Source: Haladaptatus sp. ZSTT2
GTDB taxonomy: Archaea; Halobacteriota; Halobacteria; Halobacteriales; Halococcaceae
Direction of reading: 5' to 3'
DNA: 64,000 nucleotides
Assembly: GCF_037081775.1 (NCBI RefSeq)
Contig: NZ_JBAMHQ010000001.1
Span: forward strand, 1,178,001 to 1,242,000
Shown here: piece after piece, positions 1 through 64,000 of the stretch
Numbering within the stretch: position 1 is the first letter of the stretch
How the letters are laid out: each line of letters starts with the position of its first letter
Program-made: the position numbers and the translations under genes
Notes under the pieces: generated by a model
Seen by the model: only the letters and a program-made list of their open reading frames with translations
Told to the model about the DNA's origin: nothing
The model's database searches: none

Positions 1-589
1 TCTCGAACCCTTCGGTGTCGAGGAAATTGTGCGCGACGGTGATGGTGTGGTCTGCATGGAGAATCTCCGGGCCGATGCGAACGCGCAATTCTGCCGCCTC
101 GGAGAGCAAGGCAGCTTCCTCGTCGGTAAAATCGTGGTGGTCGGAGAGGACGAACACCGGGTTGTTGGGCACGTCCACGGAAGCAATCGGGTCGCCGTCT
201 TCGTGGAGTTCGATGACCGTGCCGTCGCGGGCAGCGGTTTCGAGAATCGGCTCGAAGCCACGCCTCGAGAGATACACGCCGGGCGAGGCTTCGGCTTCCA
301 TGTGTCCGATGGCGTTTTGCTTTTCTTCTAACGCATTTCGCACGAGGGCGGCCGTTGAGCGTTCGTCCGGGTTGAGGCGACGGAGTTCGCTCCCCTCGAA
401 GCGAATCGTCAGTTCGTCCTGCAAGACGAGGTAGACGCGAACGTCTTTGCGGATGTCGTGGGAGAGGAAGAACGCAGAGTTGACACACCGACAAAGCACG
501 TCCAAGCGGCCCGCACCGCCCGCGAGGTCGTCGAGGGAGAAGTCGGGCGTCGTCGGCGCGTCGTGGCCGAGGATGATGAACTGGCGCAT
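1..589 (-). CDS. trmY: tRNA (pseudouridine(54)-N(1))-methyltransferase TrmY, 3' end cut by window edge
   Basis: The reverse strand reads [20 protein letters not shown] from the ATG at 589 and runs open to the left edge, about 196 codons. The N-terminus, the internal [19 protein letters not shown] and [19 protein letters not shown] stretches are those of the haloarchaeal TrmY family. This SPOUT-class SAM methyltransferase makes N1-methylpseudouridine at tRNA position 54. The family is about 195-200 residues, so only a few C-terminal residues are missing. It is divergent from the STT3-like gene across 85 bp. It is a housekeeping gene and marks the edge of the glycan locus. Confidence 0.93.
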
Positions 590-643
590 TGGGAACACAA
601 ACGGCCCGAACCCGTCATACATCCGTCGAACGCACCCGGCACA

Positions 644-649
644 TTTATT
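644..649 (+). promoter_or_regulatory. TATA box for the STT3-like gene
   Basis: TTTATT lies about 28 nt upstream of the chosen ATG at 675. That is the archaeal TATA-to-start distance, so the transcript is probably leaderless. This supports 675 rather than any upstream start. Confidence 0.5.
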
Positions 650-674
650 CGAGTTTGTCAGTATCTCCGTGATA

Positions 675-2987
675 ATGACCGACGTGCGCGAGGAGACCGC
701 AGCGCTGCTCGAAAAACGGCCCGAGATGGCCGATTCGTTGGAGCAACTGCTCGCAGTCGATGCGCAGCAGGCGACGTGGACGTTTGGCGACATCCCGCTC
801 GACTCCGGTGCGTTCGGCGAGGTCGTCTCCCGCAATATCGTCGAAAAACACGACGGCGGCTACCGCGTGGCAGATCGGAAGGCCGTGAAAGCTGCCCTCA
901 ACGGCGAGACCACGACCGAGCGAACCACGCCGGCTGTTTCGTTTTCGCTCCTCGCCTTCGACAGCCGCGCCGCCGCGCTCCTCGCCGGTGCGCTCGTCTT
1001 TCTCGGCGCCGTCCGCTCGATATTTGTTACCAGCGTGTTCCGCGACGGCCACGTCGTCCTCGGCGCGAACGACCCCTACTACTACCGCTATTGGGTCGAA
1101 CAGGTCGTCACGAACACGAACAGCGTATTCGACTTTTCCGGACTCTCTGCGCTCCCCGACGTGGTTGCCAAGGGCGAACCCCTCCTCGTCGCAACCCTCT
1201 GGTGGGTTTCTTCGTTGTTCGGCGGCATGGACGCGACCGGCCCCGTCCTCGCGCTGTATCCCGTCGTCGCCGCCGTCATCACGGGCGCGCTCGTCTACCT
1301 GCTCGCCACGGAACTCACCGACGACCGGCGCGTTGGCCTCGCAAGCGTGCTTCTGCTCGCGCTCATCCCCGGCCACGCCCTGCGCACCAGTCTCGGGTTT
1401 GCAGACCACCACGCCTTCGATTACCCGTGGCTTGCGCTCACGATGCTCGCCGTCGTCATCCTCGCCCGCCATGGCGCGTTGGGCGACCTCAGAACCCGCC
1501 CGAAGACGTGGCTCGCAACCCTCGCCCTCGGCGTCGGCGTCGCCGGGCAAACCCTCGCGTGGGAGGCCGGACCGCTGCTCATCGTCCCGATTGGCTTCTA
1601 CGTCGCCTTCCGCGCACTCTCAGACGTGCGCGCAGGTCAGTCGCCGCTCACATCGAATCTCGCACTCCTTCCAGGACTCGCCCTTGGGGCACTCCTCACC
1701 GCCTTTTTCCACGTGAGTTTCGGCTGGCACACGACACAGGTCGCCTCTGCTCCAGCACTCCTCCTCATCGCCGTTTTCGGCGTACTCGCGATTGGCGAGG
1801 TGAGCTATCGAGCACAGCTCTCGACTGCGGTGCTCGGCACGCTCGAAGCAGTCGGGGCGATTGTCGGCGTTCTCGCCTTCCGGGCGCTGCTTCCAGAGTA
1901 CTGGGCGCGCTTGGTTGACCAAATAAACCGGCTCATCTCCCCACAGGACATCGTCGAGACGGAATCGCTGTTCAACGGCGACTCGATGGGCTTTCTGCTC
2001 CTGTTCGGCTTCATCCTCGCACTCGCGCTCCCCTACATTGGCTGGGCGACGCTCACGAGCTATCGCAAGCACCAGCCCCAATGGATTGTCGGCGCGGTGT
2101 ACGCGTGGTACTTCTTCGTGCTCGCGGGCTTCCAGATTCGGTTCGTCGGCGAGATGGCGGCGATGACCGCGGTGTTCGCCGCGCTCGGTTTCGTCCACGT
2201 CGCAGAGCGCGTCGAACTCGCCCGCAGGCCAGTTCCGTTTCGAGAATCCGTCTCACAGACGCGCGAATCAATCGAGATTCCGGATGGGCGAGCGATTGCC
2301 TCGCTCTGTGTACTCTTTCTCATCATCGCAAGCCTGAGCCTCGTCCAAGTGCCGGTCAAAATGAATCAGGTGACGACCGACGGCGAACTGTTCGAGACCG
2401 CACAGGCCATCGACACCTATGCAGAAGAACAGGAAATGGCGTACCCCGAGACCTTCGTGCTCAGTCGATGGGGGAAAAACCGGATGTTCAACTACTTCGT
2501 GAGCGGCGAGTCACAGTCCTACGGCTACGCCCAATCGACTTACACGCCGTTCATGCGCGCGAGCAACAGCAGCGACTGGTACGGACGGCTCTCGAATCGC
2601 GTCGGCTTCGTCGTGACCGAAGAGTTAGACTATCCACCGGGCACGATGCAAAACCGGCTCCACGACCACTTCGGTAGTGAGAGCCAAGCGGCCCCCGGTG
2701 TCGCCCACTACCAAGCGATTTACAGCACCGAAAGCGGCGAGACAAAGGCGTTCAGACTCGTCCCCGGCGCGACGATTACCGGGCAAGCCGCGCCGAATGC
2801 CACCATCTCACTTTCGACGCCGGTGACCATCGACGGCGCGTCGTTCGACTACGAACGAACCGTCACAGCGAACGCGAACGGAACCTACCGCGTCACCGTC
2901 CCGTATGCGGGCGAGTATTCGATAAATGGTGAGACGGTCAGCGTGAACGAGACGGCCGTCGAAAACGGCGAAACGGTTGCTGCGTAA
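675..2987 (+). CDS. STT3/AglB-like GT-C membrane glycosyltransferase with atypical catalytic motif
   Basis: A 770-residue protein. Residues 1-80 form a soluble acidic N-terminal region. From about residue 98 there are multiple hydrophobic segments, then a C-terminal extracytoplasmic region after about residue 560. The first-loop sequence [11 protein letters not shown] (130-140) matches the acidic DP(W/Y)Y motif of Stt3/AglB oligosaccharyltransferases. Where canonical enzymes carry WWDYG, this protein has [12 protein letters not shown] around W599. It is also shorter than the main haloarchaeal AglB, which is close to 1000 residues or more. It probably transfers a lipid-linked glycan outside the membrane, but acceptor and activity are inference. 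It ends with the C-terminal beta-rich tail and its stop codon abuts that of convergent aglM with no gap. Confidence 0.75.
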
Positions 2988-4280
2988 CTACCACGTCAAC
3001 CCTTCGTAGGTGATGCCCTCGCGCGTGGAAACGATGCGCCGCCCATCGATTACGACTGGCGTTTCCATCGCGTCGAACTCCAAGTCGAGCGCAGCAAACT
3101 CGTCCCAGTCGGTGACGACGAGCGCGCCGTGTGCGCCGGCAAGCGCGGCCGCCGCAGAGGAGGCGTACTCAATGTCGGGGAAGCGAGCGCGCATGTTGTC
3201 GGTGGCGACGGGGTCGTAGGCGACGACCGTCGCACCGCGGTCGAGCAGGCCTTCGATGGTCGGAATCGCCCGCGACTCGCGGATGTCGTCGGTTCCGGGC
3301 TTGAACGCGAGTCCAAGAACGGCCACGCGCTTCCCGCTGACATCGACGTGGTCGTCGAGCAGCGAGAGCATGCGGCCGGGTTGGCGGTCGTTTACGTCCA
3401 CTGCGGCCTGCAACAGTTGCGGTTCGTAGCCCGTGTCGCGGGCGGCTGCGATGAGTGCGGCCACGTCCTTCGGGAAACACGACCCACCCCAGCCGACGCC
3501 ACTTCTGAGGAAGTGGGGGCCGATGCGCTCGTCTAACCCAATCGCGTCTGCAACCTCGTAGGCGTCCACGTCGTAGGCCTTACAGATGTTTCCGAGTTCG
3601 TTGATGAGGCTGATTTTCGCCGCGAGGAAGGCGTTGTTCGCGTACTTAATCATCTCGGCCTCGCGCAGGCCCGTCTTGACCACCGGCGCGTCGGTTCGGT
3701 CGATGAGTGGCTGGTAAAGCGCTTCGAGGAGGTCGTAATCGCGGGCTGCCTCCGCGCCGAAGACGAGCTTGTCCGGGTTCAAGAAATCAGTGACAGCAGA
3801 GCCTTCCCGAAGGAACTCCGGATTCATCGCAACGCCGAAGTCCTCGCCCGCGACTTTCCCCGAAGCTTCTTCGAGCAGCGGACGGATGACATCGCCCGTC
3901 GTCCCGGGTGTCACGGTACTTTTCACGACGACGAGGTGGTAGTCGTCCTTGTCGGCGAGCGCGTCACCGAGCGAGCGCGTCCCGGCTTTCATAATCGAGA
4001 GGTCGATAGAGCCGTCGGGGTTCGACGGCGTGGTGAGCGCGAGAAACGTCACGTCCGTCTCGCGGACGGCGCTGTAGTCGGTCGTTGCTCTGAGCGACGT
4101 TCCCGCGTGGGTTTTCACGAGGTCGGCCAGTCCGGGTTCGTGAATGGGCGCGACACCGTCGTTGAGTTTCGAGACGACGGTCTCATCGATGTCGATGGCC
4201 GTCACGTCGTGGCCGAGGTCTGCAAAGCACGCGGCGATGGTGGTGCCAACGTACCCGCTCCCCACGATGCTGAGATTCAT
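2988..4280 (-). CDS. aglM: UDP-glucose 6-dehydrogenase (AglM-type)
   Basis: 430 residues, normal length for the UDP-glucose/GDP-mannose dehydrogenase family. The Rossmann motif GSGYVG is at residues 7-12. The middle dimerisation helix carries [18 protein letters not shown]. The catalytic cysteine is C268 in [12 protein letters not shown]. The C-terminal UDP-binding domain has [16 protein letters not shown]. It oxidises UDP-glucose to UDP-glucuronate with NAD+, which feeds hexuronic acids into the N-glycan in Haloferax. It is divergent from aglF across 89 bp, so the two precursor genes share a control region. The ATG at 4280 gives a start directly at the beta-strand of the Rossmann fold. Confidence 0.93.
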
Positions 4281-4339
4281 TACAGATACTTGTCCGTAAT
4301 CTGTCTTGAGGATTTGGAATAGTCAGTGCAGTGAGAGGG

Positions 4340-4347
4340 TTTTTACT
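4340..4347 (+). promoter_or_regulatory. TATA-like element of aglF
   Basis: TTTTTACT is centred about 26 nt before the ATG at 4370, which implies a leaderless or nearly leaderless aglF mRNA. It sits in the 89-bp aglM-aglF divergent region. Confidence 0.4.
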
Positions 4348-4369
4348 GTAAGAGAGCACACACGGTGGT

Positions 4370-5107
4370 ATGCAAGCAGTCGTGCTCGCGGCGGGTAAGG
4401 GAACCCGACTGCGACCACTCACAGACGATAAGCCGAAAGGGATGGTTGAGGTGGCGGGAAAACCAATCTTGACCCACTGTTTCGAGCAATTGAAGAACCT
4501 CGGGGCCACCGAGTTCCACGTCGTCGTCGGCTACAGGAAAGAGGCTATCATCAGCTACTACGGCGACGATTTCGAAGGCATCCCAATCACGTACTCACAC
4601 CAGCGCGAACAGAACGGCCTCGCCCACGCGCTGTTGACCGTCGAGAAACACATCGACGACGACTTCATGCTCATCCTCGGTGACAACATCTTCAGGGCGA
4701 ACCTCGGAGATGTCGTAAATCGCCAGCGCGAAGAGCGCGCAGACGCCGCCTTCCTCGTCGAAGAAGTCCCGTGGGAAGAGGCCTCTCGCTACGGTGTCTG
4801 TCGGACGAACGCCTACGGCGAGATTATCTCTGTGGTCGAAAAGCCCGCAGATCCGGAGTCGAATCTGGTCATGACCGGCTTTTATACGTTCACGCCGGCG
4901 ATTTTCCACGCCTGCCATCTCGTCCAGCCGTCGAATCGCGGCGAGTACGAGTTGAGTGAGGCAATCGACTTACTCATCCACTCGGGGCGCACCATTGACG
5001 CGATTCGGATGGAAGGCTGGCGCGCGGACATCGGCTATCCAGAGGACAGAGACGCCACCGAGGAACGGATTCTCGAAGAAGAAGGCAAGAAAGCGAAAAC
5101 AGAGTAA
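4370..5107 (+). CDS. aglF: Glucose-1-phosphate uridylyl/thymidylyltransferase AglF
   Basis: 245 residues of the nucleotidyltransferase (NTP_transferase) family. The signature LAAGKGTRLRPLT starts at residue 6. LGDNIF carries the metal-binding aspartate, and EKP and the RADIGYPEDRDATEE tail match Haloferax AglF almost throughout. In Haloferax volcanii AglF is a glucose-1-phosphate uridylyltransferase, which makes the UDP-glucose that AglM then oxidises. The pairing with divergent aglM fits that two-step pathway. Length equals the family norm. Confidence 0.93.
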   Translation: MQAVVLAAGKGTRLRPLTDDKPKGMVEVAGKPILTHCFEQLKNLGATEFHVVVGYRKEAIISYYGDDFEGIPITYSHQREQNGLAHALLTVEKHIDDDFMLILGDNIFRANLGDVVNRQREERADAAFLVEEVPWEEASRYGVCRTNAYGEIISVVEKPADPESNLVMTGFYTFTPAIFHACHLVQPSNRGEYELSEAIDLLIHSGRTIDAIRMEGWRADIGYPEDRDATEERILEEEGKKAKTE

Positions 5108-5116
5108 GCGAGTCGA

Positions 5117-5995
5117 TTAGTTTTCTGGCAGGTCAACGATGATGTAGTGGTTCCCAGAGCTGAAGTAGCGGACTTTCGAGTGGACAATCTCCAGCTCCGG
5201 ATTCTCAGGGGCAGTGTACGTGCCGTCTGGCATCTGGTAAACCGCGAGGGTAAACCAGCTGTGAGGGTCGTGAACTCCTTCGAAGAGTGGGCCACAGTCC
5301 TCTTGGACGTAGAAGTTCATGCGAATCGCGGTGTCGTTCACTTCGACGCTTGTGAAGTCAACGCACTCTTGGATGTAGTCGTCTTGCCATCCGGTGTTCT
5401 GCACGCCTTCGGTATCACCGGTGACCGTGTTGCCGTAGAGCATGTAGATGACTTGGTCGTTGTCGATGTACGACCAGTCACGGGTTTCGTTGAAGTACTG
5501 GTACCCCCGACCCGTCACGAGATAGGCGTGGTAGTGACCCGTCTTCGTGTCCGTGGAGTACGTCGGTTCTTCCGGCGTCGGCGTTGGGGTCGGCGTGGGT
5601 TCTGCCGTCGTCGTTGGAGTCTGCGTCGTGGTTACCGGCGTTTCAGTCGTGGTCACTGGCGTCGCAGTGGTCGTCTCTGAATCGTCATCGGACGAGCGAC
5701 GCGAGCGTTTTCGCTCGGTCGTCGTCACCGGCTCTTCGGTCGTAGTCGGTGTATCGGGCGATGCCGTGTGCTCGGTCGTCGTGGCCGTCGTCGTGGTCAC
5801 GGGCGGAGTCGTCGTAGGTGCGCTCGTCGTCGGGTCAGGGGTGACAGGATCCTGTGTCACAACGTCATCGAACACGAGGTCCTGGTCGGACGTATCCGGG
5901 CCACCAAAGCCCGACAGTCCGACGGTGAAACTCACGATGATGAGGAGCACGAACGCTCCTACAACAATGCTCATTGTTCGAAATGGAGTCGGCAT
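5117..5995 (-). CDS. Thr-rich membrane-anchored surface protein, unknown function
   Basis: I do not recognise a named family. From the ATG at 5995 the protein has 292 residues. A single hydrophobic segment (about residues 8-30, SIVVGAFVLLIIVSFTVG) anchors it. A long Thr/Pro-rich linker follows, typical of O-glycosylated haloarchaeal surface proteins and interrupted by a basic RKRSRR patch. A compact C-terminal domain of about 130 residues follows, rich in Tyr and Trp (GHYHAYLVTGRGYQYFNE, YIDNDQVIYMLYGN). An upstream in-frame start at 6040 would add 15 residues ahead of the anchor and is less likely. It lies tail-to-tail with aglF, 9 bp apart. Exposed outside the cell; role unknown. Confidence 0.7.
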   Translation of the reverse strand: MPTPFRTMSIVVGAFVLLIIVSFTVGLSGFGGPDTSDQDLVFDDVVTQDPVTPDPTTSAPTTTPPVTTTTATTTEHTASPDTPTTTEEPVTTTERKRSRRSSDDDSETTTATPVTTTETPVTTTQTPTTTAEPTPTPTPTPEEPTYSTDTKTGHYHAYLVTGRGYQYFNETRDWSYIDNDQVIYMLYGNTVTGDTEGVQNTGWQDDYIQECVDFTSVEVNDTAIRMNFYVQEDCGPLFEGVHDPHSWFTLAVYQMPDGTYTAPENPELEIVHSKVRYFSSGNHYIIVDLPEN

Positions 5996-6167
5996 ACCTG
6001 ACTTTCGGGAGTAGAAGATATTGTTACAGACTGGATACACACCCTGACATGACTGTTAGTTGGATGTTACAGTCGTTCCGGAAAGACAGTTTTTCAGAGG
6101 TGTTTTCGAGTGACTGCGGCGGGCCAGTTGGTGCCTACCAGCGTGAAACCGCCTCCCGTCTGACTCC

Positions 6168-8423
6168 TCAGCGGGTGTCTTGTGCATCAACAACCGCGAC
6201 GGATGCCAGATTGACCACGTCTTTGACCTCGTCGCCGCGCTGGAGGACGTGGACGGGCTTGTCCATCCCAACGAGCATCGGCCCAATCGCCTCTGCGCCG
6301 CCGAGGCGCTGGAGGAGTTTGTACGCGATGTTCCCCGCCTCAAGGTTCGGGAACACGAGGATGTTGGCGGGTTTGTCTAAGGCCGCAAACTCGTACGTGC
6401 CGTGGAGCATCTCCTCGACGACGGCGGTGTCCGCCTGCATCTCCCCGTCGACGGGGAAGTCAACGGTCGAGTCTGCCCGCAGGAGTTGGGCCGCACGCCG
6501 GGGTTTTCGGGTGCCGTCGTTGTCCACCGACCCGAAATCGGAGTACGAAAGCAGTGCCGCGCGTGGTTCGACGTTGAACTTTCGGGCGAGGGTCGCGGTG
6601 TGTTTCGTAATCTCTGCGAGCACCTCCTCGGTCGGGTCGAGATTCACCGTCGTATCGACGCAGAAGATGACGCGGTCTTTGAAGGTGAGCATGTACACCC
6701 CAGCGGCGTACTCGGCGTTCTCCGCGGTTCCGACAACCTGTAGAGGCGGGCGCAGGGCCGAGGGATAGTGGTGGGTGAGGCCAGTGAGCATCGCGTCTGC
6801 ATCGCCCATTTCGACCATCACGCTGCTCAGATAATCGCCGTCTGTGATGCGTTCTGCTGCCTCACGACGGGTGACGCCTTTGCGCCGCCTGAGTTCGTAC
6901 AGCCGGTCTGCGTAGGCGTCGAGCGAGTCGCCGTCGGGGTCGACGATTTCGACTTCGTAGTCGAGGCCGAGTTCGGCCATGCGCGCCCAGATTTGTCGCC
7001 GGTTCCCAATCAAGATGGGCTCTGCGATGCCCTGTTCGTTGAGCTGGGCGGCAGCGCGAATCACCTTGTCGTCGTCGCCTTCCGCGAACACGACCCGTTT
7101 CGGGTCGTTCTGGGCTTTGTTAAGGACGACGCGCATCATCTCACGGGATTTGCCGAGGCGCGCTTCGAGCCGTTCGCGGTAGGCATCGAGGTCGATGTGG
7201 TGGCGGGCGACGCCGCTTTCCATCGCCGCCTCAGCGACGGCCGACGACACGTCGAACAGCACGCGCGAGTCGAGTGGTTTCGGGATGATGTAGTCAGGGC
7301 CGAACTGGAGCGGGTCGTCGCCGTAGGCCTTGACGACCGCGTCTGGGACGTCCTCTTTGGCGAGGGCGGCGAGGGCTTCTGCAGCGGCGACTTTCATCGC
7401 TTCGTTGATTTCGGTGGCGCGTACGTCGAGTGCGCCGCGGAAGATAAAGGGGAAGCCGAGGACGTTGTTCACCTGATTCGGGTAGTCAGAGCGCCCCGTC
7501 GCCATAATCACGTGGTCGTCGCGGGCGGCTTTCGCCTCGTCGTAGGTGATTTCGGGGTCGGGGTTCGCCATGGCGAAGATGACCGGGTCTGCAGCCATCG
7601 ACTGAACCATCTCTTGGCTCACGATACCGCCGACAGAGAGGCCGACGAACACGTCTGCACCGTCAATGGCGTTTTCAAGGCCGCCTTCAGGCAGGTCTTT
7701 TGCGAACGGTTCGTTGTGCGGGTTCAACTCGCCCGCCTCGGCGCGCTGCTCGGTGAGGATGCCGCCGATATCGACCATCGTGATGTTCTCGCGCTTCGCC
7801 CCGAGCGAGACGTAGAACTTTGCCGTCGCGGTGGCCGCCGCACCCGCGCCCGAGAAGACGATGTTCACGTCTGCGATGTCCTTTGCTGCGATTTCGAGGG
7901 CATTGAGCAGGGCGGCCCCGGAGATGATGGCGGTGCCGTGTTGGTCGTCGTGGAACACGGGAATCGACATGCGCTCGCGGAGTTTCTCCTCGATTTCGAA
8001 GCACTCGGGAGCCTTGATGTCCTCTAAATTAATTCCGCCAAAGGTAGGTTCCATCATGGCGACCGACTCTATCATCTTCGCCGGGTCGTCGGTATCGAGT
8101 TCCACGTCGAAGACGTCGATGTCGGCAAAGCGTTTGAACAGCACCCCTTTTCCTTCCATCACGGGTTTCGAGGCTTGTGCGCCGATGTCGCCGAGACCGA
8201 GGACAGCAGACCCATTTGAGACAACGCCAACGAGGTTGCCTTTCGCGGTGTAGGCGTAGGCGTCGTTTTCGTCGTCGGCGATTGCGAGACACGGTGCGGC
8301 CACACCCGGAGAATATGCTAGGCTCAGGTCGCGCTGGGTGTTCGTTGGTTTCGTCGTCGAAATTTCGAGTTTGCCGGGTGGGTCGGTCCGATGATATTCA
8401 AGTGCGTCCTCGTCGAGTCCCAT
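6168..8423 (-). CDS. maeB: NADP-dependent malic enzyme with C-terminal phosphotransacetylase-like domain
   Basis: 751 residues, the length of MaeB-type chimeric malic enzymes. Residues 1-160 are the malic N-terminal domain ([15 protein letters not shown] near residue 34, [13 protein letters not shown]). About 165-400 is the NAD(P)-binding domain ([14 protein letters not shown]). From about 425 to the end is a phosphate acetyl/butyryltransferase-like domain ([16 protein letters not shown]), generally regulatory in this family. It decarboxylates malate to pyruvate in central metabolism. It stands alone on this strand and is not part of the glycan pathway. Confidence 0.93.
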
Positions 8424-8447
8424 ACTTCATGTGGGACGGGCAAGCAC

Positions 8448-9194
8448 CTATAAGATGTTTGTCAGCGAGACGTTTCGTGCAGGGGTGACATCCCACAGCG
8501 TAAGAGAGAACAGAATGCCACCGTCATCGCCATCCTCTCGGTTCTCATGGGCTTGCTCTTGGGCGTCGTGTTCGTCTTGGATCTGACTGTGTTCTGTCTC
8601 GCGGTCTTCGTGGTGCTGGATGTCTGCTTGGTGGGCGTCGTAATCCCCGAACTCTTCGAGATGCTGTTTGAACTCAAGGCGGTGGTCTCTGAACTTCTCG
8701 CGGTGGTCGAGATACGCCTTTTTGTGTTCCTCGTAGGCTTTCTCGTGTTTCTTCCACTCGCCCTCTGAGGCGTTCGTTTGCACCAGATACTCGTGTTCCT
8801 GTTTCAGTTGCTCGTGGCGGTCTACGAGTTCGTCGTGTTCTGCGTCGAGTTCCGCACGCACTTTCTCGAACTCCTCGTGTTCCTTTCGGGCGTCTTCGTC
8901 TATCTCAGTCGTGGTCGCCGCGGTGGTCGTCGTGTCGAACGGGTCGTCCGTGGTGGTTGCGGTGGTCGTCGTGGTCGTGCTCGTCGGCGTTGCGGTAGTG
9001 GTTACCGCCGTCGTGGTCGCTGCCGTGGTCGTCTCGTTCGAGACAGGCGTGTCAACCGGTGCGGACGGGCCGAGCGAGGCGAGGACGACGGTGGCCGTCG
9101 CACCGAACAGGGCCGCACCCAACAGCATGAGCATGAGGTTTGCTTTGCCTCGCTTGCCGGTCACGAGGGGCGTTACAGTCGAGAGGCCGCGCAT
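8448..9194 (-). CDS. Membrane-anchored Thr-rich protein with charged coiled coil
   Basis: About 248 residues from the ATG at 9194. An in-frame start at 9221 would add nine. The order is a short cytoplasmic end, one hydrophobic segment (LMLMLLGAALFGATATVVLA), a Thr-rich linker of about 60 residues, then about 110 residues of Glu/Lys/His-rich heptad-like coiled coil, and a short hydrophobic tail. The domain plan resembles the protein at 5117-5995 (anchor plus Thr linker) but the distal domains differ. No enzyme motif is visible. It may be a stalked envelope protein; function unknown. Confidence 0.65.
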   Translation of the reverse strand: MRGLSTVTPLVTGKRGKANLMLMLLGAALFGATATVVLASLGPSAPVDTPVSNETTTAATTTAVTTTATPTSTTTTTTATTTDDPFDTTTTAATTTEIDEDARKEHEEFEKVRAELDAEHDELVDRHEQLKQEHEYLVQTNASEGEWKKHEKAYEEHKKAYLDHREKFRDHRLEFKQHLEEFGDYDAHQADIQHHEDRETEHSQIQDEHDAQEQAHENREDGDDGGILFSLTLWDVTPARNVSLTNIL

Positions 9195-9330
9195 AGTCGG
9201 GGCTAGTTCCCTGACCACCATTATTACGCGGCGGATAAGCGAGTCAGTAGATTGACCTGTGTGAACCGTCCCGTCTGCGTCGTGACTGGTCTATTTTCGA
9301 GTGGCGAAGCCGGTTTCGGCGCGATTCTTA

Positions 9331-10503
9331 CTAGAGGCCGAGATTGAACAGTCGGTTCGTGAGAACGCCACCCATGCCAAGCGCCATCACGCCCGCGAGA
9401 AGCGCGAACGCAACCGACCACCCAGCCACGTCAGAGAGGGTGCCAACGACGACGCTTCCGAGTGCACCAAGGAGCACGTAGACTGTCCGCATGAAGCCAA
9501 AGCCCGCGCCTTTCTCTGCGCTGGTGAGCGCGTCCATCAACCGCGCTTGGAGGGGTGCCCCCCAACTCATCGAAAGGCCAACACAGACGATGGCCCCGCC
9601 GAGGGTGAGCCACGAATCACCGACGACGAGGAGGGTATAGCCCACCACGCCAGCCCCCATACACACCGCGACGGCGAGGTCGCGGGGGATGCGGTCTGAG
9701 AGGCTTCCCATGAGCGGCTGGGAGACGCCCTGTACCACGAAGTACGCGGAGAACACGAGTCCGGCCGTCGTCCGAGAGGTTCCCTGGTACTGCTCGAAAA
9801 AGGCAGAGAGAAACGACGCCGTTGCCTGCCACGCGAATGCGCCGAGCACCGCGAGTGCCACCATGAACGCGATGTCCGGGCGGGCGAGCAACGAGAGTAA
9901 GGGTCCCGGAGAGAGTCGTTTCAGAATCGAGGCGTCGGGCTGTGACGGCGGAGTTGGGTGCACCCGCCACGCGAACACGAGAAACACCGGGAGCGCGACG
10001 ACGGCACCGAGACCGAGGGCGTACCGCCAGCCGTAGACCGAGCCGACGTAGGCGGCCACGACGGGGGCAAGGAGGCCGGCAACGGGCGCGCCGACCCCGT
10101 GAACGCCGATTGCGCGGCCGATACTGTCGAATTGCTTCGTTAGGAGCATCGTTGCGGGGCTGTAGTGGAGGCCCGCACCCGCTCCGAGCACAATGGCGAA
10201 CACGACGAATGTGAGAAACGAGGGTGCAGCGGCGAGCAAGAGGCTCGCGGCGGCCGTGAGACCAACGGCCGTGAGAATGATGCGGCGTTCGCCGTAGCGG
10301 TCTGCGACGATGCCACTCGGGAACTGCGAGAGGGCGTAGGCCATCCACATCCCCGTGAGTGCCGCGCCAACAGCGCTGTTTGTCACGTCGAAATGGGCCG
10401 TAATCGCCGGAACGACGGGGCTGATGACGAGACGCGCCACCATCGTGCCGAAAAAGGCGAGTGTACAGAGAAAGAGGACCGAGCGGCGATAGGGCCAGCG
10501 CAT
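9331..10503 (-). CDS. MFS transporter
   Basis: 390 residues with twelve predicted membrane segments. The MFS motif A between helices 2 and 3 is readable as GIVADRYGERR (about residues 62-72), with a second, weaker copy SLSDRIPRD in the C-terminal half. It is a single-polypeptide secondary carrier of the cytoplasmic membrane. The sequence does not tell the substrate. It follows the antiporter gene on the same strand after 26 bp, so the two may be co-transcribed. Confidence 0.85.
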   Translation of the reverse strand: MRWPYRRSVLFLCTLAFFGTMVARLVISPVVPAITAHFDVTNSAVGAALTGMWMAYALSQFPSGIVADRYGERRIILTAVGLTAAASLLLAAAPSFLTFVVFAIVLGAGAGLHYSPATMLLTKQFDSIGRAIGVHGVGAPVAGLLAPVVAAYVGSVYGWRYALGLGAVVALPVFLVFAWRVHPTPPSQPDASILKRLSPGPLLSLLARPDIAFMVALAVLGAFAWQATASFLSAFFEQYQGTSRTTAGLVFSAYFVVQGVSQPLMGSLSDRIPRDLAVAVCMGAGVVGYTLLVVGDSWLTLGGAIVCVGLSMSWGAPLQARLMDALTSAEKGAGFGFMRTVYVLLGALGSVVVGTLSDVAGWSVAFALLAGVMALGMGGVLTNRLFNLGL

Positions 10504-10529
10504 CTACCGGGAATCAGTGATGGCGCGGT

Positions 10530-12239
10530 TTACCCGTTCGGTTCGCGGTCAGATTCGTTTTCGGTCGGTGCGTCCACATCGAGGCCGAACTCGGCTGCCT
10601 TTGCCCGCCAGAACTCCTCATAGCCTTCCACGTCGGGTGAGGCGGTCACGGTGCTCTCCCCCGCGTTCACGCGGCTGAGTTTGAGGTCGACTTCTTCGAG
10701 CAGTTTCTCACCCACGTCGTCGCTGAGTGTGCCAGTGCGCATCGCGTCCATGATGGCGCTTTTCTCGCGTTTGAGCACCTGTCGCTCCCCGATGAGCAGC
10801 TCCTCGCGATGGATTTGGGGGTGTGAGGTGAGCAGCGAGGAGATGGCCCGGTTCAGGTCGTCTTTCTCGGCTTCGTACTCGGTGGTGAACTGCTCGTACA
10901 CGTCGGGGGGAATGGCACCCGTCCGGCGGAGTTCCTCTGCGGCTTCGAGGGCGTTGTCCACTGCGCGGGCGCGCCCGACGAGCAGTTCGTACAGTTCCTC
11001 TTCGTCAGACCGGGTGACGATATCGAGTGCGTCGAGCAGGCGCTCCATCGAGAGGCCTTGAACGACGAGGCTGAACGCCGCGACGCCGAACACCATCGCA
11101 CGCAGTTCCTCGCGGAAGGGAATCGACGGCGGCAGTCCGAGGACGAGCGCAATCGGAATCGAGGCGTGAAGCCCGCCCCACACAGCGACGTGCTGATACG
11201 AGCGGGGGACTGTGACGTCGAGTCGCAGGTTCGTAAGCGAGAGCAGCGGGTAGACGGTGAGCGCGCGGACGACGACGACGAGCACGATGGCGACGACGAT
11301 GAGCGGGAGGTGGGTCACCAGTTGGATGACGGGCGTCTTCGCGCCGATGAGCAGGAAGATGAGCGTGTTCACGAGGAACGCCGCCGTCTCCCAGGTGTTG
11401 AAGACGGCAATCTTCGTCTGCGGGCTCATCGCGTACTCCGCGCCGCGATTGCCGATGAACAGGCCTGCGGCGACGGTGGCGATGACCCCACTCACGTGCA
11501 GGTAGTGCTCTGCAAGCAGGAACGAGCCGTAGGCGAGGATGAGCGTGAGGACGATTTCGGTCATGTGTTCGTCGAGGTTCGCCATTACGCGGAAGACCGC
11601 GTAGCCCGCCGCGAGGCCCACGGCGAGTCCGCCAAGACTGGCGATGGCGATGTCTACCCCGACGGTAGCGAGTTTTTCGGGCGTGAACAGCGCAGCCGGG
11701 TCGGTGCCGGTCTCGACGATGATGGCGAGCAGCGCAGAGAAGACGACGACGCCGACCCCGTCGTTAAGCAGGCTCTCGCCTTCGACGAGGATGGAGAGTC
11801 GCCGGGGGGCACCGAGTTCTTCGAACAGTGCGAGCACCGAGACGGGGTCGGTCGGGAGGATGGTCGCCGCAAAGAGCAGAGCGATGAGCAGCGGGAATCC
11901 GAAGGCGAACTGGCCCGCAAAACCGAGGATGAGCACGGAGATGATGAGGCCGGGAACGGCGAGGACGAGAATCGGGACGATGTTCGCACGAAATCGCGCA
12001 AGGTCAGTCGTCGCGGCCCCTTCGAACAGCAGGGGTGGGAGGAGAACGAGCAGAATCATGTCGTGAGAGAGTTCGAGACCAATCTCGACGCCGAGGATGG
12101 AGACGGCGAGTCCGGCGAGCAGGAGCGCAATGGTGTAGGGAAAACGCCCCACCTTCGCAACGAACACGCCCACGCCGGCCGCGAGAATGAACACGGCAAG
12201 CAGTGAGAGGAGGCTGGCTTCGATTCCGGCAGCAGTCAT
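10530..12239 (-). CDS. CPA1-family Na+/H+ antiporter (NhaP-type)
   Basis: 569 residues. The first about 400 form a 12-helix transporter. Diagnostic CPA1 motifs are LPPLLFEGA (about 67-75), ILPTDPVSVLALF (127-139) with D131, and EGESLLNDGVGVV with the ion-binding pair N159-D160. The last about 170 residues are a hydrophilic, strongly acidic cytoplasmic tail (DEEELYELLVGRARAV and following helices), common in haloarchaeal members and probably regulatory. It exports Na+ in exchange for H+ and is expected in a salt-in organism. Confidence 0.9.
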   Translation of the reverse strand: MTAAGIEASLLSLLAVFILAAGVGVFVAKVGRFPYTIALLLAGLAVSILGVEIGLELSHDMILLVLLPPLLFEGAATTDLARFRANIVPILVLAVPGLIISVLILGFAGQFAFGFPLLIALLFAATILPTDPVSVLALFEELGAPRRLSILVEGESLLNDGVGVVVFSALLAIIVETGTDPAALFTPEKLATVGVDIAIASLGGLAVGLAAGYAVFRVMANLDEHMTEIVLTLILAYGSFLLAEHYLHVSGVIATVAAGLFIGNRGAEYAMSPQTKIAVFNTWETAAFLVNTLIFLLIGAKTPVIQLVTHLPLIVVAIVLVVVVRALTVYPLLSLTNLRLDVTVPRSYQHVAVWGGLHASIPIALVLGLPPSIPFREELRAMVFGVAAFSLVVQGLSMERLLDALDIVTRSDEEELYELLVGRARAVDNALEAAEELRRTGAIPPDVYEQFTTEYEAEKDDLNRAISSLLTSHPQIHREELLIGERQVLKREKSAIMDAMRTGTLSDDVGEKLLEEVDLKLSRVNAGESTVTASPDVEGYEEFWRAKAAEFGLDVDAPTENESDREPNG

Positions 12240-12840
12240 TGCCGGGTCTTCTCGCGTCAGCGTGTTAACTTGGGTGGCCCCGGTGAAGGGCCGACGGCGC
12301 GCGCGCCAGGATTTTATTCAACCACATCATGACGTAATAGATCTATGTCCTGATTGGTTATCGTGGCGCAAGTGAGGGTGGCCGTTGCGCGAGACCGGTC
12401 GTGTTACTCACAGAGACTGCCAGCGTGACAGACCAGTCTATGCAGCTGAACTATTGGCATCCGGTGTGGGGCCACACGCACGACCGCAGAGGCAGGCAGC
12501 GGTGAGACGCGGCCGGGAAACCGAGCTTTCACCGTGTTTGTCCCCTCCGACACCCTCGGCCGCTGGACACACGCACAGAGTAGCGGCAAATCGCGTGTGA
12601 GCGCATGGTGTCCGAAGCCACAGAAATCCAAACCGAAGAGGTTGTGAAAGCTACAGAATCGCTAGAGATACCAACCAAAAAATAAATAGAACTATTCGAT
12701 TTTATTCACGCATTTTTGGCCAAACGTTCCGAAAATACTCCTGTCAGCCACATTTATTTGATATTGAGATACAAAATGTTGTGGACATTCACATTAGTGT
12801 GAGTATAATAAACACCTACTCGGACGAAGCAACCGATGGA
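12240..12840. other. 601-bp intergenic region without a supported gene
   Basis: The left two thirds (to about 12,640) is GC-rich and has complementary segments, for example GCGGCCG near 12,511 pairing with CGGCCGC near 12,558, and CGGTGA with TCACCG around 12,500-12,538. The right third is strikingly AT-rich up to the deacylase start at 12,841. A 26-codon frame MVSEATEIQTEEVVKATESL starts at 12,605 but is too short to call. An untranslated RNA is possible, but I recognise no RNase P or SRP RNA core. Confidence 0.35.
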
Positions 12841-13947
12841 ATGTCAGATACGAACTATCCTCGAAGAGCAGTTCTTGCGATGGCTGGGGTTGCGCTTGGT
12901 GGCGCGAGCCTCATCCGGGCAACTGGAAGTGCGAATGCAGCTACTCGTGAATCATTTTTACTCCTCGAAGGCACCGAACACGAGACGGAAGTGTTCGTCA
13001 CCCAAGGTGAAGCAGACGGCCCGACCGTCCTCGTGATTGGTGGCATCCACGGGAACGAAACGGCAGGCTACGAAGCAGCAGCCGAAATTGCTGAGTGGGA
13101 CATCGAGTCTGGAACGCTTGTGACGATTCCCCGCGCGAACGAGGTCGCAATCAGCAACGACTCGCGAATCGGTGACGGCGGCGACCTGAACCGACAGTTC
13201 CCGACCGGCGAAGAGCCAACGACAGCCCTCGCACGCGCGATCTGGAGCGTCGTTGAAGAGTACGAACCAGGCACGGTTCTCGACCTCCACGAGTCACAGG
13301 AAATCTACGACGGCAGCGACTTAGACGGCGTGGGACAGACCGTGTTCCACTCAGACGGCGAGACGGCCACGCGTGACGCAGAAGACGCCGTCAACTTCGT
13401 GAACAACAACTACATCGACGACAGCACGTACAACTTCAAACTCGGCGGTTTCTCCAGCCCCGATACCGACCCGAGCGGCTTGTTCGTCCACAAAGCCGCA
13501 CGCGATGCCGGTGCGGACTCCTTCCTCGTCGAAACCCTCTCTACGGACATCGCTCTCGACACTCGAATTGAGTGGCACAGCGTGATTACCCGCCGCGTGA
13601 CCGGCGAAGAACTGTTCGCAGGCGACGAATCCACCCCGACGCCGACACCCGAACCGGAGCCGAAACCAGAACCCCCAACGGCGAAAATTACGACTGATCC
13701 AGCGAACGCAACCGACGTGACCCTCGAAGAGGACACGACCGTCCAACTCGATGCCTCCGGCTCTGAAGCCGGAAGCAGTGAAATCGTCAAATTCGCGTGG
13801 GACCTCACCGGTGACGGCGCGACCGACGCGACGGGCGCACAGACGAGCCTGACGCTCGGTGAGTGTCAAAAGTACCCCATCGTGCTCACCGCGACCGACG
13901 CCGAAGGGATGACTGATACGACCGAGATTACACTCTCGACGCTCTAA
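12841..13947 (+). CDS. Tat-exported M14-type zinc deacylase/carboxypeptidase with PKD domain
   Basis: 368 residues from the ATG at 12,841, which places the twin arginines (YPRRAVLAMAG, residues 6-16) correctly in a Tat signal ending near ANA-A (33/34). The catalytic domain is of the succinylglutamate desuccinylase/aspartoacylase branch. GGIHGNETAG supplies zinc ligands H70 and E73, LNRQF supplies R118, and VLDLHES supplies H150. A Pro/Glu-rich linker near 265-280 leads to a PKD-like domain (about 281-368, FAWDLTGDGATDATGA). It acts outside the cell on an amide or peptide-like bond; the substrate is unknown. The in-frame start 20 codons upstream would bury the Tat motif and is rejected. Confidence 0.82.
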   Translation: MSDTNYPRRAVLAMAGVALGGASLIRATGSANAATRESFLLLEGTEHETEVFVTQGEADGPTVLVIGGIHGNETAGYEAAAEIAEWDIESGTLVTIPRANEVAISNDSRIGDGGDLNRQFPTGEEPTTALARAIWSVVEEYEPGTVLDLHESQEIYDGSDLDGVGQTVFHSDGETATRDAEDAVNFVNNNYIDDSTYNFKLGGFSSPDTDPSGLFVHKAARDAGADSFLVETLSTDIALDTRIEWHSVITRRVTGEELFAGDESTPTPTPEPEPKPEPPTAKITTDPANATDVTLEEDTTVQLDASGSEAGSSEIVKFAWDLTGDGATDATGAQTSLTLGECQKYPIVLTATDAEGMTDTTEITLSTL

Positions 13948-13980
13948 ACGCCTCGGTGGGTGTTTTCGTGCGCGGTGGGA

Positions 13981-14280
13981 CTACGCCAGTCCCTTTGAGT
14001 CAATAACGTCCCAGAGCTTCTCGCCGTCTTCGGTGATGCCGTAGACGCGTCCCTTTCGTTGTTGCTCTGAAACGAGCAACTCGACGAGCGAGCGGCGACG
14101 AAGCTGCCCAAGCGCCCGCGAGATGTGTGAAATCGCGTTGTCAGAGTCACTGGCGAGTCGAGACGGTGTTGAGGGGCCGTCTGCGAGTTGTGCGAGAACG
14201 ATAACCCGGTACTGTGAGCTGATTATGTAGCTGACTTCGTCCCAGTCATCTACCGATTGTGTCTCCTGCGTCCAGCTCAT
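13981..14280 (-). CDS. Winged-helix transcriptional regulator
   Basis: 99 residues starting MSWTQETQSVDDWDEVSYII. The pattern of the ArsR/MarR-like haloarchaeal winged helix is clear: an SQYRVIVLAQLADG helix, a recognition helix around NAISHISRALGQLRRRSLVELL, and a wing QRKGRVYGITEDGEKLWDVI. No ligand domain is present. A GTG nine codons upstream (14,307) is an alternative start. It ends 33 bp from the convergent deacylase gene; its targets are not indicated by the sequence. Confidence 0.75.
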   Translation of the reverse strand: MSWTQETQSVDDWDEVSYIISSQYRVIVLAQLADGPSTPSRLASDSDNAISHISRALGQLRRRSLVELLVSEQQRKGRVYGITEDGEKLWDVIDSKGLA

Positions 14281-14609
14281 TGGTTGAAATCGGAACGGCC
14301 ATCGCACTGCGCCGCACGTCGGCGTGGCTCCGGTGCGCAGGTACGCCAGCTACGTCTCCGCGGGTACTCACGAGCGCCAGACGAGGACGCCCTCAGCGGC
14401 GCTGCTACGTGTATAAGTCGGTCACTTCCCAGTTCGCGTGCCATTACGTGGGGTAAGCCACCGAAAATTACATAAATCTTCCGTCCGCAAATATTACAGA
14501 TTTTGTGAATGTCTTTCGTGATTGAGCGTGAAAGTTCGATATAACCGACAACGAGCGCCCAACACGACCGATTTCTGGAGAGTCAAAACAGTCAGGAAAG
14601 TCACCCATT
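14281..14609. other. Regulator leader and intergenic region
   Basis: 329 bp with no gene I can support. A TATA-like TTATAC on the minus strand near 14,413-14,418 would give the regulator a leader of roughly 110 nt. The part from 14,460 to 14,600 is AT-rich and lies downstream of the GT2 gene. Confidence 0.35.
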
Positions 14610-15641
14610 CTATGGTGTTTGTGACCGCGACGCAGGGGGCGCGTCAACACGCCCGTCTTCGACTGGCAACAGGGCCGTATCGAGGTGGTCGTTCGCGCGC
14701 TTGTCGAGAAGCATGCCAAGGGCCGTGAACGTCGAGATGAGGACGAGGCCGCCGAGGGCTTGGAACGGCCGCGAGATGCCAGTCGTGCCAAGGACAATCG
14801 AGACCAGCGCGAACAGGCCAACCACGACGGCGAGCGTGTAGCAGCCAACGACCGAGAACTCACCGTTGTTCAGGTACCGAACGCGGAGCCGCCAGAGGAA
14901 GTTGCGAAACAGCATCTTAGAGACGTTTGGAATGTACGTCGAGTAGCGGATATGGCTCACCTCGTCGCCGTAGATGGCGGGCATCGGCACGTCCACGACG
15001 CGGAGTTTGTAGACGTTGAGCCGGACGAGCAGGTCGTTGCAGTAGCCGTAGAACTCGTACATGTTCTCGATGTCCACCGTCTCAAGGGCGGTGAGCGAGA
15101 TGGCCGTGTAGCCGCTCTGTGGGTCGCCAATGCCCCAGTACCCGCTGGCGATGCGCGTGAGATAGGTGAGGATGACGTTCCCAATGTAGCGGAACCTCGG
15201 CATCGACTGGCGGTGATCTGCCCGCAGGAGCCGATTGGTTTTGACGTACTCCGCGTCGCCTTCGGCAATCGGGTCGATGACGAGCGTCAGCAGCTCTGGG
15301 TCCATTTGCCCGTCGCCGCCGAGGACGGTGACGATGTCGACCTTGTCGTCTCGCGCCCGGAGATAGCCCGTCTTGATGGCCCCCCCGACACCCCGATTCT
15401 GTCCGTGTTGGATGGCGATGACACGTTCTGCGTTCGACCCCCCATCGGTCATCGGCTGGGCGAGCGGCGTCCGGCTCGCAGAGACCGCGGCCTGAATTTC
15501 CGCCCACGTGTTGTCCGTAGAGCCGTCATCAATGACGTAGATGTGGTCGACGAACGCTGGCACTGATTCGATAACTTTCCCCACAAACCCCTGTTCGTTG
15601 TACGCCGGTATGACGACGCCAACTGATTTTCCTTTATACAT
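14610..15641 (-). CDS. Family 2 glycosyltransferase with C-terminal membrane helices (polyprenyl-phosphate type)
   Basis: 343 residues from the ATG at 15,641, which puts the GT2 opening SVGVVIPAYNEQGFVGKVIE at residue 6. VIDDGSTDNTW is the nucleotide-binding aspartate region and VLGGDGQMDPELL carries the catalytic-metal D-x-D-like motif. Two hydrophobic helices near the C-terminus (AVVVGLFALVSIVL and GLVLISTFTALGMLL) anchor it. It resembles DPM1/AglJ-type enzymes that load a sugar onto dolichol phosphate, though the exact role cannot be fixed. It is the last gene of a probable minus-strand operon FemAB-epimerase-GT2, 31 bp after the epimerase. Confidence 0.85.
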   Translation of the reverse strand: MYKGKSVGVVIPAYNEQGFVGKVIESVPAFVDHIYVIDDGSTDNTWAEIQAAVSASRTPLAQPMTDGGSNAERVIAIQHGQNRGVGGAIKTGYLRARDDKVDIVTVLGGDGQMDPELLTLVIDPIAEGDAEYVKTNRLLRADHRQSMPRFRYIGNVILTYLTRIASGYWGIGDPQSGYTAISLTALETVDIENMYEFYGYCNDLLVRLNVYKLRVVDVPMPAIYGDEVSHIRYSTYIPNVSKMLFRNFLWRLRVRYLNNGEFSVVGCYTLAVVVGLFALVSIVLGTTGISRPFQALGGLVLISTFTALGMLLDKRANDHLDTALLPVEDGRVDAPPASRSQTP

Positions 15642-15672
15642 CTGTAGTTCTCCGCTGTGTGCGTGTGTTCCC

Positions 15673-16617
15673 CTACTCCGCGAGCTGTTCGCGCTGGTTC
15701 GTTGCGACGAGACGTCGCAGTCCGTCGTCGAGTGCGACCTGCGGGTCGTATCCGAGGTGGTCGCGAGCCCGCGAGATGTCGGCACAACTGTGCTGAATGT
15801 CGCCCGTTCGTGCGTCGGTAAACTGAATCTCCGCCCGCAGGCCGGTCGCCTCACGAATCAGCGTCGCGAGGTCGAGAATCGAGAGCGCCACGCCCGTCCC
15901 AACGTTGAACGCCTCGCCCGTGTGGTCGGTGGTCGCCGCGAGCAGGTTTGCCTGCACCACATCATCGACGTGGACGAAATCACGAGTCTGCGAGCCATCG
16001 CCGTGGACGACGAGTGGCTTGCCGTTGGTGGCGCGGTCGACAAACGTACTGATGACGCCGCTGTAATCTCCCGCAGTCTGGCGCGGGCCGTAGACGTTGA
16101 AGTAGCGTAGCGCAACCGTGTCCAACCCGTAGAGCCGGTTGTAGGCGCGGGCGTAGTGGTCGCCTGCGAGCTTGTCGATGCCGTACGGTGAGTCGGGCGC
16201 GGTGGGCGCGTCTTCGGTGATAGGCACCGTTTCGGGTGCGCCGTAGATGGCCGCACTCGATGCCGTCACGACGCGAGCGTCGTTCTCGCGGGCCGCTTCG
16301 AGGACGGCGACGGTGGCGTTCGCGTTCACGAGATTGCTGAAGTACGGCGCTTCGACCGAGCCTTTGACGCTCACGAAGCCCGCCTCGTGGAACACGAGGT
16401 CAACGCCCGCCATCGCCGCGGTGAGCGCGCTTGCATCGCAGACGTCGCCCTCGATGACCGTGATGTTCGTGGGTAGATTTGCGCGGCGTCCCGTCGAGAA
16501 ATCGTCTAAGACGCGAACCGTGTTCGACGGTGCAAGCGCGTCCACGAGGTGGCTCCCGATGAACCCAGCGCCCCCCGTCACGAGGACGGTCTGACCAGAA
16601 ATCGGTGAGTCACGCAT
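15673..16617 (-). CDS. NAD-dependent sugar epimerase/dehydratase (GalE/WbpP-like)
   Basis: 314 residues of the extended short-chain dehydrogenase family. The Rossmann motif TGGAGFIG is at residues 14-21. The catalytic serine region is TASSAAIYG and the Tyr/Lys pair is in YGIDK. RYFNVYGPRQ and the HVDDVVQANLLA segment are typical of UDP-sugar 4-epimerases. It likely interconverts a UDP-hexose or UDP-uronic acid for the adjacent GT2. The start at 16,617 places nine residues ahead of the first strand. Confidence 0.87.
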   Translation of the reverse strand: MRDSPISGQTVLVTGGAGFIGSHLVDALAPSNTVRVLDDFSTGRRANLPTNITVIEGDVCDASALTAAMAGVDLVFHEAGFVSVKGSVEAPYFSNLVNANATVAVLEAARENDARVVTASSAAIYGAPETVPITEDAPTAPDSPYGIDKLAGDHYARAYNRLYGLDTVALRYFNVYGPRQTAGDYSGVISTFVDRATNGKPLVVHGDGSQTRDFVHVDDVVQANLLAATTDHTGEAFNVGTGVALSILDLATLIREATGLRAEIQFTDARTGDIQHSCADISRARDHLGYDPQVALDDGLRRLVATNQREQLAE

Positions 16618-16941
16618 TGTGGCCCCCCGACGAAGTGTAGGCCACCACGACTCGCTGTGGAGCGGTGGTGGGTGCTGTGCCTATCATCATACCAATACAG
16701 CGAATGGTAGCGTGATTGTTATATTCGGGCTATAACCGAGCAGTCTCAGCTTGAAAATGAAAACCATACCTAATCGAACAGGTCTTTTCGGTTGCCATGC
16801 ACCTGTTGGATTGAACGATGCGATGGGGTCTCGCGCGGGCGCAAAGGGACTACTGTAGCGTGGTACAACCGACGGGTAAGCGCGCATTACTGGTGGGTAG
16901 ACGTCGATTTCCCGTCCCGAATCGAGCAGTGAAAAGACCAG
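16618..16941. other. 324-bp gap upstream of the epimerase
   Basis: An inverted repeat CCACCAC (16,642-16,648) / GTGGTGG (16,665-16,671) lies about 25 nt upstream of the epimerase start. An AT-rich stretch at 16,680-16,760 probably holds the promoter. I see no gene. Confidence 0.35.
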
Positions 16942-17946
16942 CTATCGTTTAACCACGTTGTAGGCGGTCTTCGCCACGTCCATGAGCGGATTGTTGGTCT
17001 CGACGACGTAGTACGGCACGAGGTGCGCGCCGAATTTCGACTTGTAATCACAGAGGCGTTTGGTGTTCGCACCGACCATGTCGTAGGTGGTAATCGACGA
17101 GAGCGCCGGGTCTTCTGCCATGTCCTTGAGGATTGCCCAGTGCAACAGCGTGTTGACGCTCACGTTCTCGTAAGAGGCGCGCATCCCGCCAAGCCAGTAG
17201 TACGCCGTGTCGTTCGAGTAGAGCGTGATGATGCCGTTCAGGTACGCGCCCGTGCCGTCGCGGGCGACGTAGACGCGACAGCGGTCGCCAAGCGAGAGCA
17301 GCAGGTCGCGGACGTACTCCCACGAGAGGGTGAACGTCTCGCCTTGCTCTGCGTAGCGCGCGACCTGGTCGTCGTAGATGATTTTGGCCGACTCGATGCC
17401 TTCGACGCTGAAGGTCAAATCGAGGTCGTCGAGGCGGCGAATCTCGGTGCGTAGACTCCGGCTAAAGGAGCTCATGACCGAGTCGAGTGATCCGTCAGCG
17501 ACGGTGAGGTGGTAGGTGAAATCCGACGACACCCGAAAGTCGTCCCAGCGATACGGCCGTGGGTCGTGATACGACGGCGAACACACCATTCGCAACAGCG
17601 TCCGTGGGCTGTTCGCGTCGAGTTCTTCTAACACGCCCTCGGTGAACTGCTGGTTCAGTTGTTCGTGTTTGCGGCGCTTCGGGCTGTTTGGCATCAGTAC
17701 CGGCCCGAGGTGGGGAATCCCCATCGCGGGTGGCGGCGACATGATGGTCCGCCCGACCGAGCGGTCTTTGACGAACGTTGGCAACAGCGCGACCGGTTCC
17801 TCGCCGTTGAAGCCGCCAAACAGCTGCATCTCCGCTGCGGTGTGGTCGTCGATGACCCGGAGTGCCTCTGGCGTGTGAAATACCTCAAAGCCTGCCGCGG
17901 GGAGGGCTGCCTCCCACTCCGACAGGTCAAGTTGCTCTATACGCAT
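16942..17946 (-). CDS. FemAB/FemX-like GNAT-fold aminoacyl- or acyltransferase
   Basis: 334 residues with the double-GNAT layout of the FemAB family (lipid II interpeptide bridge enzymes and archaeal relatives). Recognisable points are the substrate-side segment SFSRSLRTEIRRLDDL, the central ARYAEQGETFTLSWEYVRDL, and the C-terminal AYYWLGGMRASYENVSVNTLLHWAILKDM with DMVGANTKRLCDYKSKFG, a common FemAB-like ending. Bacterial relatives transfer aminoacyl groups from tRNA to a lipid-linked sugar precursor. Archaea lack murein, so here the acceptor is presumably a surface glycan sugar. It leads the epimerase and GT2 genes on the same strand. Confidence 0.8.
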   Translation of the reverse strand: MRIEQLDLSEWEAALPAAGFEVFHTPEALRVIDDHTAAEMQLFGGFNGEEPVALLPTFVKDRSVGRTIMSPPPAMGIPHLGPVLMPNSPKRRKHEQLNQQFTEGVLEELDANSPRTLLRMVCSPSYHDPRPYRWDDFRVSSDFTYHLTVADGSLDSVMSSFSRSLRTEIRRLDDLDLTFSVEGIESAKIIYDDQVARYAEQGETFTLSWEYVRDLLLSLGDRCRVYVARDGTGAYLNGIITLYSNDTAYYWLGGMRASYENVSVNTLLHWAILKDMAEDPALSSITTYDMVGANTKRLCDYKSKFGAHLVPYYVVETNNPLMDVAKTAYNVVKR

Positions 17947-18193
17947 GTGAGTTCAGCCTGTGTATGCGTGAGGGATACTCTTTGTAACGCAGAACCTACC
18001 GGGAGAAGGAACCGATTACAGGCGATAGTTGTGCGATTGTACTACAAGAGCACCGACACGGAAAACCCTCGGTAGGAACCGCCATCAGCGCATAGTGAGT
18101 CCGTAACTATACTCATGGTTTTCGAACATATAGCTGATTCAAACTGATTGCTGTGTCGGGTGGTTCGTCGTCACAGCCAGAGAGTGATTCCAC

Positions 18194-19165
18194 GTGTTCC
18201 AAAAATCAATTAATAAGGTGTATACACAGACACCGGAAGCCTATCAGGAATTCCTCCGGAAATGGTACTACGTCCTCAATCCGAAGATGTCGTGGCGCGA
18301 CCGAAAGAAGACGCTCCAGACGACAGCTCAGTTCTCCGGACGCTTTTTTGACTGCCAAGAGACGATGCAAAAGTACGAAGCGGAGTTCAACGAGAGCATC
18401 ATCGGTCCGGCCATCTACCAAGGGATGCAAGACCTGCCCGAAGGGGTGTCGCTGTTCGATGCACACAAAGACGAGTGCGTTCGACTGTACGCGCTCATCC
18501 GGGAGTACAAACCAGCCGTCATTGTCGAAACCGGCGTCTACAGCGGTGTCTCGACGATTTCGATTCTCGCGGCGCTCGAAGCAAACGAGTTCGGACGGCT
18601 CTACTCGATTGACTACTCACACGTCCTGAGCGACGAGTCTGCAGCGGTAGACCCGATTACAGAACAGAGCTACTTCCGTGGCCGACCGTCGTGTGCAGAG
18701 GAAGGAACGCATGTCCTCCCGAAAGGCAAACAGCCGGGCTGGCTGATTCCAGCCGACATGCGTGACCGCTGGGAACTCATCCCCGGCAGGCCACAGATCG
18801 AGTTACCGCGGCTGCTCGATCGTCTCGGTGAAATCGACCTGTTCCACCACGACTCGTCACACGCCGCCTCGAGCATGATATTTGAGTTCGAACTCGCCTG
18901 GCAGTACCTGCGTCCGGGCGGCCTCATGGTCTCAAATCACATCGGCTGGAACGACGCATTCGAGACGTTCGTCTCTGAACACTCAGACGATTACGGCCTC
19001 ATGACGTGGCACTACAATCCCGGCGCGGACTACCCGTGCCCGGGTAGCAGTGGCTACATCGTCAAATCGGCAGCCAACACCAACGCCACCGACAGCAGCG
19101 GCGTCGTCCAATCGGTGGTGCACGTCCAGCCACCGGAGCAGGTGGCAGAGCCAGCAACTGACTGA
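18194..19165 (+). CDS. Class I SAM-dependent methyltransferase (Methyltransf_24-like)
   Basis: 323 residues with a GTG start at 18,194. The N-terminal 100 residues are helical. The SAM-binding motif I is IVETGVYSGVSTISILAALE (about 113-132), followed by LYSIDYSH. IDLFHHDSSHAASSMIFEFE and YLRPGGLMVSNH match the class I methyltransferase motifs downstream. Related enzymes modify sugars or small molecules in polysaccharide loci. The stop codon TGA (19,163-19,165) directly abuts the ATG of the Kelch gene, so the two are translationally coupled. Confidence 0.78.
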   Translation: MFQKSINKVYTQTPEAYQEFLRKWYYVLNPKMSWRDRKKTLQTTAQFSGRFFDCQETMQKYEAEFNESIIGPAIYQGMQDLPEGVSLFDAHKDECVRLYALIREYKPAVIVETGVYSGVSTISILAALEANEFGRLYSIDYSHVLSDESAAVDPITEQSYFRGRPSCAEEGTHVLPKGKQPGWLIPADMRDRWELIPGRPQIELPRLLDRLGEIDLFHHDSSHAASSMIFEFELAWQYLRPGGLMVSNHIGWNDAFETFVSEHSDDYGLMTWHYNPGADYPCPGSSGYIVKSAANTNATDSSGVVQSVVHVQPPEQVAEPATD

Positions 19166-20242
19166 ATGACCATCCCTCCATCGTTTTCTCACCCGACACG
19201 GCGCTCGTTTCTGACCACGACTGGACTCCTCTTTGGGACGCTCTCGGTCGCGGGCTGTTCATCGCTCATCGCGCCGCCATCGCTCGACACGGAGACCTCG
19301 TGGGAGCGCGGCGCGTCGCTTTCGCTCGACCGAACCGAAGTCGCGGCCACCACGCTCGGCACGTCGCTCTACGTCATCGGCGGCATCGAACCCGGGAGGC
19401 AAGCAAGCCGGGCGGTCGAACGCTTCGACCCCGAACGCGGCTCGTGGGAGCGTGCGCCCTCGCTCCCCGTTGGACTCCACCACACCGCGGCCGTCAGTGT
19501 GGACGACGCCATCTACGTCATCGGCGGCTACCAGAACCAGTGGGATCCCGTGAACACGGTCTACCGCTTCGACGGGATGGCGTGGACCGAACGGGCGACG
19601 ATGCCGACCGTCCGCGGCGCGCTTTCGGCGGCCGCCCACGACGGCATCATCTACGTCACCGGTGGCGCGGGCGTAGACGGCGTTCTTTCCACGTTCGAAC
19701 GCTACGACACCGCGAGCGATTCGTGGGCGCGTGGCCCGCCGATGCCCACCGCGCGCGAACACCTCGCTTCCGCGGTCGTCGCCGGGAAGTTCTACGCCAT
19801 CGGCGGGCGAACCGGAGGGCTGCGCACGAATCGCAGAACCACCGAAGTGTACGACCCAGAGACGAACGAGTGGCGCGCGGTGGCAGGAATGCCCACCGCA
19901 CGCAGTGGCTTTGGGGCCACCGTGTTCGACAACGCCATCGTCGTCGCGGGCGGTGAAGGAGCTGGCGGGACAATCGCAGAAGTCGAACTCTACGTCCCGG
20001 AACGCGACGAGTGGCTCAGACTCCCCGACATGCCAACGCCGCGCCACGGCCTCGGCGTGACGGCGCTCGGAAATCGGATCTTTACGACCGCAGGTGGACC
20101 TGAACCGGGCTTTTTCTACGCGAACACGGTCGAAGTGCTGACCTTCGAAGCCGGGAGCGTGCGCCCGGTCGTGAAAACCTCACAGTCGCTCGTGTGTGAC
20201 CTGCCGTTGCTTGGCGGGTTGCTTCGCGGAACGCTGTGTTAA
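19166..20242 (+). CDS. Tat lipoprotein with Kelch-repeat beta-propeller
   Basis: 358 residues. Twin arginines at 12-13 (TRRSFLTTTG) and a lipobox SVAGC with C31 give a Tat-exported, lipid-anchored protein. From about residue 45 on, five to six Kelch blades are visible, each with a YVIGG/YVTGG/YAIGG strand followed by a YDP..W..-type end (WERAPSLP, WTERATMP, WARGPPMP, WRAVAGMP, WLRLPDMP). Kelch propellers bind ligands, often glycans, or act as galactose oxidase-like folds, but no catalytic residues can be assigned. It abuts the methyltransferase gene. Confidence 0.85.
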   Translation: MTIPPSFSHPTRRSFLTTTGLLFGTLSVAGCSSLIAPPSLDTETSWERGASLSLDRTEVAATTLGTSLYVIGGIEPGRQASRAVERFDPERGSWERAPSLPVGLHHTAAVSVDDAIYVIGGYQNQWDPVNTVYRFDGMAWTERATMPTVRGALSAAAHDGIIYVTGGAGVDGVLSTFERYDTASDSWARGPPMPTAREHLASAVVAGKFYAIGGRTGGLRTNRRTTEVYDPETNEWRAVAGMPTARSGFGATVFDNAIVVAGGEGAGGTIAEVELYVPERDEWLRLPDMPTPRHGLGVTALGNRIFTTAGGPEPGFFYANTVEVLTFEAGSVRPVVKTSQSLVCDLPLLGGLLRGTLC

Positions 20243-20245
20243 AAA

Positions 20246-21292
20246 TTAGTTCGATGCCGTGACGTCCACCCAGACATAGAGGTGACGGTAGGCGTTGTCT
20301 GCGGTCGGGTCTGCTGGAACGTCGCCCTTATACAGCAAGTAGCTGAGTCTGAGGTTCTCACCGGTCATGGTCGGGGTGAGTTCGTGTGACTCCAGCCACT
20401 TGCCTTTGTCCTGAACGGTTGCACTGTAGCGGTCCAACTCTTCGCGCTCTACGACCGAGAGTCCTCCATCAGCGGTTTCGACACGCTGGAGTTCCACGAT
20501 TACGTTGTACGTCGTCGATCGACCCTCTTGGTTTTCGACGACAATCAGGAATTCTTGTGGAACCCCTTGCTGGAACTCGGTTGGATATCCAGAGAAGACG
20601 AAATCCCCCGTTTCGGTTTGTGAGAGCAACGAGAACTCTGTGTACTCCTCTGCGTAGTTGGGGACGAATAGTGCGTAACCGAATCCGGTCGTCGCTACGA
20701 CGACAGCACAGATGAGAACTGCGTTCAACGCAAGGTCCAGTTTTGACTCTGTATCAAAAACCGCAACCGACAGCTCAGAAACCCACTGTTTGACTGGGAT
20801 ATCGAACCGTTCTTCGGGTGCAAGAGCTTTCCGTCGTTGCGACCCGACAAACAATGCCAGTGTGATAAACACGCTGAGACTCCCGACAACAGTGCTAATA
20901 GTGAGTCCGAAGCCTGCAAGCGAAAGTGCGATTGCGAGCGGCGGCATGAGCGCGATGCTGAGGCCAAATGAGAGGGCAATCCGCTCACCGAACGTGATTC
21001 CACGCTCCCGCGTACGGATGAATCTCGGAAGTGGCCCCTCAATAGAATCGTTGTGAACCCACCCGTCAATGTTGGTTTCAAGGCTGAAACGGTGTGGATA
21101 AAGCGCTAACAATAGAACAAACCCAGGGACGAACAGCACTAGCGGAAGACCGATAATCGTTCGCATGAGGGAGTTTTCCGTATAGAGAACAAACGAGAGA
21201 CTTAGCAGAAGATACACGAGTCCCACTGCTAGATCCATCCCCGGAACGTGAACCTGCGAGAGTACTTTTCGCCAAATCGTTTCGTCAGTCAT
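20246..21292 (-). CDS. DUF1616 membrane protein
   Basis: About 348 residues starting at one of two adjacent ATGs (21,295 or 21,292). The sequence has two early helices (LAVGLVYLLLSLSFVLY, IIGLPLVLFVPGFVLLLALYP), the family landmark FGERIALSFGLSIALMPPLAIAL, a further helix, and a helix near 195-215. A C-terminal extracytoplasmic beta domain of about 130 residues follows (FSGYPTEFQQGVPQEFLIVVENQEG), the DUF1616 arrangement. Such proteins are frequent in archaeal glycan clusters next to flippases and polymerases, but the biochemical role is not known. The gene is convergent with the Kelch gene, 3 bp apart. Confidence 0.8.
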   Translation of the reverse strand: MTDETIWRKVLSQVHVPGMDLAVGLVYLLLSLSFVLYTENSLMRTIIGLPLVLFVPGFVLLLALYPHRFSLETNIDGWVHNDSIEGPLPRFIRTRERGITFGERIALSFGLSIALMPPLAIALSLAGFGLTISTVVGSLSVFITLALFVGSQRRKALAPEERFDIPVKQWVSELSVAVFDTESKLDLALNAVLICAVVVATTGFGYALFVPNYAEEYTEFSLLSQTETGDFVFSGYPTEFQQGVPQEFLIVVENQEGRSTTYNVIVELQRVETADGGLSVVEREELDRYSATVQDKGKWLESHELTPTMTGENLRLSYLLYKGDVPADPTADNAYRHLYVWVDVTASN

Positions 21293-21474
21293 CATAGTGC
21301 ATTCATCCAAACGGTCACCCGACCGGGATACTACCGTTTGCTAATGTAGAGATAGGCAGGTTCACACATTGTTATCCTGCAACTTCTATCTGAAACTGTG
21401 CGTTCAGGGATTTGGCACGTTCTGAAAGAAAAGAACCAGCGCCGGGAATCGAATTAACGATTAGTTAACTCGAC

Positions 21475-23376
21475 TTAGAAATCGTCTTCGTTGACTTTCT
21501 CACGGTTGAGAACGACACTTACGTTTCGTTCGCTGGTAAAGTCGACAACCTCGCCAGTAAATTCGTAGCTGTCGGTGCCACCCGCAACGATACCCGTTGC
21601 AGTCGACCCAGAGATGCTGTCTTCAGAGTCGATAGACGCGCCTGCTGCGTCGCTCTTACTCAGGGAACCAGTCACGCTGAACTCGTACTCGATGAGGTTG
21701 TTCGGGCTTCCGCCGGAGATACTGAGGACGTTCGTCTTCTCTTCTGTGTAATCTGCCGGGTCAAGCTCCTCACCGTTTACCGTTACCGTTGCGTCGTCGC
21801 TGAGAGTAAGATCAGTAACCGAGCCACTGAATCGATAGCTATCGACGCCACCACCAAGGGTTCCCGTGGCGGTAGAGCCCGAAATCGAGTCTCCGGAGTC
21901 GATGGTTGCGCCGTTTGCAGAACTCTTCTCTACGTCACCATCGACGGTGAAGCTGTATTCGACGATGTTTGAGGAACTTCCACCAGTGAGGCTGATGACG
22001 TTGTCGAGGTCGTAATCTGCGAGATTAATCTCCTCACCGTTTACCGTAACTCTCGCTTCACCATCAATCGAGATGTGGACGAGGTCGCCTTCGAACCCGT
22101 AACTGTCGATGCCGCCAGCGACGGTGCCAGTCGCTGAGGAGCCGTCGATTACGTCTTCTGAATCGATGCTCGCACCATTTGCATCGGTCTTTTCGAGCGC
22201 GCCAGTGACACTGAACTCGTAGTTCGCAACCGACCCGTCGGTTCCGTAGATGGAGATGATGTTTTCGTAGTCCGTCTCAACCGTGTCGTCTTGCGTCGTA
22301 GTCTCCGTAGTCGTCGTACTGTCGCTGGTCGTCGTCGTACTGTCGCTGGTCGTCGTTGTCGTCGTGCTGTCTGAGGTTTGTGCGCTTCCACTCGCGGCTT
22401 CTTCTGCATTCTGTGGAACGCCCGCGGGAACGCGGATGTCAGGATTACTGCCGAGATTTTCCGTCTCAGTGTGCTCACCGCGAATTTCACCAACGACTTC
22501 AGAATCGACGATACGAATCGTACTGCAGTCACCGTAGGTGCTGTGTTCGCCGGAGTAGGCGACGCTCGCTCCACCGTTGGTGTTATCGTCGGTGATGCGG
22601 ATGTCACAGTTCTCAACCATAACGACCTGTGATGGGTCACCGTATCCCGTGTAGAAGCCGCGTGAGTTCACAACACCGCTGTCCCCACCCGCCGTTGATG
22701 GGTGGGGTGGCACGTCGCTCGTGTTGTGAATTACAGAGTCTCTAACGAACGAACCGTCCGAGGCGATACGTAGGTGTGCGATGTTATTATCGCTGAAGTA
22801 ACAGTTCGTGAAGCCGGTCGAGCCGCCTTCACCGTCGGTTTTACCGGGCTCAATGAGGCGAGCCGGGCCAGCAACGTAACACGCGTTTGCCGTCCACCGC
22901 GAAACGTACATGTTTTGGACGTCTATGTGTCCTGCGTGGTCTGGTGGGACGATGAGTGCACCCTTGCGAATGCCATCTTCGTGCCCGTCGCCCATGTACA
23001 CGTTCTCAATGAGACCGTTGCCTTCGACGCCGAAAACGTACTTGATTCCACCAGTGTCGCCACCGATGTCGAAGACACCTCTAATGCCGATGTTGCGAAT
23101 CGTCCAATCGTCACCGCTCGCGGAGAAGCTGACGTCTGCTTCAGGAGCACTCACGTCGATAAGGATGTTTTCGAGCGTTTCCCCGCTCCCAACGTGGAAT
23201 GAACGCCGCTCACCAGCGTCTAATACGATTTCTGTATACTCTGCTGCATCTGCCGAACCGCTTACTGCAGTCCCCGCACCAAGGGCTGCAGCAGACATAC
23301 CAAGTGCCTTGAGGTAGGTACGTCTGTTGAATAATTTATCATTAACACCGAGTTTTTCACCACTGCGTCGTTCCAT
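21475..23376 (-). CDS. Tat-exported right-handed beta-helix surface protein with three C-terminal repeats
   Basis: 633 residues. A Tat signal (FNRRTYLKALGMSAAA, RR at 18-19) is cleaved near ADA-A (about 45). Residues about 50-325 form a right-handed beta-helix of the pectate-lyase type (DDWTIRNIGIRG, NCYFSDNNIAHLRI, VENCDIRITDDN). A Thr/Ser-rich linker (about 337-371) follows. Then come three tandem copies of an 85-90-residue module at 372-458, 459-548 and 549-633. The first two modules end in TVNGEE. No catalytic triad is assignable, so it could be a glycan lyase, an adhesin or a binding protein. It faces the AsnB-like gene divergently across 357 bp. Confidence 0.82.
   Translation of the reverse strand: MERRSGEKLGVNDKLFNRRTYLKALGMSAAALGAGTAVSGSADAAEYTEIVLDAGERRSFHVGSGETLENILIDVSAPEADVSFSASGDDWTIRNIGIRGVFDIGGDTGGIKYVFGVEGNGLIENVYMGDGHEDGIRKGALIVPPDHAGHIDVQNMYVSRWTANACYVAGPARLIEPGKTDGEGGSTGFTNCYFSDNNIAHLRIASDGSFVRDSVIHNTSDVPPHPSTAGGDSGVVNSRGFYTGYGDPSQVVMVENCDIRITDDNTNGGASVAYSGEHSTYGDCSTIRIVDSEVVGEIRGEHTETENLGSNPDIRVPAGVPQNAEEAASGSAQTSDSTTTTTTSDSTTTTSDSTTTTETTTQDDTVETDYENIISIYGTDGSVANYEFSVTGALEKTDANGASIDSEDVIDGSSATGTVAGGIDSYGFEGDLVHISIDGEARVTVNGEEINLADYDLDNVISLTGGSSSNIVEYSFTVDGDVEKSSANGATIDSGDSISGSTATGTLGGGVDSYRFSGSVTDLTLSDDATVTVNGEELDPADYTEEKTNVLSISGGSPNNLIEYEFSVTGSLSKSDAAGASIDSEDSISGSTATGIVAGGTDSYEFTGEVVDFTSERNVSVVLNREKVNEDDF
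21478..22263 (-). repeat. Three tandem protein modules of 85-90 residues
   Basis: Each copy begins N(I/V)(I/L)S(I/L), contains (Y/I)EYxFxVxG, then ANGA(S/T)IDS or AAGASIDS, then a SATGT or STATG block with GGxDSYxFxG. The first two end in VTVNGEE. Copies 2 and 3 are closer to each other than to copy 1 in the ISGSTATG segment. The same module style occurs at the C-termini of haloarchaeal cell-surface proteins as I recall them. Confidence 0.8.
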
Positions 23377-23733
23377 GTTTTGGGGAATCTACGTTCAACT
23401 AAAGATATTTCCGGCTACTTTAGTTCCATTTTATTGAATGTTAGCAGCAGGTGGCTTTTTTTAATTCCCAGATACCTGGATATTTATTAGTATCACTCCC
23501 GTTCAGGCTCCTAATACGAGATTCAGATACAGAAAAACCATGAAAGTAGAAGGGAAAATTTCGTGAGATTAACACCGTCCTAACGTGATTATTGGACGTT
23601 TATTGATTGACTGAATATCCCGATAGCTGTAGTTCGCGCCCGGTAGCCAAGTCGTACGCGTAGAAGATTCCTATCGTCTCTCCCAAGGTATGGAGCCCAT
23701 TACAAAGTCAGTATTTGCACAACTGAGAGTAGA
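23377..23733. other. Divergent control region, 357 bp
   Basis: The AT-rich region between the beta-helix and AsnB-like genes holds several TATA-like stretches, for example TATTTATTAG near 23,480. I see no repeat or gene. Confidence 0.3.
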
Positions 23734-25518
23734 ATGCCTGGGATTAGCTTGGTTCTTGGAAGCGCTAACGAAGACTCCATCGAGTCGGCGTTGAATGCTG
23801 TTCGCTTCTTCGAGAACTACGAAGTACGAACTGAGTGGGTGACCGAAGAGACTTTGATTAGCTATTCGGGCTATGCAGACTACCCGCTCACACGTGTCGA
23901 GACCGACTCCGAGATTATCATCCTTGAAGGAAAGCTCTATGGTAGCGGGAATATCGAGTCAGTTCTCACACACGTTGGGGGAATGATTACTAATGAACGT
24001 CACGAAGAGCTTTCAGAGTGGGTCAGAGAGACGGACGGTGACTTCCTTATAGTCGTCTACAACAAAGCCAGCGAAGAAACCCACGTTATTAACGATGTAT
24101 TCGCTCGCCTTCCAGTCTACTACGCTACGATAGGCGACTCACTCATCGTTTCCCGCGAATTAAAGTTCGTCCGGACGTTTGCCACCGAGTCTGGGACGCC
24201 TCTAGTAGTGAACCAGCTTGGGGCTGCTCAGCAACTTGCCTTTGGATACTGTCTTGGCGATCGGACACTCTTCACCGACGTTCGCTGTCTCCCTCCAGGA
24301 ACTCACCTCACGATAGCCGACGGCTTCAAACTTTACCGAACCTATCAGCACAATTTCGACGGGAGAACGCACGCAGACAAGACGGTCGAAGAAAATGGTG
24401 TTGCGCTCGCGTCGCTATTCAAAACGGCTGTGCGAAACCGGCACCGACCCAATGCAACGACTGTCCTCTCGCTCAGTGGTGGCCTCGACTCTCGGGCAGT
24501 TGGCGGTGCCTGCATCGCCACCCAGACGCCGTTTACTACTGCCACGTTCGACACCGGTGACGAAAGCGAGAGCGACGATGCCCGTGTGGCGAGAGAGATT
24601 GCAGACCGACTTGGTGTAGAGTGGCACAGCTACAAGACTGAGACGACAGATGATGCGCGCGACTGGCTGCTCGACATGAAACAAGGAATGAACTACCTCG
24701 GAATGGCATTCATCCTTAGCTTCTTCGAGCAACTCCGCGAAGACTTCCCACAGGCAACATACCTCACCGGCGATGGGGGTGACAAAGTGTTGGTTGACCT
24801 CACACCAGTCAAATCCCTCTCCTCAGAGGAGGCCCTCGTTGAGTATATCATCGAAGCGAACAGCCGCATCCCGCTCGACGAGGCCGCTGCTATTGCCAAT
24901 GTCACGCCAGAGTCCATTGTGGAGAGCGTCAAAGAACGGCTTGCAAGCTACCCAGAACGACAGTTCGCCCAGAGATACGTCCACTTCCTCATTCGTGAGC
25001 GAGGCATCAACTTCCTCAATCACGGCGAAGACCGGAATCGGTACTTCTTCTGGAGCGTCTCGCCGTTCTACGCGCTCCCAGTGTTCGAGTACGCGATGAA
25101 CTGTCCAGACGAACAAAAACAGGGACAGGCGCTCTACAAGGCGTTCCTCGGGGAGTTCGCTCCCGAACTCATCGACATCGAATATCCGAACTTCGGCGCA
25201 CCGATTACTTCGCTCGAATATCGGGCGAAACGGTTCGTGTTTGACGTCCTCTCGCGGTACCCATCACTCCGTCACACGGTCGTCAAACGGATGAAAGACG
25301 ATTCGATAGCGAACAGCGCAGTCACGAGAGAAATCGATGCCCAGCTTTCGACCGCTGACCTCGATCCGCTCGACACCGACGCGATTGCAGCGGTTACAGC
25401 CAATCCCGGTGCCTACCGGCTGATAGAGCTAAATTTCCTGCTCACACTTACCACGATTGTCTCCGATATGCGAACCGCAACAAAACACTCGGTAACGGGT
25501 TCACCCGCAGACGATTAA
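23734..25518 (+). CDS. Asparagine-synthase-like amidotransferase lacking the N-terminal cysteine
   Basis: 594 residues. Residues 1-205 have the class II glutaminase fold of AsnB (DGDFLIVVYNKASEETHVINDVFARLPVYYA), but position 2 is Pro instead of the catalytic Cys, so glutamine hydrolysis is not expected. Residues about 215-594 are the synthase domain with the ATP pyrophosphatase P-loop LSLSGGLDSR (246-255) and a TGDGGDK substrate loop. Glycan-locus relatives amidate uronic acids or other carboxylates of sugars. In this locus, with AglM making glucuronate, uronamide formation using free ammonia is a plausible inference. The next gene follows after 187 bp. Confidence 0.8.
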   Translation: MPGISLVLGSANEDSIESALNAVRFFENYEVRTEWVTEETLISYSGYADYPLTRVETDSEIIILEGKLYGSGNIESVLTHVGGMITNERHEELSEWVRETDGDFLIVVYNKASEETHVINDVFARLPVYYATIGDSLIVSRELKFVRTFATESGTPLVVNQLGAAQQLAFGYCLGDRTLFTDVRCLPPGTHLTIADGFKLYRTYQHNFDGRTHADKTVEENGVALASLFKTAVRNRHRPNATTVLSLSGGLDSRAVGGACIATQTPFTTATFDTGDESESDDARVAREIADRLGVEWHSYKTETTDDARDWLLDMKQGMNYLGMAFILSFFEQLREDFPQATYLTGDGGDKVLVDLTPVKSLSSEEALVEYIIEANSRIPLDEAAAIANVTPESIVESVKERLASYPERQFAQRYVHFLIRERGINFLNHGEDRNRYFFWSVSPFYALPVFEYAMNCPDEQKQGQALYKAFLGEFAPELIDIEYPNFGAPITSLEYRAKRFVFDVLSRYPSLRHTVVKRMKDDSIANSAVTREIDAQLSTADLDPLDTDAIAAVTANPGAYRLIELNFLLTLTTIVSDMRTATKHSVTGSPADD

Positions 25519-25705
25519 TCTCCGCGGAGTGTCCTTCGCTGAAACCGTCCGGACACGAAGGAGAGAGCCGTATATCAAGGCTTGTTAATCCAGCTGTGAC
25601 CGTGGCAGGGAATCAATAACAAAAGGCGAGTGCTGCGTTTGAACGACAAATGGATTGTATACAACACCACTGGAGCCGGCCACGTCATCCGGTACGGGGA
25701 GCACG

Positions 25706-26812
25706 ATGAAAGTCCTCTTCGACGTGAACCACCCGGCACACGTCCACCTGTTCAAACACGCCATCTGGGAACTCGAAGCAAACGGCGTCGAAGTGCTCGT
25801 CACTTCGCGGCACAAAGAGATGACCACCGAGTTGCTAGACGCCTACGGCATCGAGCACGTCCCGCTCTCGGGTCGCCGCCCCGGGACACTCGGGCTGTTC
25901 GCAGAGTGGGCCATCCGCGAAGCCCGGATGCTGAACGTCGCCCGCAAATTCAAACCCGATGTGGTCGTTGGCCGACTCAATCCGCCGCTCGTCCACGTCT
26001 CGAAGCTCCTCGGCGCACGGAACGTCATCGTCATGGACACGGAAATCAAGTCCGCGGCAATCGACCGCATCTACTCGGTCATCACCCACCCGTTTATCGA
26101 CGTCTACTGCACGCCACCGAGCATCGAGCCGCCGACCGACCGCATCGACCACCACTTAATGGACTTCCAAGAGCTTGCGTATCTCCATCCGAACTACTTC
26201 ACGCCCGACCCGAGTGTGCTCGAACGCTACGGCGTGAACCCGGAAGACACCTACTTCGTCCTCCGGTTTGCGGGTTGGGACGCCTTCCACGACGTGGGCT
26301 TTAGCGGCATCTCGCCGGAGACGAAACGCGAACTCGTTGAGTATCTCTCTGCTCACGGCAAGGTCTACATCACGAGCGAGGGTGACCTCCCCGAGGAGTT
26401 CGCGGAGTACGCCCTGCCGCTTCCCTCGCATCTCGTCCACCACCTGCTCGCCTTTGCAGACCTCTACGTGGGCGACTCGGGTACGATGTCCTCTGAGGCA
26501 GCGATTCTCGGCACGCCCGCCATCCGCGCGAGTTCGATGGTGAGCCACGACACAGAAAGCATCTTCCACGAACTCGAACACGAGTATGGTCTGATGTTCG
26601 CGTACGCGGACGAGCAGGCCGCACTCGACAAGGCAAAGGAACTGGTCGAATCGCCCGCAACCGCCGACGAGTGGCGCGAAAAGCGCGAGCGCCTCCTCGC
26701 GGAGAAAGGCGACGTGACCACGCAACTCGTGGACATCATCTGGGAGGCAGGACAGGCAGTGCGCCCGAACGCCACCGACGCACAGACGCCCACACCGGAG
26801 GCGCAGCTATGA
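25706..26812 (+). CDS. DUF354 family protein (GT-B-like)
   Basis: 368 residues from the ATG at 25,706. The start is chosen because the family opens MKVLFDVNHPAHVHLFKHAI. An in-frame start 17 codons upstream adds an unrelated tail. The fold is GT-B-like: VVVGRLNPPLVHVSKLLG in the N-terminal half and LYVGDSGTMSSEAAILGTPAI in the C-terminal half, which in glycosyltransferases binds the nucleotide sugar. DUF354 proteins are common in archaeal glycan loci; no activity is established to my knowledge. Its TGA overlaps the ATG of the following glycosyltransferase gene (ATGA), so the pair is coupled. Confidence 0.83.
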   Translation: MKVLFDVNHPAHVHLFKHAIWELEANGVEVLVTSRHKEMTTELLDAYGIEHVPLSGRRPGTLGLFAEWAIREARMLNVARKFKPDVVVGRLNPPLVHVSKLLGARNVIVMDTEIKSAAIDRIYSVITHPFIDVYCTPPSIEPPTDRIDHHLMDFQELAYLHPNYFTPDPSVLERYGVNPEDTYFVLRFAGWDAFHDVGFSGISPETKRELVEYLSAHGKVYITSEGDLPEEFAEYALPLPSHLVHHLLAFADLYVGDSGTMSSEAAILGTPAIRASSMVSHDTESIFHELEHEYGLMFAYADEQAALDKAKELVESPATADEWREKRERLLAEKGDVTTQLVDIIWEAGQAVRPNATDAQTPTPEAQL

Positions 26813-27804
26813 CACAACAGATTCTCATGCAGAAAGAAGACAGCGTACAGGACGACGAACAGCTCCGGGTGCTGAACCTCGTGACGAGCAGCGAGTCGAC
26901 GTTCTTCAGACAGCAGGTTCGCTCCCTCGAAGATCGCGGCGTCTCGTGTACGAACCTCGCCGTCTCTCCAAAGCGGCCGAAAACGGACGAGAAAACCGAA
27001 ACCCGTCCCGTCACCGACTACATCAGATTCTTTGGAACCGCAACCAAGGAGTCGTTCGGTGAGTACGACCTCATCCACGCCAACTCCGGGTTGATTGCGC
27101 CTGCGGCAGTGTTCCAGCCAAACCTTCCCGTGGTGCTCTCACTGTGGGGCTCTGACCTCATGGGCAAGTTCGGGCCGGTGAGTAAGTTCTGCGCCCGACA
27201 CGCAGACGAAGTCATCGTGATGTCAGCAGAGATGGCGGAGTTGCTCGGTCAAGACTGCCACATCATCCCGCACGGCGTGGACACAGAACGGTTCAAACCC
27301 ATGGACAAAGCCGCCGCACGCGCCGAGCTTGGCTGGGAACAAGACGAAACCTACGTCCTGTTCCCCTACGCGGCGTCGAAAAGCGTGAAAAACTATCCGC
27401 GTGCAGCGCGCGTGGTGGACGCCGTCCGCGAGCAGTACGACGGCACGCTCAACCTGCAGACGGTGTTCCGTGTGCCCCACGAGCAGATGCCCCTCTACAT
27501 GAACGCCGCGGACGTGCTGTTGCTCACCTCACACCGCGAAGGCTCGCCAAACGCGACCAAAGAGGCGCTCGCGTGCAACACGCCCGTCGTCTCCGCCGCG
27601 GTTGGCGACGTGCGCGACCAACTGCGTGGCATCTCGCCGTCTGCCGTCGGTGAAACCGACGAGGAACTCATCGATGGACTGCTCTCGGTGCTCGAATCCA
27701 CCAAAGAGCCAAACGCGCGTGAGAAAGTGCTCAAGGAGATGAGCGCAGAGCGCATGGGCGAGCGCATCCACGAAGTGTACGAACTCGCGCTCGCAAAGCA
27801 GTAA
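26809..27804 (+). CDS. Family 4-like glycosyltransferase
   Basis: 331 residues from the ATG at 26,809, overlapping the DUF354 stop by 4 bp. GT-B landmarks are the N-terminal LRVLNLVTSSESTFFRQQV, YDLIHANSGL, SLWGSDLMG, and IPHGVDTERFKP opening the second domain. The EX7E nucleotide-sugar motif is in HREGSPNATKEALACNTPVV. It is cytoplasmic and adds a sugar to a lipid-linked intermediate. Donor and linkage are unknown. Confidence 0.87.
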   Translation: MTQQILMQKEDSVQDDEQLRVLNLVTSSESTFFRQQVRSLEDRGVSCTNLAVSPKRPKTDEKTETRPVTDYIRFFGTATKESFGEYDLIHANSGLIAPAAVFQPNLPVVLSLWGSDLMGKFGPVSKFCARHADEVIVMSAEMAELLGQDCHIIPHGVDTERFKPMDKAAARAELGWEQDETYVLFPYAASKSVKNYPRAARVVDAVREQYDGTLNLQTVFRVPHEQMPLYMNAADVLLLTSHREGSPNATKEALACNTPVVSAAVGDVRDQLRGISPSAVGETDEELIDGLLSVLESTKEPNAREKVLKEMSAERMGERIHEVYELALAKQ

Positions 27805-27814
27805 CGCGGTAAAA

Positions 27815-28759
27815 TCAGGGGGACGTGACCCGGGTGGTCGCGTCCGGCGAATTTTCTAACTGTTCATACAGGTCGCGTGGCGGGCCAATCCACGCGCCGA
27901 GTTCCTGGGCGTATTCGATGATGCGTTTGTAGAGTTCTCCCTGGCCGGGGAAGTCGCGGGCGGCGAACTTCATCGGGTGCCAGAGAATCGTCATGACGGC
28001 GTTGTTTGCTGCGGCTTCGTCGAGAACCGCCTTGCACTCACTCCACGCGTACTCGAAGTCCACCCCGGGGTCGGGGATGGCGTTTTCCATGAACGTGAGC
28101 GGGAACACCACGAAATCGTCGTCGAACGGCCGGACGATGTCGTAGCCGTGCTGGAAGCCGTACTCGCTGCTTGATCCGAGCGAGGCGTCGTACTTGAGCC
28201 CGAGGGCGGCGTGGTACTCCCACGTCGTCGGAACGTCGAGGTTGAGGTAGTGCTGTCGACCGCCCGTAATCTCGTGGCCGAGGATGGCTTCGAGCGTTTC
28301 TTTCTCGTAGGTGAGTCGCGCGAGGTCGGTGGGCGAATCGTACGAGCCGTGTATCCCGACCTCCCAGCCGCCGTCGTCTAAGCGGTGGATGACGTCCACG
28401 ATGGCCGGGTCGGTAATCGCGTATCGCCCGGCGTACAGCTGCCAGCTTTTCGGGCGAATCCACTCGCGCGGGTGTTTGTCCCCGAACAGCCGCTTTTCGT
28501 TCAGGAAGTAGAACGCAGAGCGCACCCCGAGATCAGCTTCGAGTTCCATGATGGTCTCGAACTGCCAGTAGGGGTTGTGCCCCGGCACCAGCGTCTGCAG
28601 GTGGTACGGGTCGCGGTTTTTGAGCGCGTAGTAGAGCGATTGATACCGCTTGTACGGCCGGTCTACGTCGTGGGTGAGACAGAGCCAGAACGTTGGGTCT
28701 GTGTCCTGAGGATTGACAGGACGCTCAGGGAGCGAGAGTGAATTAGTCACGAACGTCAT
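27815..28759 (-). CDS. Polysaccharide deacetylase-like protein
   Basis: 314 residues from the ATG at 28,759. The NodB-type features are CLTHDVDRP (HDVD at 30-33, with the metal and catalytic aspartates), the second metal motif GWEVGIHGSYDSPTD, and ILWHPMKF at the end for the third conserved histidine. There is no signal peptide, so it works in the cytoplasm, perhaps on a nucleotide-linked or lipid-linked N-acetyl sugar. It is convergent with the GT4 gene and divergent from the membrane protein at 28,945. Confidence 0.82.
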   Translation of the reverse strand: MTFVTNSLSLPERPVNPQDTDPTFWLCLTHDVDRPYKRYQSLYYALKNRDPYHLQTLVPGHNPYWQFETIMELEADLGVRSAFYFLNEKRLFGDKHPREWIRPKSWQLYAGRYAITDPAIVDVIHRLDDGGWEVGIHGSYDSPTDLARLTYEKETLEAILGHEITGGRQHYLNLDVPTTWEYHAALGLKYDASLGSSSEYGFQHGYDIVRPFDDDFVVFPLTFMENAIPDPGVDFEYAWSECKAVLDEAAANNAVMTILWHPMKFAARDFPGQGELYKRIIEYAQELGAWIGPPRDLYEQLENSPDATTRVTSP

Positions 28760-28944
28760 TACACATGTATGTCCTGCGACACACACACCTATTGTTATAC
28801 GGTCAGTTCTCGCAGGCCAAGTCGAGTTCAAACGATTACGCGCTATCCGATCCGTTAGTCACAGCATTTCCGTGTTCGGACAATGCGGGTAAGAGACCCA
28901 TAACAAAACGCGAAGGGAGACAATCAAAGCCAAGACAAACAGCT

Positions 28945-30837
28945 ATGAGCTTTATCACTCGAACGCCGCGAGCACAAGGAACTATAGAGGCGTCTTCGAC
29001 TCAGACGCGCGCCAGTAAACTCGCACTGGCTGTGGGATTTGTTGCCTTCTGGGTTGCGGTCATTGCAGCCTACAACGCACCCGCAACAGCCTACGAACTC
29101 TCGATTTACGCCGCAACACCAGATCAATTTTGGGCGGGCATCGCTACGGCAGTCGTCCTCGGGCTTCTCGTCGCATGGTTCGTAGCGCCCGAAAATAGCT
29201 TACGGAGCCTCGCAATCGCGCTCGTCGTTGGTTCCATCCTCGCGGTCGCCGCACTCCCCATCATTCGTGGCTACTTCTTTCTCGGTGCTGGCGACTCGCT
29301 CACACACCTTGGATGGATGAAAGATATCGCAACTGGCGTCCTCAACCCCTTGGACTTCCTCTATCCGGGAATCCACACCTCCACTGTGTTCATCGAGCGC
29401 GTGACCGGAATGTCTCTGGAGCGGGCGACGCAGTTCCTTGTGCTCGCCTACCTCCTGGTATACGTGACGTTCGTCGGGCTCACCGTTCAGCTCATCGCGA
29501 AAACCAAGTATGCGTTGTTGTTTGGGCTGTTATCAGGACTACTCGTATTGCCCATAAACAATATCAGTGTCCACCTTATGGCCCACCCCAGCACAGAAGG
29601 AATTTTCTTCCTGCCATTGGTGCTCTACGCGACGTTCCGCTATCTCACCAAACCGGCAAAGCCATTCAGAATCTGGCGACTTCCAATAACTCCATCGGCG
29701 ATCGTGCTCGCATTGGTTCTCACTGCGATCTTACTGATTCACCCACAGGTGACAGGGAACGTCATTCTCATCTTTGGGTCGATCAGCTTCATGCAGCTTG
29801 CATTCCGTCAATTGCGCAGTGAACACCCCCTCAGTCAACACCGCGCGCTCTTTGGACACACCATCTACCTCATCACGATTTTCTTGCTGTGGGCGCCACG
29901 AAACCCTCGCACGACGAATACGATTGATACGTTAACCAACGCTATCCTCTACGGGGCGTCTTCAGGGAGTGCAATCGCCCAACGTGGCTCGACGCTCACG
30001 GAGCTCGGTGGCAGCCTCCCAGAACTGTTCTTCAAGCTGTTCTTGATCAGCCTCGTGTTCGGGATTCTCTCTGCGATGATCATGCTGTTGAGTCTCGGCA
30101 GAAAATTCGCGGGGGAGTATCCCGTTGGGGACGCAATTGTCAAGTACATTACTCTTTCGATGGTGCCACTGTTCGGGATGTTCCTGCTGTTCTCAATTCT
30201 GCAGGGATCCACCCAACGCTTCCGCTACATCGGTTTCGTCATGGTGTTGCTCACGATTCTCGGTGCAGTAATGCTTTCGTGGGGCTTCGACTGGCTCTCG
30301 CAGCGGACGACAGGTACCCGTGTATTGCGAGCAGGTGTTGTCATCGCGTTCGTGTTCATGTTACCGCTCAGCACGATGACGATATTCTCTTCGCCATTCA
30401 TCTATCAGCCCACACAGCAAGTGACCGAGGCAACATTCAACGGCTACGAGACTGCCTTCGAGTACCAAGATCCGTCGATTCCGTTTACGGGAATTCACAG
30501 CGGGCCATCGCGATACGTCCACGCAATCTACGGCTCTCCGTTCACCAACGAAGAAGAAATAGTGCCAGGAGCAAAAGCGGAAGTGCCAAACGCTGGATTC
30601 GCAGTAGGCAATCTGACGACATACTATTCGTCTGACCGGTACATCATCTACTCTGATTCGACGGAGCAACGAGAGTTAGATCTCTACGAAGGCCTTCGGT
30701 ATCCTGCGGCCGGGTTTGCTGCTCTTGAGACGACCCCGAGAATCGACCAAGTCCACTCCAATGGAGAGGTTCGCGTCTACCTACTGCACCCGAATACAGC
30801 GCCTAACGTGACTGAGAATTCGACGGTAACAACGTAA
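28945..30837 (+). CDS. Polytopic membrane protein, GT-C-like, unknown activity
   Basis: 630 residues from the ATG at 28,945. About a dozen hydrophobic segments run from residue 26 to about 480. A C-terminal soluble region of about 140 residues follows (YQPTQQVTEATFNGYETAFEYQ onward). A loop GAGDSLTHLGWMKDIATG after the fourth helix holds acidic and histidine residues, as do catalytic loops of GT-C lipid-phosphate-sugar transferases. SVHLMAHPSTEGIFFLPL is another conserved-looking loop. I do not recognise a named family. Polymerase or mannosyltransferase-like activity is an inference. It is followed by the phosphatase-superfamily gene after 106 bp on the same strand. Confidence 0.65.
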   Translation: MSFITRTPRAQGTIEASSTQTRASKLALAVGFVAFWVAVIAAYNAPATAYELSIYAATPDQFWAGIATAVVLGLLVAWFVAPENSLRSLAIALVVGSILAVAALPIIRGYFFLGAGDSLTHLGWMKDIATGVLNPLDFLYPGIHTSTVFIERVTGMSLERATQFLVLAYLLVYVTFVGLTVQLIAKTKYALLFGLLSGLLVLPINNISVHLMAHPSTEGIFFLPLVLYATFRYLTKPAKPFRIWRLPITPSAIVLALVLTAILLIHPQVTGNVILIFGSISFMQLAFRQLRSEHPLSQHRALFGHTIYLITIFLLWAPRNPRTTNTIDTLTNAILYGASSGSAIAQRGSTLTELGGSLPELFFKLFLISLVFGILSAMIMLLSLGRKFAGEYPVGDAIVKYITLSMVPLFGMFLLFSILQGSTQRFRYIGFVMVLLTILGAVMLSWGFDWLSQRTTGTRVLRAGVVIAFVFMLPLSTMTIFSSPFIYQPTQQVTEATFNGYETAFEYQDPSIPFTGIHSGPSRYVHAIYGSPFTNEEEIVPGAKAEVPNAGFAVGNLTTYYSSDRYIIYSDSTEQRELDLYEGLRYPAAGFAALETTPRIDQVHSNGEVRVYLLHPNTAPNVTENSTVTT

Positions 30838-30943
30838 CTTCTGCATAACAATATGACACAGGACGGTATAAAAACCAAGAACACGCGGACATACGGTTCC
30901 GACGTTCCACAAACAGAGTCAGAACCCAACGCAGTCACTCATC

Positions 30944-32530
30944 ATGAAAACAAATACTGAACTGAACTCAAGAGCATTCGTTCTTGGACTAGACGGGGTA
31001 CCGTGGGATTTGATAGAAGAATGGGTTGGAGAGGGAGAACTCAAGCACTTCGGAACGGTGATGCGAGAAGGGGCGGCAGGTCCACTCACGAGCACGGTAC
31101 CAGCAACGACGCCGCTCGCGTGGCCCTCGATTGCAACGGGTGTCAGACCCGATAAACACGGTATCTACGGGTTCCGCCGGCTCACAGAAAACTACACCCA
31201 TCAGGTGTACACCGGCAACGACGTGAAACAGCCCACACTCTGGGAGATGCTCTCACCGGCCATCGTCGGGAATGTGCCGATGACCTATCCGGCGCGTGAA
31301 ATCAACGGAACCATCGTCGCCGGGATGATGACGCCGCAGATTGGCGAGGGGTTCACCTATCCGCCGTCTCTGAGCGACGAAATTACGACCCGAATTCCGG
31401 ACTACCAAATCGCCCTCGATTGGAGCCAGTATCTGGACTCGAAAGACGAGTTTCTGCCAGATCTAAACGCCCTCGTCCAGAATCGAAGAGAGTTGATGCG
31501 CCTGCTCATGGCAGACGACGACTGGCGACTGTTCTTCTTCGTGTACACGGCTCCAGACCGCCTCCAACACATCATTTGGGAAGAGGACATCCTCCTCGAA
31601 CACTACCGGTACTTAGACGACATCCTCGGTGAGGTCATGGCGTACGTCGAGGCTCACGACGCGACGCTGTACATCGTCTCCGACCACGGCTTTGGGCCCA
31701 TCGAAAAGAAAGTCGCAGTCAATCGCGTACTCGCAAATGAGGGGCTGCTCACCCAGCGAAAGCAAAAAGGTGTCCGTGGAACGCTCTCTAAACTTGGAAT
31801 CACCAAAGACGGGGTGATGGGTGTGCTCTCCCGGCTTGGCATCGACGACGAGATGGTCGTAGACCACCTCCCACAGTCGGTGACGGCGCAGGTGGCAAAG
31901 CAGATTCCCGGCGCACACTTCCTGTTCGATGTCGACCACTCGAACACGACAGCGTTCGTTTACTCGTTCGGTCACGTCTATGTAAACGACACGCGGAGAT
32001 TCGAGCAGGGAATCGTCGATCCGACCGAAATTCCGGCCGTCAAGCGCCAGCTCAGGTCGGTGTTCGAAGGACTCACTGACCCTGAGACTGGCGAGCACGT
32101 CCTGCGGGTGACCGATGGTAAAGAGGAGTATCCCACGGATCCGACCGCACCAGACCTCATCGTTGAGCCACTCCCGCGGTACGATATCGCAACGGCACTC
32201 TCAGAGGAGATATTCACGCCGACACCAATGGCAGGAAACCACCTCCCAGAAGGGATCTTCCTCGCGTGGGGTTCCGACATCGCTGCCGGCAGTCGGCCAA
32301 CCGACGCAACCGTCTACGACGTTGCACCGACTGTCCTCCACGGGCTCAGCGAAGCGATTCCCGACAATACGGATGGACGAGTACTCCGTGAAATCTTCAC
32401 GCCCGAATCCATTCCCGCAACGGCCGAAATACGCGAAAAAGCGTACGCCAAAGGAGAGGTCATTGCGACCGTCGACGAGGATTTCTCCGATGTAGAGAAC
32501 CGACTCCGTGGGCTCGGCTACATCGAGTAA
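30944..32530 (+). CDS. Alkaline phosphatase superfamily (type I phosphodiesterase/nucleotide pyrophosphatase-like) protein
   Basis: 528 residues. The metal aspartate is in LGLDGVPWDLI (D17). The nucleophile region is VPATTPLAWPSIATG (T55/T56). SDHGFGP provides the second metal site and GNHLPEGIFLAWG the late histidine. No signal peptide or membrane helix is visible, so it appears cytoplasmic. Haloarchaeal members are frequent in polysaccharide loci. The substrate may be a nucleotide-sugar or a lipid pyrophosphate. It sits between a polytopic membrane protein and a beta-helix lipoprotein on the same strand, which suggests one functional module. Confidence 0.83.
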   Translation: MKTNTELNSRAFVLGLDGVPWDLIEEWVGEGELKHFGTVMREGAAGPLTSTVPATTPLAWPSIATGVRPDKHGIYGFRRLTENYTHQVYTGNDVKQPTLWEMLSPAIVGNVPMTYPAREINGTIVAGMMTPQIGEGFTYPPSLSDEITTRIPDYQIALDWSQYLDSKDEFLPDLNALVQNRRELMRLLMADDDWRLFFFVYTAPDRLQHIIWEEDILLEHYRYLDDILGEVMAYVEAHDATLYIVSDHGFGPIEKKVAVNRVLANEGLLTQRKQKGVRGTLSKLGITKDGVMGVLSRLGIDDEMVVDHLPQSVTAQVAKQIPGAHFLFDVDHSNTTAFVYSFGHVYVNDTRRFEQGIVDPTEIPAVKRQLRSVFEGLTDPETGEHVLRVTDGKEEYPTDPTAPDLIVEPLPRYDIATALSEEIFTPTPMAGNHLPEGIFLAWGSDIAAGSRPTDATVYDVAPTVLHGLSEAIPDNTDGRVLREIFTPESIPATAEIREKAYAKGEVIATVDEDFSDVENRLRGLGYIE

Positions 32531-32614
32531 TGCTGCCGAGCGCTAAATGACCGCAGTATTTCACTTTTCCGTTAATTTCGTAATAACAATACGAGCACTC
32601 GCGTTACTAACGCT

Positions 32615-33961
32615 ATGACCTCGAGGACGGGGTGTCAACCGAGCCGACGCGATGTGCTTCGGCTCGGCTCTGCAGCACTGGCAAGTGCACTCGCCGGGTG
32701 TTCCCTTTCTAACACCGATACCACGACAACCACGCCCGGAATGCCCTCGGACACGCCCCAATCACCCGAGGGGCCGACACCGTACACAAACGACCAGTTC
32801 GGGACGGTCATCAACATGGTTTCAGATGCCGGTGCAGACTCCTCTGGACACACCTCGATTCTACCGCTCCTCGAGGAGTATGCAAGCGATGATACTGTGT
32901 TGTACTTCCCGAACGGGAGATATTTGATGGATGATCTATGGGCATTCCCGGCGTTCTCGAATTTCGGTATCGTCGGTGAAGCAGCGACAATCGTTCCCCC
33001 CGAAGGGTACAACAGATACTTGTTCAATATCGGATCGATAGAGGAAGAATCGGGAACCGATTTCTTGTTCGAAAATATGCAGTTCGATTTTCGTGCGAAA
33101 GATACTGCACCGCGGCCGCTACAGGTAGCGGTCACGGATGGACTCATCGTCCGTGACGTAGTTGTTATGGGGATGTCCGGAACGGTTCGCTTTGATGTGA
33201 CCAATGAGACTGGGTCAGGCGTCATCGAACGCCTACAAGTTCCCGATGGTGGAAAAGAACCCTACCCAACGGGACTTCTTATTAGTCCAGATAACCGTGG
33301 CGAGCTGACGATTACCGACTGCCATATCGCCGGTTTTCCGGGAAACGGTCTCTACGCCTCCGGGTCGGTTGGGCCGATAAACGTGATTGGTGGGTTCTAT
33401 CTCAACAATGGTATCGCCAACGTCCGCGTTAGTAGCCCCGCCGTGGTTCGTGGTGTCCATGTTCGCTGTGATCGCTCCCCTGAAGGCTTTCAGAACATGC
33501 GGGGGATTCGACTCCGTAATGGCGATTCGGTGCTGATCGAAGACTGCACCATCGAGATGATTGACGTCACCTACAGCGAAGGTGCCATCGTCATCGAACC
33601 ACGAATGAAATCAGCGATCATACGGAATACGGACATCCTCACGACAGCGGATAACGTCCTCGGAATCAACGCAAAAACACTCAAATCACCTGATGAAACA
33701 GCGCATATCCAATGCGAGAACGTCAAAATTTTTGGGACTGCACAAAACGATGCAGCGATTCGGATTGTCGACCGCGATAATTGCGTCTTCGAGAACCTCA
33801 GTATCGTCCAATCCGGTGCCAATAGAGATGGCGTCCATTTACTTCGTTCGGACAATGCGGTGATTCGCAATGCGACGATTTCGGTAACGCGAACACCAAT
33901 TCTCGTCGAGGAATCAACCGGACTCAGCGTCAAAAACGTGACCACTAGCCCCCCGAAGTGA
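32615..33961 (+). CDS. Tat lipoprotein with right-handed beta-helix
   Basis: 448 residues. The twin arginines are in SRRDVLRLGSAAL (RR at 11-12), and the lipobox ALAGC puts the lipidated cysteine at 29. A Thr/Pro linker (about 33-58) leads to a beta-helix domain (about 60-445) with repeating turns such as ITDCHIAGFPGNGLYASG, VLIEDCTIEMIDVTY and AIIRNTDILTTADNV. The fold is that of polysaccharide lyases/hydrolases and some glycan epimerases. Candidate catalytic residues cannot be picked by eye. It ends the 28.9-34 kb plus-strand module and is convergent with the flippase. Confidence 0.82.
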   Translation: MTSRTGCQPSRRDVLRLGSAALASALAGCSLSNTDTTTTTPGMPSDTPQSPEGPTPYTNDQFGTVINMVSDAGADSSGHTSILPLLEEYASDDTVLYFPNGRYLMDDLWAFPAFSNFGIVGEAATIVPPEGYNRYLFNIGSIEEESGTDFLFENMQFDFRAKDTAPRPLQVAVTDGLIVRDVVVMGMSGTVRFDVTNETGSGVIERLQVPDGGKEPYPTGLLISPDNRGELTITDCHIAGFPGNGLYASGSVGPINVIGGFYLNNGIANVRVSSPAVVRGVHVRCDRSPEGFQNMRGIRLRNGDSVLIEDCTIEMIDVTYSEGAIVIEPRMKSAIIRNTDILTTADNVLGINAKTLKSPDETAHIQCENVKIFGTAQNDAAIRIVDRDNCVFENLSIVQSGANRDGVHLLRSDNAVIRNATISVTRTPILVEESTGLSVKNVTTSPPK

Positions 33962-34018
33962 GAAGTGGATGGGAGTTCTTCGAGGCGGTCAGCGTTCCAT
34001 TCTTGCGAAAATGCGACG

Positions 34019-35548
34019 CTACTCTTCTACGGGCGTTGGCAGGTAGTTTCTGAGGAACGTGAGTTCCCTGCCAATCGACTTCTCGACGAAGTCTAAGAAC
34101 ACGGCGTCCTCAGGCTGGAGGCAGCCAGCGAGCGTGATGACGACGAGTTCTGCGAGGCCGATGGCGACGACGAATACGACGAACGTGAGCGGCGTGAGCG
34201 TCATCACCGTCGAGAGCAGGTACGCAATCGGCCCGAGGACGAGGGGCACCACGAGGTAGGTGGTGACGGTGATACGCGAAAACGGCGTGATGCCGAACTT
34301 CAGCTTCAACACGAAGTAGACGACGGTGTTGCGGGCGACGTAGGCTGCCGTGGTAGCGACCGCCGCGCCCACGAAGCCGTAGCGCGGGATCAGGTAGACG
34401 TTCAACAGCAAGTTGAGCGTGAGTGTGATGACGTCCGCGAACAGCATGTGGGTCGTGTAGCCGAGTGCGGCGAGCGTCGTACGGTTGTGGCCCATCGCGG
34501 CGTCCGTGAGGAAGCCAAGCGAGAGGATGGTGAGCGCGAGACCCGCGGGGGCGTATTCGGGCGAGAAGAACATCGTGAGCAGTTCACTCGAAAAGATGAA
34601 CACGGCGGCGAACGCCGGGAATGAGGCGATAAAGCCCCACTTGGTCGTCACCCGGTAGATCGAGGAGATGTCCTCATAGTTGCCCTCAGAGTCGAGCCGC
34701 GAGACGATTGGCAAGTAGAGGTAGCCAAACGCGGAAACGAACAGCATCAGGCTGCTCGCAAGCGGGTAGGCGGCGTTGTAGAGGCCGACCTCCGCAGACG
34801 AGCGGAAGAAACCGACCATGAGCGTGTCCATCTGCGTGAGCAAGATGGTCAGGAACATCGCAAGCGTGAGCGGAATCGAGTAGGCGACGATTTCCCGGGT
34901 GTGGGTCTTCACTGGGCCGTACAACGGGACGAGCCGGTTCGAGAAGTAGTGCACCACGAACAGTCCGAGCACGGAGGCGATGGCGTAGGCGTAGCCAACC
35001 GCGATGATGGAAAAGCCCATCGTGAGAATTCCGATGAGCAACAGTAGGCGGACGCCCGGACGGATAAGGTCTTCTGAGTAGAATTTGTACTTCGTGTTCT
35101 CCATGCCCCGGAGGAAGCCAACGCCGATGTTGACGCCGACGTTCACGGGGATGAGGAGGATGAAGATGGTGAGCAGGTCAGTCGAGACGGCATCGTCGAA
35201 CAGGTACGTCGTGAGCAGGTCCATGTTCAGGTAGAGCGCGACTGCCATGAGCAGGCTCGTGATCATCGAGGCAGCGAAGCCAACGAGCCACACGCCGCGG
35301 ATTTCCGCGGGGTCGTCGTAGCGCGAGACGAATCTGGGCATGCCGTGATTGAGACCGATGAGCGCGATGGTGAGGCCAACGGACATGATTGCGAGGCCAA
35401 TGGTCACCTCGCCGTAGACCGCGGGCGTGAACGTGCGAGCGATGACGATGCGCTCTGCGAATCGGGATACCGATGAGAGCCCGACGCCGAGGAAGATGAG
35501 CGCCGAACTCGCAAGGAGCGCTAAGAGGTTATCATTCTTTGCAGACAT
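34019..35548 (-). CDS. Polysaccharide/oligosaccharide flippase (Wzx-type, MOP superfamily)
   Basis: 509 residues with 13-14 hydrophobic helices. The opening LSSVSRFAERIVIARTFTPAVYGEVTIGLAI is the typical first helix pair of the polysaccharide biosynthesis MOP family, and a late YLIPRYGFVGAAVATTAAY matches the family C-terminal half. It should move lipid-linked glycan across the cytoplasmic membrane. It is the last gene of the minus-strand run from 40.5 to 34.0 kb, so it probably exports the product decorated by those enzymes. A second flippase occurs at 56.8-58.3 kb. Confidence 0.88.
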   Translation of the reverse strand: MSAKNDNLLALLASSALIFLGVGLSSVSRFAERIVIARTFTPAVYGEVTIGLAIMSVGLTIALIGLNHGMPRFVSRYDDPAEIRGVWLVGFAASMITSLLMAVALYLNMDLLTTYLFDDAVSTDLLTIFILLIPVNVGVNIGVGFLRGMENTKYKFYSEDLIRPGVRLLLLIGILTMGFSIIAVGYAYAIASVLGLFVVHYFSNRLVPLYGPVKTHTREIVAYSIPLTLAMFLTILLTQMDTLMVGFFRSSAEVGLYNAAYPLASSLMLFVSAFGYLYLPIVSRLDSEGNYEDISSIYRVTTKWGFIASFPAFAAVFIFSSELLTMFFSPEYAPAGLALTILSLGFLTDAAMGHNRTTLAALGYTTHMLFADVITLTLNLLLNVYLIPRYGFVGAAVATTAAYVARNTVVYFVLKLKFGITPFSRITVTTYLVVPLVLGPIAYLLSTVMTLTPLTFVVFVVAIGLAELVVITLAGCLQPEDAVFLDFVEKSIGRELTFLRNYLPTPVEE

Positions 35549-35740
35549 ATTTTGACAGGTGACACCGTCCCCGTGCCAGTGAACCGGTGGGCAGGTGGGT
35601 AGCGTGTGGGCACTGTATGGCTAGATACACTCCGAATCCACATTTCGTTATTCGTCGGCTACCAGCCACCGTCGCGATTGTTGCGGGCGTTACCAGCCGC
35701 CAAACGGGCGAATTGACGATGAAGAAGAAAACAGCTGCAC

Positions 35741-36886
35741 TTAGCCGAACAGCCGTTCGCAATACGACATGTTCCATCCTAACGGGTTCACGAGCGCCGC
35801 CTCGATACCCGGCTGTGAGTGGTCGAGTCCGCCGAGCGGGCAGACGAGGAATGACGTCGGTTCGATGAACTTAGAGAGCGGGTAGGAGTTCCAGCGGGCG
35901 AAGCCGTGGGCCGCGAGGATTCGGTGGGGGATGACGTTGCCAGTCGCGCTGATGTGGTCAACGAAGTCAAACTCCGAGGTGATGCGCGAGAGGAGACACG
36001 AGAACGCCGCGCCGAGTTCGAAGCCGCCTGCGAGCGGTAAAATCTCCGTCAGGTTGGCCGTCATTGGCCCCTCACTGGTCTGTTCGAAGCCCACGACGAT
36101 CGCTGCCTCTCGCACGCCGTTGCGGCTGGCAGAGTACATAACGAACTCCGTGTCGGGTTCGGCAAACCGCCAGTTGTAGAACTCCGCGTCCCGGCGGACG
36201 TGTGGCTGGTCTGTGTGTACCCTCTCGTGAATTTCGAGCAGGATGTCTGTCCGAACCGAGTCGTGGCGCGTGACGACGATGTCGTTGTCCGTGAGCTTGA
36301 GCATGTCTTGCACGCGGAGTTTGAGCGTGCCAACCGGGTTTGCGACCTTCGCGCCGAACTGGAGGGCTGGTGGGTGTTCGTCGGTGGTGAACGCCGTAAA
36401 GTTGTGAATCCGTTCGTACTTGTCGAACTGGCCGAGGTCGTGGTGTGTCCAGCGCTCGTCGTTCATCTTCATCATCCCTCGGCGTGAGGGCTCGTTTGCG
36501 TAGGTGAACGTCGCGGCGTAGTCGTCCCAGCACTCGTCTCGCATCCACTCGTACATCTTCGTCATCAGCCCCTGGCGGCGGTGGTCTGGGTGTACCATCA
36601 GGTCGATGAGCTGGAGGGCCATGACTGTCTCATTGCCTACCTGAATCGGGAGGGGCAACACCGGCCGGAAACCCCCAATCTCGCCGTCTTTCTCCGCGAC
36701 GATGATGGGGACGAAATCCGCGTAGGGAAGCTGTTCGTACTTCCACGCGAACCACTCGGGCGTACAGCCGCTGAACGCGAGATTGTACAGGTTGAGAAAC
36801 GCCTCTCGGTCGCGCTCATCGTACCATCTAATTGAATATTCGTCACTGGTGTAGTCGAGACTCGATGCCGTACGTGGGACGGACAT
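35741..36886 (-). CDS. GNAT family acyltransferase, paralogue 1
   Basis: 381 residues. The N-terminal half has the GNAT core. WYDERDREAFLNLYNLAF is the first helix, VPIIVAEKDGEIGGF follows, and LIDLMVHPDHRRQGLMTKMYEWM is the acetyl-CoA binding motif A (R/Q-x-x-G-x/A). A C-terminal domain with AEFYNWRFAEP and a terminal NMSYCERLFG is shared with the gene at 39,364-40,506. The two are clear paralogues of nearly equal length. It probably acylates an amino sugar of the glycan made by this cluster. Whether the acyl donor is acetyl-CoA cannot be seen. Confidence 0.83.
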   Translation of the reverse strand: MSVPRTASSLDYTSDEYSIRWYDERDREAFLNLYNLAFSGCTPEWFAWKYEQLPYADFVPIIVAEKDGEIGGFRPVLPLPIQVGNETVMALQLIDLMVHPDHRRQGLMTKMYEWMRDECWDDYAATFTYANEPSRRGMMKMNDERWTHHDLGQFDKYERIHNFTAFTTDEHPPALQFGAKVANPVGTLKLRVQDMLKLTDNDIVVTRHDSVRTDILLEIHERVHTDQPHVRRDAEFYNWRFAEPDTEFVMYSASRNGVREAAIVVGFEQTSEGPMTANLTEILPLAGGFELGAAFSCLLSRITSEFDFVDHISATGNVIPHRILAAHGFARWNSYPLSKFIEPTSFLVCPLGGLDHSQPGIEAALVNPLGWNMSYCERLFG

Positions 36887-37049
36887 ATGGAGAGAGGTTC
36901 TGCTGGAACCTGAATAAGAATGAATCTCCTAACGATTGATGGGTCTGAGAGGTAAGTAGAGGTTAATCGCCCGCAGCAACCCGTGTGGCGAAAATCGGGC
37001 AACGAAGCGACACGACGGGCGGCGTGTCGCTCGTGTTATCAAGAGCAGT

Positions 37050-37853
37050 TCACGAACTGCGAGCCGCCCGCACGTAGTAGACGCCCTCTCGACTCCCGGC
37101 TGGCGTACCCAGGTTCGTGAGGGTGAATCCGGCGTCCGTGAGGAACTGTTCGACTTCCTCAACGGTCGTTCCGTACCGCTGCGGGCACTTTTCGGTGTGG
37201 AGTTCAGCGTAGATGAGCGAGACGTCTGCGAGCGCATCACCCATCCCTTCTAACACCTTCATCTCCGCGCCTTGGACGTCGATTTTCAACACGGTAGGCG
37301 CGGGAACCCCCTCCGTGATGGCCGTCTCGCCGCGCCGACACTCGACGGGCAGCCAGCCATCGGGAGCGAGATAGTGGTGGCCCGCCCCCGCCTCTGCGCC
37401 CTTCGCCCGGTCGTCTGCAGACGCCATCCGGCCGGGGCCATCGTCGTCTGTGAGCGCAACCGACGAGGTCTGCCACCGTTCGGATGGGGCGTTTGCTTCG
37501 AGGTTGGCGTGCAGGCGGGCTTCGTTCACTGGCTCCGGTTCGAAGCCAACGACGATCCCAGTGGTGAGTTTGTTCGCGATGAAGCAGGCGTAGATGCCGA
37601 CGTTTGCGCCGATATCCCAGACGACCTCGTCGCCGTCTAAGTCCGCAAGGAGCGCAGCGAGGATGTCTTCTTCACCGAACAGCGTCGTCACCCGCTGGTA
37701 TTCGAGCAGCGACGTGGTCGCAAACTCAGCCGTGACGTCGCCAACCTGACCGCGATGTCGCCACCCTTTCGGGGCAGCGCGCACCAGCAGGTAGCTTTTC
37801 CGGGCGAGCGGGGCGAGCCCCGCAGCCTCGACGAACTGCCAAACGCGGCTCAT
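37050..37853 (-). CDS. FkbM family methyltransferase
   Basis: 267 residues. SAM motif I is VVWDIGANVGIYACFIANK and the acidic loop is GFEPEPVNEARL. The FkbM-type late motif is VLKIDVQGAEMKVLEGM. FkbM enzymes O-methylate sugars or polyketides. Here the target is presumably a glycan residue, comparable in role to the hexuronate methylation in Haloferax, though by another family. Its ATG overlaps the TGA of the ATP-grasp gene by 4 bp. Confidence 0.88.
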   Translation of the reverse strand: MSRVWQFVEAAGLAPLARKSYLLVRAAPKGWRHRGQVGDVTAEFATTSLLEYQRVTTLFGEEDILAALLADLDGDEVVWDIGANVGIYACFIANKLTTGIVVGFEPEPVNEARLHANLEANAPSERWQTSSVALTDDDGPGRMASADDRAKGAEAGAGHHYLAPDGWLPVECRRGETAITEGVPAPTVLKIDVQGAEMKVLEGMGDALADVSLIYAELHTEKCPQRYGTTVEEVEQFLTDAGFTLTNLGTPAGSREGVYYVRAARSS

Positions 37854-39139
37854 CGGTCGTAGACGGAGATACCTTTCTTCCGGTTCGACCGCACCTTAAG
37901 CGAGCGCGGGATGAGCCCGAGGAAGGGCAGCGGGTCGTCAAGGTTGAGGAACACATCGCGCGTCGTGAAAAACGACGTCGTGAACGGGATGAGCGCCTGG
38001 TATTGGTTGCGCGAGAGCTGCTCTCGCAGCCACATGATGTCCGTGTAGAACAGCTTTCGCTGTTTGACGTCCGTCCGATACTCTGGCTCCGGAATCGTCT
38101 GCCAGTTGGCGATATCGACGCCGCCACTCGTCGCCACGACGGGCTGTTCGGCACGCGGCTTGTCGAAGGGGAACTGGCCGGTCAGTTGCTTGTAGTGAAG
38201 CCACGGCACGTCAACGCCGCTGTTGATGGTGAGCGCGAGCGACCCCCAGTAGCGACCGTTCACCTCGAGCAGGTAGAAGTCGCCGTCTGGCATCTTCATG
38301 AACTCGACGTGTACCGGCCCGTTCCAGTCGAGCGCCCGGACGATTTCGTCTGCGTAGACTTTCATCCGCGGCTCCCACGTCCCCTGTCTGACAGCGCCGA
38401 TCCCACCGGAAGGTGGATAGACTCGATACTTCTTGTGCTGGAAGAACGTCACCAACTCGCCTTCGTGTGCGAGACCGACCGTCGCCATGGTCTCGACACC
38501 GTCTATGAACTCTTGGACGAGTGGGTACTCGAATTGGCGTCCCGACCACTTGCCGATAATCTCCTCGAAGCGTTCGACGAGGTCTTCCTCGGGGCCGACG
38601 TAGTTGACCCCCGACATCCGATTCGTCGTCGACTGGCCACTGTCCGTGGTGAACGTCGTCCGGCGCGGTTTGATGACGACCGTATAATCGCGGTCTTTGT
38701 CGATTTCCGCGACATCCGCAAGCGACTGCGGCGAGAACGTCCTCGGGCTCGGGATTGGCAACCCGTCTGCCAACTCGAACAACCGCTTTTTGTCGTTCGC
38801 GTTGAGGTGGGTCTCCCAGTCTTCTGCCCCCACTTTCGTGCCCGTCGATTCAAGCCGCTCTTTGTGCCGCGACAGAACAGTGGTCATCACGTCCGTTACG
38901 GCGAACACCGCCGCGTAGTCATTCGAGGCTAAATGCTCGTACAGATGGTCAACGAATACGCTCTCGTCTTCTGAAACGTCTGGATGAATATACGATCCAG
39001 CAGTATACTTAGAAAGCATTCCAGGCAGATATTTGGTGTAGCCACCCGAAATCACCGAAACCCCCTTCTGCCCAAGCGTCCGACACAACGCCAGCGAATT
39101 TGGTCCCTGTCCATCAAGGACGAGAACTTTGTGCCCCAT
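37850..39139 (-). CDS. ATP-grasp carboxylate-amine ligase-like protein
   Basis: 429 residues. The pre-ATP-grasp domain opens MGHKVLVLDGQGPNSLALCR. The ATP-binding strand is DYTVVIKPRRTTFTT. The metal-binding end is GPVHVEFMKMPDGDFYLLEVNGRYWGSLAL, with the E and N-x-R that bind Mg-ATP. ATP-grasp ligases in glycan loci couple a carboxylate to an amine, for example an amino acid to a uronic acid. The partner genes (FkbM coupled by a 4-bp overlap, two GNATs) support sugar decoration, but the substrate is inference. Confidence 0.87.
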   Translation of the reverse strand: MGHKVLVLDGQGPNSLALCRTLGQKGVSVISGGYTKYLPGMLSKYTAGSYIHPDVSEDESVFVDHLYEHLASNDYAAVFAVTDVMTTVLSRHKERLESTGTKVGAEDWETHLNANDKKRLFELADGLPIPSPRTFSPQSLADVAEIDKDRDYTVVIKPRRTTFTTDSGQSTTNRMSGVNYVGPEEDLVERFEEIIGKWSGRQFEYPLVQEFIDGVETMATVGLAHEGELVTFFQHKKYRVYPPSGGIGAVRQGTWEPRMKVYADEIVRALDWNGPVHVEFMKMPDGDFYLLEVNGRYWGSLALTINSGVDVPWLHYKQLTGQFPFDKPRAEQPVVATSGGVDIANWQTIPEPEYRTDVKQRKLFYTDIMWLREQLSRNQYQALIPFTTSFFTTRDVFLNLDDPLPFLGLIPRSLKVRSNRKKGISVYDR

Positions 39140-39363
39140 TACACCCGCATATACAGTGTAATCCTGCTTAAGTAGTAATCACATATACATGACTTTCAGC
39201 GGAAAGCCAAAAACTAACGCCCCCACGCCCACTGTGGGTTTGGCAAAATTATGCGACGAGAAGGCCGTGACCCCATCATTCCATCCGAATACACCCTGAG
39301 CGAATGGCGGTTATTAGTTGTATAACGAGCGTATTTCCGCGAGAGCGAGGCCTCCCTAAGACC

Positions 39364-40506
39364 TCAGCCCAACAACCGTTCGCAGTAGGTCGTGTTCCAG
39401 CCGTTGTGTCGTGTCAGGCCCTCAGTAACTACGGCGTCGTCTGCCGAGCCGCCGAGCGGGCAAACGAGCAGGTACGAAGGAGTGGCGAGCTTCGAGAGCG
39501 GGAAGGAATCGGTTGGCGAAAAGCCGTGGGCTGAGAGCACGTTCCGAGAGAGTGTCCCGTTCGTCGCACAGAGGTGGTCAACCGTGCCATAGTCGCGCGT
39601 GATGTGTGAAACGAGTGCGGAGAACTCGGGGACCCGCGCCTCGCTACCGGCGAGTGGCAACACCTCGACGAGCTGTGCGGTCGAGGGCGACTCGGTGAGG
39701 TGGTCGGTGCCGACGACGATGGCAGCGATCGGCAGCGCGTCGCGCATCGCAACGTAGGTAACGAACTCCCGTCCCGGTTCGGCAAACCGCCAGTTGTAGA
39801 ACGTTTCGTCGCGCAGGATGTGTGCGGTTTCTGGCACGGCCGTCTTGTAGAGGCTCGCGAGCAACGAGACGGGCACCGACTCGTGGCGAACGACGCGAAT
39901 CGTCGGGTCGACGCTGGCGAGGCGGTCACCGATGCGGTGTTTGAGTCGGTAGGCGGGCGTGGCGAGGGTCGCGCCGAGGCGGACCGAACGCGAGTGGTCA
40001 TCTCCAACGAACGCAGCGACGTTGTTCAGGCGTTCGTATTTGACGAACGGGCCGAGGTCGTGGTCGGTCCACCGCTCGGCTTGCATCTTGAGAATGCCAT
40101 CGCGCGCCGCTTGCGTCGCGTAGGTGAACGTCGCGGCGTAGTCGTCCCAGCAGTTAGTTTTCATCCAGCGTGAAAGCGTCGTCATCAGCCCCTGTCTGCG
40201 GTGGTCAGGGTGGACAACGAGGTCGGCCAGTTGGATCACGGGGACGGTGTTGTCTGCCACACGGAGCAAAAGCGGGATGAAGGGCCGAACCGCGCCAATC
40301 TCGCCGTCTTTCTCCGCGACGATGATGGGGACGCGCTCTGCGTACGGGTTTTGCTCGTATTTCCACCGAAACCACTCCTCGCCGCGGCTGGCGAATGCGA
40401 GCGAATAGAGGTCGATAAACGCCGCTCTATCCCGAGGTTTGTACCACCGAATCGTGTACTCCTCGCTGTCCGTAACTGCAGTTTGGACGTTCCCTTTAAG
40501 TGACAT
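39364..40506 (-). CDS. GNAT family acyltransferase, paralogue 2
   Basis: 380 residues from the ATG at 40,506. An in-frame start 16 codons upstream adds an unrelated N-terminus. It aligns along its whole length with the gene at 35,741-36,886: WYKPRDRAAFIDLYSLAF, LADLVVHPDHRRQGLMTTLSRWM with the acetyl-CoA loop, ETFYNWRFAEP, and the ending NTTYCERLLG. It is the first gene of the minus-strand run that ends with the flippase. Two diverged copies suggest two different acylated positions or acyl chains. Confidence 0.83.
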   Translation of the reverse strand: MSLKGNVQTAVTDSEEYTIRWYKPRDRAAFIDLYSLAFASRGEEWFRWKYEQNPYAERVPIIVAEKDGEIGAVRPFIPLLLRVADNTVPVIQLADLVVHPDHRRQGLMTTLSRWMKTNCWDDYAATFTYATQAARDGILKMQAERWTDHDLGPFVKYERLNNVAAFVGDDHSRSVRLGATLATPAYRLKHRIGDRLASVDPTIRVVRHESVPVSLLASLYKTAVPETAHILRDETFYNWRFAEPGREFVTYVAMRDALPIAAIVVGTDHLTESPSTAQLVEVLPLAGSEARVPEFSALVSHITRDYGTVDHLCATNGTLSRNVLSAHGFSPTDSFPLSKLATPSYLLVCPLGGSADDAVVTEGLTRHNGWNTTYCERLLG

Positions 40507-40611
40507 ACACCCTTGATTCTGCTGGAAATAGGTTAAGAATGAATGTCTTAACAACGTAGTTGAATCTCAGAAACCGCGGTCTGTCTGTGAAACGAGTGCG
40601 AGAAAAACCGC

Positions 40612-40746
40612 CTACGACGTGTGCGTCGCGTCTGATTGTGTCTCTGGGGTAATTTCTACGTCGAACGCACAGCAGTACATCGCAACAGAGAGGTCTGCTC
40701 GCCGGTGAGTCGGTCGAAGCGCGGAGAGGAAGGTAAACACGCCCAT
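40612..40746 (-). CDS. 44-residue small protein under a DtxR-type operator
   Basis: The frame opens MGVFTFLSALRPTHRRADLS and continues with AMYCCAFDVE to a TAG at 40,612-40,614. It is too short for automated calling. The N-terminal third is mildly hydrophobic then basic, and two adjacent cysteines (YCC) are the only notable residues. I do not recognise it. The main support is the perfect 18-bp palindrome whose last base is the A of its ATG, which indicates a tightly regulated, probably leaderless gene. A metal- or iron-responsive small protein is an inference. Confidence 0.5.
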   Translation of the reverse strand: MGVFTFLSALRPTHRRADLSVAMYCCAFDVEITPETQSDATHTS

Positions 40747-40763
40747 TTTAGGCTAGCCTAAAA
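40746..40763. promoter_or_regulatory. Perfect palindrome resembling a DtxR/IdeR/SirR operator
   Basis: TTTTAGGCTAGCCTAAAA is a perfect 18-bp inverted repeat. Its core TTAGG-N4-CCTAA is the classic half-site arrangement of DtxR-family iron/manganese repressors. It spans the start codon of the 44-residue gene (minus strand) and lies 65 bp upstream of the zinc-finger gene on the plus strand. Confidence 0.75.
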
Positions 40764-40828
40764 CACGGACGAGCAAAAAGCTGTTGGCGGCGATACGGAG
40801 ATAAGAGTCGTCCTCATAACAGGTTACA

Positions 40829-40957
40829 ATGGGCATCCTGACCAAACTCCTCGGCGCGAAATGGGAGTGTGCCAACTGCAAAAAGGCCTACCGAAAGGCA
40901 CCACGTAAGTGTTCGAACTGTGGGCACACGGTGTACAATCGAGTCCGTGACGACTGA
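40829..40957 (+). CDS. 42-residue zinc-finger protein
   Basis: The frame reads MGILTKLLGAKWECANCKKA, then YRKAPRKCSNCGHTVYNRVR and DD-stop. Two CxxC pairs (C14, C17; C28, C31) form a rubredoxin/zinc-ribbon knuckle. Small zinc-ribbon proteins of 40-60 residues are abundant in haloarchaea. It ends 29 bp before the convergent TrmB-like gene. It shares its upstream region with the 44-residue gene and its palindrome, so it may respond to the same regulator. Confidence 0.75.
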   Translation: MGILTKLLGAKWECANCKKAYRKAPRKCSNCGHTVYNRVRDD

Positions 40958-40986
40958 GGCGGGCAGTAGGGACACACGTGCTATTC

Positions 40987-41844
40987 TTACCGGGAGTGGC
41001 CAACGTCATTGACGCTTTCGTAGTTCCAGATGAGGTCGAAATAGCGCTTCAGCCCCGCGACGAACGAGCCGTTTTCCGTGACAGCTGCCTGCCGCATGTG
41101 GAGGGGGACGTTAAGCTCTTCGACGAGTAAGATGGCGCGACCCGAATCGTAGGCCATACTCGGGTCGATGAACGTGCCGCGCCACGGCAGCTTTTCTTCG
41201 CTATAGCGAATCGAAACGTCTGGATACGCCGTTTCGAGCGTGTCAACCCGTGCCTGTTGGATGTCGCGGTTTTGCTCGGTGAGGTGGTCGGGATGGAGGA
41301 ACAGCACTTGGAGTGTGACGCCGCGGTCGAGGGCTCGCACGAGGGCGGGTTCGATGCTCGGCAGGTACTCGAAGCTCTTGGTGAGGACGGACACGGTGTC
41401 TGTTGCATCGTGGTACAACTGGCGGGTTTCTGTCTCACTCGGGTCGCCCACGTCGACCGCCCAGAACAGCTCTTCGGTCGGGCGGATGTCCTCGCTCGCG
41501 CGTTTGTAGCGTGGCTCGAAGGTTTCGAGAAACTCCTCGCGGATGTCGTCGAGCGAGGCACGATACGACTCGAACTGCTGGCGCTCGTTTTCCTCCGCAC
41601 GGGCGAGGATTTCAGCGGGTGCTTTTGGTTGGTACTGCTTTGGTCGCCCGGGAATGATTTTGATGAACCCACGGTCACCGAGGCCATCGAGGACGCTGTA
41701 GATGCGTGCCCGGGGGATGCCCGTCGCCTCAGCGAGATTTGGCGCTGTGGTGCGCCCGAGCGACAGCAGATGTTCGAGCGACTGCATCTCATACTCCTTG
41801 AGATTGAGCCGTTCGAGCAAGCGCCGCGTGTCGTCGTCGGTCAT
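40987..41844 (-). CDS. TrmB-family transcriptional regulator
   Basis: 285 residues from the ATG at 41,844. The TrmB winged helix occupies residues 8-75: LLERLNLKEYEMQSLEHLLS, the recognition region ATGIPRARIYSVLDGLGDRG, and the wing IIPGRPKQYQPK. A coiled coil (about 80-115) and a C-terminal effector domain follow with TDTVSVLTKSFEYLPS and LDRGVTLQVLFLHPDHL, like the phospholipase-D-like fold in short TrmB relatives. It probably senses a sugar or metabolite. It is divergent from a 40-residue gene whose start is preceded by an inverted repeat of TrmB type. Confidence 0.85.
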   Translation of the reverse strand: MTDDDTRRLLERLNLKEYEMQSLEHLLSLGRTTAPNLAEATGIPRARIYSVLDGLGDRGFIKIIPGRPKQYQPKAPAEILARAEENERQQFESYRASLDDIREEFLETFEPRYKRASEDIRPTEELFWAVDVGDPSETETRQLYHDATDTVSVLTKSFEYLPSIEPALVRALDRGVTLQVLFLHPDHLTEQNRDIQQARVDTLETAYPDVSIRYSEEKLPWRGTFIDPSMAYDSGRAILLVEELNVPLHMRQAAVTENGSFVAGLKRYFDLIWNYESVNDVGHSR

Positions 41845-41920
41845 GTAGTCGTACGCACGAGATGCAGGGATAACAGCGGTTCGGGTTTGAGAAACGTTTA
41901 TGCTATCAGCCGAGACAGTC

Positions 41921-41941
41921 GTTACTAAGATTGTGAGTAAC
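41921..41941 (+). promoter_or_regulatory. Inverted repeat of TrmB-binding type
   Basis: GTTACT (41,921-41,926) and AGTAAC (41,936-41,941) are perfect inverted arms directly before the ATG at 41,942. Read as TACT-N8-GAGTA it matches the binding motif I recall for Halobacterium TrmB (TACT-N7-8-GAGTA). A TTTATG TATA-like element lies at about 41,897. Confidence 0.6.
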
Positions 41942-42064
41942 ATGACTGACTGCCAAACTGACGACCGAGCACACCTCGCCGATATCGAAGCGGGAGCCGG
42001 CTGTGTCGAAATCTGGGAGAAACTCAGCGAGCGGCGCGCAGCGGCGGAGAACAAAGAAGAATAA
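41942..42064 (+). CDS. 40-residue conserved-looking small protein
   Basis: The frame begins MTDCQTDDRAHLADIEAGAG and continues CVEIWEKLSERRAAAENKEE to TAA. It is acidic, with two cysteines (C4, C21) and a helical C-terminal half. I recall similar small haloarchaeal proteins with the DRAHL-D and GxGC-EIWE-LSE pattern, but know no function for them. It sits behind a TrmB-type inverted repeat and divergent from the TrmB-like gene. Confidence 0.6.
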   Translation: MTDCQTDDRAHLADIEAGAGCVEIWEKLSERRAAAENKEE

Positions 42065-42214
42065 CTCGGCAGATTCGGCGGGAAAGCTGGTTCGCCGTTT
42101 GTCCGAATTGGACGTTTTCTACTGGTTCCGTGTGTCGTGCTATCATTGAGTGAGAAGGTGCATTGCTAAATCTGTGGCCCCCCTATTTGCATACAATTCA
42201 CCGTTGCAGACGGT

Positions 42215-43546
42215 GTGTACCGAGTTCTGCAGGGGTATGGGGTGTCTCACGTGGAAACTGCGGATGAGCGCGATGGGGGAGACGGGTTACGGAGTGACGA
42301 TGAAACACCGCGAGGGCTGTACCGGCGTTCTTTCCTCGCAGCCGCACTCGGGGCGGGCGTCGCGCTCGCGGGCTGTGTCCAGCAACCAACCGAACAGCCG
42401 ACGACAACACAAACGGGAGACGACCTTGAGCCGACGACGACAATCACGCCCACTGAGCCAGCGTACGTCACCTATGCGGGCTTTCTCGACGAAGACGAAC
42501 TCACGGCGATTCAGCGGAAGGTTGCGGCGCGCGAAGACCCATGGTACAGCGGCTTTCTCGCACTCAGACGGAGTGCGAACCGGGCACTCGGGACGAGGCC
42601 GACGAGTGTCGTGACGAATGGCGCGCCTGACGGCGTGGCGGCAAACCGGTTTGCGACCGACGCAGACCGCACCGACTACTCGAACGCCCTCCAGATGAGC
42701 CACGCCATCCGCGACCTCGGGATGGCGTATGCGTTCACCGGCGACGACCGCTACGCACAGAAGGCCATCTCGCTGCTCGACCACTGGTGTCTCGACCCCG
42801 AGACGGCGATGTACCCCTCCGGACGAAATCACGGGGAGGCGTACTTCTCGATCGAGATTTACATCACCATCCCCACGATGATTTATGGCGCGTCGTTCCT
42901 CTCGGGTCACGAAGCGTGGGCAGAGACCCACGGCGGCGAGGCAGCTTTCAGAGCGTGGGTCGAGGCGTTCCGCCAAGACCTCGAAGCCGGGCGCGAGCAG
43001 AACCGCTATACTGGCGTGGTCAAGAACAACATCTTCGCGTGGTGGATTTTCTCCCGTGCGACCGCTGCCGCGTATCTGGACGACAGAGACGCGCTCGACA
43101 CGGCGTTCGACGACTGGCGAAGTGGCGCACTCGACCAAATTACCGAAGACGGACTGCTCGAATACGAACGCCAGCGCGAAGACGGCCTGCAGTACTCGAT
43201 GTACGGCCTGAAAGCGCTCACCATGACCGCCGAAATCGCGCGCCACTACGACGAAGATCTCTATGACTATCGGACAGCGGATGTTCCAGAAACGAGCGCC
43301 CTCAAGCGGGCGTTCACCTACTACGCGAGATACGTCGCAAGCAGTGACGGCTGGGAGTGGGGCATTGGGGATAACGGCTATACCAAAGACGAACAAGAGG
43401 AGGGTGCATCGGTGTACGAACTCGCCTACTCGCAATGGAGCGATGATGCCTACCTCGATGCGGTCAATGCGGTGGGCAGGCCAGTGTTCGACCGTCGGAT
43501 TTTGGGGTGGACGTCGCTCACGCACGCGAATCGGTTTGCGTTGTAA
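42215..43546 (+). CDS. Alginate-lyase-like Tat lipoprotein
   Basis: 443 residues with a GTG start. Later GTGs at 42,242 and 42,251 are also possible, and all precede the Tat signal. Twin arginines in LYRRSFLAAALG and the lipobox ALAGC (C54 in this numbering) give a lipid-anchored exoprotein with a Thr/Pro linker (about 57-80). The rest is an alpha/alpha-toroid of the alginate lyase family (PL5/PF05426-like): SHAIRDLGMAYAFTGDDRYA, GRNHGEAYFSIEIYITIP, KNNIFAWWIFSRATAAAYL, YYARYVASSDGWEWGIGDN. It probably cleaves a uronate-containing polysaccharide outside the cell. Confidence 0.83.
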   Translation: MYRVLQGYGVSHVETADERDGGDGLRSDDETPRGLYRRSFLAAALGAGVALAGCVQQPTEQPTTTQTGDDLEPTTTITPTEPAYVTYAGFLDEDELTAIQRKVAAREDPWYSGFLALRRSANRALGTRPTSVVTNGAPDGVAANRFATDADRTDYSNALQMSHAIRDLGMAYAFTGDDRYAQKAISLLDHWCLDPETAMYPSGRNHGEAYFSIEIYITIPTMIYGASFLSGHEAWAETHGGEAAFRAWVEAFRQDLEAGREQNRYTGVVKNNIFAWWIFSRATAAAYLDDRDALDTAFDDWRSGALDQITEDGLLEYERQREDGLQYSMYGLKALTMTAEIARHYDEDLYDYRTADVPETSALKRAFTYYARYVASSDGWEWGIGDNGYTKDEQEEGASVYELAYSQWSDDAYLDAVNAVGRPVFDRRILGWTSLTHANRFAL

Positions 43547-43594
43547 CGTGGTGATTTCGAGCGTTGGAGTTGGTTCAAATAGTGCTCCACCTCG

Positions 43595-44407
43595 TTACGC
43601 AACCTGCTCGATGAAACCCAGCACTGTCTCTACAAACAGTTCCGGGTTTGTGTAGTAGGCGACGTGTTCCTGGCCGTCCAACGTGACGATTCGACTGTTG
43701 GGGAGCGCGTCAGCCACCGCCGCCGTCGCGTCACGGAAAGAAGATGGACTGTTGCCCCCCGCCAGCAAGATGGTTGGCGTCGTCACCGCAGCGAATCGGC
43801 GTGGGTCGAACACATACGCCTCTTCTGCGTACGCCTCGCGGAGCACTGTGTGGGCAGCCTTCACGCGAGACGGCCAGGCGGGAGAGGCGCACAGCGCGTC
43901 AATTTGGTCACCCGAGAGCTCCGCGATCTCCCGCAAGAACAAGTGGAGCATCTGTTCGTTTGCTCCGCCAGTGAGAAGCGACTGCATCTCGGCGAGCACC
44001 TCGTCGTCATAGAGATGGCCGCGCATCGGAATCGCCGGTTCGTAGAGGATGAGCCCGCAGAGCGTGTTCGTTTGCACGGCCGCTTCCAGCGCACAGAGTC
44101 CGCCGAACGAGTGGCCGAACAACACCACCGGTTGGTCGATGGCTTCGACGAGCGCCACAACGTCTTCTGCCTCCCGTTCAAGGGCGTACTCGGCTGCATC
44201 GCCGCTCTCCCCGCGCCCCCGGCGAATCATCGCGTACAGCGTGACGTGGTCTGCAAGCAAGGGACTAATCGCGCGCCAACTCGTGTGATCCGCACTCGTC
44301 CCGTGAACGAGGACGAGTGGAGGACCACGTCCCATTCGTTCGTATGCAATCTGCGTTCCATCCGGCGATACTACCGTCTCAAAGGCACCTGAAGAGTTCA
44401 TCACCAC
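43595..44407 (-). CDS. Alpha/beta hydrolase
   Basis: 270 residues. The oxyanion region is LVLVHGTSADHTSWR, the nucleophile elbow is FGHSFGG (Ser), the acid lies around TILLAGGNSPSSF, and the histidine is in GQEHVAYY. It is a cytoplasmic serine hydrolase/esterase of undetermined substrate. It is convergent with the alginate-lyase gene (48 bp) and divergent from another alpha/beta hydrolase (137 bp). Confidence 0.87.
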   Translation of the reverse strand: MVMNSSGAFETVVSPDGTQIAYERMGRGPPLVLVHGTSADHTSWRAISPLLADHVTLYAMIRRGRGESGDAAEYALEREAEDVVALVEAIDQPVVLFGHSFGGLCALEAAVQTNTLCGLILYEPAIPMRGHLYDDEVLAEMQSLLTGGANEQMLHLFLREIAELSGDQIDALCASPAWPSRVKAAHTVLREAYAEEAYVFDPRRFAAVTTPTILLAGGNSPSSFRDATAAVADALPNSRIVTLDGQEHVAYYTNPELFVETVLGFIEQVA

Positions 44408-44544
44408 TCACCGCACCCCGTTTGCCTGCGCCTGAGCAGGCACTAGCAGCTAGTACGATTCACAGAGTGGTAATCGTTCGCAACTGTCGGGAGAGGTGTA
44501 GTCTTGGCGAGTCTCTTTGACAGTGGAGAAACAAGTCTCTCTGA

Positions 44545-45390
44545 ATGAGTGACCCGCAAAACCACTACGCGACTGTCGATGGCCACCGACTCCACTACCT
44601 GCGAGCGGGGGCGAGTGGCCCGCCCGTTGTCTTGCTCCACGGTGGCATCATCGACGCCGCACACCTCTCGTGGGGAGCCGTCATCGAACCGCTCGCAGAA
44701 CAGTTTCAGGTGTACGCCCTCGATTTGCTTGGCTACGGGCAAAGCGACATCCCTGACGGCCCGTACACGACCGACCGCCACATCGACATGCTCGATGGCT
44801 TCCTCGATGCAGTCGGCCTCGACGAGACGAATCTCGTGGGTATCTCGCTCGGTGGGGGCATCGTGTTGGGATTCACCCTACGAGCACCAGACCGCGTCTC
44901 TCGGCTCTGTCTCATCGACAGCTACGGCCTCGGGAACGAGTTGCCAAACGGCCGCCTCTCGTACGTCCTCGCGCAAATCCCGCAGTTCAACCGGCTCTCG
45001 ATTGGGCTGTTGAAACGCAGTCGAAAGCTCGCGCGGGCGAGTCTTGGGTCGATTGTCTACGATCTCGACACGGTGAGCGAGCAGGTGGTGGACGACTTCT
45101 ACGAACAGTTACAGCGACCCGGCGTGGCGACGGCGTTTCGAAGCTGGCGCAAACACGAGGTTACTCCCTCTGGGTACAGAACCGTGTACACCGACCGGCT
45201 GGACGAAGTAGACACGCCGACGCTCTTGCTGCACGGCGCGGCAGACGAGGTGTTTCCCGCGGCGTGGAGCGAACGTGCGGCTCGGCAGTTGGCGAATGCA
45301 GAGTGTACCGTGATAGCCGAGTGCGCCCACTGGCTCCCCCAAGAAAAGCCCGAGTTGTGCGTAGAGCGACTCACAGACTTTCTGGAGTAG
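44545..45390 (+). CDS. Alpha/beta hydrolase
   Basis: 281 residues. Landmarks are VVLLHGGIIDAAHLSWG (oxyanion), LLGYGQSDIPDGPYT, the nucleophile elbow VGISLGGGI, the acid aspartate in LLHGAADEVFP and the histidine in CAHWLPQEKPE. The overall pattern is that of meta-cleavage hydrolases and other small-molecule hydrolases. The convergent regulator gene ends 11 bp away. Confidence 0.87.
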   Translation: MSDPQNHYATVDGHRLHYLRAGASGPPVVLLHGGIIDAAHLSWGAVIEPLAEQFQVYALDLLGYGQSDIPDGPYTTDRHIDMLDGFLDAVGLDETNLVGISLGGGIVLGFTLRAPDRVSRLCLIDSYGLGNELPNGRLSYVLAQIPQFNRLSIGLLKRSRKLARASLGSIVYDLDTVSEQVVDDFYEQLQRPGVATAFRSWRKHEVTPSGYRTVYTDRLDEVDTPTLLLHGAADEVFPAAWSERAARQLANAECTVIAECAHWLPQEKPELCVERLTDFLE

Positions 45391-45401
45391 GTGTGAGAAC
45401 C

Positions 45402-45824
45402 CTATGCGTCCTCCCCAACTGCGGGGCGAGGCATCGACTGCATTTCGAGGATTTCAGGCGTCTTTTCCACCTTCGCGTAGGTTTCTCGCCAGACTGATTC
45501 CGCAAAGAGGTTGTTGCGGTCGAACAGTTCCCGAGCTTCCGGCGTGATTCGGTAGAACTTGTACGGGAGGTCACGACTGCGTTCACCGGCAGGGAGTTCG
45601 ACCGCCTCGATAACACCCGCCTCGATGAGTTTGCGGAGGTGGCCGTCGATGGCGCTCCGGCCGATGCTCGGGTTGGTGTAATCGAGTTCGGGAACGCTCG
45701 GCATCCCTTTTGGGTGACCAACGATGTCGGCGATGAGGTTGGCGCGCGTGTCCTGCGTGATGAGTTTGAGCGCCGTCCACGTGTCGAACCCATCCGAGTC
45801 AACCGACTTGCTACTGTGGGCCAT
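45402..45824 (-). CDS. Winged-helix transcriptional regulator
   Basis: 140 residues. Residues 18-90 form a winged helix: LITQDTRANLIADIVGHPKG, DYTNPSIGRSAIDGHLRKLI as the recognition region and a wing ELPAGERSRDLPYKFYRITP. The C-terminal 50 residues are helical and may dimerise. The upstream region holds four 15-bp tandem repeats next to a TATA-like CTATAGTTAT (minus strand, 45,851-45,860), so it probably controls itself and the divergent gene at 45,969. Confidence 0.78.
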   Translation of the reverse strand: MAHSSKSVDSDGFDTWTALKLITQDTRANLIADIVGHPKGMPSVPELDYTNPSIGRSAIDGHLRKLIEAGVIEAVELPAGERSRDLPYKFYRITPEARELFDRNNLFAESVWRETYAKVEKTPEILEMQSMPRPAVGEDA

Positions 45825-45859
45825 TAGCTACGGGTAGGTTCTCCGCCTGCATAACTATA

Positions 45860-45919
45860 GTGGTTGTGACCGGTATGGTTGGAACCAAAATGGTTGTGAC
45901 TGTGATGGTTACCGTCGTG
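45860..45919. repeat. Four tandem 15-bp operator-like repeats
   Basis: (G/A)TGGTT recurs at 45,860, 45,875, 45,890 and 45,905, exactly 15 bp apart. Two units contain the inverted repeat GGTT-N2-AACC or its near match (GGTTGTGACC, GGTTGGAACC), the third has GGTTGTGACT and the fourth GGTTACC. The array lies between the divergent regulator and hypothetical genes, right beside the regulator TATA element. Confidence 0.7.
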
Positions 45920-45938
45920 ATGACCACTCCAATCACAC

Positions 45939-45945
45939 CTTTATA
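45939..45945 (+). promoter_or_regulatory. TATA box deciding the start of the 183-residue gene
   Basis: CTTTATA is centred about 27 nt upstream of the second in-frame ATG at 45,969 and only about 18 nt from the first at 45,960. A leaderless mRNA would therefore start at 45,969. Confidence 0.45.
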
Positions 45946-45968
45946 CCGGTACTGTATAGATGAAATCA

Positions 45969-46520
45969 ATGGACGACGCCTTCTCTCAGCTCGTCGATGA
46001 CACCAAACACGCGACCGAACAGGAGTCGCTCACGCCTGCTGAGTACGACCGACTCAAACGGGCGGTGAACGGTGACACGCTGTACCAACTCGTCCACGCA
46101 ACGAATTCGTATTTTGTCCTGGGGAAGTACGATGGCGGTCCCCAAGAACGCCGCCTGATGGACGTCACGACTCGGCTCAACCGCCGTCCGAGTGCAGCCG
46201 CGTTCCTGATGAAAGACATTCCCGAAGCGTGGGAGTTCTGGACGATTAAGTTCAAGATATGTGCGACACGGGCGACGCACATCGTTCCTGTCCTCGAAGA
46301 CAGCCACGGCGGCCACCACTGGGAAGCTGGCCAAATCGACCACGCACCGTTCCGCGAGAAGACCCATATCCTGAAACGAACGTACGATACGCGTGACGAA
46401 GAGTTCGCCAAGTTTTCGGGAATGATCGCGGATTACATCGAGCGCATGCAACGAACAGAACGGGTGTGTGAATGGCAAACCGAATCGGAACTCAGCGAGT
46501 GTACTGACGCCCTCCCATAG
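45969..46520 (+). CDS. Conserved-type hypothetical protein
   Basis: 183 residues if started at the promoter-supported ATG (MDDAFSQLVDDTKHATEQES). The ATG at 45,960 adds three. I do not recognise a domain. It is soluble and mixed alpha/beta, with a central AAFLMKDIPEAWEFWTIKFK segment and several histidines (EDSHGGHHWEAGQIDHAPF) that could bind metal. It is divergent from the regulator and shares its operator array, so it is likely that regulator's target. Confidence 0.65.
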   Translation: MDDAFSQLVDDTKHATEQESLTPAEYDRLKRAVNGDTLYQLVHATNSYFVLGKYDGGPQERRLMDVTTRLNRRPSAAAFLMKDIPEAWEFWTIKFKICATRATHIVPVLEDSHGGHHWEAGQIDHAPFREKTHILKRTYDTRDEEFAKFSGMIADYIERMQRTERVCEWQTESELSECTDALP

Positions 46521-46563
46521 CCAGCTGCTGGAGTCATCCCCGACAGGTTCGTGACCAGTGAAT

Positions 46564-47037
46564 TTAGTCGGCCGTTTCGAACCCTGCTGGAAGCCCGAGG
46601 TGCTTGATGCCCGTTGACTCCGTGATATCGAAGCGATAGAGCACTGTCTCCTCTGCGTCGATAACCTCCTTGAACAAGTCGGGACGCTGTGGGACGGCCA
46701 GGAGTTCGTCGAGTGCGCGGTCGTCGGTGTCCTCGACCCGATTGATGCTGCCCGTGAGGAGAACGCTCCGCCAGTTGAACATCGCCTCTGCACGATACAC
46801 GAGGAAGCGTGCGGTGTCGGCCGCGTCGCTCAACAGTGCTTTACGTCCGGTCTCACCGCCAACGTAGAGGAAGTAGAGCCCGCGCTCGCCGTCGAACCAG
46901 AACGACAGCGGGCGCATACTCGGCGCGCCCTCGGTTGGAAGCGAGAGCACGCCCACGTGCTGGCTTGCGAGGAATCGCGCCACCTCGTCGTCGTCCATTT
47001 GAACTACCCCATACTCCCCCAGGTCGTCAATTGTCAT
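46564..47037 (-). CDS. Pyridoxamine 5'-phosphate oxidase-like flavoprotein
   Basis: 157 residues from the ATG at 47,037. An in-frame start 23 codons upstream is less likely, since the family begins a few residues before the VARFLASQHVGVLSLP strand. The split-barrel PNPOx fold is indicated by MRPLSFWFDGERGLYFLYVG, GRKALLSDAADTARFLVYR and WRSVLLTGSINRVED. Such proteins bind FMN or F420; the substrate is unknown. It is divergent from the sugar transferase. Confidence 0.82.
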   Translation of the reverse strand: MTIDDLGEYGVVQMDDDEVARFLASQHVGVLSLPTEGAPSMRPLSFWFDGERGLYFLYVGGETGRKALLSDAADTARFLVYRAEAMFNWRSVLLTGSINRVEDTDDRALDELLAVPQRPDLFKEVIDAEETVLYRFDITESTGIKHLGLPAGFETAD

Positions 47038-47222
47038 CAGGTGAATAGACGATGATACGTTGGATAAAGCAGGCAGCTGAGTCTCAGCAAGTGAGATTGG
47101 TAGCACGGGACAGCATGCGAAAAATGCCGCACGAAAACACGGGACGGCTCACGCGAGGATAACATTTCGTGATGGGAGGCGTCTGAATCAATTAGTAGAA
47201 TACATTGAAAATTAGAACCCCC

Positions 47223-47232
47223 TGACCGGTCA
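47223..47232. promoter_or_regulatory. Short palindrome ahead of the sugar transferase
   Basis: TGACCGGTCA is a perfect 10-bp palindrome 47 bp upstream of the ATG at 47,280, in the AT-rich region shared with the PNPOx-like gene. Short enough to be chance. Confidence 0.25.
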
Positions 47233-47279
47233 CATCATTTGCAGAGAATTTATGCCGTATGAGTGCAGTTTAGTTGACA

Positions 47280-48698
47280 ATGGTATCAGGGTGGGCGTAT
47301 CGCACTGCGAGCGTCGCGGGCACGCTGCTGTTAACGGTTTTGGCCGTCCAAGTGGCCAATCATCCGATTGCTCAGCAGTTGTTCACGATGCTCCCTGTTT
47401 TAGAGCGGCTGCCCGCGACGACGCTTACCGGTGGGTCGCTCGTGTTGGCAGTTCTGACTGCGGTTCTCGTCGTGATTGGTGTGATGTTTCCACTGTTCAA
47501 ACCCCAGCCACGGCGCATCCTCGACGTGATTGCCGTCACCCACAAACGCGTCCTGATTGCGGGACTCGCCCTCGCCGCGATTGGCTACTTCGACTATACG
47601 TATCGCCTCCCGCGGACGACGCTGTTGTTAGTGGTTGGCCTCTTGTTCGGCCTGCTCCCCGCGTGGTTCGTCGGCATTCGCAAATCTCCAGACGTCGGGG
47701 AGCGGGCGATTCTGGTTGGGGACGACCTCCGCGGCATGATAGAGCTGTTAGACGAGACGGAGCTGCCGGTGCTCGGGTACGTTGCCCCGCCGATGCCCGA
47801 CCGCGGCATGGAACACGCACGCAAACAGTCGGTGACGCCGGGCACGGCGATGGCCGACGGCGGCGTGAACTTCGAGGAATTGCCGTGTCTGGGTGGGTTG
47901 TCTCGGTTGGAGAGTATTCTCGTCGAGTACGACGTGGACACCGTCTTGTTGGCGTTTTCGAGTACGGACCGGGCAGAGTTCTTCGGGACGTTGGATACGT
48001 GTTATGAAAACGGCGTACAAGCGAAAATACACAAACGCCACGCAGACGGCGTGTTAACCCATAATACGAGCCACGAAATTATTAGAAATGTCGATATTGA
48101 ACCGTGGGATTGGCAAGATTATATGGTCAAGCGAACATTCGATATCGCCTTTTCACTCCTCGGGCTAATTGTGCTCTCACCGGTAATGCTGTTCATCGCA
48201 CTCGTAATAAAATGGGACAGCAAAGGGCCAATATTCTACAGTCAACAACGGACCGCTGAGCGTGGCGAGACATTCAAAATTTACAAATTTAGGAGTATGG
48301 TCGTAGACGCAGAGAAAGAGTCTGGGGTGACCATTAGTAACGAAGATGCTGGCAGAGTCGATACGCGAGTTACGAGAGTTGGACAGATACTTAGAAGAAC
48401 TCATCTCGACGAAATTCCCCAGCTGTGGCCAATCTTGAAAGGTGAGATGAGCGTGGTTGGGCCACGCCCAGAGCGTCCAGAGTTGGATGGTGAAATGGAG
48501 GTTGCGACACGACACTGGAACTCGCGTTGGTTTGTGAAACCGGGGTTAACTGGTCTCGCACAAATCAGTGGTGCAACGGGACTCAATCCGAAAGAAAAAC
48601 TCCAATACGATGTCGAATATATCCAAAAGCAATCATTTTCATTCGACCTAAAAATCGTTGTCCGGCAACTCTATAGCGTGTTCAAAAATCTATTCTAG
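47280..48698 (+). CDS. Initiating sugar-phosphate transferase (WbaP/bacterial sugar transferase family)
   Basis: 472 residues from the ATG at 47,280 (a TTG six bases earlier is also open). Residues 1-125 hold about four membrane helices. About 140-260 is a nucleotide-binding-like domain as in WbaP/WcaJ. From about 283 the catalytic domain is clear: VKRTFDIAFSLLGLIVLSPV, GPIFYSQQRTAERGETFKIY, FRSMVVDAEK, the catalytic DE in RRTHLDEIPQLW, MSVVGPRPERPEL and GLTGLAQISG. It loads a hexose-1-phosphate onto a polyprenyl phosphate and starts repeat-unit synthesis. GC content falls from about 57% to 37-50% near 48,050, between the two soluble domains. Confidence 0.9.
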   Translation: MVSGWAYRTASVAGTLLLTVLAVQVANHPIAQQLFTMLPVLERLPATTLTGGSLVLAVLTAVLVVIGVMFPLFKPQPRRILDVIAVTHKRVLIAGLALAAIGYFDYTYRLPRTTLLLVVGLLFGLLPAWFVGIRKSPDVGERAILVGDDLRGMIELLDETELPVLGYVAPPMPDRGMEHARKQSVTPGTAMADGGVNFEELPCLGGLSRLESILVEYDVDTVLLAFSSTDRAEFFGTLDTCYENGVQAKIHKRHADGVLTHNTSHEIIRNVDIEPWDWQDYMVKRTFDIAFSLLGLIVLSPVMLFIALVIKWDSKGPIFYSQQRTAERGETFKIYKFRSMVVDAEKESGVTISNEDAGRVDTRVTRVGQILRRTHLDEIPQLWPILKGEMSVVGPRPERPELDGEMEVATRHWNSRWFVKPGLTGLAQISGATGLNPKEKLQYDVEYIQKQSFSFDLKIVVRQLYSVFKNLF

Positions 48699-48731
48699 CT
48701 CTCAGTTATACGTTAGCTAGGTAAAGTGCAG

Positions 48732-49829
48732 TTAATACAATGAGCGGTACACATTGAGAGTCGATTCGATCATCTGTTTCTTATCAAAGTGTTTCTCAAC
48801 GCGTTCTCGTGCTTTCTGTCCAAGCTCAGCCTGATAATCGACGTTTGAGGTTAACTGCGAGATTGCTTGGCGAAGCGGTTCTACCTCACCAGGAGGGACA
48901 GTAAGTCCGGTTTTACCATGGGGACTAACCCATGGAACACCAGTTGGCAACGCGGTGTTTATCACTGGCAAACCGTGGGCCATCGCCTCCAGTTGCACGA
49001 TACCGAAGGCCTCAGAGGGTTCGATTGACGGAAAGACAAAAATATCTGAATTTTTATAATATTCGCCGAGTTCATCGTCCGAAACATAGCCATAAAAGCG
49101 AATATGCGCGTTTGTGTTCGTTGATTGAGCTAGTTCTTCGAGGGAGTCGCGTCGTGGGCCATCACCAACAATGAGTAACTCTACATTTAGTGGCCTCACC
49201 GCCTCAATCAATACTTCAACTCCCTTATAGTAATTCAATCGGCCGACGAAGAGCAGCGTCGGTCGCTCAGATAGAGTGAAATTTACCGGTGTAGGCGACG
49301 GATAGTCATCTATATTTATTGAAAGTGGGATGACGGTACACTTCGATTTGTGATTTTGAAGCTCACGCGAGTTTTGGAGCAAAGGCGGTGAAGTGACGAT
49401 AATACGTTCGGCTTTCGAGAGGAACTCGTGTAAGAGAGGCCGGTAAAACTGTAAGCTACGAGCCTGCCGAACGATATCACTGTGGTAGGTGACAACCGTC
49501 GGCGCACGACTGTTCCCTACGAAGAAATCTGATGCTACAGCGAGTGGGTTTGGGAGGTGGTAATGAACTACGTCGTGGCTATTGTGGGCCTGCCTCAGAT
49601 GATAGGGAAACGTTGGCGCAAGGGGAACGGACAAGGAGGTACCAAGACTTGAAGCACGCGTAACGCGGACATCAGAGAGCGTCTCAGAACGTCCAACACC
49701 ACGTGGGACAGAACACAACACGTCTGATTCGTGCCCATATTCGATGACCCCTTCAGCGATGTCTCGAACCACTTGTTCGATACCGCCAACAGCTGGGAAG
49801 TATAGTTTATTGACCTGAGCTATTTTCAC
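48732..49829 (-). CDS. Family 4 glycosyltransferase
   Basis: 365 residues from a GTG at 49,829, which makes the start KIAQVNKLYFPAVGGIEQ, the usual GT4 opening with GG in the acceptor loop. A TTG eight codons upstream is also open. Other marks are VVHYHLPNPL, VTYHSDIVRQ, TLLFVGRLNYYKGVEVLIEA at the start of domain two, and the EX7E motif in FPSIEPSEAFGIVQLEAMAHG. It belongs to the low-GC module, following the polymerase and two other GTs on the same strand. Confidence 0.87.
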   Translation of the reverse strand: MKIAQVNKLYFPAVGGIEQVVRDIAEGVIEYGHESDVLCSVPRGVGRSETLSDVRVTRASSLGTSLSVPLAPTFPYHLRQAHNSHDVVHYHLPNPLAVASDFFVGNSRAPTVVTYHSDIVRQARSLQFYRPLLHEFLSKAERIIVTSPPLLQNSRELQNHKSKCTVIPLSINIDDYPSPTPVNFTLSERPTLLFVGRLNYYKGVEVLIEAVRPLNVELLIVGDGPRRDSLEELAQSTNTNAHIRFYGYVSDDELGEYYKNSDIFVFPSIEPSEAFGIVQLEAMAHGLPVINTALPTGVPWVSPHGKTGLTVPPGEVEPLRQAISQLTSNVDYQAELGQKARERVEKHFDKKQMIESTLNVYRSLY

Positions 49830-49876
49830 ACTATTCCGTTCAGCACTCCTCAACGGTAATGTTGTTCATCGTGTGA

Positions 49877-51091
49877 TTATTGCGTCGGTTCCTCAAGCGC
49901 AGTCGTTCCGAGAGCAAGTAGTACGATAAATAGTGGGTTTGTCAAGATAGGGTTGAATAAGCCCATTAACAGTATTCCCGCGAAGGAAACGCCGAGTGCA
50001 AGATAGATAACTGAAACCGAGCGTGAATCTCCACGAAGAATTGTGGCGCGTCCAATGAATGAACGAAGTGGTTGAACCACCACGTAAAGGAAGATACCAA
50101 GAGAGAGAATCCCGCCCCCTAACCAGATTCGAAGGAAGACGTTGTGAATGACGAATCCCTTCCTGTGCACGGTTGCCATCATCGGCTGGAACGCACCGTA
50201 TCCAACACCAGTGAGCCAATATTCTGGGAGAAGTTCATACACGAGAGAATACATTGCGAACCGGTCGTGTCCAATAACGCTCCCAGAGACGTTCGATAGG
50301 GAGAGTGGTATTGTTGAGAAGATGCTGGTGAAAACACCCACCCCAAAGAGAAGTCCAACAACCACCACTACTGCACCAAAGAGAGAACAGATTCCCAGCA
50401 CAACCACACTGGTTGTTAAATCGTACTCGCGAGCGTATGCATAGAGAAGTGTCAAACCAATGCTCAGAGGTACCAGTGTGATTAGCGCGCTTCGGGAATC
50501 GGTTTGAAAGAGAAATCCCACTGAAAGAAGCGAGACTGCAGCAAAGAAGAAGGTAGCTGAACGCTTCTGTGAAAGTTCGATCATACCCAAAAAAAGTGGG
50601 AAGAAAACGACAAGATGTCGAGCAATGCCGTTACTCGTAGTTCGAACAATGTCTTCGACAGGAGGAGAAACGAAATAAAGAGTAGTAGCGGACAATGAGG
50701 CGAGTCCAATCCAGATGAGAAGACCCCACCAACGTTCGATATCAAAGGGGCGAGATTGCCAATAACCCACGAGACCGAAGTAAAAGAGGAGCGAGAACGT
50801 CAGGTCGAATACACGATTGAGCGTGGCCAAGGGATACTGAGACCATGTGAGACTACTGAAAAGAAATACATATAGCGCCAAGAAAGCGAGGTTCGCTCTC
50901 GTTAATCGCACGGTATCTGTCTTGAGGACACTGAAACCGCCGATCACGCCAACAATAACCATTGCAACGCGTTCTGGAGTTAGATTGATAACACCCTCAT
51001 AGTATATTGGAAGGTACTGAGAGAGCAATGCGACTGTGAGACAAGTGGCGACCAGCAGTCCACTCAAATGAGAGTTTTTCGTGTGGTTCAT
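49877..51091 (-). CDS. O-antigen ligase/Wzy-like polymerase
   Basis: 404 residues from the ATG at 51,091. There are ten to twelve hydrophobic helices. The large periplasm-equivalent loop of the Wzy_C/RfaL family is seen at GHDRFAMYSLVYELLPEYWL, TGVGYGAF and the conserved histidine in VIHNVFLRIWLGGG. It joins lipid-linked repeat units or ligates glycan outside the membrane. Its ATG overlaps the TGA of the upstream GT4 (4 bp). With the WbaP-like starter and the 56.8-kb flippase it forms a Wzx/Wzy-type route. Confidence 0.83.
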   Translation of the reverse strand: MNHTKNSHLSGLLVATCLTVALLSQYLPIYYEGVINLTPERVAMVIVGVIGGFSVLKTDTVRLTRANLAFLALYVFLFSSLTWSQYPLATLNRVFDLTFSLLFYFGLVGYWQSRPFDIERWWGLLIWIGLASLSATTLYFVSPPVEDIVRTTSNGIARHLVVFFPLFLGMIELSQKRSATFFFAAVSLLSVGFLFQTDSRSALITLVPLSIGLTLLYAYAREYDLTTSVVVLGICSLFGAVVVVVGLLFGVGVFTSIFSTIPLSLSNVSGSVIGHDRFAMYSLVYELLPEYWLTGVGYGAFQPMMATVHRKGFVIHNVFLRIWLGGGILSLGIFLYVVVQPLRSFIGRATILRGDSRSVSVIYLALGVSFAGILLMGLFNPILTNPLFIVLLALGTTALEEPTQ

Positions 51092-52185
51092 TTTTTGGGA
51101 TCCGTTAGCGCTCTGTCGTAGCCCTCTTGAACACTGGCAACTACATCGCCCCACTCTACATCACTCGTCGTCTCTTCAGCCCCAGTTGTAATGGTTTCTA
51201 GTAACACTTCGTCTGAAAACACACGATTCAGTGCATCAAGAAGTGACGTGGTAGAATCATCAATAAATAAACCGTTCACCCCGTGAGAAAGAATTTCATC
51301 GATAGCACCGACCCTCGTCGCGAGAACCGGTGTTCCAACGGACATCGCTTCAATGACTACTCGTGGCATTCCCTCACTCGCAGACGGGAGGAGTAACACA
51401 TCTGCGTTTGCGATGTGATTGACCGCCTCTGGATGGTTTACTTCTCCAGTCAACGTGACGTGTTCTGTGAGTGCAAGGCGGCGAAGACGGTCTTCGATTG
51501 CATCTCGTTCGGGACCTGCACCAACAATTCGCAGTCGTGCACTTGGGAAGCGTTCAATGTGCTCTGCGAAGGCGTCAATAGTGAGGAAAACTCCTTTTTC
51601 TTTGCGAAGCGCACCCACAAAAACGAGAGAATGCTCAGCACAGGTTGTAGGGTTATGTTGGGTGACAGAAACAAGCGGTGGATTAACGACTGGCGTGTGA
51701 ATAATACGGGGTCGTGGAATCCCGGCAGAAACTAGCCGGTCTTCGATGTTCTGGGCACAGCTAAACCACACCGGAGTCCTCCCAATACGGACGAGAAACC
51801 GTGGGAACTCTTCATCACGGCAATCATACACTATCGGTCGGCTAGTCGTCGCCGTTGCAAATCCGACCCCAACAGCGAAAATTGACGTTGAATGGGAATG
51901 AACGAGGTCAATTCGATGATAGAAGATGAGTAGCAAAGTGAGGATGAAGGCAAAAAGCGGTTCATAAAGTGCACGGACTACCCGGGGAAAGAAACGAACT
52001 CGAGGGAGAGCTCTGTACACTATGGCCCCAGATTCAGTAGTCCGAAGCGGCTTCTCAGGATGAGTTGCAGTGAGAACGACGATCTCGATATCTTCAGAAA
52101 GGTCGTTAATCAACGAAGAATAGTAATTCGGGCCGCCGCCGCGATAAGGAGGGTAAATGGGTGTGAAAAGAAGCACTGAATCCAT
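51088..52185 (-). CDS. Family 4 glycosyltransferase
   Basis: 365 residues from the ATG at 52,185 (MDSVLLFTPIYPPYRGGGPN, the GG acceptor loop of GT4). A GTG at 52,239 overlaps the stop of the preceding gene as GTGA and would add 18 residues, so coupling from that start is also possible. Later motifs are IDLVHSHSTSIFA, LVFVGALRKEKGVFLTIDAF and the EX7E region PSASEGMPRVVIEAMSVG. It is cytoplasmic, adding one sugar to the repeat unit. Confidence 0.86.
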   Translation of the reverse strand: MDSVLLFTPIYPPYRGGGPNYYSSLINDLSEDIEIVVLTATHPEKPLRTTESGAIVYRALPRVRFFPRVVRALYEPLFAFILTLLLIFYHRIDLVHSHSTSIFAVGVGFATATTSRPIVYDCRDEEFPRFLVRIGRTPVWFSCAQNIEDRLVSAGIPRPRIIHTPVVNPPLVSVTQHNPTTCAEHSLVFVGALRKEKGVFLTIDAFAEHIERFPSARLRIVGAGPERDAIEDRLRRLALTEHVTLTGEVNHPEAVNHIANADVLLLPSASEGMPRVVIEAMSVGTPVLATRVGAIDEILSHGVNGLFIDDSTTSLLDALNRVFSDEVLLETITTGAEETTSDVEWGDVVASVQEGYDRALTDPKK

Positions 52186-52235
52186 TGTTGTGGGCTTGTC
52201 ATGGAGCGTAAATACAGTTATGAAATCGGTACATC

Positions 52236-53366
52236 TCACTTCGTGATTGCGAGTTGAATTGCTGAATTGAATCCAGTTTCCATCGCTTGATACGTAAATC
52301 CACTCGCGATTTCAGCAGACCGTTCACTCATAGTGTACGCCATTTCACTATCAGACAATATGCGGTCGAGTGCGCTTGCCAATTGAGTCGAGTTACGTTG
52401 TTCAACGATATACCCATTCTCACCGTCGATGACCACTTCGTGGGCCGCACCAACGGCATCAGAAACGATGACGGGTGTTCCGAAAGCCGCTGCCTCAAGA
52501 CAGACTAATCCAAATGCGTCGCCCATACTCCCACCCGAGAAGGAGGAGTCGAGCGTTACCGAGGGGAGAACAAGCACGTCCGCTTGTTTGTAGTAGGAGG
52601 GAAGGTCTTCTTGTGAAAGCCATCCCTCAAACGAGACGTTATCGACGTTACAGGTTGCGACGAGTTCTCGGAGCCGTTGTTCGTCGCTTCCGGTACCACC
52701 GATTCGGAGCGAAATGGTATGGGATTGTTGTAATTGTGCCACTGCACGCACCAAATATTCAACGCCTTTCACCCGCTCTAATCGGCCAACGAATAAAATT
52801 GTCTGCGCAGAATCGTCACCTGTGTCTGGAGCGGTGGCTCTCTGAAATGCAGATGGATTATCCGAAAGCTGGCTCACTGTTGGCATCCAGATGACACGGT
52901 CGTCATCAGCGCCACACCAAACAGCAAATTCTTTGTGACGAACGCCGGGAACGAGACAGGCTGCAGAATAAGGTAGGACAACCCGATACAGCAATACGAG
53001 AAATCGGAATCTGAGATTTATAGTGGGAGGTTGGTAGCGTTCAGTCCACATTACATGTGGGATACCACGAAGACGGGCAATGAGAAAGATAGAGGCGGTT
53101 TGGAAAAGGCCAGTCATCCCACCCATCTCACCGTTTACAATGACGTCGTAGTCAGTCCGTAAGAGGTGGAATAGCAGTGAAAACGCGATGCCGAATCGCG
53201 TAGGAAACAATTGGTGGTTTACGCCTTCAACTGGTTCGGCTTGCCCTGATTTTGGGAAGAGAAATGTGGCCTCATACTTTTCAGAGACGTCCTGAAAGAA
53301 AGGAAGGCGATACTGCATGACGGTGTTGTGAACGAAAGCAATTGAAGCAGTTTGAGGGGAGGTCAT
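52236..53366 (-). CDS. Family 4 glycosyltransferase
   Basis: 376 residues. IAFVHNTVMQYRLPFFQDV opens the first domain. The second starts at TILFVGRLERVKGVEYLVRA, and DAFGLVCLEAAAFGTPVIVS carries the late glutamates with the nucleotide-sugar loop. It is the first gene of the minus-strand run 53.4-48.7 kb (GT4, GT4, polymerase, GT4). It is divergent from the unrecognised gene at 53,471 across about 100 AT-rich bases. Confidence 0.86.
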   Translation of the reverse strand: MTSPQTASIAFVHNTVMQYRLPFFQDVSEKYEATFLFPKSGQAEPVEGVNHQLFPTRFGIAFSLLFHLLRTDYDVIVNGEMGGMTGLFQTASIFLIARLRGIPHVMWTERYQPPTINLRFRFLVLLYRVVLPYSAACLVPGVRHKEFAVWCGADDDRVIWMPTVSQLSDNPSAFQRATAPDTGDDSAQTILFVGRLERVKGVEYLVRAVAQLQQSHTISLRIGGTGSDEQRLRELVATCNVDNVSFEGWLSQEDLPSYYKQADVLVLPSVTLDSSFSGGSMGDAFGLVCLEAAAFGTPVIVSDAVGAAHEVVIDGENGYIVEQRNSTQLASALDRILSDSEMAYTMSERSAEIASGFTYQAMETGFNSAIQLAITK

Positions 53367-53470
53367 AGCACAGTATATTTTGAACGTATCGTCGGAATTG
53401 GGATTGAGCGAGATTACTGTTTTGATTAGAGTAGTTGAACAGGTTAGTTGATATGTAGTGAGTGAATATC

Positions 53471-54247
53471 ATGATAGCAGTGCACAGTTGGGAGGTCAGT
53501 TCGGTTGGGACAATTTGCTATTCTGGAACGAATAGTATCCATCCGAGAGGTTCGTTTGAGGTGGGGGACTGGCTGTCAATGCTGTCTCCAGAGACCGGGA
53601 ATTCAACGGCGACTCACCACATCAAAGAGACAGAAACCACAGCGACAGAATATTACGCGCGACACGAGGCAGCGTTAGCAACTGGATCGCTTTGCATCGA
53701 GCAAAACGAGCAGTTCAGTGAAACGAAGGTAGAGCGGAGTTTTACAGTGACGACAGACAAATCACTTTCGCTTGGCGACTTCGTCGTTCGATTTGTATTC
53801 GACGCAAACGAAGTTGAATCGATTAGTCTTGCCGGTGAACGATTCAGCCATCAAGGCCAGAACCGGTATCTCCAATTTCCGGTAGAAAAGCTGGTTGTAA
53901 ACGGGAAGCGAGAGCAGTTTCAACTTTCAATTGATTCTGTGGAGTTACCGAACGGGTTTACCCCTGTATTGTACGCACGGGATGAGCCAACGGGACAATG
54001 GGTCATACATGCTCGTGCGATCGCGATGGAAGGGGATGGGTTTCTTCGCTTGTATCGTGGGCCATGGACTCGAAATTCGTGGCTTGATTCACTGATGAAC
54101 AAAGTCCCACGACTCAGAAACTCCCTCACCTATCTTCGTGAACGCACAGATATAGCAGGGAAGTGGATACCAGCGCAGTACGTCCACACGGTCTCACTTG
54201 GTTCGACCGACCGCATTGCAATGAAAATCTCTGGTACGTTCAAATGA
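53471..54247 (+). CDS. Unrecognised soluble protein coupled to a GT2
   Basis: 258 residues from the ATG at 53,471. A GTG three codons upstream is also open. I recognise no family. The middle (about 85-200) looks all-beta: RSFTVTTDKSLSLGDFVVRF, EVESISLAGERFSHQGQNRY and FTPVLYARDEPTGQWVIHAR. There is no signal peptide or helix anchor. A basic C-terminal tail follows. The stop overlaps the ATG of the GT2 gene (ATGA), and that gene overlaps the 596-residue gene in the same way. A carbohydrate-binding or chaperone role for the GT2 is conjecture. Confidence 0.55.
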   Translation: MIAVHSWEVSSVGTICYSGTNSIHPRGSFEVGDWLSMLSPETGNSTATHHIKETETTATEYYARHEAALATGSLCIEQNEQFSETKVERSFTVTTDKSLSLGDFVVRFVFDANEVESISLAGERFSHQGQNRYLQFPVEKLVVNGKREQFQLSIDSVELPNGFTPVLYARDEPTGQWVIHARAIAMEGDGFLRLYRGPWTRNSWLDSLMNKVPRLRNSLTYLRERTDIAGKWIPAQYVHTVSLGSTDRIAMKISGTFK

Positions 54248-55080
54248 CAGGAGAAAAAGATACTGGAGCCGTTTCGAATCCACGTGTTTCTGTGTTACTT
54301 ACAGTGTACAACGGACTCCCCTACGTCGAAGCAGCCATTGAGAGTATCCTCTCACAAACGTTCGACGAATTTGAGTTCGTTATTGTCGATGATGGCTCGA
54401 CCGATGGCACAACCGAACTCTTGAAAAGTTACGATGATCCACGGATTAACCTCCACATCCAAGCAAACAGCGGCCGTGCAAAAGCGTTAGAAACCGGGCG
54501 GTCAGTAGCAACGGGAAAGTACATCGCCGTCATTGATGCAGATGACACAGCAGAGTCACAACGACTTGAACGACAAGTTTCAGTGCTGGATACAAATCCA
54601 TCAGTTGCCTTGGTAGGAGCATGGTATTTCCGGCGCTACGAACGGGAGGTGGGTCACCCGACAGAAGAAATGGTGAAACCACCGACAGAACACGAGGCAC
54701 TTATCGCAGAACTTCCGGCTCGAAATCCCTTTGCTCATAGTCTTGTGATGTACCGAGCGGCAGTCGCTGACCGAGTCGGTGGGTACGATGAAACGATGGA
54801 TTCCTGCATTGACTACCGATTGTGGGTTCAAATCGCGAGCGCAGGCTACCGAGTCCAGATTTTAGATGAGGTACTCGGAACGATACGGAAACACGACAAG
54901 CGCGCTTTCAAACTGAGCGGCAAGAAGCAACTCAGATATTTACTCACCGCATTCAGCGTGCGTTGGGAAGCTGCGACGTCACTTGACCTGCCGTTCTATA
55001 CTCGCCTTCTGCCAGTTCTAATGATTACGTGGGCTATCGTCCCAACACCACTTCAAAATCTCATTAGAAAAGTCAGATGA
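54244..55080 (+). CDS. Family 2 glycosyltransferase
   Basis: 278 residues from the ATG at 54,244. The GT-A core is standard: RVSVLLTVYNGLPYVEAAIE, VIVDDGSTDGTTELL, IAVIDADDTAESQRLERQ with the DxD equivalent, and the acceptor-side segment DSCIDYRLWVQIASAGYRVQ. A hydrophobic C-terminal stretch (LLPVLMITWAIVPTPL) may associate with the membrane. It is translationally coupled on both sides by 4-bp ATGA overlaps. Confidence 0.88.
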   Translation: MTGEKDTGAVSNPRVSVLLTVYNGLPYVEAAIESILSQTFDEFEFVIVDDGSTDGTTELLKSYDDPRINLHIQANSGRAKALETGRSVATGKYIAVIDADDTAESQRLERQVSVLDTNPSVALVGAWYFRRYEREVGHPTEEMVKPPTEHEALIAELPARNPFAHSLVMYRAAVADRVGGYDETMDSCIDYRLWVQIASAGYRVQILDEVLGTIRKHDKRAFKLSGKKQLRYLLTAFSVRWEAATSLDLPFYTRLLPVLMITWAIVPTPLQNLIRKVR

Positions 55081-56867
55081 ATTCAATCGCTTCCTTTGGA
55101 ATGGCACTCACTGACCGCCTCGCAGAGGCGGTTTCAGATGGGCGTGTCTGTGATCCAAAAACAGGAACGCCGGCTCCAAAAAGCCACTATGCAGAAGCTT
55201 GTTTCTCCGTTGCTGCGCTTCGAGTGGCTGCAGAACGAGGCGATAGTGAGCTGCACGACTGTGGCGTTGAAGCGCTTACCACACATCTCAGTAGAGCACG
55301 CGATGTTCGTGGGCATGGAGAGTTCACTTCATTTGCGCTGTTAGAGTTGCTAAGCGACGTACGCGCGGGAGTATACAAAATCCCGTACACGGCCGAGCAA
55401 CTTGTGAGTCAAATAGAGTTCGAATCGGGCCTATCAACCGGGCATGGAAACAATTGGCTGTTGCTCCAACTCCTCTGTCGAATGAAATATGCAGAGATGG
55501 TAGAAGATACGCTTTCTGCGCAAATACACCGAAAAGCCCTTGCGCAGCTTGCAGTACACTGGCAATCTGCCGACGGCATTTTCCAAGACCAACCACGAGT
55601 TCCAATTGAAGAAAAAGAAACGCCACTCACGTACCACAGCAAAATGACGTATCTCGCCGCGCGACTCGGTGAATACAATCCTGAGTGGACAGCTCGTACA
55701 AAACTGGGACTTTGGGCACTCTCGAACGCAACCTTGCCAACGGGCGAAGCACACTATTTTGGGAGGAGCGAGAACACCCTATTCGGGTATGCATGTGCAC
55801 TTGCTTCAATTTCAACAATTTGTTCGACTGTTGAATGTCCCCCATGGATGGAGACGCTCTGGGAGCGACTCAAAAAATATCTTAGAGAATCGTTCAACCC
55901 AACTAGTGCAAATGCAGTCCCTGCTCGCTGTGGAGCACCCGGAGTGCCAGTAGACGGATATGTTTTCGATACAGTATACGCGGCGTACGCGGCAATGTTA
56001 CTAGTTGGCATCCAAAAGCCAGATCGCAATTCTACTGAGAAATCAGAGTTCGAAAAAAAACCGAGATCGTTCGAGGTGATTGTTGGAAGTGAAGGATGTA
56101 TGGGTCTCGCGCCAGTTGGTCAGACCAAGTATACGCTCTCGCGTCCAGACCCTCGCTATGCAGGGATGGTTCCATTGGCGCTCTCATACGAGAGCTGCCC
56201 CATATTACCGGGTGTTCCAGCCGATGCATGGAATTGGGCATCGCTCCCATTCCTTCCGACCGTAGTAATTGACGAAAAACCGTATTCGCCTATTCGATGG
56301 GATTCCATAGTTGAGCGAGATACAGAAACGGTTGCATTATTCGGAACGGGACGATTTACGCAACTGCCTGCAACGACAGGACGGCCAGATTCGTATAGCG
56401 AAGAGGACACCTCAGTTCCAGCATGGAAACGCCTTTCTCGGCGGCTGTTTTTGCACATCGGAAAAGACTGGTACAAGAAACAAGCGGCTCAAATTTCAGC
56501 GTCCGTTTCTCGAAGCATCTTCTATCGGAAGGACTGTGACGTGTTAGCAATGCTAACGAGCACAGAGATGAACGAAGGGCGTGTCATTCCGTCGAGCGGT
56601 CTGATCTCCGAGAACTACACAGAATCACTTACAATTGAACACTCACAGTGTGTGAGCAAAGAGGAATCAGACATTCGTGGCCACCATGGCCCAGGTACGT
56701 CGATACTGTTCTCAGAAACGAATACACCGTTCAAATCGGTGTTCGTAATCGACCCTGGGAACAACGTAGATACGGTCAATACCACATTTACCAACGGTTT
56801 TTCAACACGAATTAGACTGAAAAACGAGTCAGAGACGCTCGTTTTTGAACACAGCAATAATTTTTGA
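55077..56867 (+). CDS. Large protein with possible alpha/alpha-toroid and beta-sandwich, unknown
   Basis: 596 residues. Residues about 30-310 contain paired helices with conserved-looking aromatic, histidine and asparagine positions (STGHGNNWLLLQLLCRM, LTYHSKMTYLAARLGEYN, VPVDGYVFDTVYAAYAAMLL), which recalls the toroid of heparinase II/III- or alginate-lyase-type enzymes. Residues about 335-596 are beta-rich, as in the C-terminal sheets of those lyases. No signal peptide is present, so if it is a lyase it is intracellular or exported by an unknown way. Assignment to a lyase family is tentative. Its last 39 bp overlap the end of the convergent flippase. Confidence 0.6.
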   Translation: MNSIASFGMALTDRLAEAVSDGRVCDPKTGTPAPKSHYAEACFSVAALRVAAERGDSELHDCGVEALTTHLSRARDVRGHGEFTSFALLELLSDVRAGVYKIPYTAEQLVSQIEFESGLSTGHGNNWLLLQLLCRMKYAEMVEDTLSAQIHRKALAQLAVHWQSADGIFQDQPRVPIEEKETPLTYHSKMTYLAARLGEYNPEWTARTKLGLWALSNATLPTGEAHYFGRSENTLFGYACALASISTICSTVECPPWMETLWERLKKYLRESFNPTSANAVPARCGAPGVPVDGYVFDTVYAAYAAMLLVGIQKPDRNSTEKSEFEKKPRSFEVIVGSEGCMGLAPVGQTKYTLSRPDPRYAGMVPLALSYESCPILPGVPADAWNWASLPFLPTVVIDEKPYSPIRWDSIVERDTETVALFGTGRFTQLPATTGRPDSYSEEDTSVPAWKRLSRRLFLHIGKDWYKKQAAQISASVSRSIFYRKDCDVLAMLTSTEMNEGRVIPSSGLISENYTESLTIEHSQCVSKEESDIRGHHGPGTSILFSETNTPFKSVFVIDPGNNVDTVNTTFTNGFSTRIRLKNESETLVFEHSNNF

Positions 56868-58334
56868 GCGAAATGTCGAGAGGAGCTGTTCTTCTCGGGG
56901 CATGAGTGGAATAACCCACACGGTGAGGGCAAACGTGACCAAGAAGTAGGGGATAGAAAGAACCACTGCAACCAAAGGTGGTAACGACAGCAGCAAAAAT
57001 GGGGTCACGAGGAAGGTTGCGATACCCAGACTACGGAACCACCGAGAGTAGTCTCTAGAAAGGCGGATATGGGAACGAACTGCAAAATACTGGATTGAAT
57101 TGAGCAAAATCAGAGAGACCGCAGTTGCAACCGCCGCACCCACGATGAGATACCGTGGAATAAGAAGGAGATTTAACACAATATTCACAGTCCCTGCAAT
57201 GATATACGAGACTAATACCACGTTTGTGTGCTCAAGCAATTCGAGTAATGCACCGACTGGGCCGAGAATGACGTCAACTAACATTGCGACAGCGAGTATC
57301 ACAAGCGCCGTCGCACCCGTTTGATAGGCTGGGCCAAAGAAAACGAGCAAGATCTCAGTTGCAAACAGCACAGTCCACAGAAAAATGGGGATTGTAAGCG
57401 CAAATGACCAAAACATGATTGTTTGGAGCAAATTTACGAAAGCGCTGCGGTCGTCATTACTGAGTAAGCTGACAGCCGTGGGATACATCGCTTGGTTAAA
57501 TGCACGAAAACCAATCGGGATGACGCTCGCAATAAGGAACGCTGGTCGATATTGTCCCACAGCTTCGGTTGATAGTAACCCGCCAATCAAGAAATAATCA
57601 GCACTGGAGAGCAAACGACCCGCGAACGTCGACAGAAAGAGAGGTAACGAAAACGTGAGTAGCCGTGCTGTTGGAATATCTACTGATCTGAACGTGGAAG
57701 GCTGAATTTCAGAGAAGATGAGAGCGACCCCCCCAATCGCAATTACTATTGAAAGTCCAGCCATGGCACTCAAAACCTCGGAAACCGAGAGTCCAACAAC
57801 TGCGACAGCAAGCGCACCGACGAACTTTACGAAATTTTGGCCGAGCGCACCAACGATTACCGATGTGCCAAACCGTTCGTAACCTTGGAAGCTACTTGCG
57901 AGAATGTCAAGGATTGGCTTGGAGAGCAATAAAAGTGCACCTGCACGGATAACTGGTTCGAGTTCTGGATCATTAAACAGATTGATACTAACATACGGAG
58001 CACCGAAATAGAGCCCCAAGCCGAAAATCAGCGCGAGAAGTGTTGGAACCGTTATACAAAAGAGGATGGTGCCGAATGCACGTTCACTCTGGTTAGTTTC
58101 AAGATATTCGTTAAGATATCGCCGTGTTGCAGAACCCAACCCAAATTGGAGAATTGTTCCCAACACCGATACGATTGTGAGTGCAATGGTTAGTTGACCG
58201 AATGCAGTAGCGGAGAGTACCTGTGCGAAGACAATGTTGTGTACGAACCCGAGTGCTTGGGCAAGGATAGCCGAGATTGAGAGCAAAAGCCCTCCGGCAA
58301 TGAGTTTCTCATAAATCGAGTCGAGCGTGCTCAT
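56829..58334 (-). CDS. Polysaccharide flippase (Wzx-type, MOP superfamily), second copy
   Basis: 501 residues with about 14 hydrophobic helices. LQFGLGSATRRYLNEYLETN and LNLLLIPRYLIVGAAVATAV are characteristic of the polysaccharide biosynthesis MOP family. It is only distantly similar to the flippase at 34.0-35.5 kb, so it is not a recent duplicate. Its start overlaps the stop of the GT4 gene at 58,331-59,506 (ATGA). It probably serves the WbaP/Wzy module in this low-GC segment. Confidence 0.87.
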   Translation of the reverse strand: MSTLDSIYEKLIAGGLLLSISAILAQALGFVHNIVFAQVLSATAFGQLTIALTIVSVLGTILQFGLGSATRRYLNEYLETNQSERAFGTILFCITVPTLLALIFGLGLYFGAPYVSINLFNDPELEPVIRAGALLLLSKPILDILASSFQGYERFGTSVIVGALGQNFVKFVGALAVAVVGLSVSEVLSAMAGLSIVIAIGGVALIFSEIQPSTFRSVDIPTARLLTFSLPLFLSTFAGRLLSSADYFLIGGLLSTEAVGQYRPAFLIASVIPIGFRAFNQAMYPTAVSLLSNDDRSAFVNLLQTIMFWSFALTIPIFLWTVLFATEILLVFFGPAYQTGATALVILAVAMLVDVILGPVGALLELLEHTNVVLVSYIIAGTVNIVLNLLLIPRYLIVGAAVATAVSLILLNSIQYFAVRSHIRLSRDYSRWFRSLGIATFLVTPFLLLSLPPLVAVVLSIPYFLVTFALTVWVIPLMPREEQLLSTFRSKIIAVFKNERL

Positions 58335-59506
58335 AGAACAGACCGATAGACCGAAATGAGGTCATCGAATGTGTATTTGATGTCGTACTTATCCGCCTTT
58401 GTTACTGCGCCAGTGCGGTAGGAAGCGTAATCATCGTAGAGTGATTCGATAGCCTGAGCGAGCGATATGGCGTTGCCCTTTTCAAAGAAAAGACAAGACG
58501 CGTCGGTTCCAATTTCACGGAATGACGCATCATCTGTAGCGACACACGGGGTTCCACAGGCCAGGGCTTCTATCATCGACGTACTTTCGAGTTCATAATA
58601 GCTAGGAATGACGTACGCATCCGCGCGTCGATACTCCTCTGCAAGCGCACTGCGTTCAACGCGACCTGCAAACGTAATCTGTTCACGGATGCTTCGAGGG
58701 ACTGTAATATTTTCTGGAGGAGCTGTCGATCCAAGAATTCGGACACGGACAGCAAACCCTTCATCGGAGAGTGTTGAAATGGCCTTAAATAGTACCTGTA
58801 ATCCCTTCCGTTTCGTTGGCTTTCCAACGAACAATAACTCGAAGGGCATCTCAGCAGTATCCGCAGTCTGGTCGGTTGGGTAGAAGATATCTGTAGGGAC
58901 ACCAGAGCGAAGTGGATGGATTTGGTCCGCATCAAGACCTCTTTCGACAAGAATTGTCCGCATGAACTCACTAAAGCAGAGATATCCTTGTGATTGGAAA
59001 AGCGGTGACGAAAGGAGTGATAGCTTTGTCCGTTCCACGCGCTCTCCATACAATCGCCATTGGCGGAGCAGTGGGGCTTTTTCCTCTTCGATAACCGAAA
59101 GTGTTTGATTGTCAAGAAGTGCCTCTGGAAACATCCGTCCAGCTATGTTTGGTCCAAAAAGAATGGGTTTATCGATAGCAGCGAGCGAAAAAAGAAGTCC
59201 AACCCATGGTGGAAGGTCAACAATGTGGACGAGGTCAGCTGATCGTCGTTTCTTTCGAATTTGTAAAAGCACTTCTTTTACACGAGAGAATCGACTCCCG
59301 CCACGGTAGTGAATAGATTGTGTAGAAACCTTGGCTGGCCCATCGTTCCACAACAGTGGGACGACCTCAAATGTAATATCGATATCAGTGTGTCGGGCAT
59401 AGCGAAGAATATCATTCATTCTTGCATGTTGCCCTGAAAGTTTCGTTGAAAATGAAGGCATCACCACTACGATACGGAGAGGACGAGTGTGGTGAGATTG
59501 AGCCAC
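58331..59506 (-). CDS. Family 4 glycosyltransferase
   Basis: 391 residues. GT-B features are LRIVVVMPSFSTKLSGQHAR at the N-terminus, ADLVHIVDLPPWVGLLFSLA, ELLFVGKPTKRKGLQVLFKA opening the second domain, and PSYYELESTSMIEALACGTP with the EX7E motif. It heads a two-gene minus-strand unit with the flippase and marks the right part of the low-GC glycan segment. Confidence 0.86.
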   Translation of the reverse strand: MAQSHHTRPLRIVVVMPSFSTKLSGQHARMNDILRYARHTDIDITFEVVPLLWNDGPAKVSTQSIHYRGGSRFSRVKEVLLQIRKKRRSADLVHIVDLPPWVGLLFSLAAIDKPILFGPNIAGRMFPEALLDNQTLSVIEEEKAPLLRQWRLYGERVERTKLSLLSSPLFQSQGYLCFSEFMRTILVERGLDADQIHPLRSGVPTDIFYPTDQTADTAEMPFELLFVGKPTKRKGLQVLFKAISTLSDEGFAVRVRILGSTAPPENITVPRSIREQITFAGRVERSALAEEYRRADAYVIPSYYELESTSMIEALACGTPCVATDDASFREIGTDASCLFFEKGNAISLAQAIESLYDDYASYRTGAVTKADKYDIKYTFDDLISVYRSVL

Positions 59507-59768
59507 GGTATCTCATGCAACTATTCGGGGTACTAATTAAAACAATTCGATAGCCAATAGAGATGGTCAGCGTCGTTTTTGACGTTAAGTGATAAGTGAA
59601 TAGTACAAAAAATGTATTTGGATCTCAAAGCCGGCGTGCTGAAAATATCGTATAGTTCGTGAAGATTCGAATTCAGAAAAAAAGGGAATCACCCACCACC
59701 ACTGGATTCGACATACTTACAGGGAATAACTATTTGTGCCATGGTCACATGGGCCAACACGTATCGTT

Positions 59769-60038
59769 ATGAAACCGTGCCACAGTTGTCAGTCGGTCAT
59801 CGACGAGTACTACTTGGACAAACAACTCGAACCCCTCCGTGACCTCACCGTAGACGATTTCAACCTCTGTGCGGACTGTGTGGTCATCGTTGCAGATGCG
59901 TGCGTAGAATGCGACGGCGGCGTGTACGTTCCCCGAGCCGAAGCCGCCACACCCGACTACTGTCCGGCGTGTCGAGCTGACCTCATCGCCGACACTGGCC
60001 ACGACCCTGGCTGGCATTGCGATGCCGTGTCCCTCTGA
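59769..60038 (+). CDS. Small zinc-ribbon protein
   Basis: 89 residues from the ATG at 59,769. A start 11 codons upstream is open but adds a tail without similarity to the rest. Four CxxC pairs (CHSC, CADC, CVEC, CPAC) imply two structural zinc sites. The rest is acidic. Proteins like this are common in haloarchaea and have no assigned function. GC content returns here to the level of the left part of the window. Confidence 0.75.
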   Translation: MKPCHSCQSVIDEYYLDKQLEPLRDLTVDDFNLCADCVVIVADACVECDGGVYVPRAEAATPDYCPACRADLIADTGHDPGWHCDAVSL

Positions 60039-60083
60039 CTGACACCCCATTTTTTGGAAACTACACTGGCGACTAAATTCGAC

Positions 60084-61079
60084 CTACAGAGACGTCCGTA
60101 TCTCGTGACCGTCGTTTCGGGAAAGTCCGTCTCGGATTGCATCCTCGACTGAATAGTGCGGTTGCCAGTCGAGCTCCGCGGTTGTTCGGGATGTGTCGAC
60201 GTCGAAGCGGTCCACCAGCGTCTCAGTTCGCGGATTTTCGAGCAGGCGACGAGGAGGTTCCTCCCCGAGAATAGCTGTCGCATGTTGTTTGACGAGCGAC
60301 GCAACGTCAGCGACAGAGGGATCTTCCTTACCAGCGAGTTCAAACTTCGAGACGCCGGTCCCTTCGCTCTCAAGTTCCTCTAACAGCTTCTCCGCACTCA
60401 ACACATACGCCTTTGCCACGTCCTTCACGTGCACGAAGTTTCGCGCCTGCGTGCCGGGCTTATGAACGGTCAGCGCTTCACCAGCAAGCGCCTTCTCGAC
60501 GAAGATGTTAATCACGGTTGGCTTCGAGACTGTCGTCCCATCGATTTCGTGTTCCCCGTAGAGATTCGATTTCAAGAACAGGTGTGCAGGGAACGCATCT
60601 TCAGCCATCGTCTCGATTAGTCGCTCGTTCAGGAGTTTGGTTTCGCCGTACAGATTCATCGGATCCCGTGGATGGGAAACGGTAACGGGGAACTCCTGTG
60701 GGTCGCCGAGGACGGCCATGCTGAACGGGAAGACGAGTGCCGCGCCGGTCTTCTTACAGAACCACGCGACGTTGTTCGTCCCCTGGACGTTCACCTCGAA
60801 GGCAAGATCGGGATTCTCGTCGCAGTCTTTCACTCCTGAAATCGCCGCGAGATGCATCACGATATCCGCACCTGAAAGCGCCTCCGCAAGCCGAGCTCGA
60901 TTTCGAATATCGACGTGCTCGACGTGAACGTCTCCAATCTGCGAAACCTGCCCCTGGTAGAAGTTATCGAGCGCCGTCACCTCCCACTCTGGATGGGCGT
61001 TCTGTAAGTCGGACACCACACGGCTTCCAATATATCCGGCCGCACCTGTCACGGCGACGTGTGGCTGATTGTCGGTCAT
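60084..61079 (-). CDS. NAD-dependent epimerase/dehydratase
   Basis: 331 residues from the ATG at 61,079, so that the Rossmann strand VAVTGAAGYIGSRVV begins at residue 8. An upstream ATG 13 codons earlier would displace it. NLYGETKLLNERL carries the Tyr-x3-Lys catalytic pair, and NFVHVKDVAKAYVLSAEKLL is the typical extended-SDR segment. It acts on a nucleotide sugar. It stands alone on this strand just outside the low-GC module and may supply either glycan pathway. Confidence 0.85.
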   Translation of the reverse strand: MTDNQPHVAVTGAAGYIGSRVVSDLQNAHPEWEVTALDNFYQGQVSQIGDVHVEHVDIRNRARLAEALSGADIVMHLAAISGVKDCDENPDLAFEVNVQGTNNVAWFCKKTGAALVFPFSMAVLGDPQEFPVTVSHPRDPMNLYGETKLLNERLIETMAEDAFPAHLFLKSNLYGEHEIDGTTVSKPTVINIFVEKALAGEALTVHKPGTQARNFVHVKDVAKAYVLSAEKLLEELESEGTGVSKFELAGKEDPSVADVASLVKQHATAILGEEPPRRLLENPRTETLVDRFDVDTSRTTAELDWQPHYSVEDAIRDGLSRNDGHEIRTSL

Positions 61080-61271
61080 TACCTGAACGTTCTCTTTGAA
61101 CTTTATAAATTCCAGCAAGAATATTCAAGGTGACGACACCGAGGAAGCTTCGTTGCGTACACCACTCTACTCATAGAACAGACGAAATGTACTCTCACTC
61201 CAGCCAACTCTGAATCCTCCCTATCGAAGAAGGAAATGGCTGAGAATTTTCCCCCATCACAGGAACGCAAA

Positions 61272-61769
61272 TTACTGCAGCTGGAGCATCGCTCGTCGGT
61301 TCACCAAACAGTCCGTACACACCCAGTGGCCCTCGGGACAGATCAACCCCGCTCTGAGGGCTAACACGATTGGGTCTTCTGGGTCGTCAGCCAGCTCCTC
61401 CTCGTAGTCGTCCCGGTCAATGGGGTGTTCGCCGTCTGCGATTCGACGGGCGGTTTCGACTTTTGATTTCCCACACACCATGCACTCAGCGTCAATCGCA
61501 GGGATGGGAACGAGTGACCGCTTGCAGTAGGCACACTCCATCGTCTGGGTGGGGTCTTTCCCCATCGCGTGTTCATCGGGGAGTCTCCGAGAGAGCGTAT
61601 CCCAGAGTTTGAACCACTCGGCTTGCGACAAGCGGTAATTCGTATCCGATTCGATGACGATATCGCCGTCGAGGAGTTTGTCGAGCTCATCTGTCAGCGT
61701 ATCATCGTATCCAATATGGACGGTGACCGCTGGAAGTAGGTCGATGGTTGAAACACAGGTTTCGCACAT
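61272..61769 (-). CDS. Zinc-finger protein, unknown
   Basis: 165 residues. Cysteine pairs CETC (2-5), CAYC, CMVC, and a later CPEGHWVCTDC cluster suggest two or more zinc sites, with an acidic helical middle (DRDDYEEELADDPEDP). I do not recognise the family. A minus-strand TTTATC TATA-like element lies at 61,846-61,851. It belongs to the accessory right-hand tail. Confidence 0.65.
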   Translation of the reverse strand: MCETCVSTIDLLPAVTVHIGYDDTLTDELDKLLDGDIVIESDTNYRLSQAEWFKLWDTLSRRLPDEHAMGKDPTQTMECAYCKRSLVPIPAIDAECMVCGKSKVETARRIADGEHPIDRDDYEEELADDPEDPIVLALRAGLICPEGHWVCTDCLVNRRAMLQLQ

Positions 61770-61965
61770 GGGTTAACGCATTGCGTGCACGTTGGCGGAC
61801 GTCGTCCCCCGAGAGGAGACGGTAGGTGAGAGGGGCACACGCGATGATAAATTGAAATGTGTGTAAATATTATATAAATGTTCGGTGTACATAGTGAAAG
61901 TTGACTAATTCGACCGCGCTGTGGAGCCGGATACAAGCTGGTGGAGATGTGAGCCAAGCGGCAGG

Positions 61966-62370
61966 CTAGTCGGGTAGTTCTTTCTTCCCACTCCGATAGC
62001 ACTCCCAGCAGGGGAAATCACGTAGGCACGCTTCGCACTCAACTGGTTCTGCGCTCGATGTAGGTTCGACAGCCCCACCATCGGCCATGATACGCTCGAC
62101 CTTCTGAGCTGCCTGCAAGATGGGAGCGCGAATCGCGACGGCGAGTCGATGCTTGCACGCACCCTCGAAGCGGGCATTAGCGGGACAGGTACAGTCGACT
62201 GGGATGCCGTTCGTGATAGTGACGAGGTACTCGTGATTCTCGGAGTCTGCGTAACTGCCGTTTCTGACGAGGACGCCGCGATCGGTGAGTGAGAATTCGA
62301 AGGCCTCGTACTGGGCGCGTTTCAGTGAGCGATTCGTGTACTGCAGTCGGTCGAGAAGGTGTTTCGACAT
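61966..62370 (-). CDS. SWIM zinc-finger protein
   Basis: 134 residues. The SWIM motif CxC-x(n)-CxH is seen as DCTCPANARFEGACKHRLAV after a beta segment HEYLVTITNGIPV. A second cysteine cluster CEACLRDFPCWEC lies near the C-terminus. SWIM domains bind DNA or protein, and haloarchaea carry many such small proteins in plasmid-like regions. Its promoter carries the CCCC-N2-GGGG inverted repeat also found before the TFIIB-like mini-gene. Confidence 0.85.
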   Translation of the reverse strand: MSKHLLDRLQYTNRSLKRAQYEAFEFSLTDRGVLVRNGSYADSENHEYLVTITNGIPVDCTCPANARFEGACKHRLAVAIRAPILQAAQKVERIMADGGAVEPTSSAEPVECEACLRDFPCWECYRSGKKELPD

Positions 62371-62402
62371 GGGGATTCAGCGGAGCCTGTGAGTGGCCCC
62401 GC

Positions 62403-62424
62403 ACCCCTCGGGGGCGGATAAACT
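62403..62424 (-). promoter_or_regulatory. TATA plus inverted-repeat promoter of the SWIM gene
   Basis: On the minus strand AGTTTATCCGCCCC is followed by the rest of a CCCC-N2-GGGG inverted repeat. It ends exactly 32 nt before the ATG at 62,370. The same 22-bp arrangement (18 of 22 identical) precedes the gene at 63,454 with identical spacing. Confidence 0.65.
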
Positions 62425-62476
62425 CCCAGAATTGTGTATCTAAATTAGTGAATTCAAAATTTATCCACCTCCGATA

Positions 62477-62908
62477 TCAGGGACTGTACGGGTTCGTGGG
62501 AGTAGCGAGGCGATATACATCATCTGCAGCGTCGAAATCGTCGTCAAACGCATACAGATACCCCAACCCTTCAGTTTGCATATAGGCTACAATACACGCA
62601 TCAACGAAAGAGAAAGGTGCATGTTGTTTAAATAGCGCTTTTGCTGTCGCAAACGCATCCGCAGTCAGAAACTCGACGTGAAACCGTTGATTCTCTTCAA
62701 TCCGGTTCAAGAGGTCAACTGACGCAGCATGTCCCGCATGCGTTGTAAGGCCATTCAGCGTTTCAGCCAGCACATAGTCGAGGACGACACCTTCTGGCAG
62801 AGCGTTTTCATCGATACCTTGGATAATCGGAAGCGCCTCAGCGTGTGCGTTGTCCCGGCGATATGCTGCTGCAAAAAGAACGGATGTATCGATGAGTGCA
62901 CGGGGCAT
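62477..62908 (-). CDS. vapC: VapC-type PIN-domain toxin
   Basis: 143 residues. The PIN acidic residues are D7 in MPRALIDTSVLFAAA, the glutamate in VLAETLNGL, the aspartate in FSFVDACIVAYMQ and DDDFD near the end. VapC toxins are Mg-dependent ribonucleases that cut tRNA or rRNA. Its ATG directly follows the TAG of vapB with no gap, the classic toxin-antitoxin order. Confidence 0.88.
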   Translation of the reverse strand: MPRALIDTSVLFAAAYRRDNAHAEALPIIQGIDENALPEGVVLDYVLAETLNGLTTHAGHAASVDLLNRIEENQRFHVEFLTADAFATAKALFKQHAPFSFVDACIVAYMQTEGLGYLYAFDDDFDAADDVYRLATPTNPYSP

Positions 62909-63160
62909 CTACTCGACGTCAACTCCCCAAGCATCATGCTCCGATGTGACATCCGTTTCTTCAGCCCCATCGTATCCATCGAAATTGGCGAAGGTCCCCG
63001 TCCGCTGCTGAACAACTTCGATCCTGACGCTCCCATCCGATTCAACATGCCACCGAAGGCGATCGCCATCATTAATCCCAAGCTCACGACGGATCCGAGC
63101 AGGGATGTTCGCTTGATTGCCCGAGACTTTACTCTCAGCGTCAACCCGTTCACTACTCAT
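62909..63160 (-). CDS. vapB: VapB-type AbrB-family antitoxin
   Basis: 83 residues. The AbrB/SpoVT swapped-hairpin domain spans about residues 10-50 (KVSGNQANIPARIRRELGIN, then DGDRLRWHVESDGSVRIEVV). An acidic C-terminal tail follows that would neutralise VapC. Such antitoxins bind their own promoter. The perfect palindrome at 63,193-63,210 is the obvious candidate site. Confidence 0.87.
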   Translation of the reverse strand: MSSERVDAESKVSGNQANIPARIRRELGINDGDRLRWHVESDGSVRIEVVQQRTGTFANFDGYDGAEETDVTSEHDAWGVDVE

Positions 63161-63192
63161 ATCGCTCAGTTTGTATTCCAGTTACAAAAGGG

Positions 63193-63210
63193 TAGTGTGC
63201 AGGCACACTA
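63193..63210. promoter_or_regulatory. Palindromic operator upstream of vapBC
   Basis: TAGTGTGC and GCACACTA are perfect 8-bp inverted arms separated by AG, 32 nt upstream of the vapB ATG. A second inverted repeat TTTGTA-N7-TACAAA at 63,170-63,188 lies between it and the start. Confidence 0.65.
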
Positions 63211-63319
63211 CGCGCACTGGCATTCGGATTTGAGTCAACACAATGGCTACCTTCGACGATTGAGTACTGAGTCAATTTCATATGTAGCGATGGCAGACGG
63301 GCCACAGTACGGACACGGG

Positions 63320-63454
63320 TCATCGAAGCCACCGACAGTCGTCACACACCGTCTCGTGTGAATTTGTAGTAACGCTTCCCGCACATTCAGGGCAGGTGTT
63401 CGTTGGCTGTACGTCTTCGTCGAACGCTTTTTCGTAGATGTTGCTCGTCGCCAT
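63320..63454 (-). CDS. TFIIB-type zinc-ribbon mini-protein (possible truncated TFB N-terminus)
   Basis: 44 residues: MATSNIYEKAFDEDVQPTNT, then CPECAGSVTTNSHETVCDDC and RWLR-stop. The first 40 residues look like the N-terminal zinc ribbon of haloarchaeal TFB proteins, in which CDDC is followed by GLVIDE. Here the frame ends four residues later. One frame over, the DNA continues VGGFDDPCPYCG, so either a frameshift broke a longer zinc-binding gene or the mini-protein is genuine. It has a clear promoter with the shared inverted-repeat motif. Confidence 0.6.
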   Translation of the reverse strand: MATSNIYEKAFDEDVQPTNTCPECAGSVTTNSHETVCDDCRWLR

Positions 63455-63486
63455 TCGAAGTCACGAGGAACTCAGGAGAGCCCCTC

Positions 63487-63508
63487 GCCCCTTAGGGGCA
63501 GATAAACT
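63487..63508 (-). promoter_or_regulatory. TATA plus inverted-repeat promoter of the TFIIB-like mini-gene
   Basis: On the minus strand AGTTTATCTGCCCC leads into the CCCCTAAGGGG inverted repeat. It ends exactly 32 nt before the ATG at 63,454. See the matching site at 62,403-62,424. Confidence 0.65.
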
Positions 63509-63538
63509 GGCATTCGTCACACCGGGCAAGATACACAC

Positions 63539-63576
63539 GTCGCCCGACTGCACAAGGACCCCAGTCGCCCGACTGC
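63539..63576. repeat. 13-bp direct repeat
   Basis: GTCGCCCGACTGC occurs at 63,539-63,551 and again at 63,564-63,576, a period of 25 bp, in the non-coding stretch between the TFIIB-like gene and the IS end. Confidence 0.6.
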
Positions 63577-63633
63577 CAGCGTGGTCACGACCGGACGCTC
63601 GGTGTGCGGGAGGCACCCTGACGGTGACATCCT

Positions 63634-63653
63634 CCCCGTCGTAAACGACGGGG
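63634..63653. mobile_element. Subterminal hairpin at the end of an IS605/IS1341-type element
   Basis: CCCCGTCG-TAAA-CGACGGGG is a perfect 8-bp stem with a 4-nt loop, located just beyond the 3' end of tnpB. IS200/IS605-group elements are recognised through such end hairpins, and this position also corresponds to the 3' part of the tnpB-linked guide RNA. The exact element boundary, probably near 63,620-63,634, cannot be fixed without a second copy. Confidence 0.6.
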
Positions 63654-63693
63654 CTTCCCCGACACGGGGACTCAGGCACTCGGCCTGAAGGTT

Positions 63694-64000
63694 TCAGTCC
63701 TGATACGTCGTGAGGGTCATTTGCGCTGGTGCGCTCGTCTCACGGTGGACTGTGGCGGTGTCACAACCGCTCCCGTCCTGTGGCGAGTCATCGCCTGCCT
63801 GTTTCCACGGCAGCCTCCCTCCCCACGGGTCTACGCGACGTGCGATATTCGCACTCGCGTTAATATCCGCTTGAAACGTCGAAACGTGACACTCAGGGTT
63901 CTTGCACGTGAACTCGGCTTGCCGAGGCCGATACCCGATGTGCTTGCACGAGTGACACGTCTTCGAGGTGTACTGCGGGTGAACGTATCGAACCGGGATG
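63694..64000 (-). CDS. tnpB: TnpB-type RNA-guided nuclease (IS605/IS1341 OrfB), 5' part beyond the window
   Basis: The reverse strand is open from the right edge to a TGA at 63,694-63,696, giving the last 102 residues. They contain the C-terminal zinc ribbon (TCHSCKHIGYRPRQAEFTCK, then NPECH) and the last RuvC motif ADINASANIARR, whose aspartate is catalytic. A hydrophilic haloarchaeal tail follows. The family cuts DNA guided by an RNA made from the element end. Completeness upstream and the presence of tnpA cannot be judged. Confidence 0.87.
   Translation of the reverse strand, partial: IPVRYVHPQYTSKTCHSCKHIGYRPRQAEFTCKNPECHVSTFQADINASANIARRVDPWGGRLPWKQAGDDSPQDGSGCDTATVHRETSAPAQMTLTTYQD

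Follow-up and report, generated by a model that had tools for sequence, protein, structure and literature searches.

The window analysed here, a stretch of 64,000 nucleotides, carries an Agl N-glycosylation cluster of the Haloferax type with AglB, AglM and AglF (447-5107), in which AglF was called from its nucleotidyltransferase family and position only, and AglM, a UDP-glucose 6-dehydrogenase (2988-4280, minus strand), matches NF041297 with 777 bits against an equivalog cut-off of 670. Further along lie an SDR sugar-nucleotide epimerase (15673-16617, minus strand), a FemAB-type, VimA-like transferase of 334 amino acids (16942-17946, minus strand; PF13480, E 4e-19), a beta-helix-like protein with a Tat-type signal (21475-23376, minus strand; fold assigned by inspection, no Pfam match) and an AsnB-like ATP-pyrophosphatase of 594 amino acids with a Cys-less glutaminase-like domain (23734-25518, plus strand; PF00733, E 2e-13). 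Two plus-strand genes follow, for a DUF354 glycosyltransferase-like protein (25655-26812, likely ATG at 25706) and a GT4-type glycosyltransferase (26671-27804, likely ATG at 26809), and then a minus-strand gene for a NodB-type (CE4-like), VimE-like deacetylase (27815-28759; the mechanical ORF runs to 28831), which was absent from the preliminary description of the locus. The plus strand continues with a GT-C/polymerase-like membrane protein (28765-30837; no Pfam match), a type I phosphodiesterase (30944-32530) and a beta-helix protein with a lipobox-like signal (32615-33961). The minus strand then carries a flippase (Polysacc_synt; 34019-35548), two GNAT proteins of one family (35741-36886 and 39364-40554; both PF13527) and, between these, an FkbM methyltransferase (37050-37853) overlapping the gene for an ATP-grasp ligase (37850-39139; PF15632, E 6e-10). 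Domain searches placed the FemAB-type, Cys-less AsnB-like, ATP-grasp, GNAT and AglM genes where the preliminary description had put them. The ORFs of this glycan locus are not chance occurrences, since their families are conserved across genera, and the neighbour counts given here are probably lower bounds, because automatic gene picking missed or mis-framed some genes; examples are AsnB in one locus, L049, and 5 of 39 loci for FemAB.

Orthologues of the FemAB-type protein, taken at E <= 1e-75, occur in 164 of 391 genomes. Its closest NCBIfam model is TIGR03019, itself a FemAB family, at 29.5 bits against a cut-off of 260. A search of the PDB with the single sequence gave no matches, and a profile search put FemX and a glycyltransferase first with weak scores; a fold search was therefore made. 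The AF2 model (pLDDT 92.2) has a predicted double-GNAT, FemX-like fold, and its top Foldseek matches, with E values down to 1e-14, are Sba18/Sbb17, whose substrate is an amino sugar, FemA, FemX and lysyl-PG synthases; query TM against FemA/FemX and Sba18/Sbb17 is about 0.66-0.72 at 11-15% identity. These best matches suggest an aminoacyl-tRNA-transferase-like fold, with aminoacyl-tRNA as the putative donor. In most of 12 loci the next gene downstream of FemAB encodes a GT4-type homologue, and the GT-C/polymerase-like protein recurs near FemAB and near AsnB.

The closest NCBIfam model for the deacetylase is VimE (NF053580), at 44.6 bits against an equivalog cut-off of 440. Its HDVD, HGS and WHP motifs are conserved, a profile search against solved structures returned no relative of note, and the window copy is the only one found in a search of its own genome. 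In a sample of one FemAB locus per genus (39 loci, with FemAB called in 34), NodB lies within 10 kb of FemAB in 27 of the 34, where a single NodB gene placed at random in 4 Mb would give about 0.2; the DUF354 and SDR families of the window are found in 22 and 8 of these 34 loci, respectively. NodB and FemAB share a strand in all 27 cases, with FemAB coming after NodB across haloarchaea, and in the window itself they lie 10 kb apart, both on the minus strand.

In haloarchaea the pair often shares one operon with WbpD-E-B-A(-I), a gene set whose product is UDP-2,3-diacetamido-uronic acid. The order is WbpD-E-B-A-GT2-WbpI-NodB-FemAB in two loci (L181 and L212), WbpB-A-GT2-WbpI-NodB-FemAB in Halostella and WbpI-NodB-x-FemAB-FemAB in Haloferax, and two genomes (G393 and G169) hold Wbp A/B/E/D, AsnB, NodB, FemAB and ATP-grasp all within about 35 kb. 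WbpB is present in 161 of 164 genomes with FemAB and in 95 of 227 without it (Fisher P = 3.5e-37 over 391 genomes, a statistic that, like the other co-occurrence tests given here, ignores kinship). On this gene content, conserved order and genome co-occurrence, all directly observed, the link of FemAB to the Wbp pathway is near-obligate. The host genome has its own WbpD-E-B-A-GT2-WbpI operon at C1:2,287,496-2,293,764, outside the window and about 1.1 Mb away.

On balance, and with moderate confidence, we favour a Wbp/Vim-like route in archaea that would yield an aminoacylated diamino-uronic acid; the window would hold the decorating half of this route, with the AsnB-like protein as an optional uronamide synthase. 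WbpA, B, E and D together with a WbpI-like 2-epimerase would make UDP-2,3-diacetamido-2,3-dideoxy-uronic acid; the NodB-type deacetylase would strip one N-acetyl group from this diacetamido-uronic acid; the FemAB-type enzyme would use aminoacyl-tRNA to acylate the freed sugar amine with an amino acid; the Cys-less AsnB-like enzyme could, optionally, use ATP on the C6 carboxylate and then form the uronamide from free ammonia; and glycosyltransferases and a flippase would place the modified sugar in a surface glycan. For these steps we infer every substrate, the identity of the amino acid and whether the sugar is nucleotide- or lipid-linked. Against the route stand the scores to VimE, TIGR03019 and TIGR03108, all far under their equivalog cut-offs, the distances in the host genome (about 1.1 Mb from the Wbp operon to the window and 10 kb between FemAB and NodB) and the independence of AsnB occurrence from FemAB. 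No glycan structures from haloarchaea with such a sugar were found. The earlier suggestion that the glycan bears amino acids or uronamides stays the best reading, on the FemAB fold, the deacetylase neighbour and the wbpB link, although its derivation of the carboxylate from AglM is not supported.

The role of the AsnB-like enzyme is the weakest step of the proposed route. That it lacks the glutaminase cysteine, as first noted for the window copy (MPGIS at the N-terminus, versus MC in asparagine synthetase), is borne out directly by the family: position 2 is Pro in 35 and Val in 19 of 54 aligned members and Cys in none, a count biased by the choice of starts by an M[PV]G motif, which is found in all 55 full-length genes bar one with MAPG. 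Met1, Gly3 and the SGGxDSR loop (SGGxDS of ATP-pyrophosphatases) are invariant across the 54 aligned members. For the catalytic lysine of AsnB, which we take to be Lys449 in E. coli, late in the synthetase domain, no conserved Lys was seen by eye at positions 483-490 of the family, and the HMM alignment to E. coli AsnB ended short. The protein matches TIGR03108 with 62.6 bits against a cut-off of 817, and its AF2 model (pLDDT 93) matches TsnB9, ASNS, beta-lactam synthetase and carbapenam synthetase in Foldseek; this AsnB-type fold, a high-confidence prediction, fits both a uronamide synthase and an enzyme that uses an amine other than ammonia.

The latter enzyme, rather unlikely in our estimate, would adenylate a carboxylate and couple it to a non-ammonia amine or amino acid, much as beta-lactam synthetase does with an internal amine. 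The absence of Cys from the whole aligned family is consistent with it, as are the fold matches to TsnB9, a hydroxyamidotransferase, and to the beta-lactam and carbapenam synthetases. So too is the usual neighbourhood of AsnB, in which a flippase recurs and the strongest associations are with beta-helix proteins and a phosphodiesterase rather than with uronate genes: the Tat-signal beta-helix-like protein is commonest (24 of 57 loci), with the phosphodiesterase in 16 of 57 and the lipobox beta-helix protein in 15 of 57. Within 30 kb of a listed WbpB only five AsnB genes were seen, a count that weighs against the Wbp/Vim-like route. Against coupling to a non-ammonia amine, and towards the uronate acceptor that we infer under the Wbp/Vim-like route, speak the enrichment of AsnB in genomes with WbpB (WbpB in 48 of 53 genomes with AsnB versus 208 of 338 without; P = 8e-6) and its position within about 11 kb of WbpB in four genomes (G393, G169, G114 and G370).

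We consider it unlikely that no amino acid is involved and that NodB and FemAB remodel the N-acyl substituent on the Wbp sugar, with FemAB acting as an ordinary acyl-CoA N-acyltransferase. The sole Pfam match of FemAB, PF13480 'Acetyltransf_6', is a GNAT domain by name, GNAT acetyltransferases appear in its Foldseek list, and the same operon layout would be expected; however, these acetyl-CoA enzymes rank lower than the aminoacyl-tRNA-dependent transferases, some of which have an amino-sugar acceptor, and the profile search, though weakly, points the same way. Moreover, the acyl group in the bacterial counterpart is serine or glycine (PMC7468200).

It seems more improbable still that lateral transfer brought unrelated genes together in this glycan island and that they share no pathway. 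AsnB is indeed patchy (53 of 391 genomes), gene order is reshuffled among relatives and base composition is uneven along the window, but NodB-FemAB order and strand are kept across genera, and the link to Wbp is near-obligate.

Among the other candidate partners, ATP-grasp lies within 15 kb of FemAB in 18 of 89 cases versus 1.3 expected, and is near NodB/FemAB in G393, G169 and G389; FkbM methyltransferase is again near ATP-grasp in G169 (locus L171) and G016 (L174). AsnB and FemAB lie within 30 kb of each other in 12 of 56 cases versus about 1.5 expected at random, and six genomes (G000, G017, G393, G169, G114 and G299) have AsnB within 30 kb of both FemAB and ATP-grasp. At the genome level AsnB and FemAB occur independently (P = 0.65 over 391 genomes), and they were rejected as a pair. 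The window GNAT family is rare near FemAB and found in few other loci, and the GNATs, not being recurrent neighbours, were rejected as core members. AglM is not recurrent near FemAB or AsnB, and because the dehydrogenases near both score as WbpA-type it was rejected as the partner dehydrogenase; the recurrent partner is encoded elsewhere in the host genome, and AglM provides a general uronate supply. The preliminary grouping holds in part, for the proximity of FemAB, AsnB and ATP-grasp, and lacks comparative support for AglM, for the GNATs and for FemAB with AsnB by genome. That all five kinds of enzyme form one system on AglM-derived glucuronate is very improbable: they do share one glycan island, with FemAB, AsnB and ATP-grasp within 30 kb more often than random, yet genome-level co-occurrence of AsnB and FemAB, AglM-type dehydrogenases nearby and recurrence of the GNATs are all wanting.

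The host and many haloarchaeal genera, Haloferax among them, have a gene set much like that of a known bacterial pathway which puts amino acids and amides on an unusual surface sugar, and we tentatively suggest that most haloarchaeal genera make surface glycans with an aminoacylated 2,3-diamino-uronic acid by a Wbp/Vim-like set, with a minority adding an ammonia-derived amide by a Cys-less AsnB. A list of suggestive genes thus becomes a specific pathway proposal. Surface glycans of such archaea are usually described as acidic, and amino acids and amides would alter their charge. If the proposal is true, archaea spend aminoacyl-tRNA on glycan decoration, Wbp/Vim logic reaches beyond bacteria, and candidate genes are at hand for amino-acid-bearing archaeal wall sugars such as N-glycyl-glucosamine; to our knowledge, tRNA-dependent aminoacylation of a glycan would then be described for the first time in an archaeon, and amino acids on archaeal surface glycans may be far commoner than is known. 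Literature searches on archaeal FemAB/VimA glycan work and on AglU gave nothing relevant, and no description of an archaeal pathway of the Wbp/Vim kind was found.

Among the closest known systems is the Wbp/Vim pathway that Porphyromonas gingivalis and Tannerella forsythia possess, with deacetylase VimE, aminoacyl transferase VimA and amidotransferase WbpS (PMC7468200). It shares with the archaeal set Wbp A/B/E/D, a CE4-type deacetylase, a FemAB-like transferase and, in one bacterial species, an AsnB-like WbpS, and the window trio matches the NCBIfam families of VimE, VimA and WbpS (VimE, TIGR03019 and TIGR03108); in contrast, the archaeal scores are far under equivalog cut-offs, the archaeal AsnB is without the glutaminase Cys, and the archaeal loci add ATP-grasp, DUF354 and GT genes. 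The trio of FemAB (TIGR03019), AsnB-like protein (TIGR03108) and deacetylase also occurs in XrtA/PEP-CTERM exopolysaccharide loci, which are bacterial and exosortase-tied and for which amino-acid-modified sugars have already been suggested (PMC7468200). The uronamide synthases WbpS/WbqG of P. aeruginosa O6, E. coli O121 and Helicobacter pullorum (PMC6025236, PMC7468200) likewise are AsnB-type proteins within uronate-containing glycan loci, whereas the archaeal family is Cys-less and remote in sequence. Unlike FemA/FemX and Sba18/Sbb17, the FemAB-type enzyme would act on a diamino-uronic acid and not on a peptidoglycan precursor or streptothrisamine. The preliminary view of a little-described kind of archaeal glycan is fair, with two precedents. 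Methanococcus N-glycans have ManNAcA6Thr, with threonine on mannuronic acid, next to GlcNAc3NAcA (PMC2952790), so that an archaeal glycan contains both a diacetamido-glucuronic acid and a uronic acid bearing an amino acid; the threonine is at position 6, versus the ring nitrogen proposed here, and its attaching enzyme was not known at the time of that review (PMC2952790). The cell wall of Halococcus morrhuae contains N-glycyl-glucosamine (cited in PMC4187196), in which glycine is the acyl group on an amino sugar of a haloarchaeon.

The window (positions 1178001-1242000 of contig C1 of G000, the haloarchaeal source genome) carries AglB, AglM (2988-4280) and AglF at its left end and contains a long glycan island. 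The preliminary description had proposed that a surface glycan bears amino-acid, uronamide or unusual N-acyl decorations, on the strength of a FemAB-like gene (16942-17946), an AsnB-like gene (23734-25518), an ATP-grasp gene (37850-39139), two GNAT genes (35741-36886 and 39364-40554) and AglM. All of these genes are present, and the interpretation is partly supported and can be sharpened to an archaeal pathway that resembles the bacterial Wbp/Vim pathway and would yield a diamino-uronic acid bearing an aminoacyl group, with amidation by AsnB as an optional step. Missing from the original gene list was a NodB-type deacetylase (27815-28759, minus strand), the only NodB gene of the source genome, which finds no match in a Pfam search and has VimE as its best NCBIfam match. 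Positions 48001-60000, where GT4s, a Wzy-like protein and a flippase form a cassette, have a GC content of ~0.48-0.50 against ~0.60 across much of the remainder, and look like a recently acquired glycan module. A Kelch-repeat protein (19166-20242) has a Tat/lipobox-like signal at its N-terminus and matches Kelch and NanM-type propellers.

Of 391 haloarchaeal genomes, 164 have a FemAB orthologue (E <= 1e-75); at the looser threshold of E <= 1e-25, 231 genomes have a match, and these span 64 of 84 genera. Among the 164 genomes with an orthologue WbpB was detected in 161, versus 95 of the 227 without (Fisher P = 3.5e-37, a value that ignores kinship among genomes and thus overstates independence); the near-lack of exceptions is informative. 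Among 39 loci surveyed, one per genus, 34 have a called FemAB gene, and NodB lies within 10 kb of it in 27, always on the same strand (27/27); DUF354 is present in 22, a GT4 gene in 12, WbpA in 13, WbpB and WbpD in 10 each, and WbpE in 8. A second scan of 80 loci from named genomes, partly overlapping the first set, finds NodB in 52 and WbpI in 28. The order WbpD-E-B-A-GT2-WbpI-NodB-FemAB forms an operon in loci L181 and L212, Halostella has WbpB-A-GT2-WbpI-NodB-FemAB, and Haloferax has WbpI-NodB-x-FemAB-FemAB. The source genome has its WbpD-E-B-A-GT2-WbpI operon at C1:2,287,496-2,293,764, and in genomes G393 and G169, which have the closest AsnB proteins outside the genus, WbpA/B/E/D, AsnB, DUF354, NodB, FemAB and ATP-grasp lie within ~35 kb. 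Homologues of a DUF1616 membrane protein (window 20246-21310) recur in Wbp, FemAB and AsnB loci, one of them close to the source genome's own Wbp operon.

The predicted FemAB structure (pLDDT 92.2) best matches the aminoacyl-tRNA-dependent peptide synthases Sba18 and Sbb17, bound to an amino-sugar substrate, followed by FemA, FemX and lysyl- or alanyl-phosphatidylglycerol synthases. Most acetyl-CoA GNATs rank lower. This order of matches supports, without proving it, that the unit transferred is an amino acid and not an acetyl group. Five loci (L183, L230, L233, L239 and L242, four of them Haloferax) have tandem FemAB genes, a diverged paralogue (~160 bits) preceding the orthologue, which could point to two successive aminoacyl additions. 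In 18 of 89 cases a FemAB has an ATP-grasp homologue no more than 15 kb away, against 1.3 expected at random, a weak control as glycan genes cluster anyway; such a homologue is also close to NodB/FemAB in G393, G169 and a third genome, G389. Given this recurrent proximity ATP-grasp is probably related. The GNATs are without comparative support.

The AsnB-like protein represents a separate family, with members in 53 of 391 haloarchaeal genomes and 20 of 84 genera. In an alignment of 54 members Met1, Gly3 and SGGxDSR never vary, and at residue 2, where asparagine synthetase has its glutaminase Cys, all carry Pro or Val. Starts were picked by this same N-terminal motif, a source of bias in the count; still, the motif or a close variant was present in every full-length gene, and absence of the Cys is therefore a family trait and not local decay. 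The predicted structure (pLDDT 92.8) matches TsnB9, asparagine synthetases and beta-lactam synthetase, and the natural reading is a synthetase using ammonia or an amine. Further AsnB-like paralogues lie at G000:C1:187600-190070 (L104) and 1112276-1112536 (L103) in the source genome. None of the PF00733 places examined showed an MC[GSA] N-terminus, and Cys-less AsnB-like proteins may be a wider haloarchaeal theme. The commonest AsnB neighbour is a beta-helix-like secreted protein (24 of 57 loci; window 21475-23376), followed by a flippase (22), a phosphodiesterase (16), a second beta-helix protein (15; window 32615-33961) and a GT-C-like protein (13); the two beta-helix-type proteins are possibly uronate epimerases or lyases. 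FemAB is nearby in 4 of the 57 loci, and NodB and ATP-grasp in 2 each. At the genome level AsnB and FemAB are independent (P = 0.65), and AsnB is enriched alongside WbpB (48/53 vs 208/338 genomes, P = 8e-6).

In the N-glycans of Methanococcus a mannuronic acid next to GlcNAc3NAcA bears threonine (PMC2952790), and N-glycyl-glucosamine is present in Halococcus walls (PMC4187196); archaeal glycans bearing amino acids are thus already known. The literature searched, which covers few subscription journals, describes no archaeal route of the Wbp/Vim-like kind. P. gingivalis and T. forsythia use Wbp enzymes to produce a diacetamido-uronic acid; VimE is the proposed remover of an acetyl group, VimA, which is similar to TIGR03019, sets serine or glycine at the deacetylated amine, and in one of the two species WbpS, a member of TIGR03108, forms the uronamide (PMC7468200). 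All three archaeal proteins score far under the equivalog cut-offs and the archaeal AsnB is without the Cys, so that the archaeal set is not assignable to the same equivalogs; nevertheless, window proteins weakly match TIGR03019 and TIGR03108, the families of VimA and WbpS, and the archaeal gene set resembles the bacterial pathway in layout.
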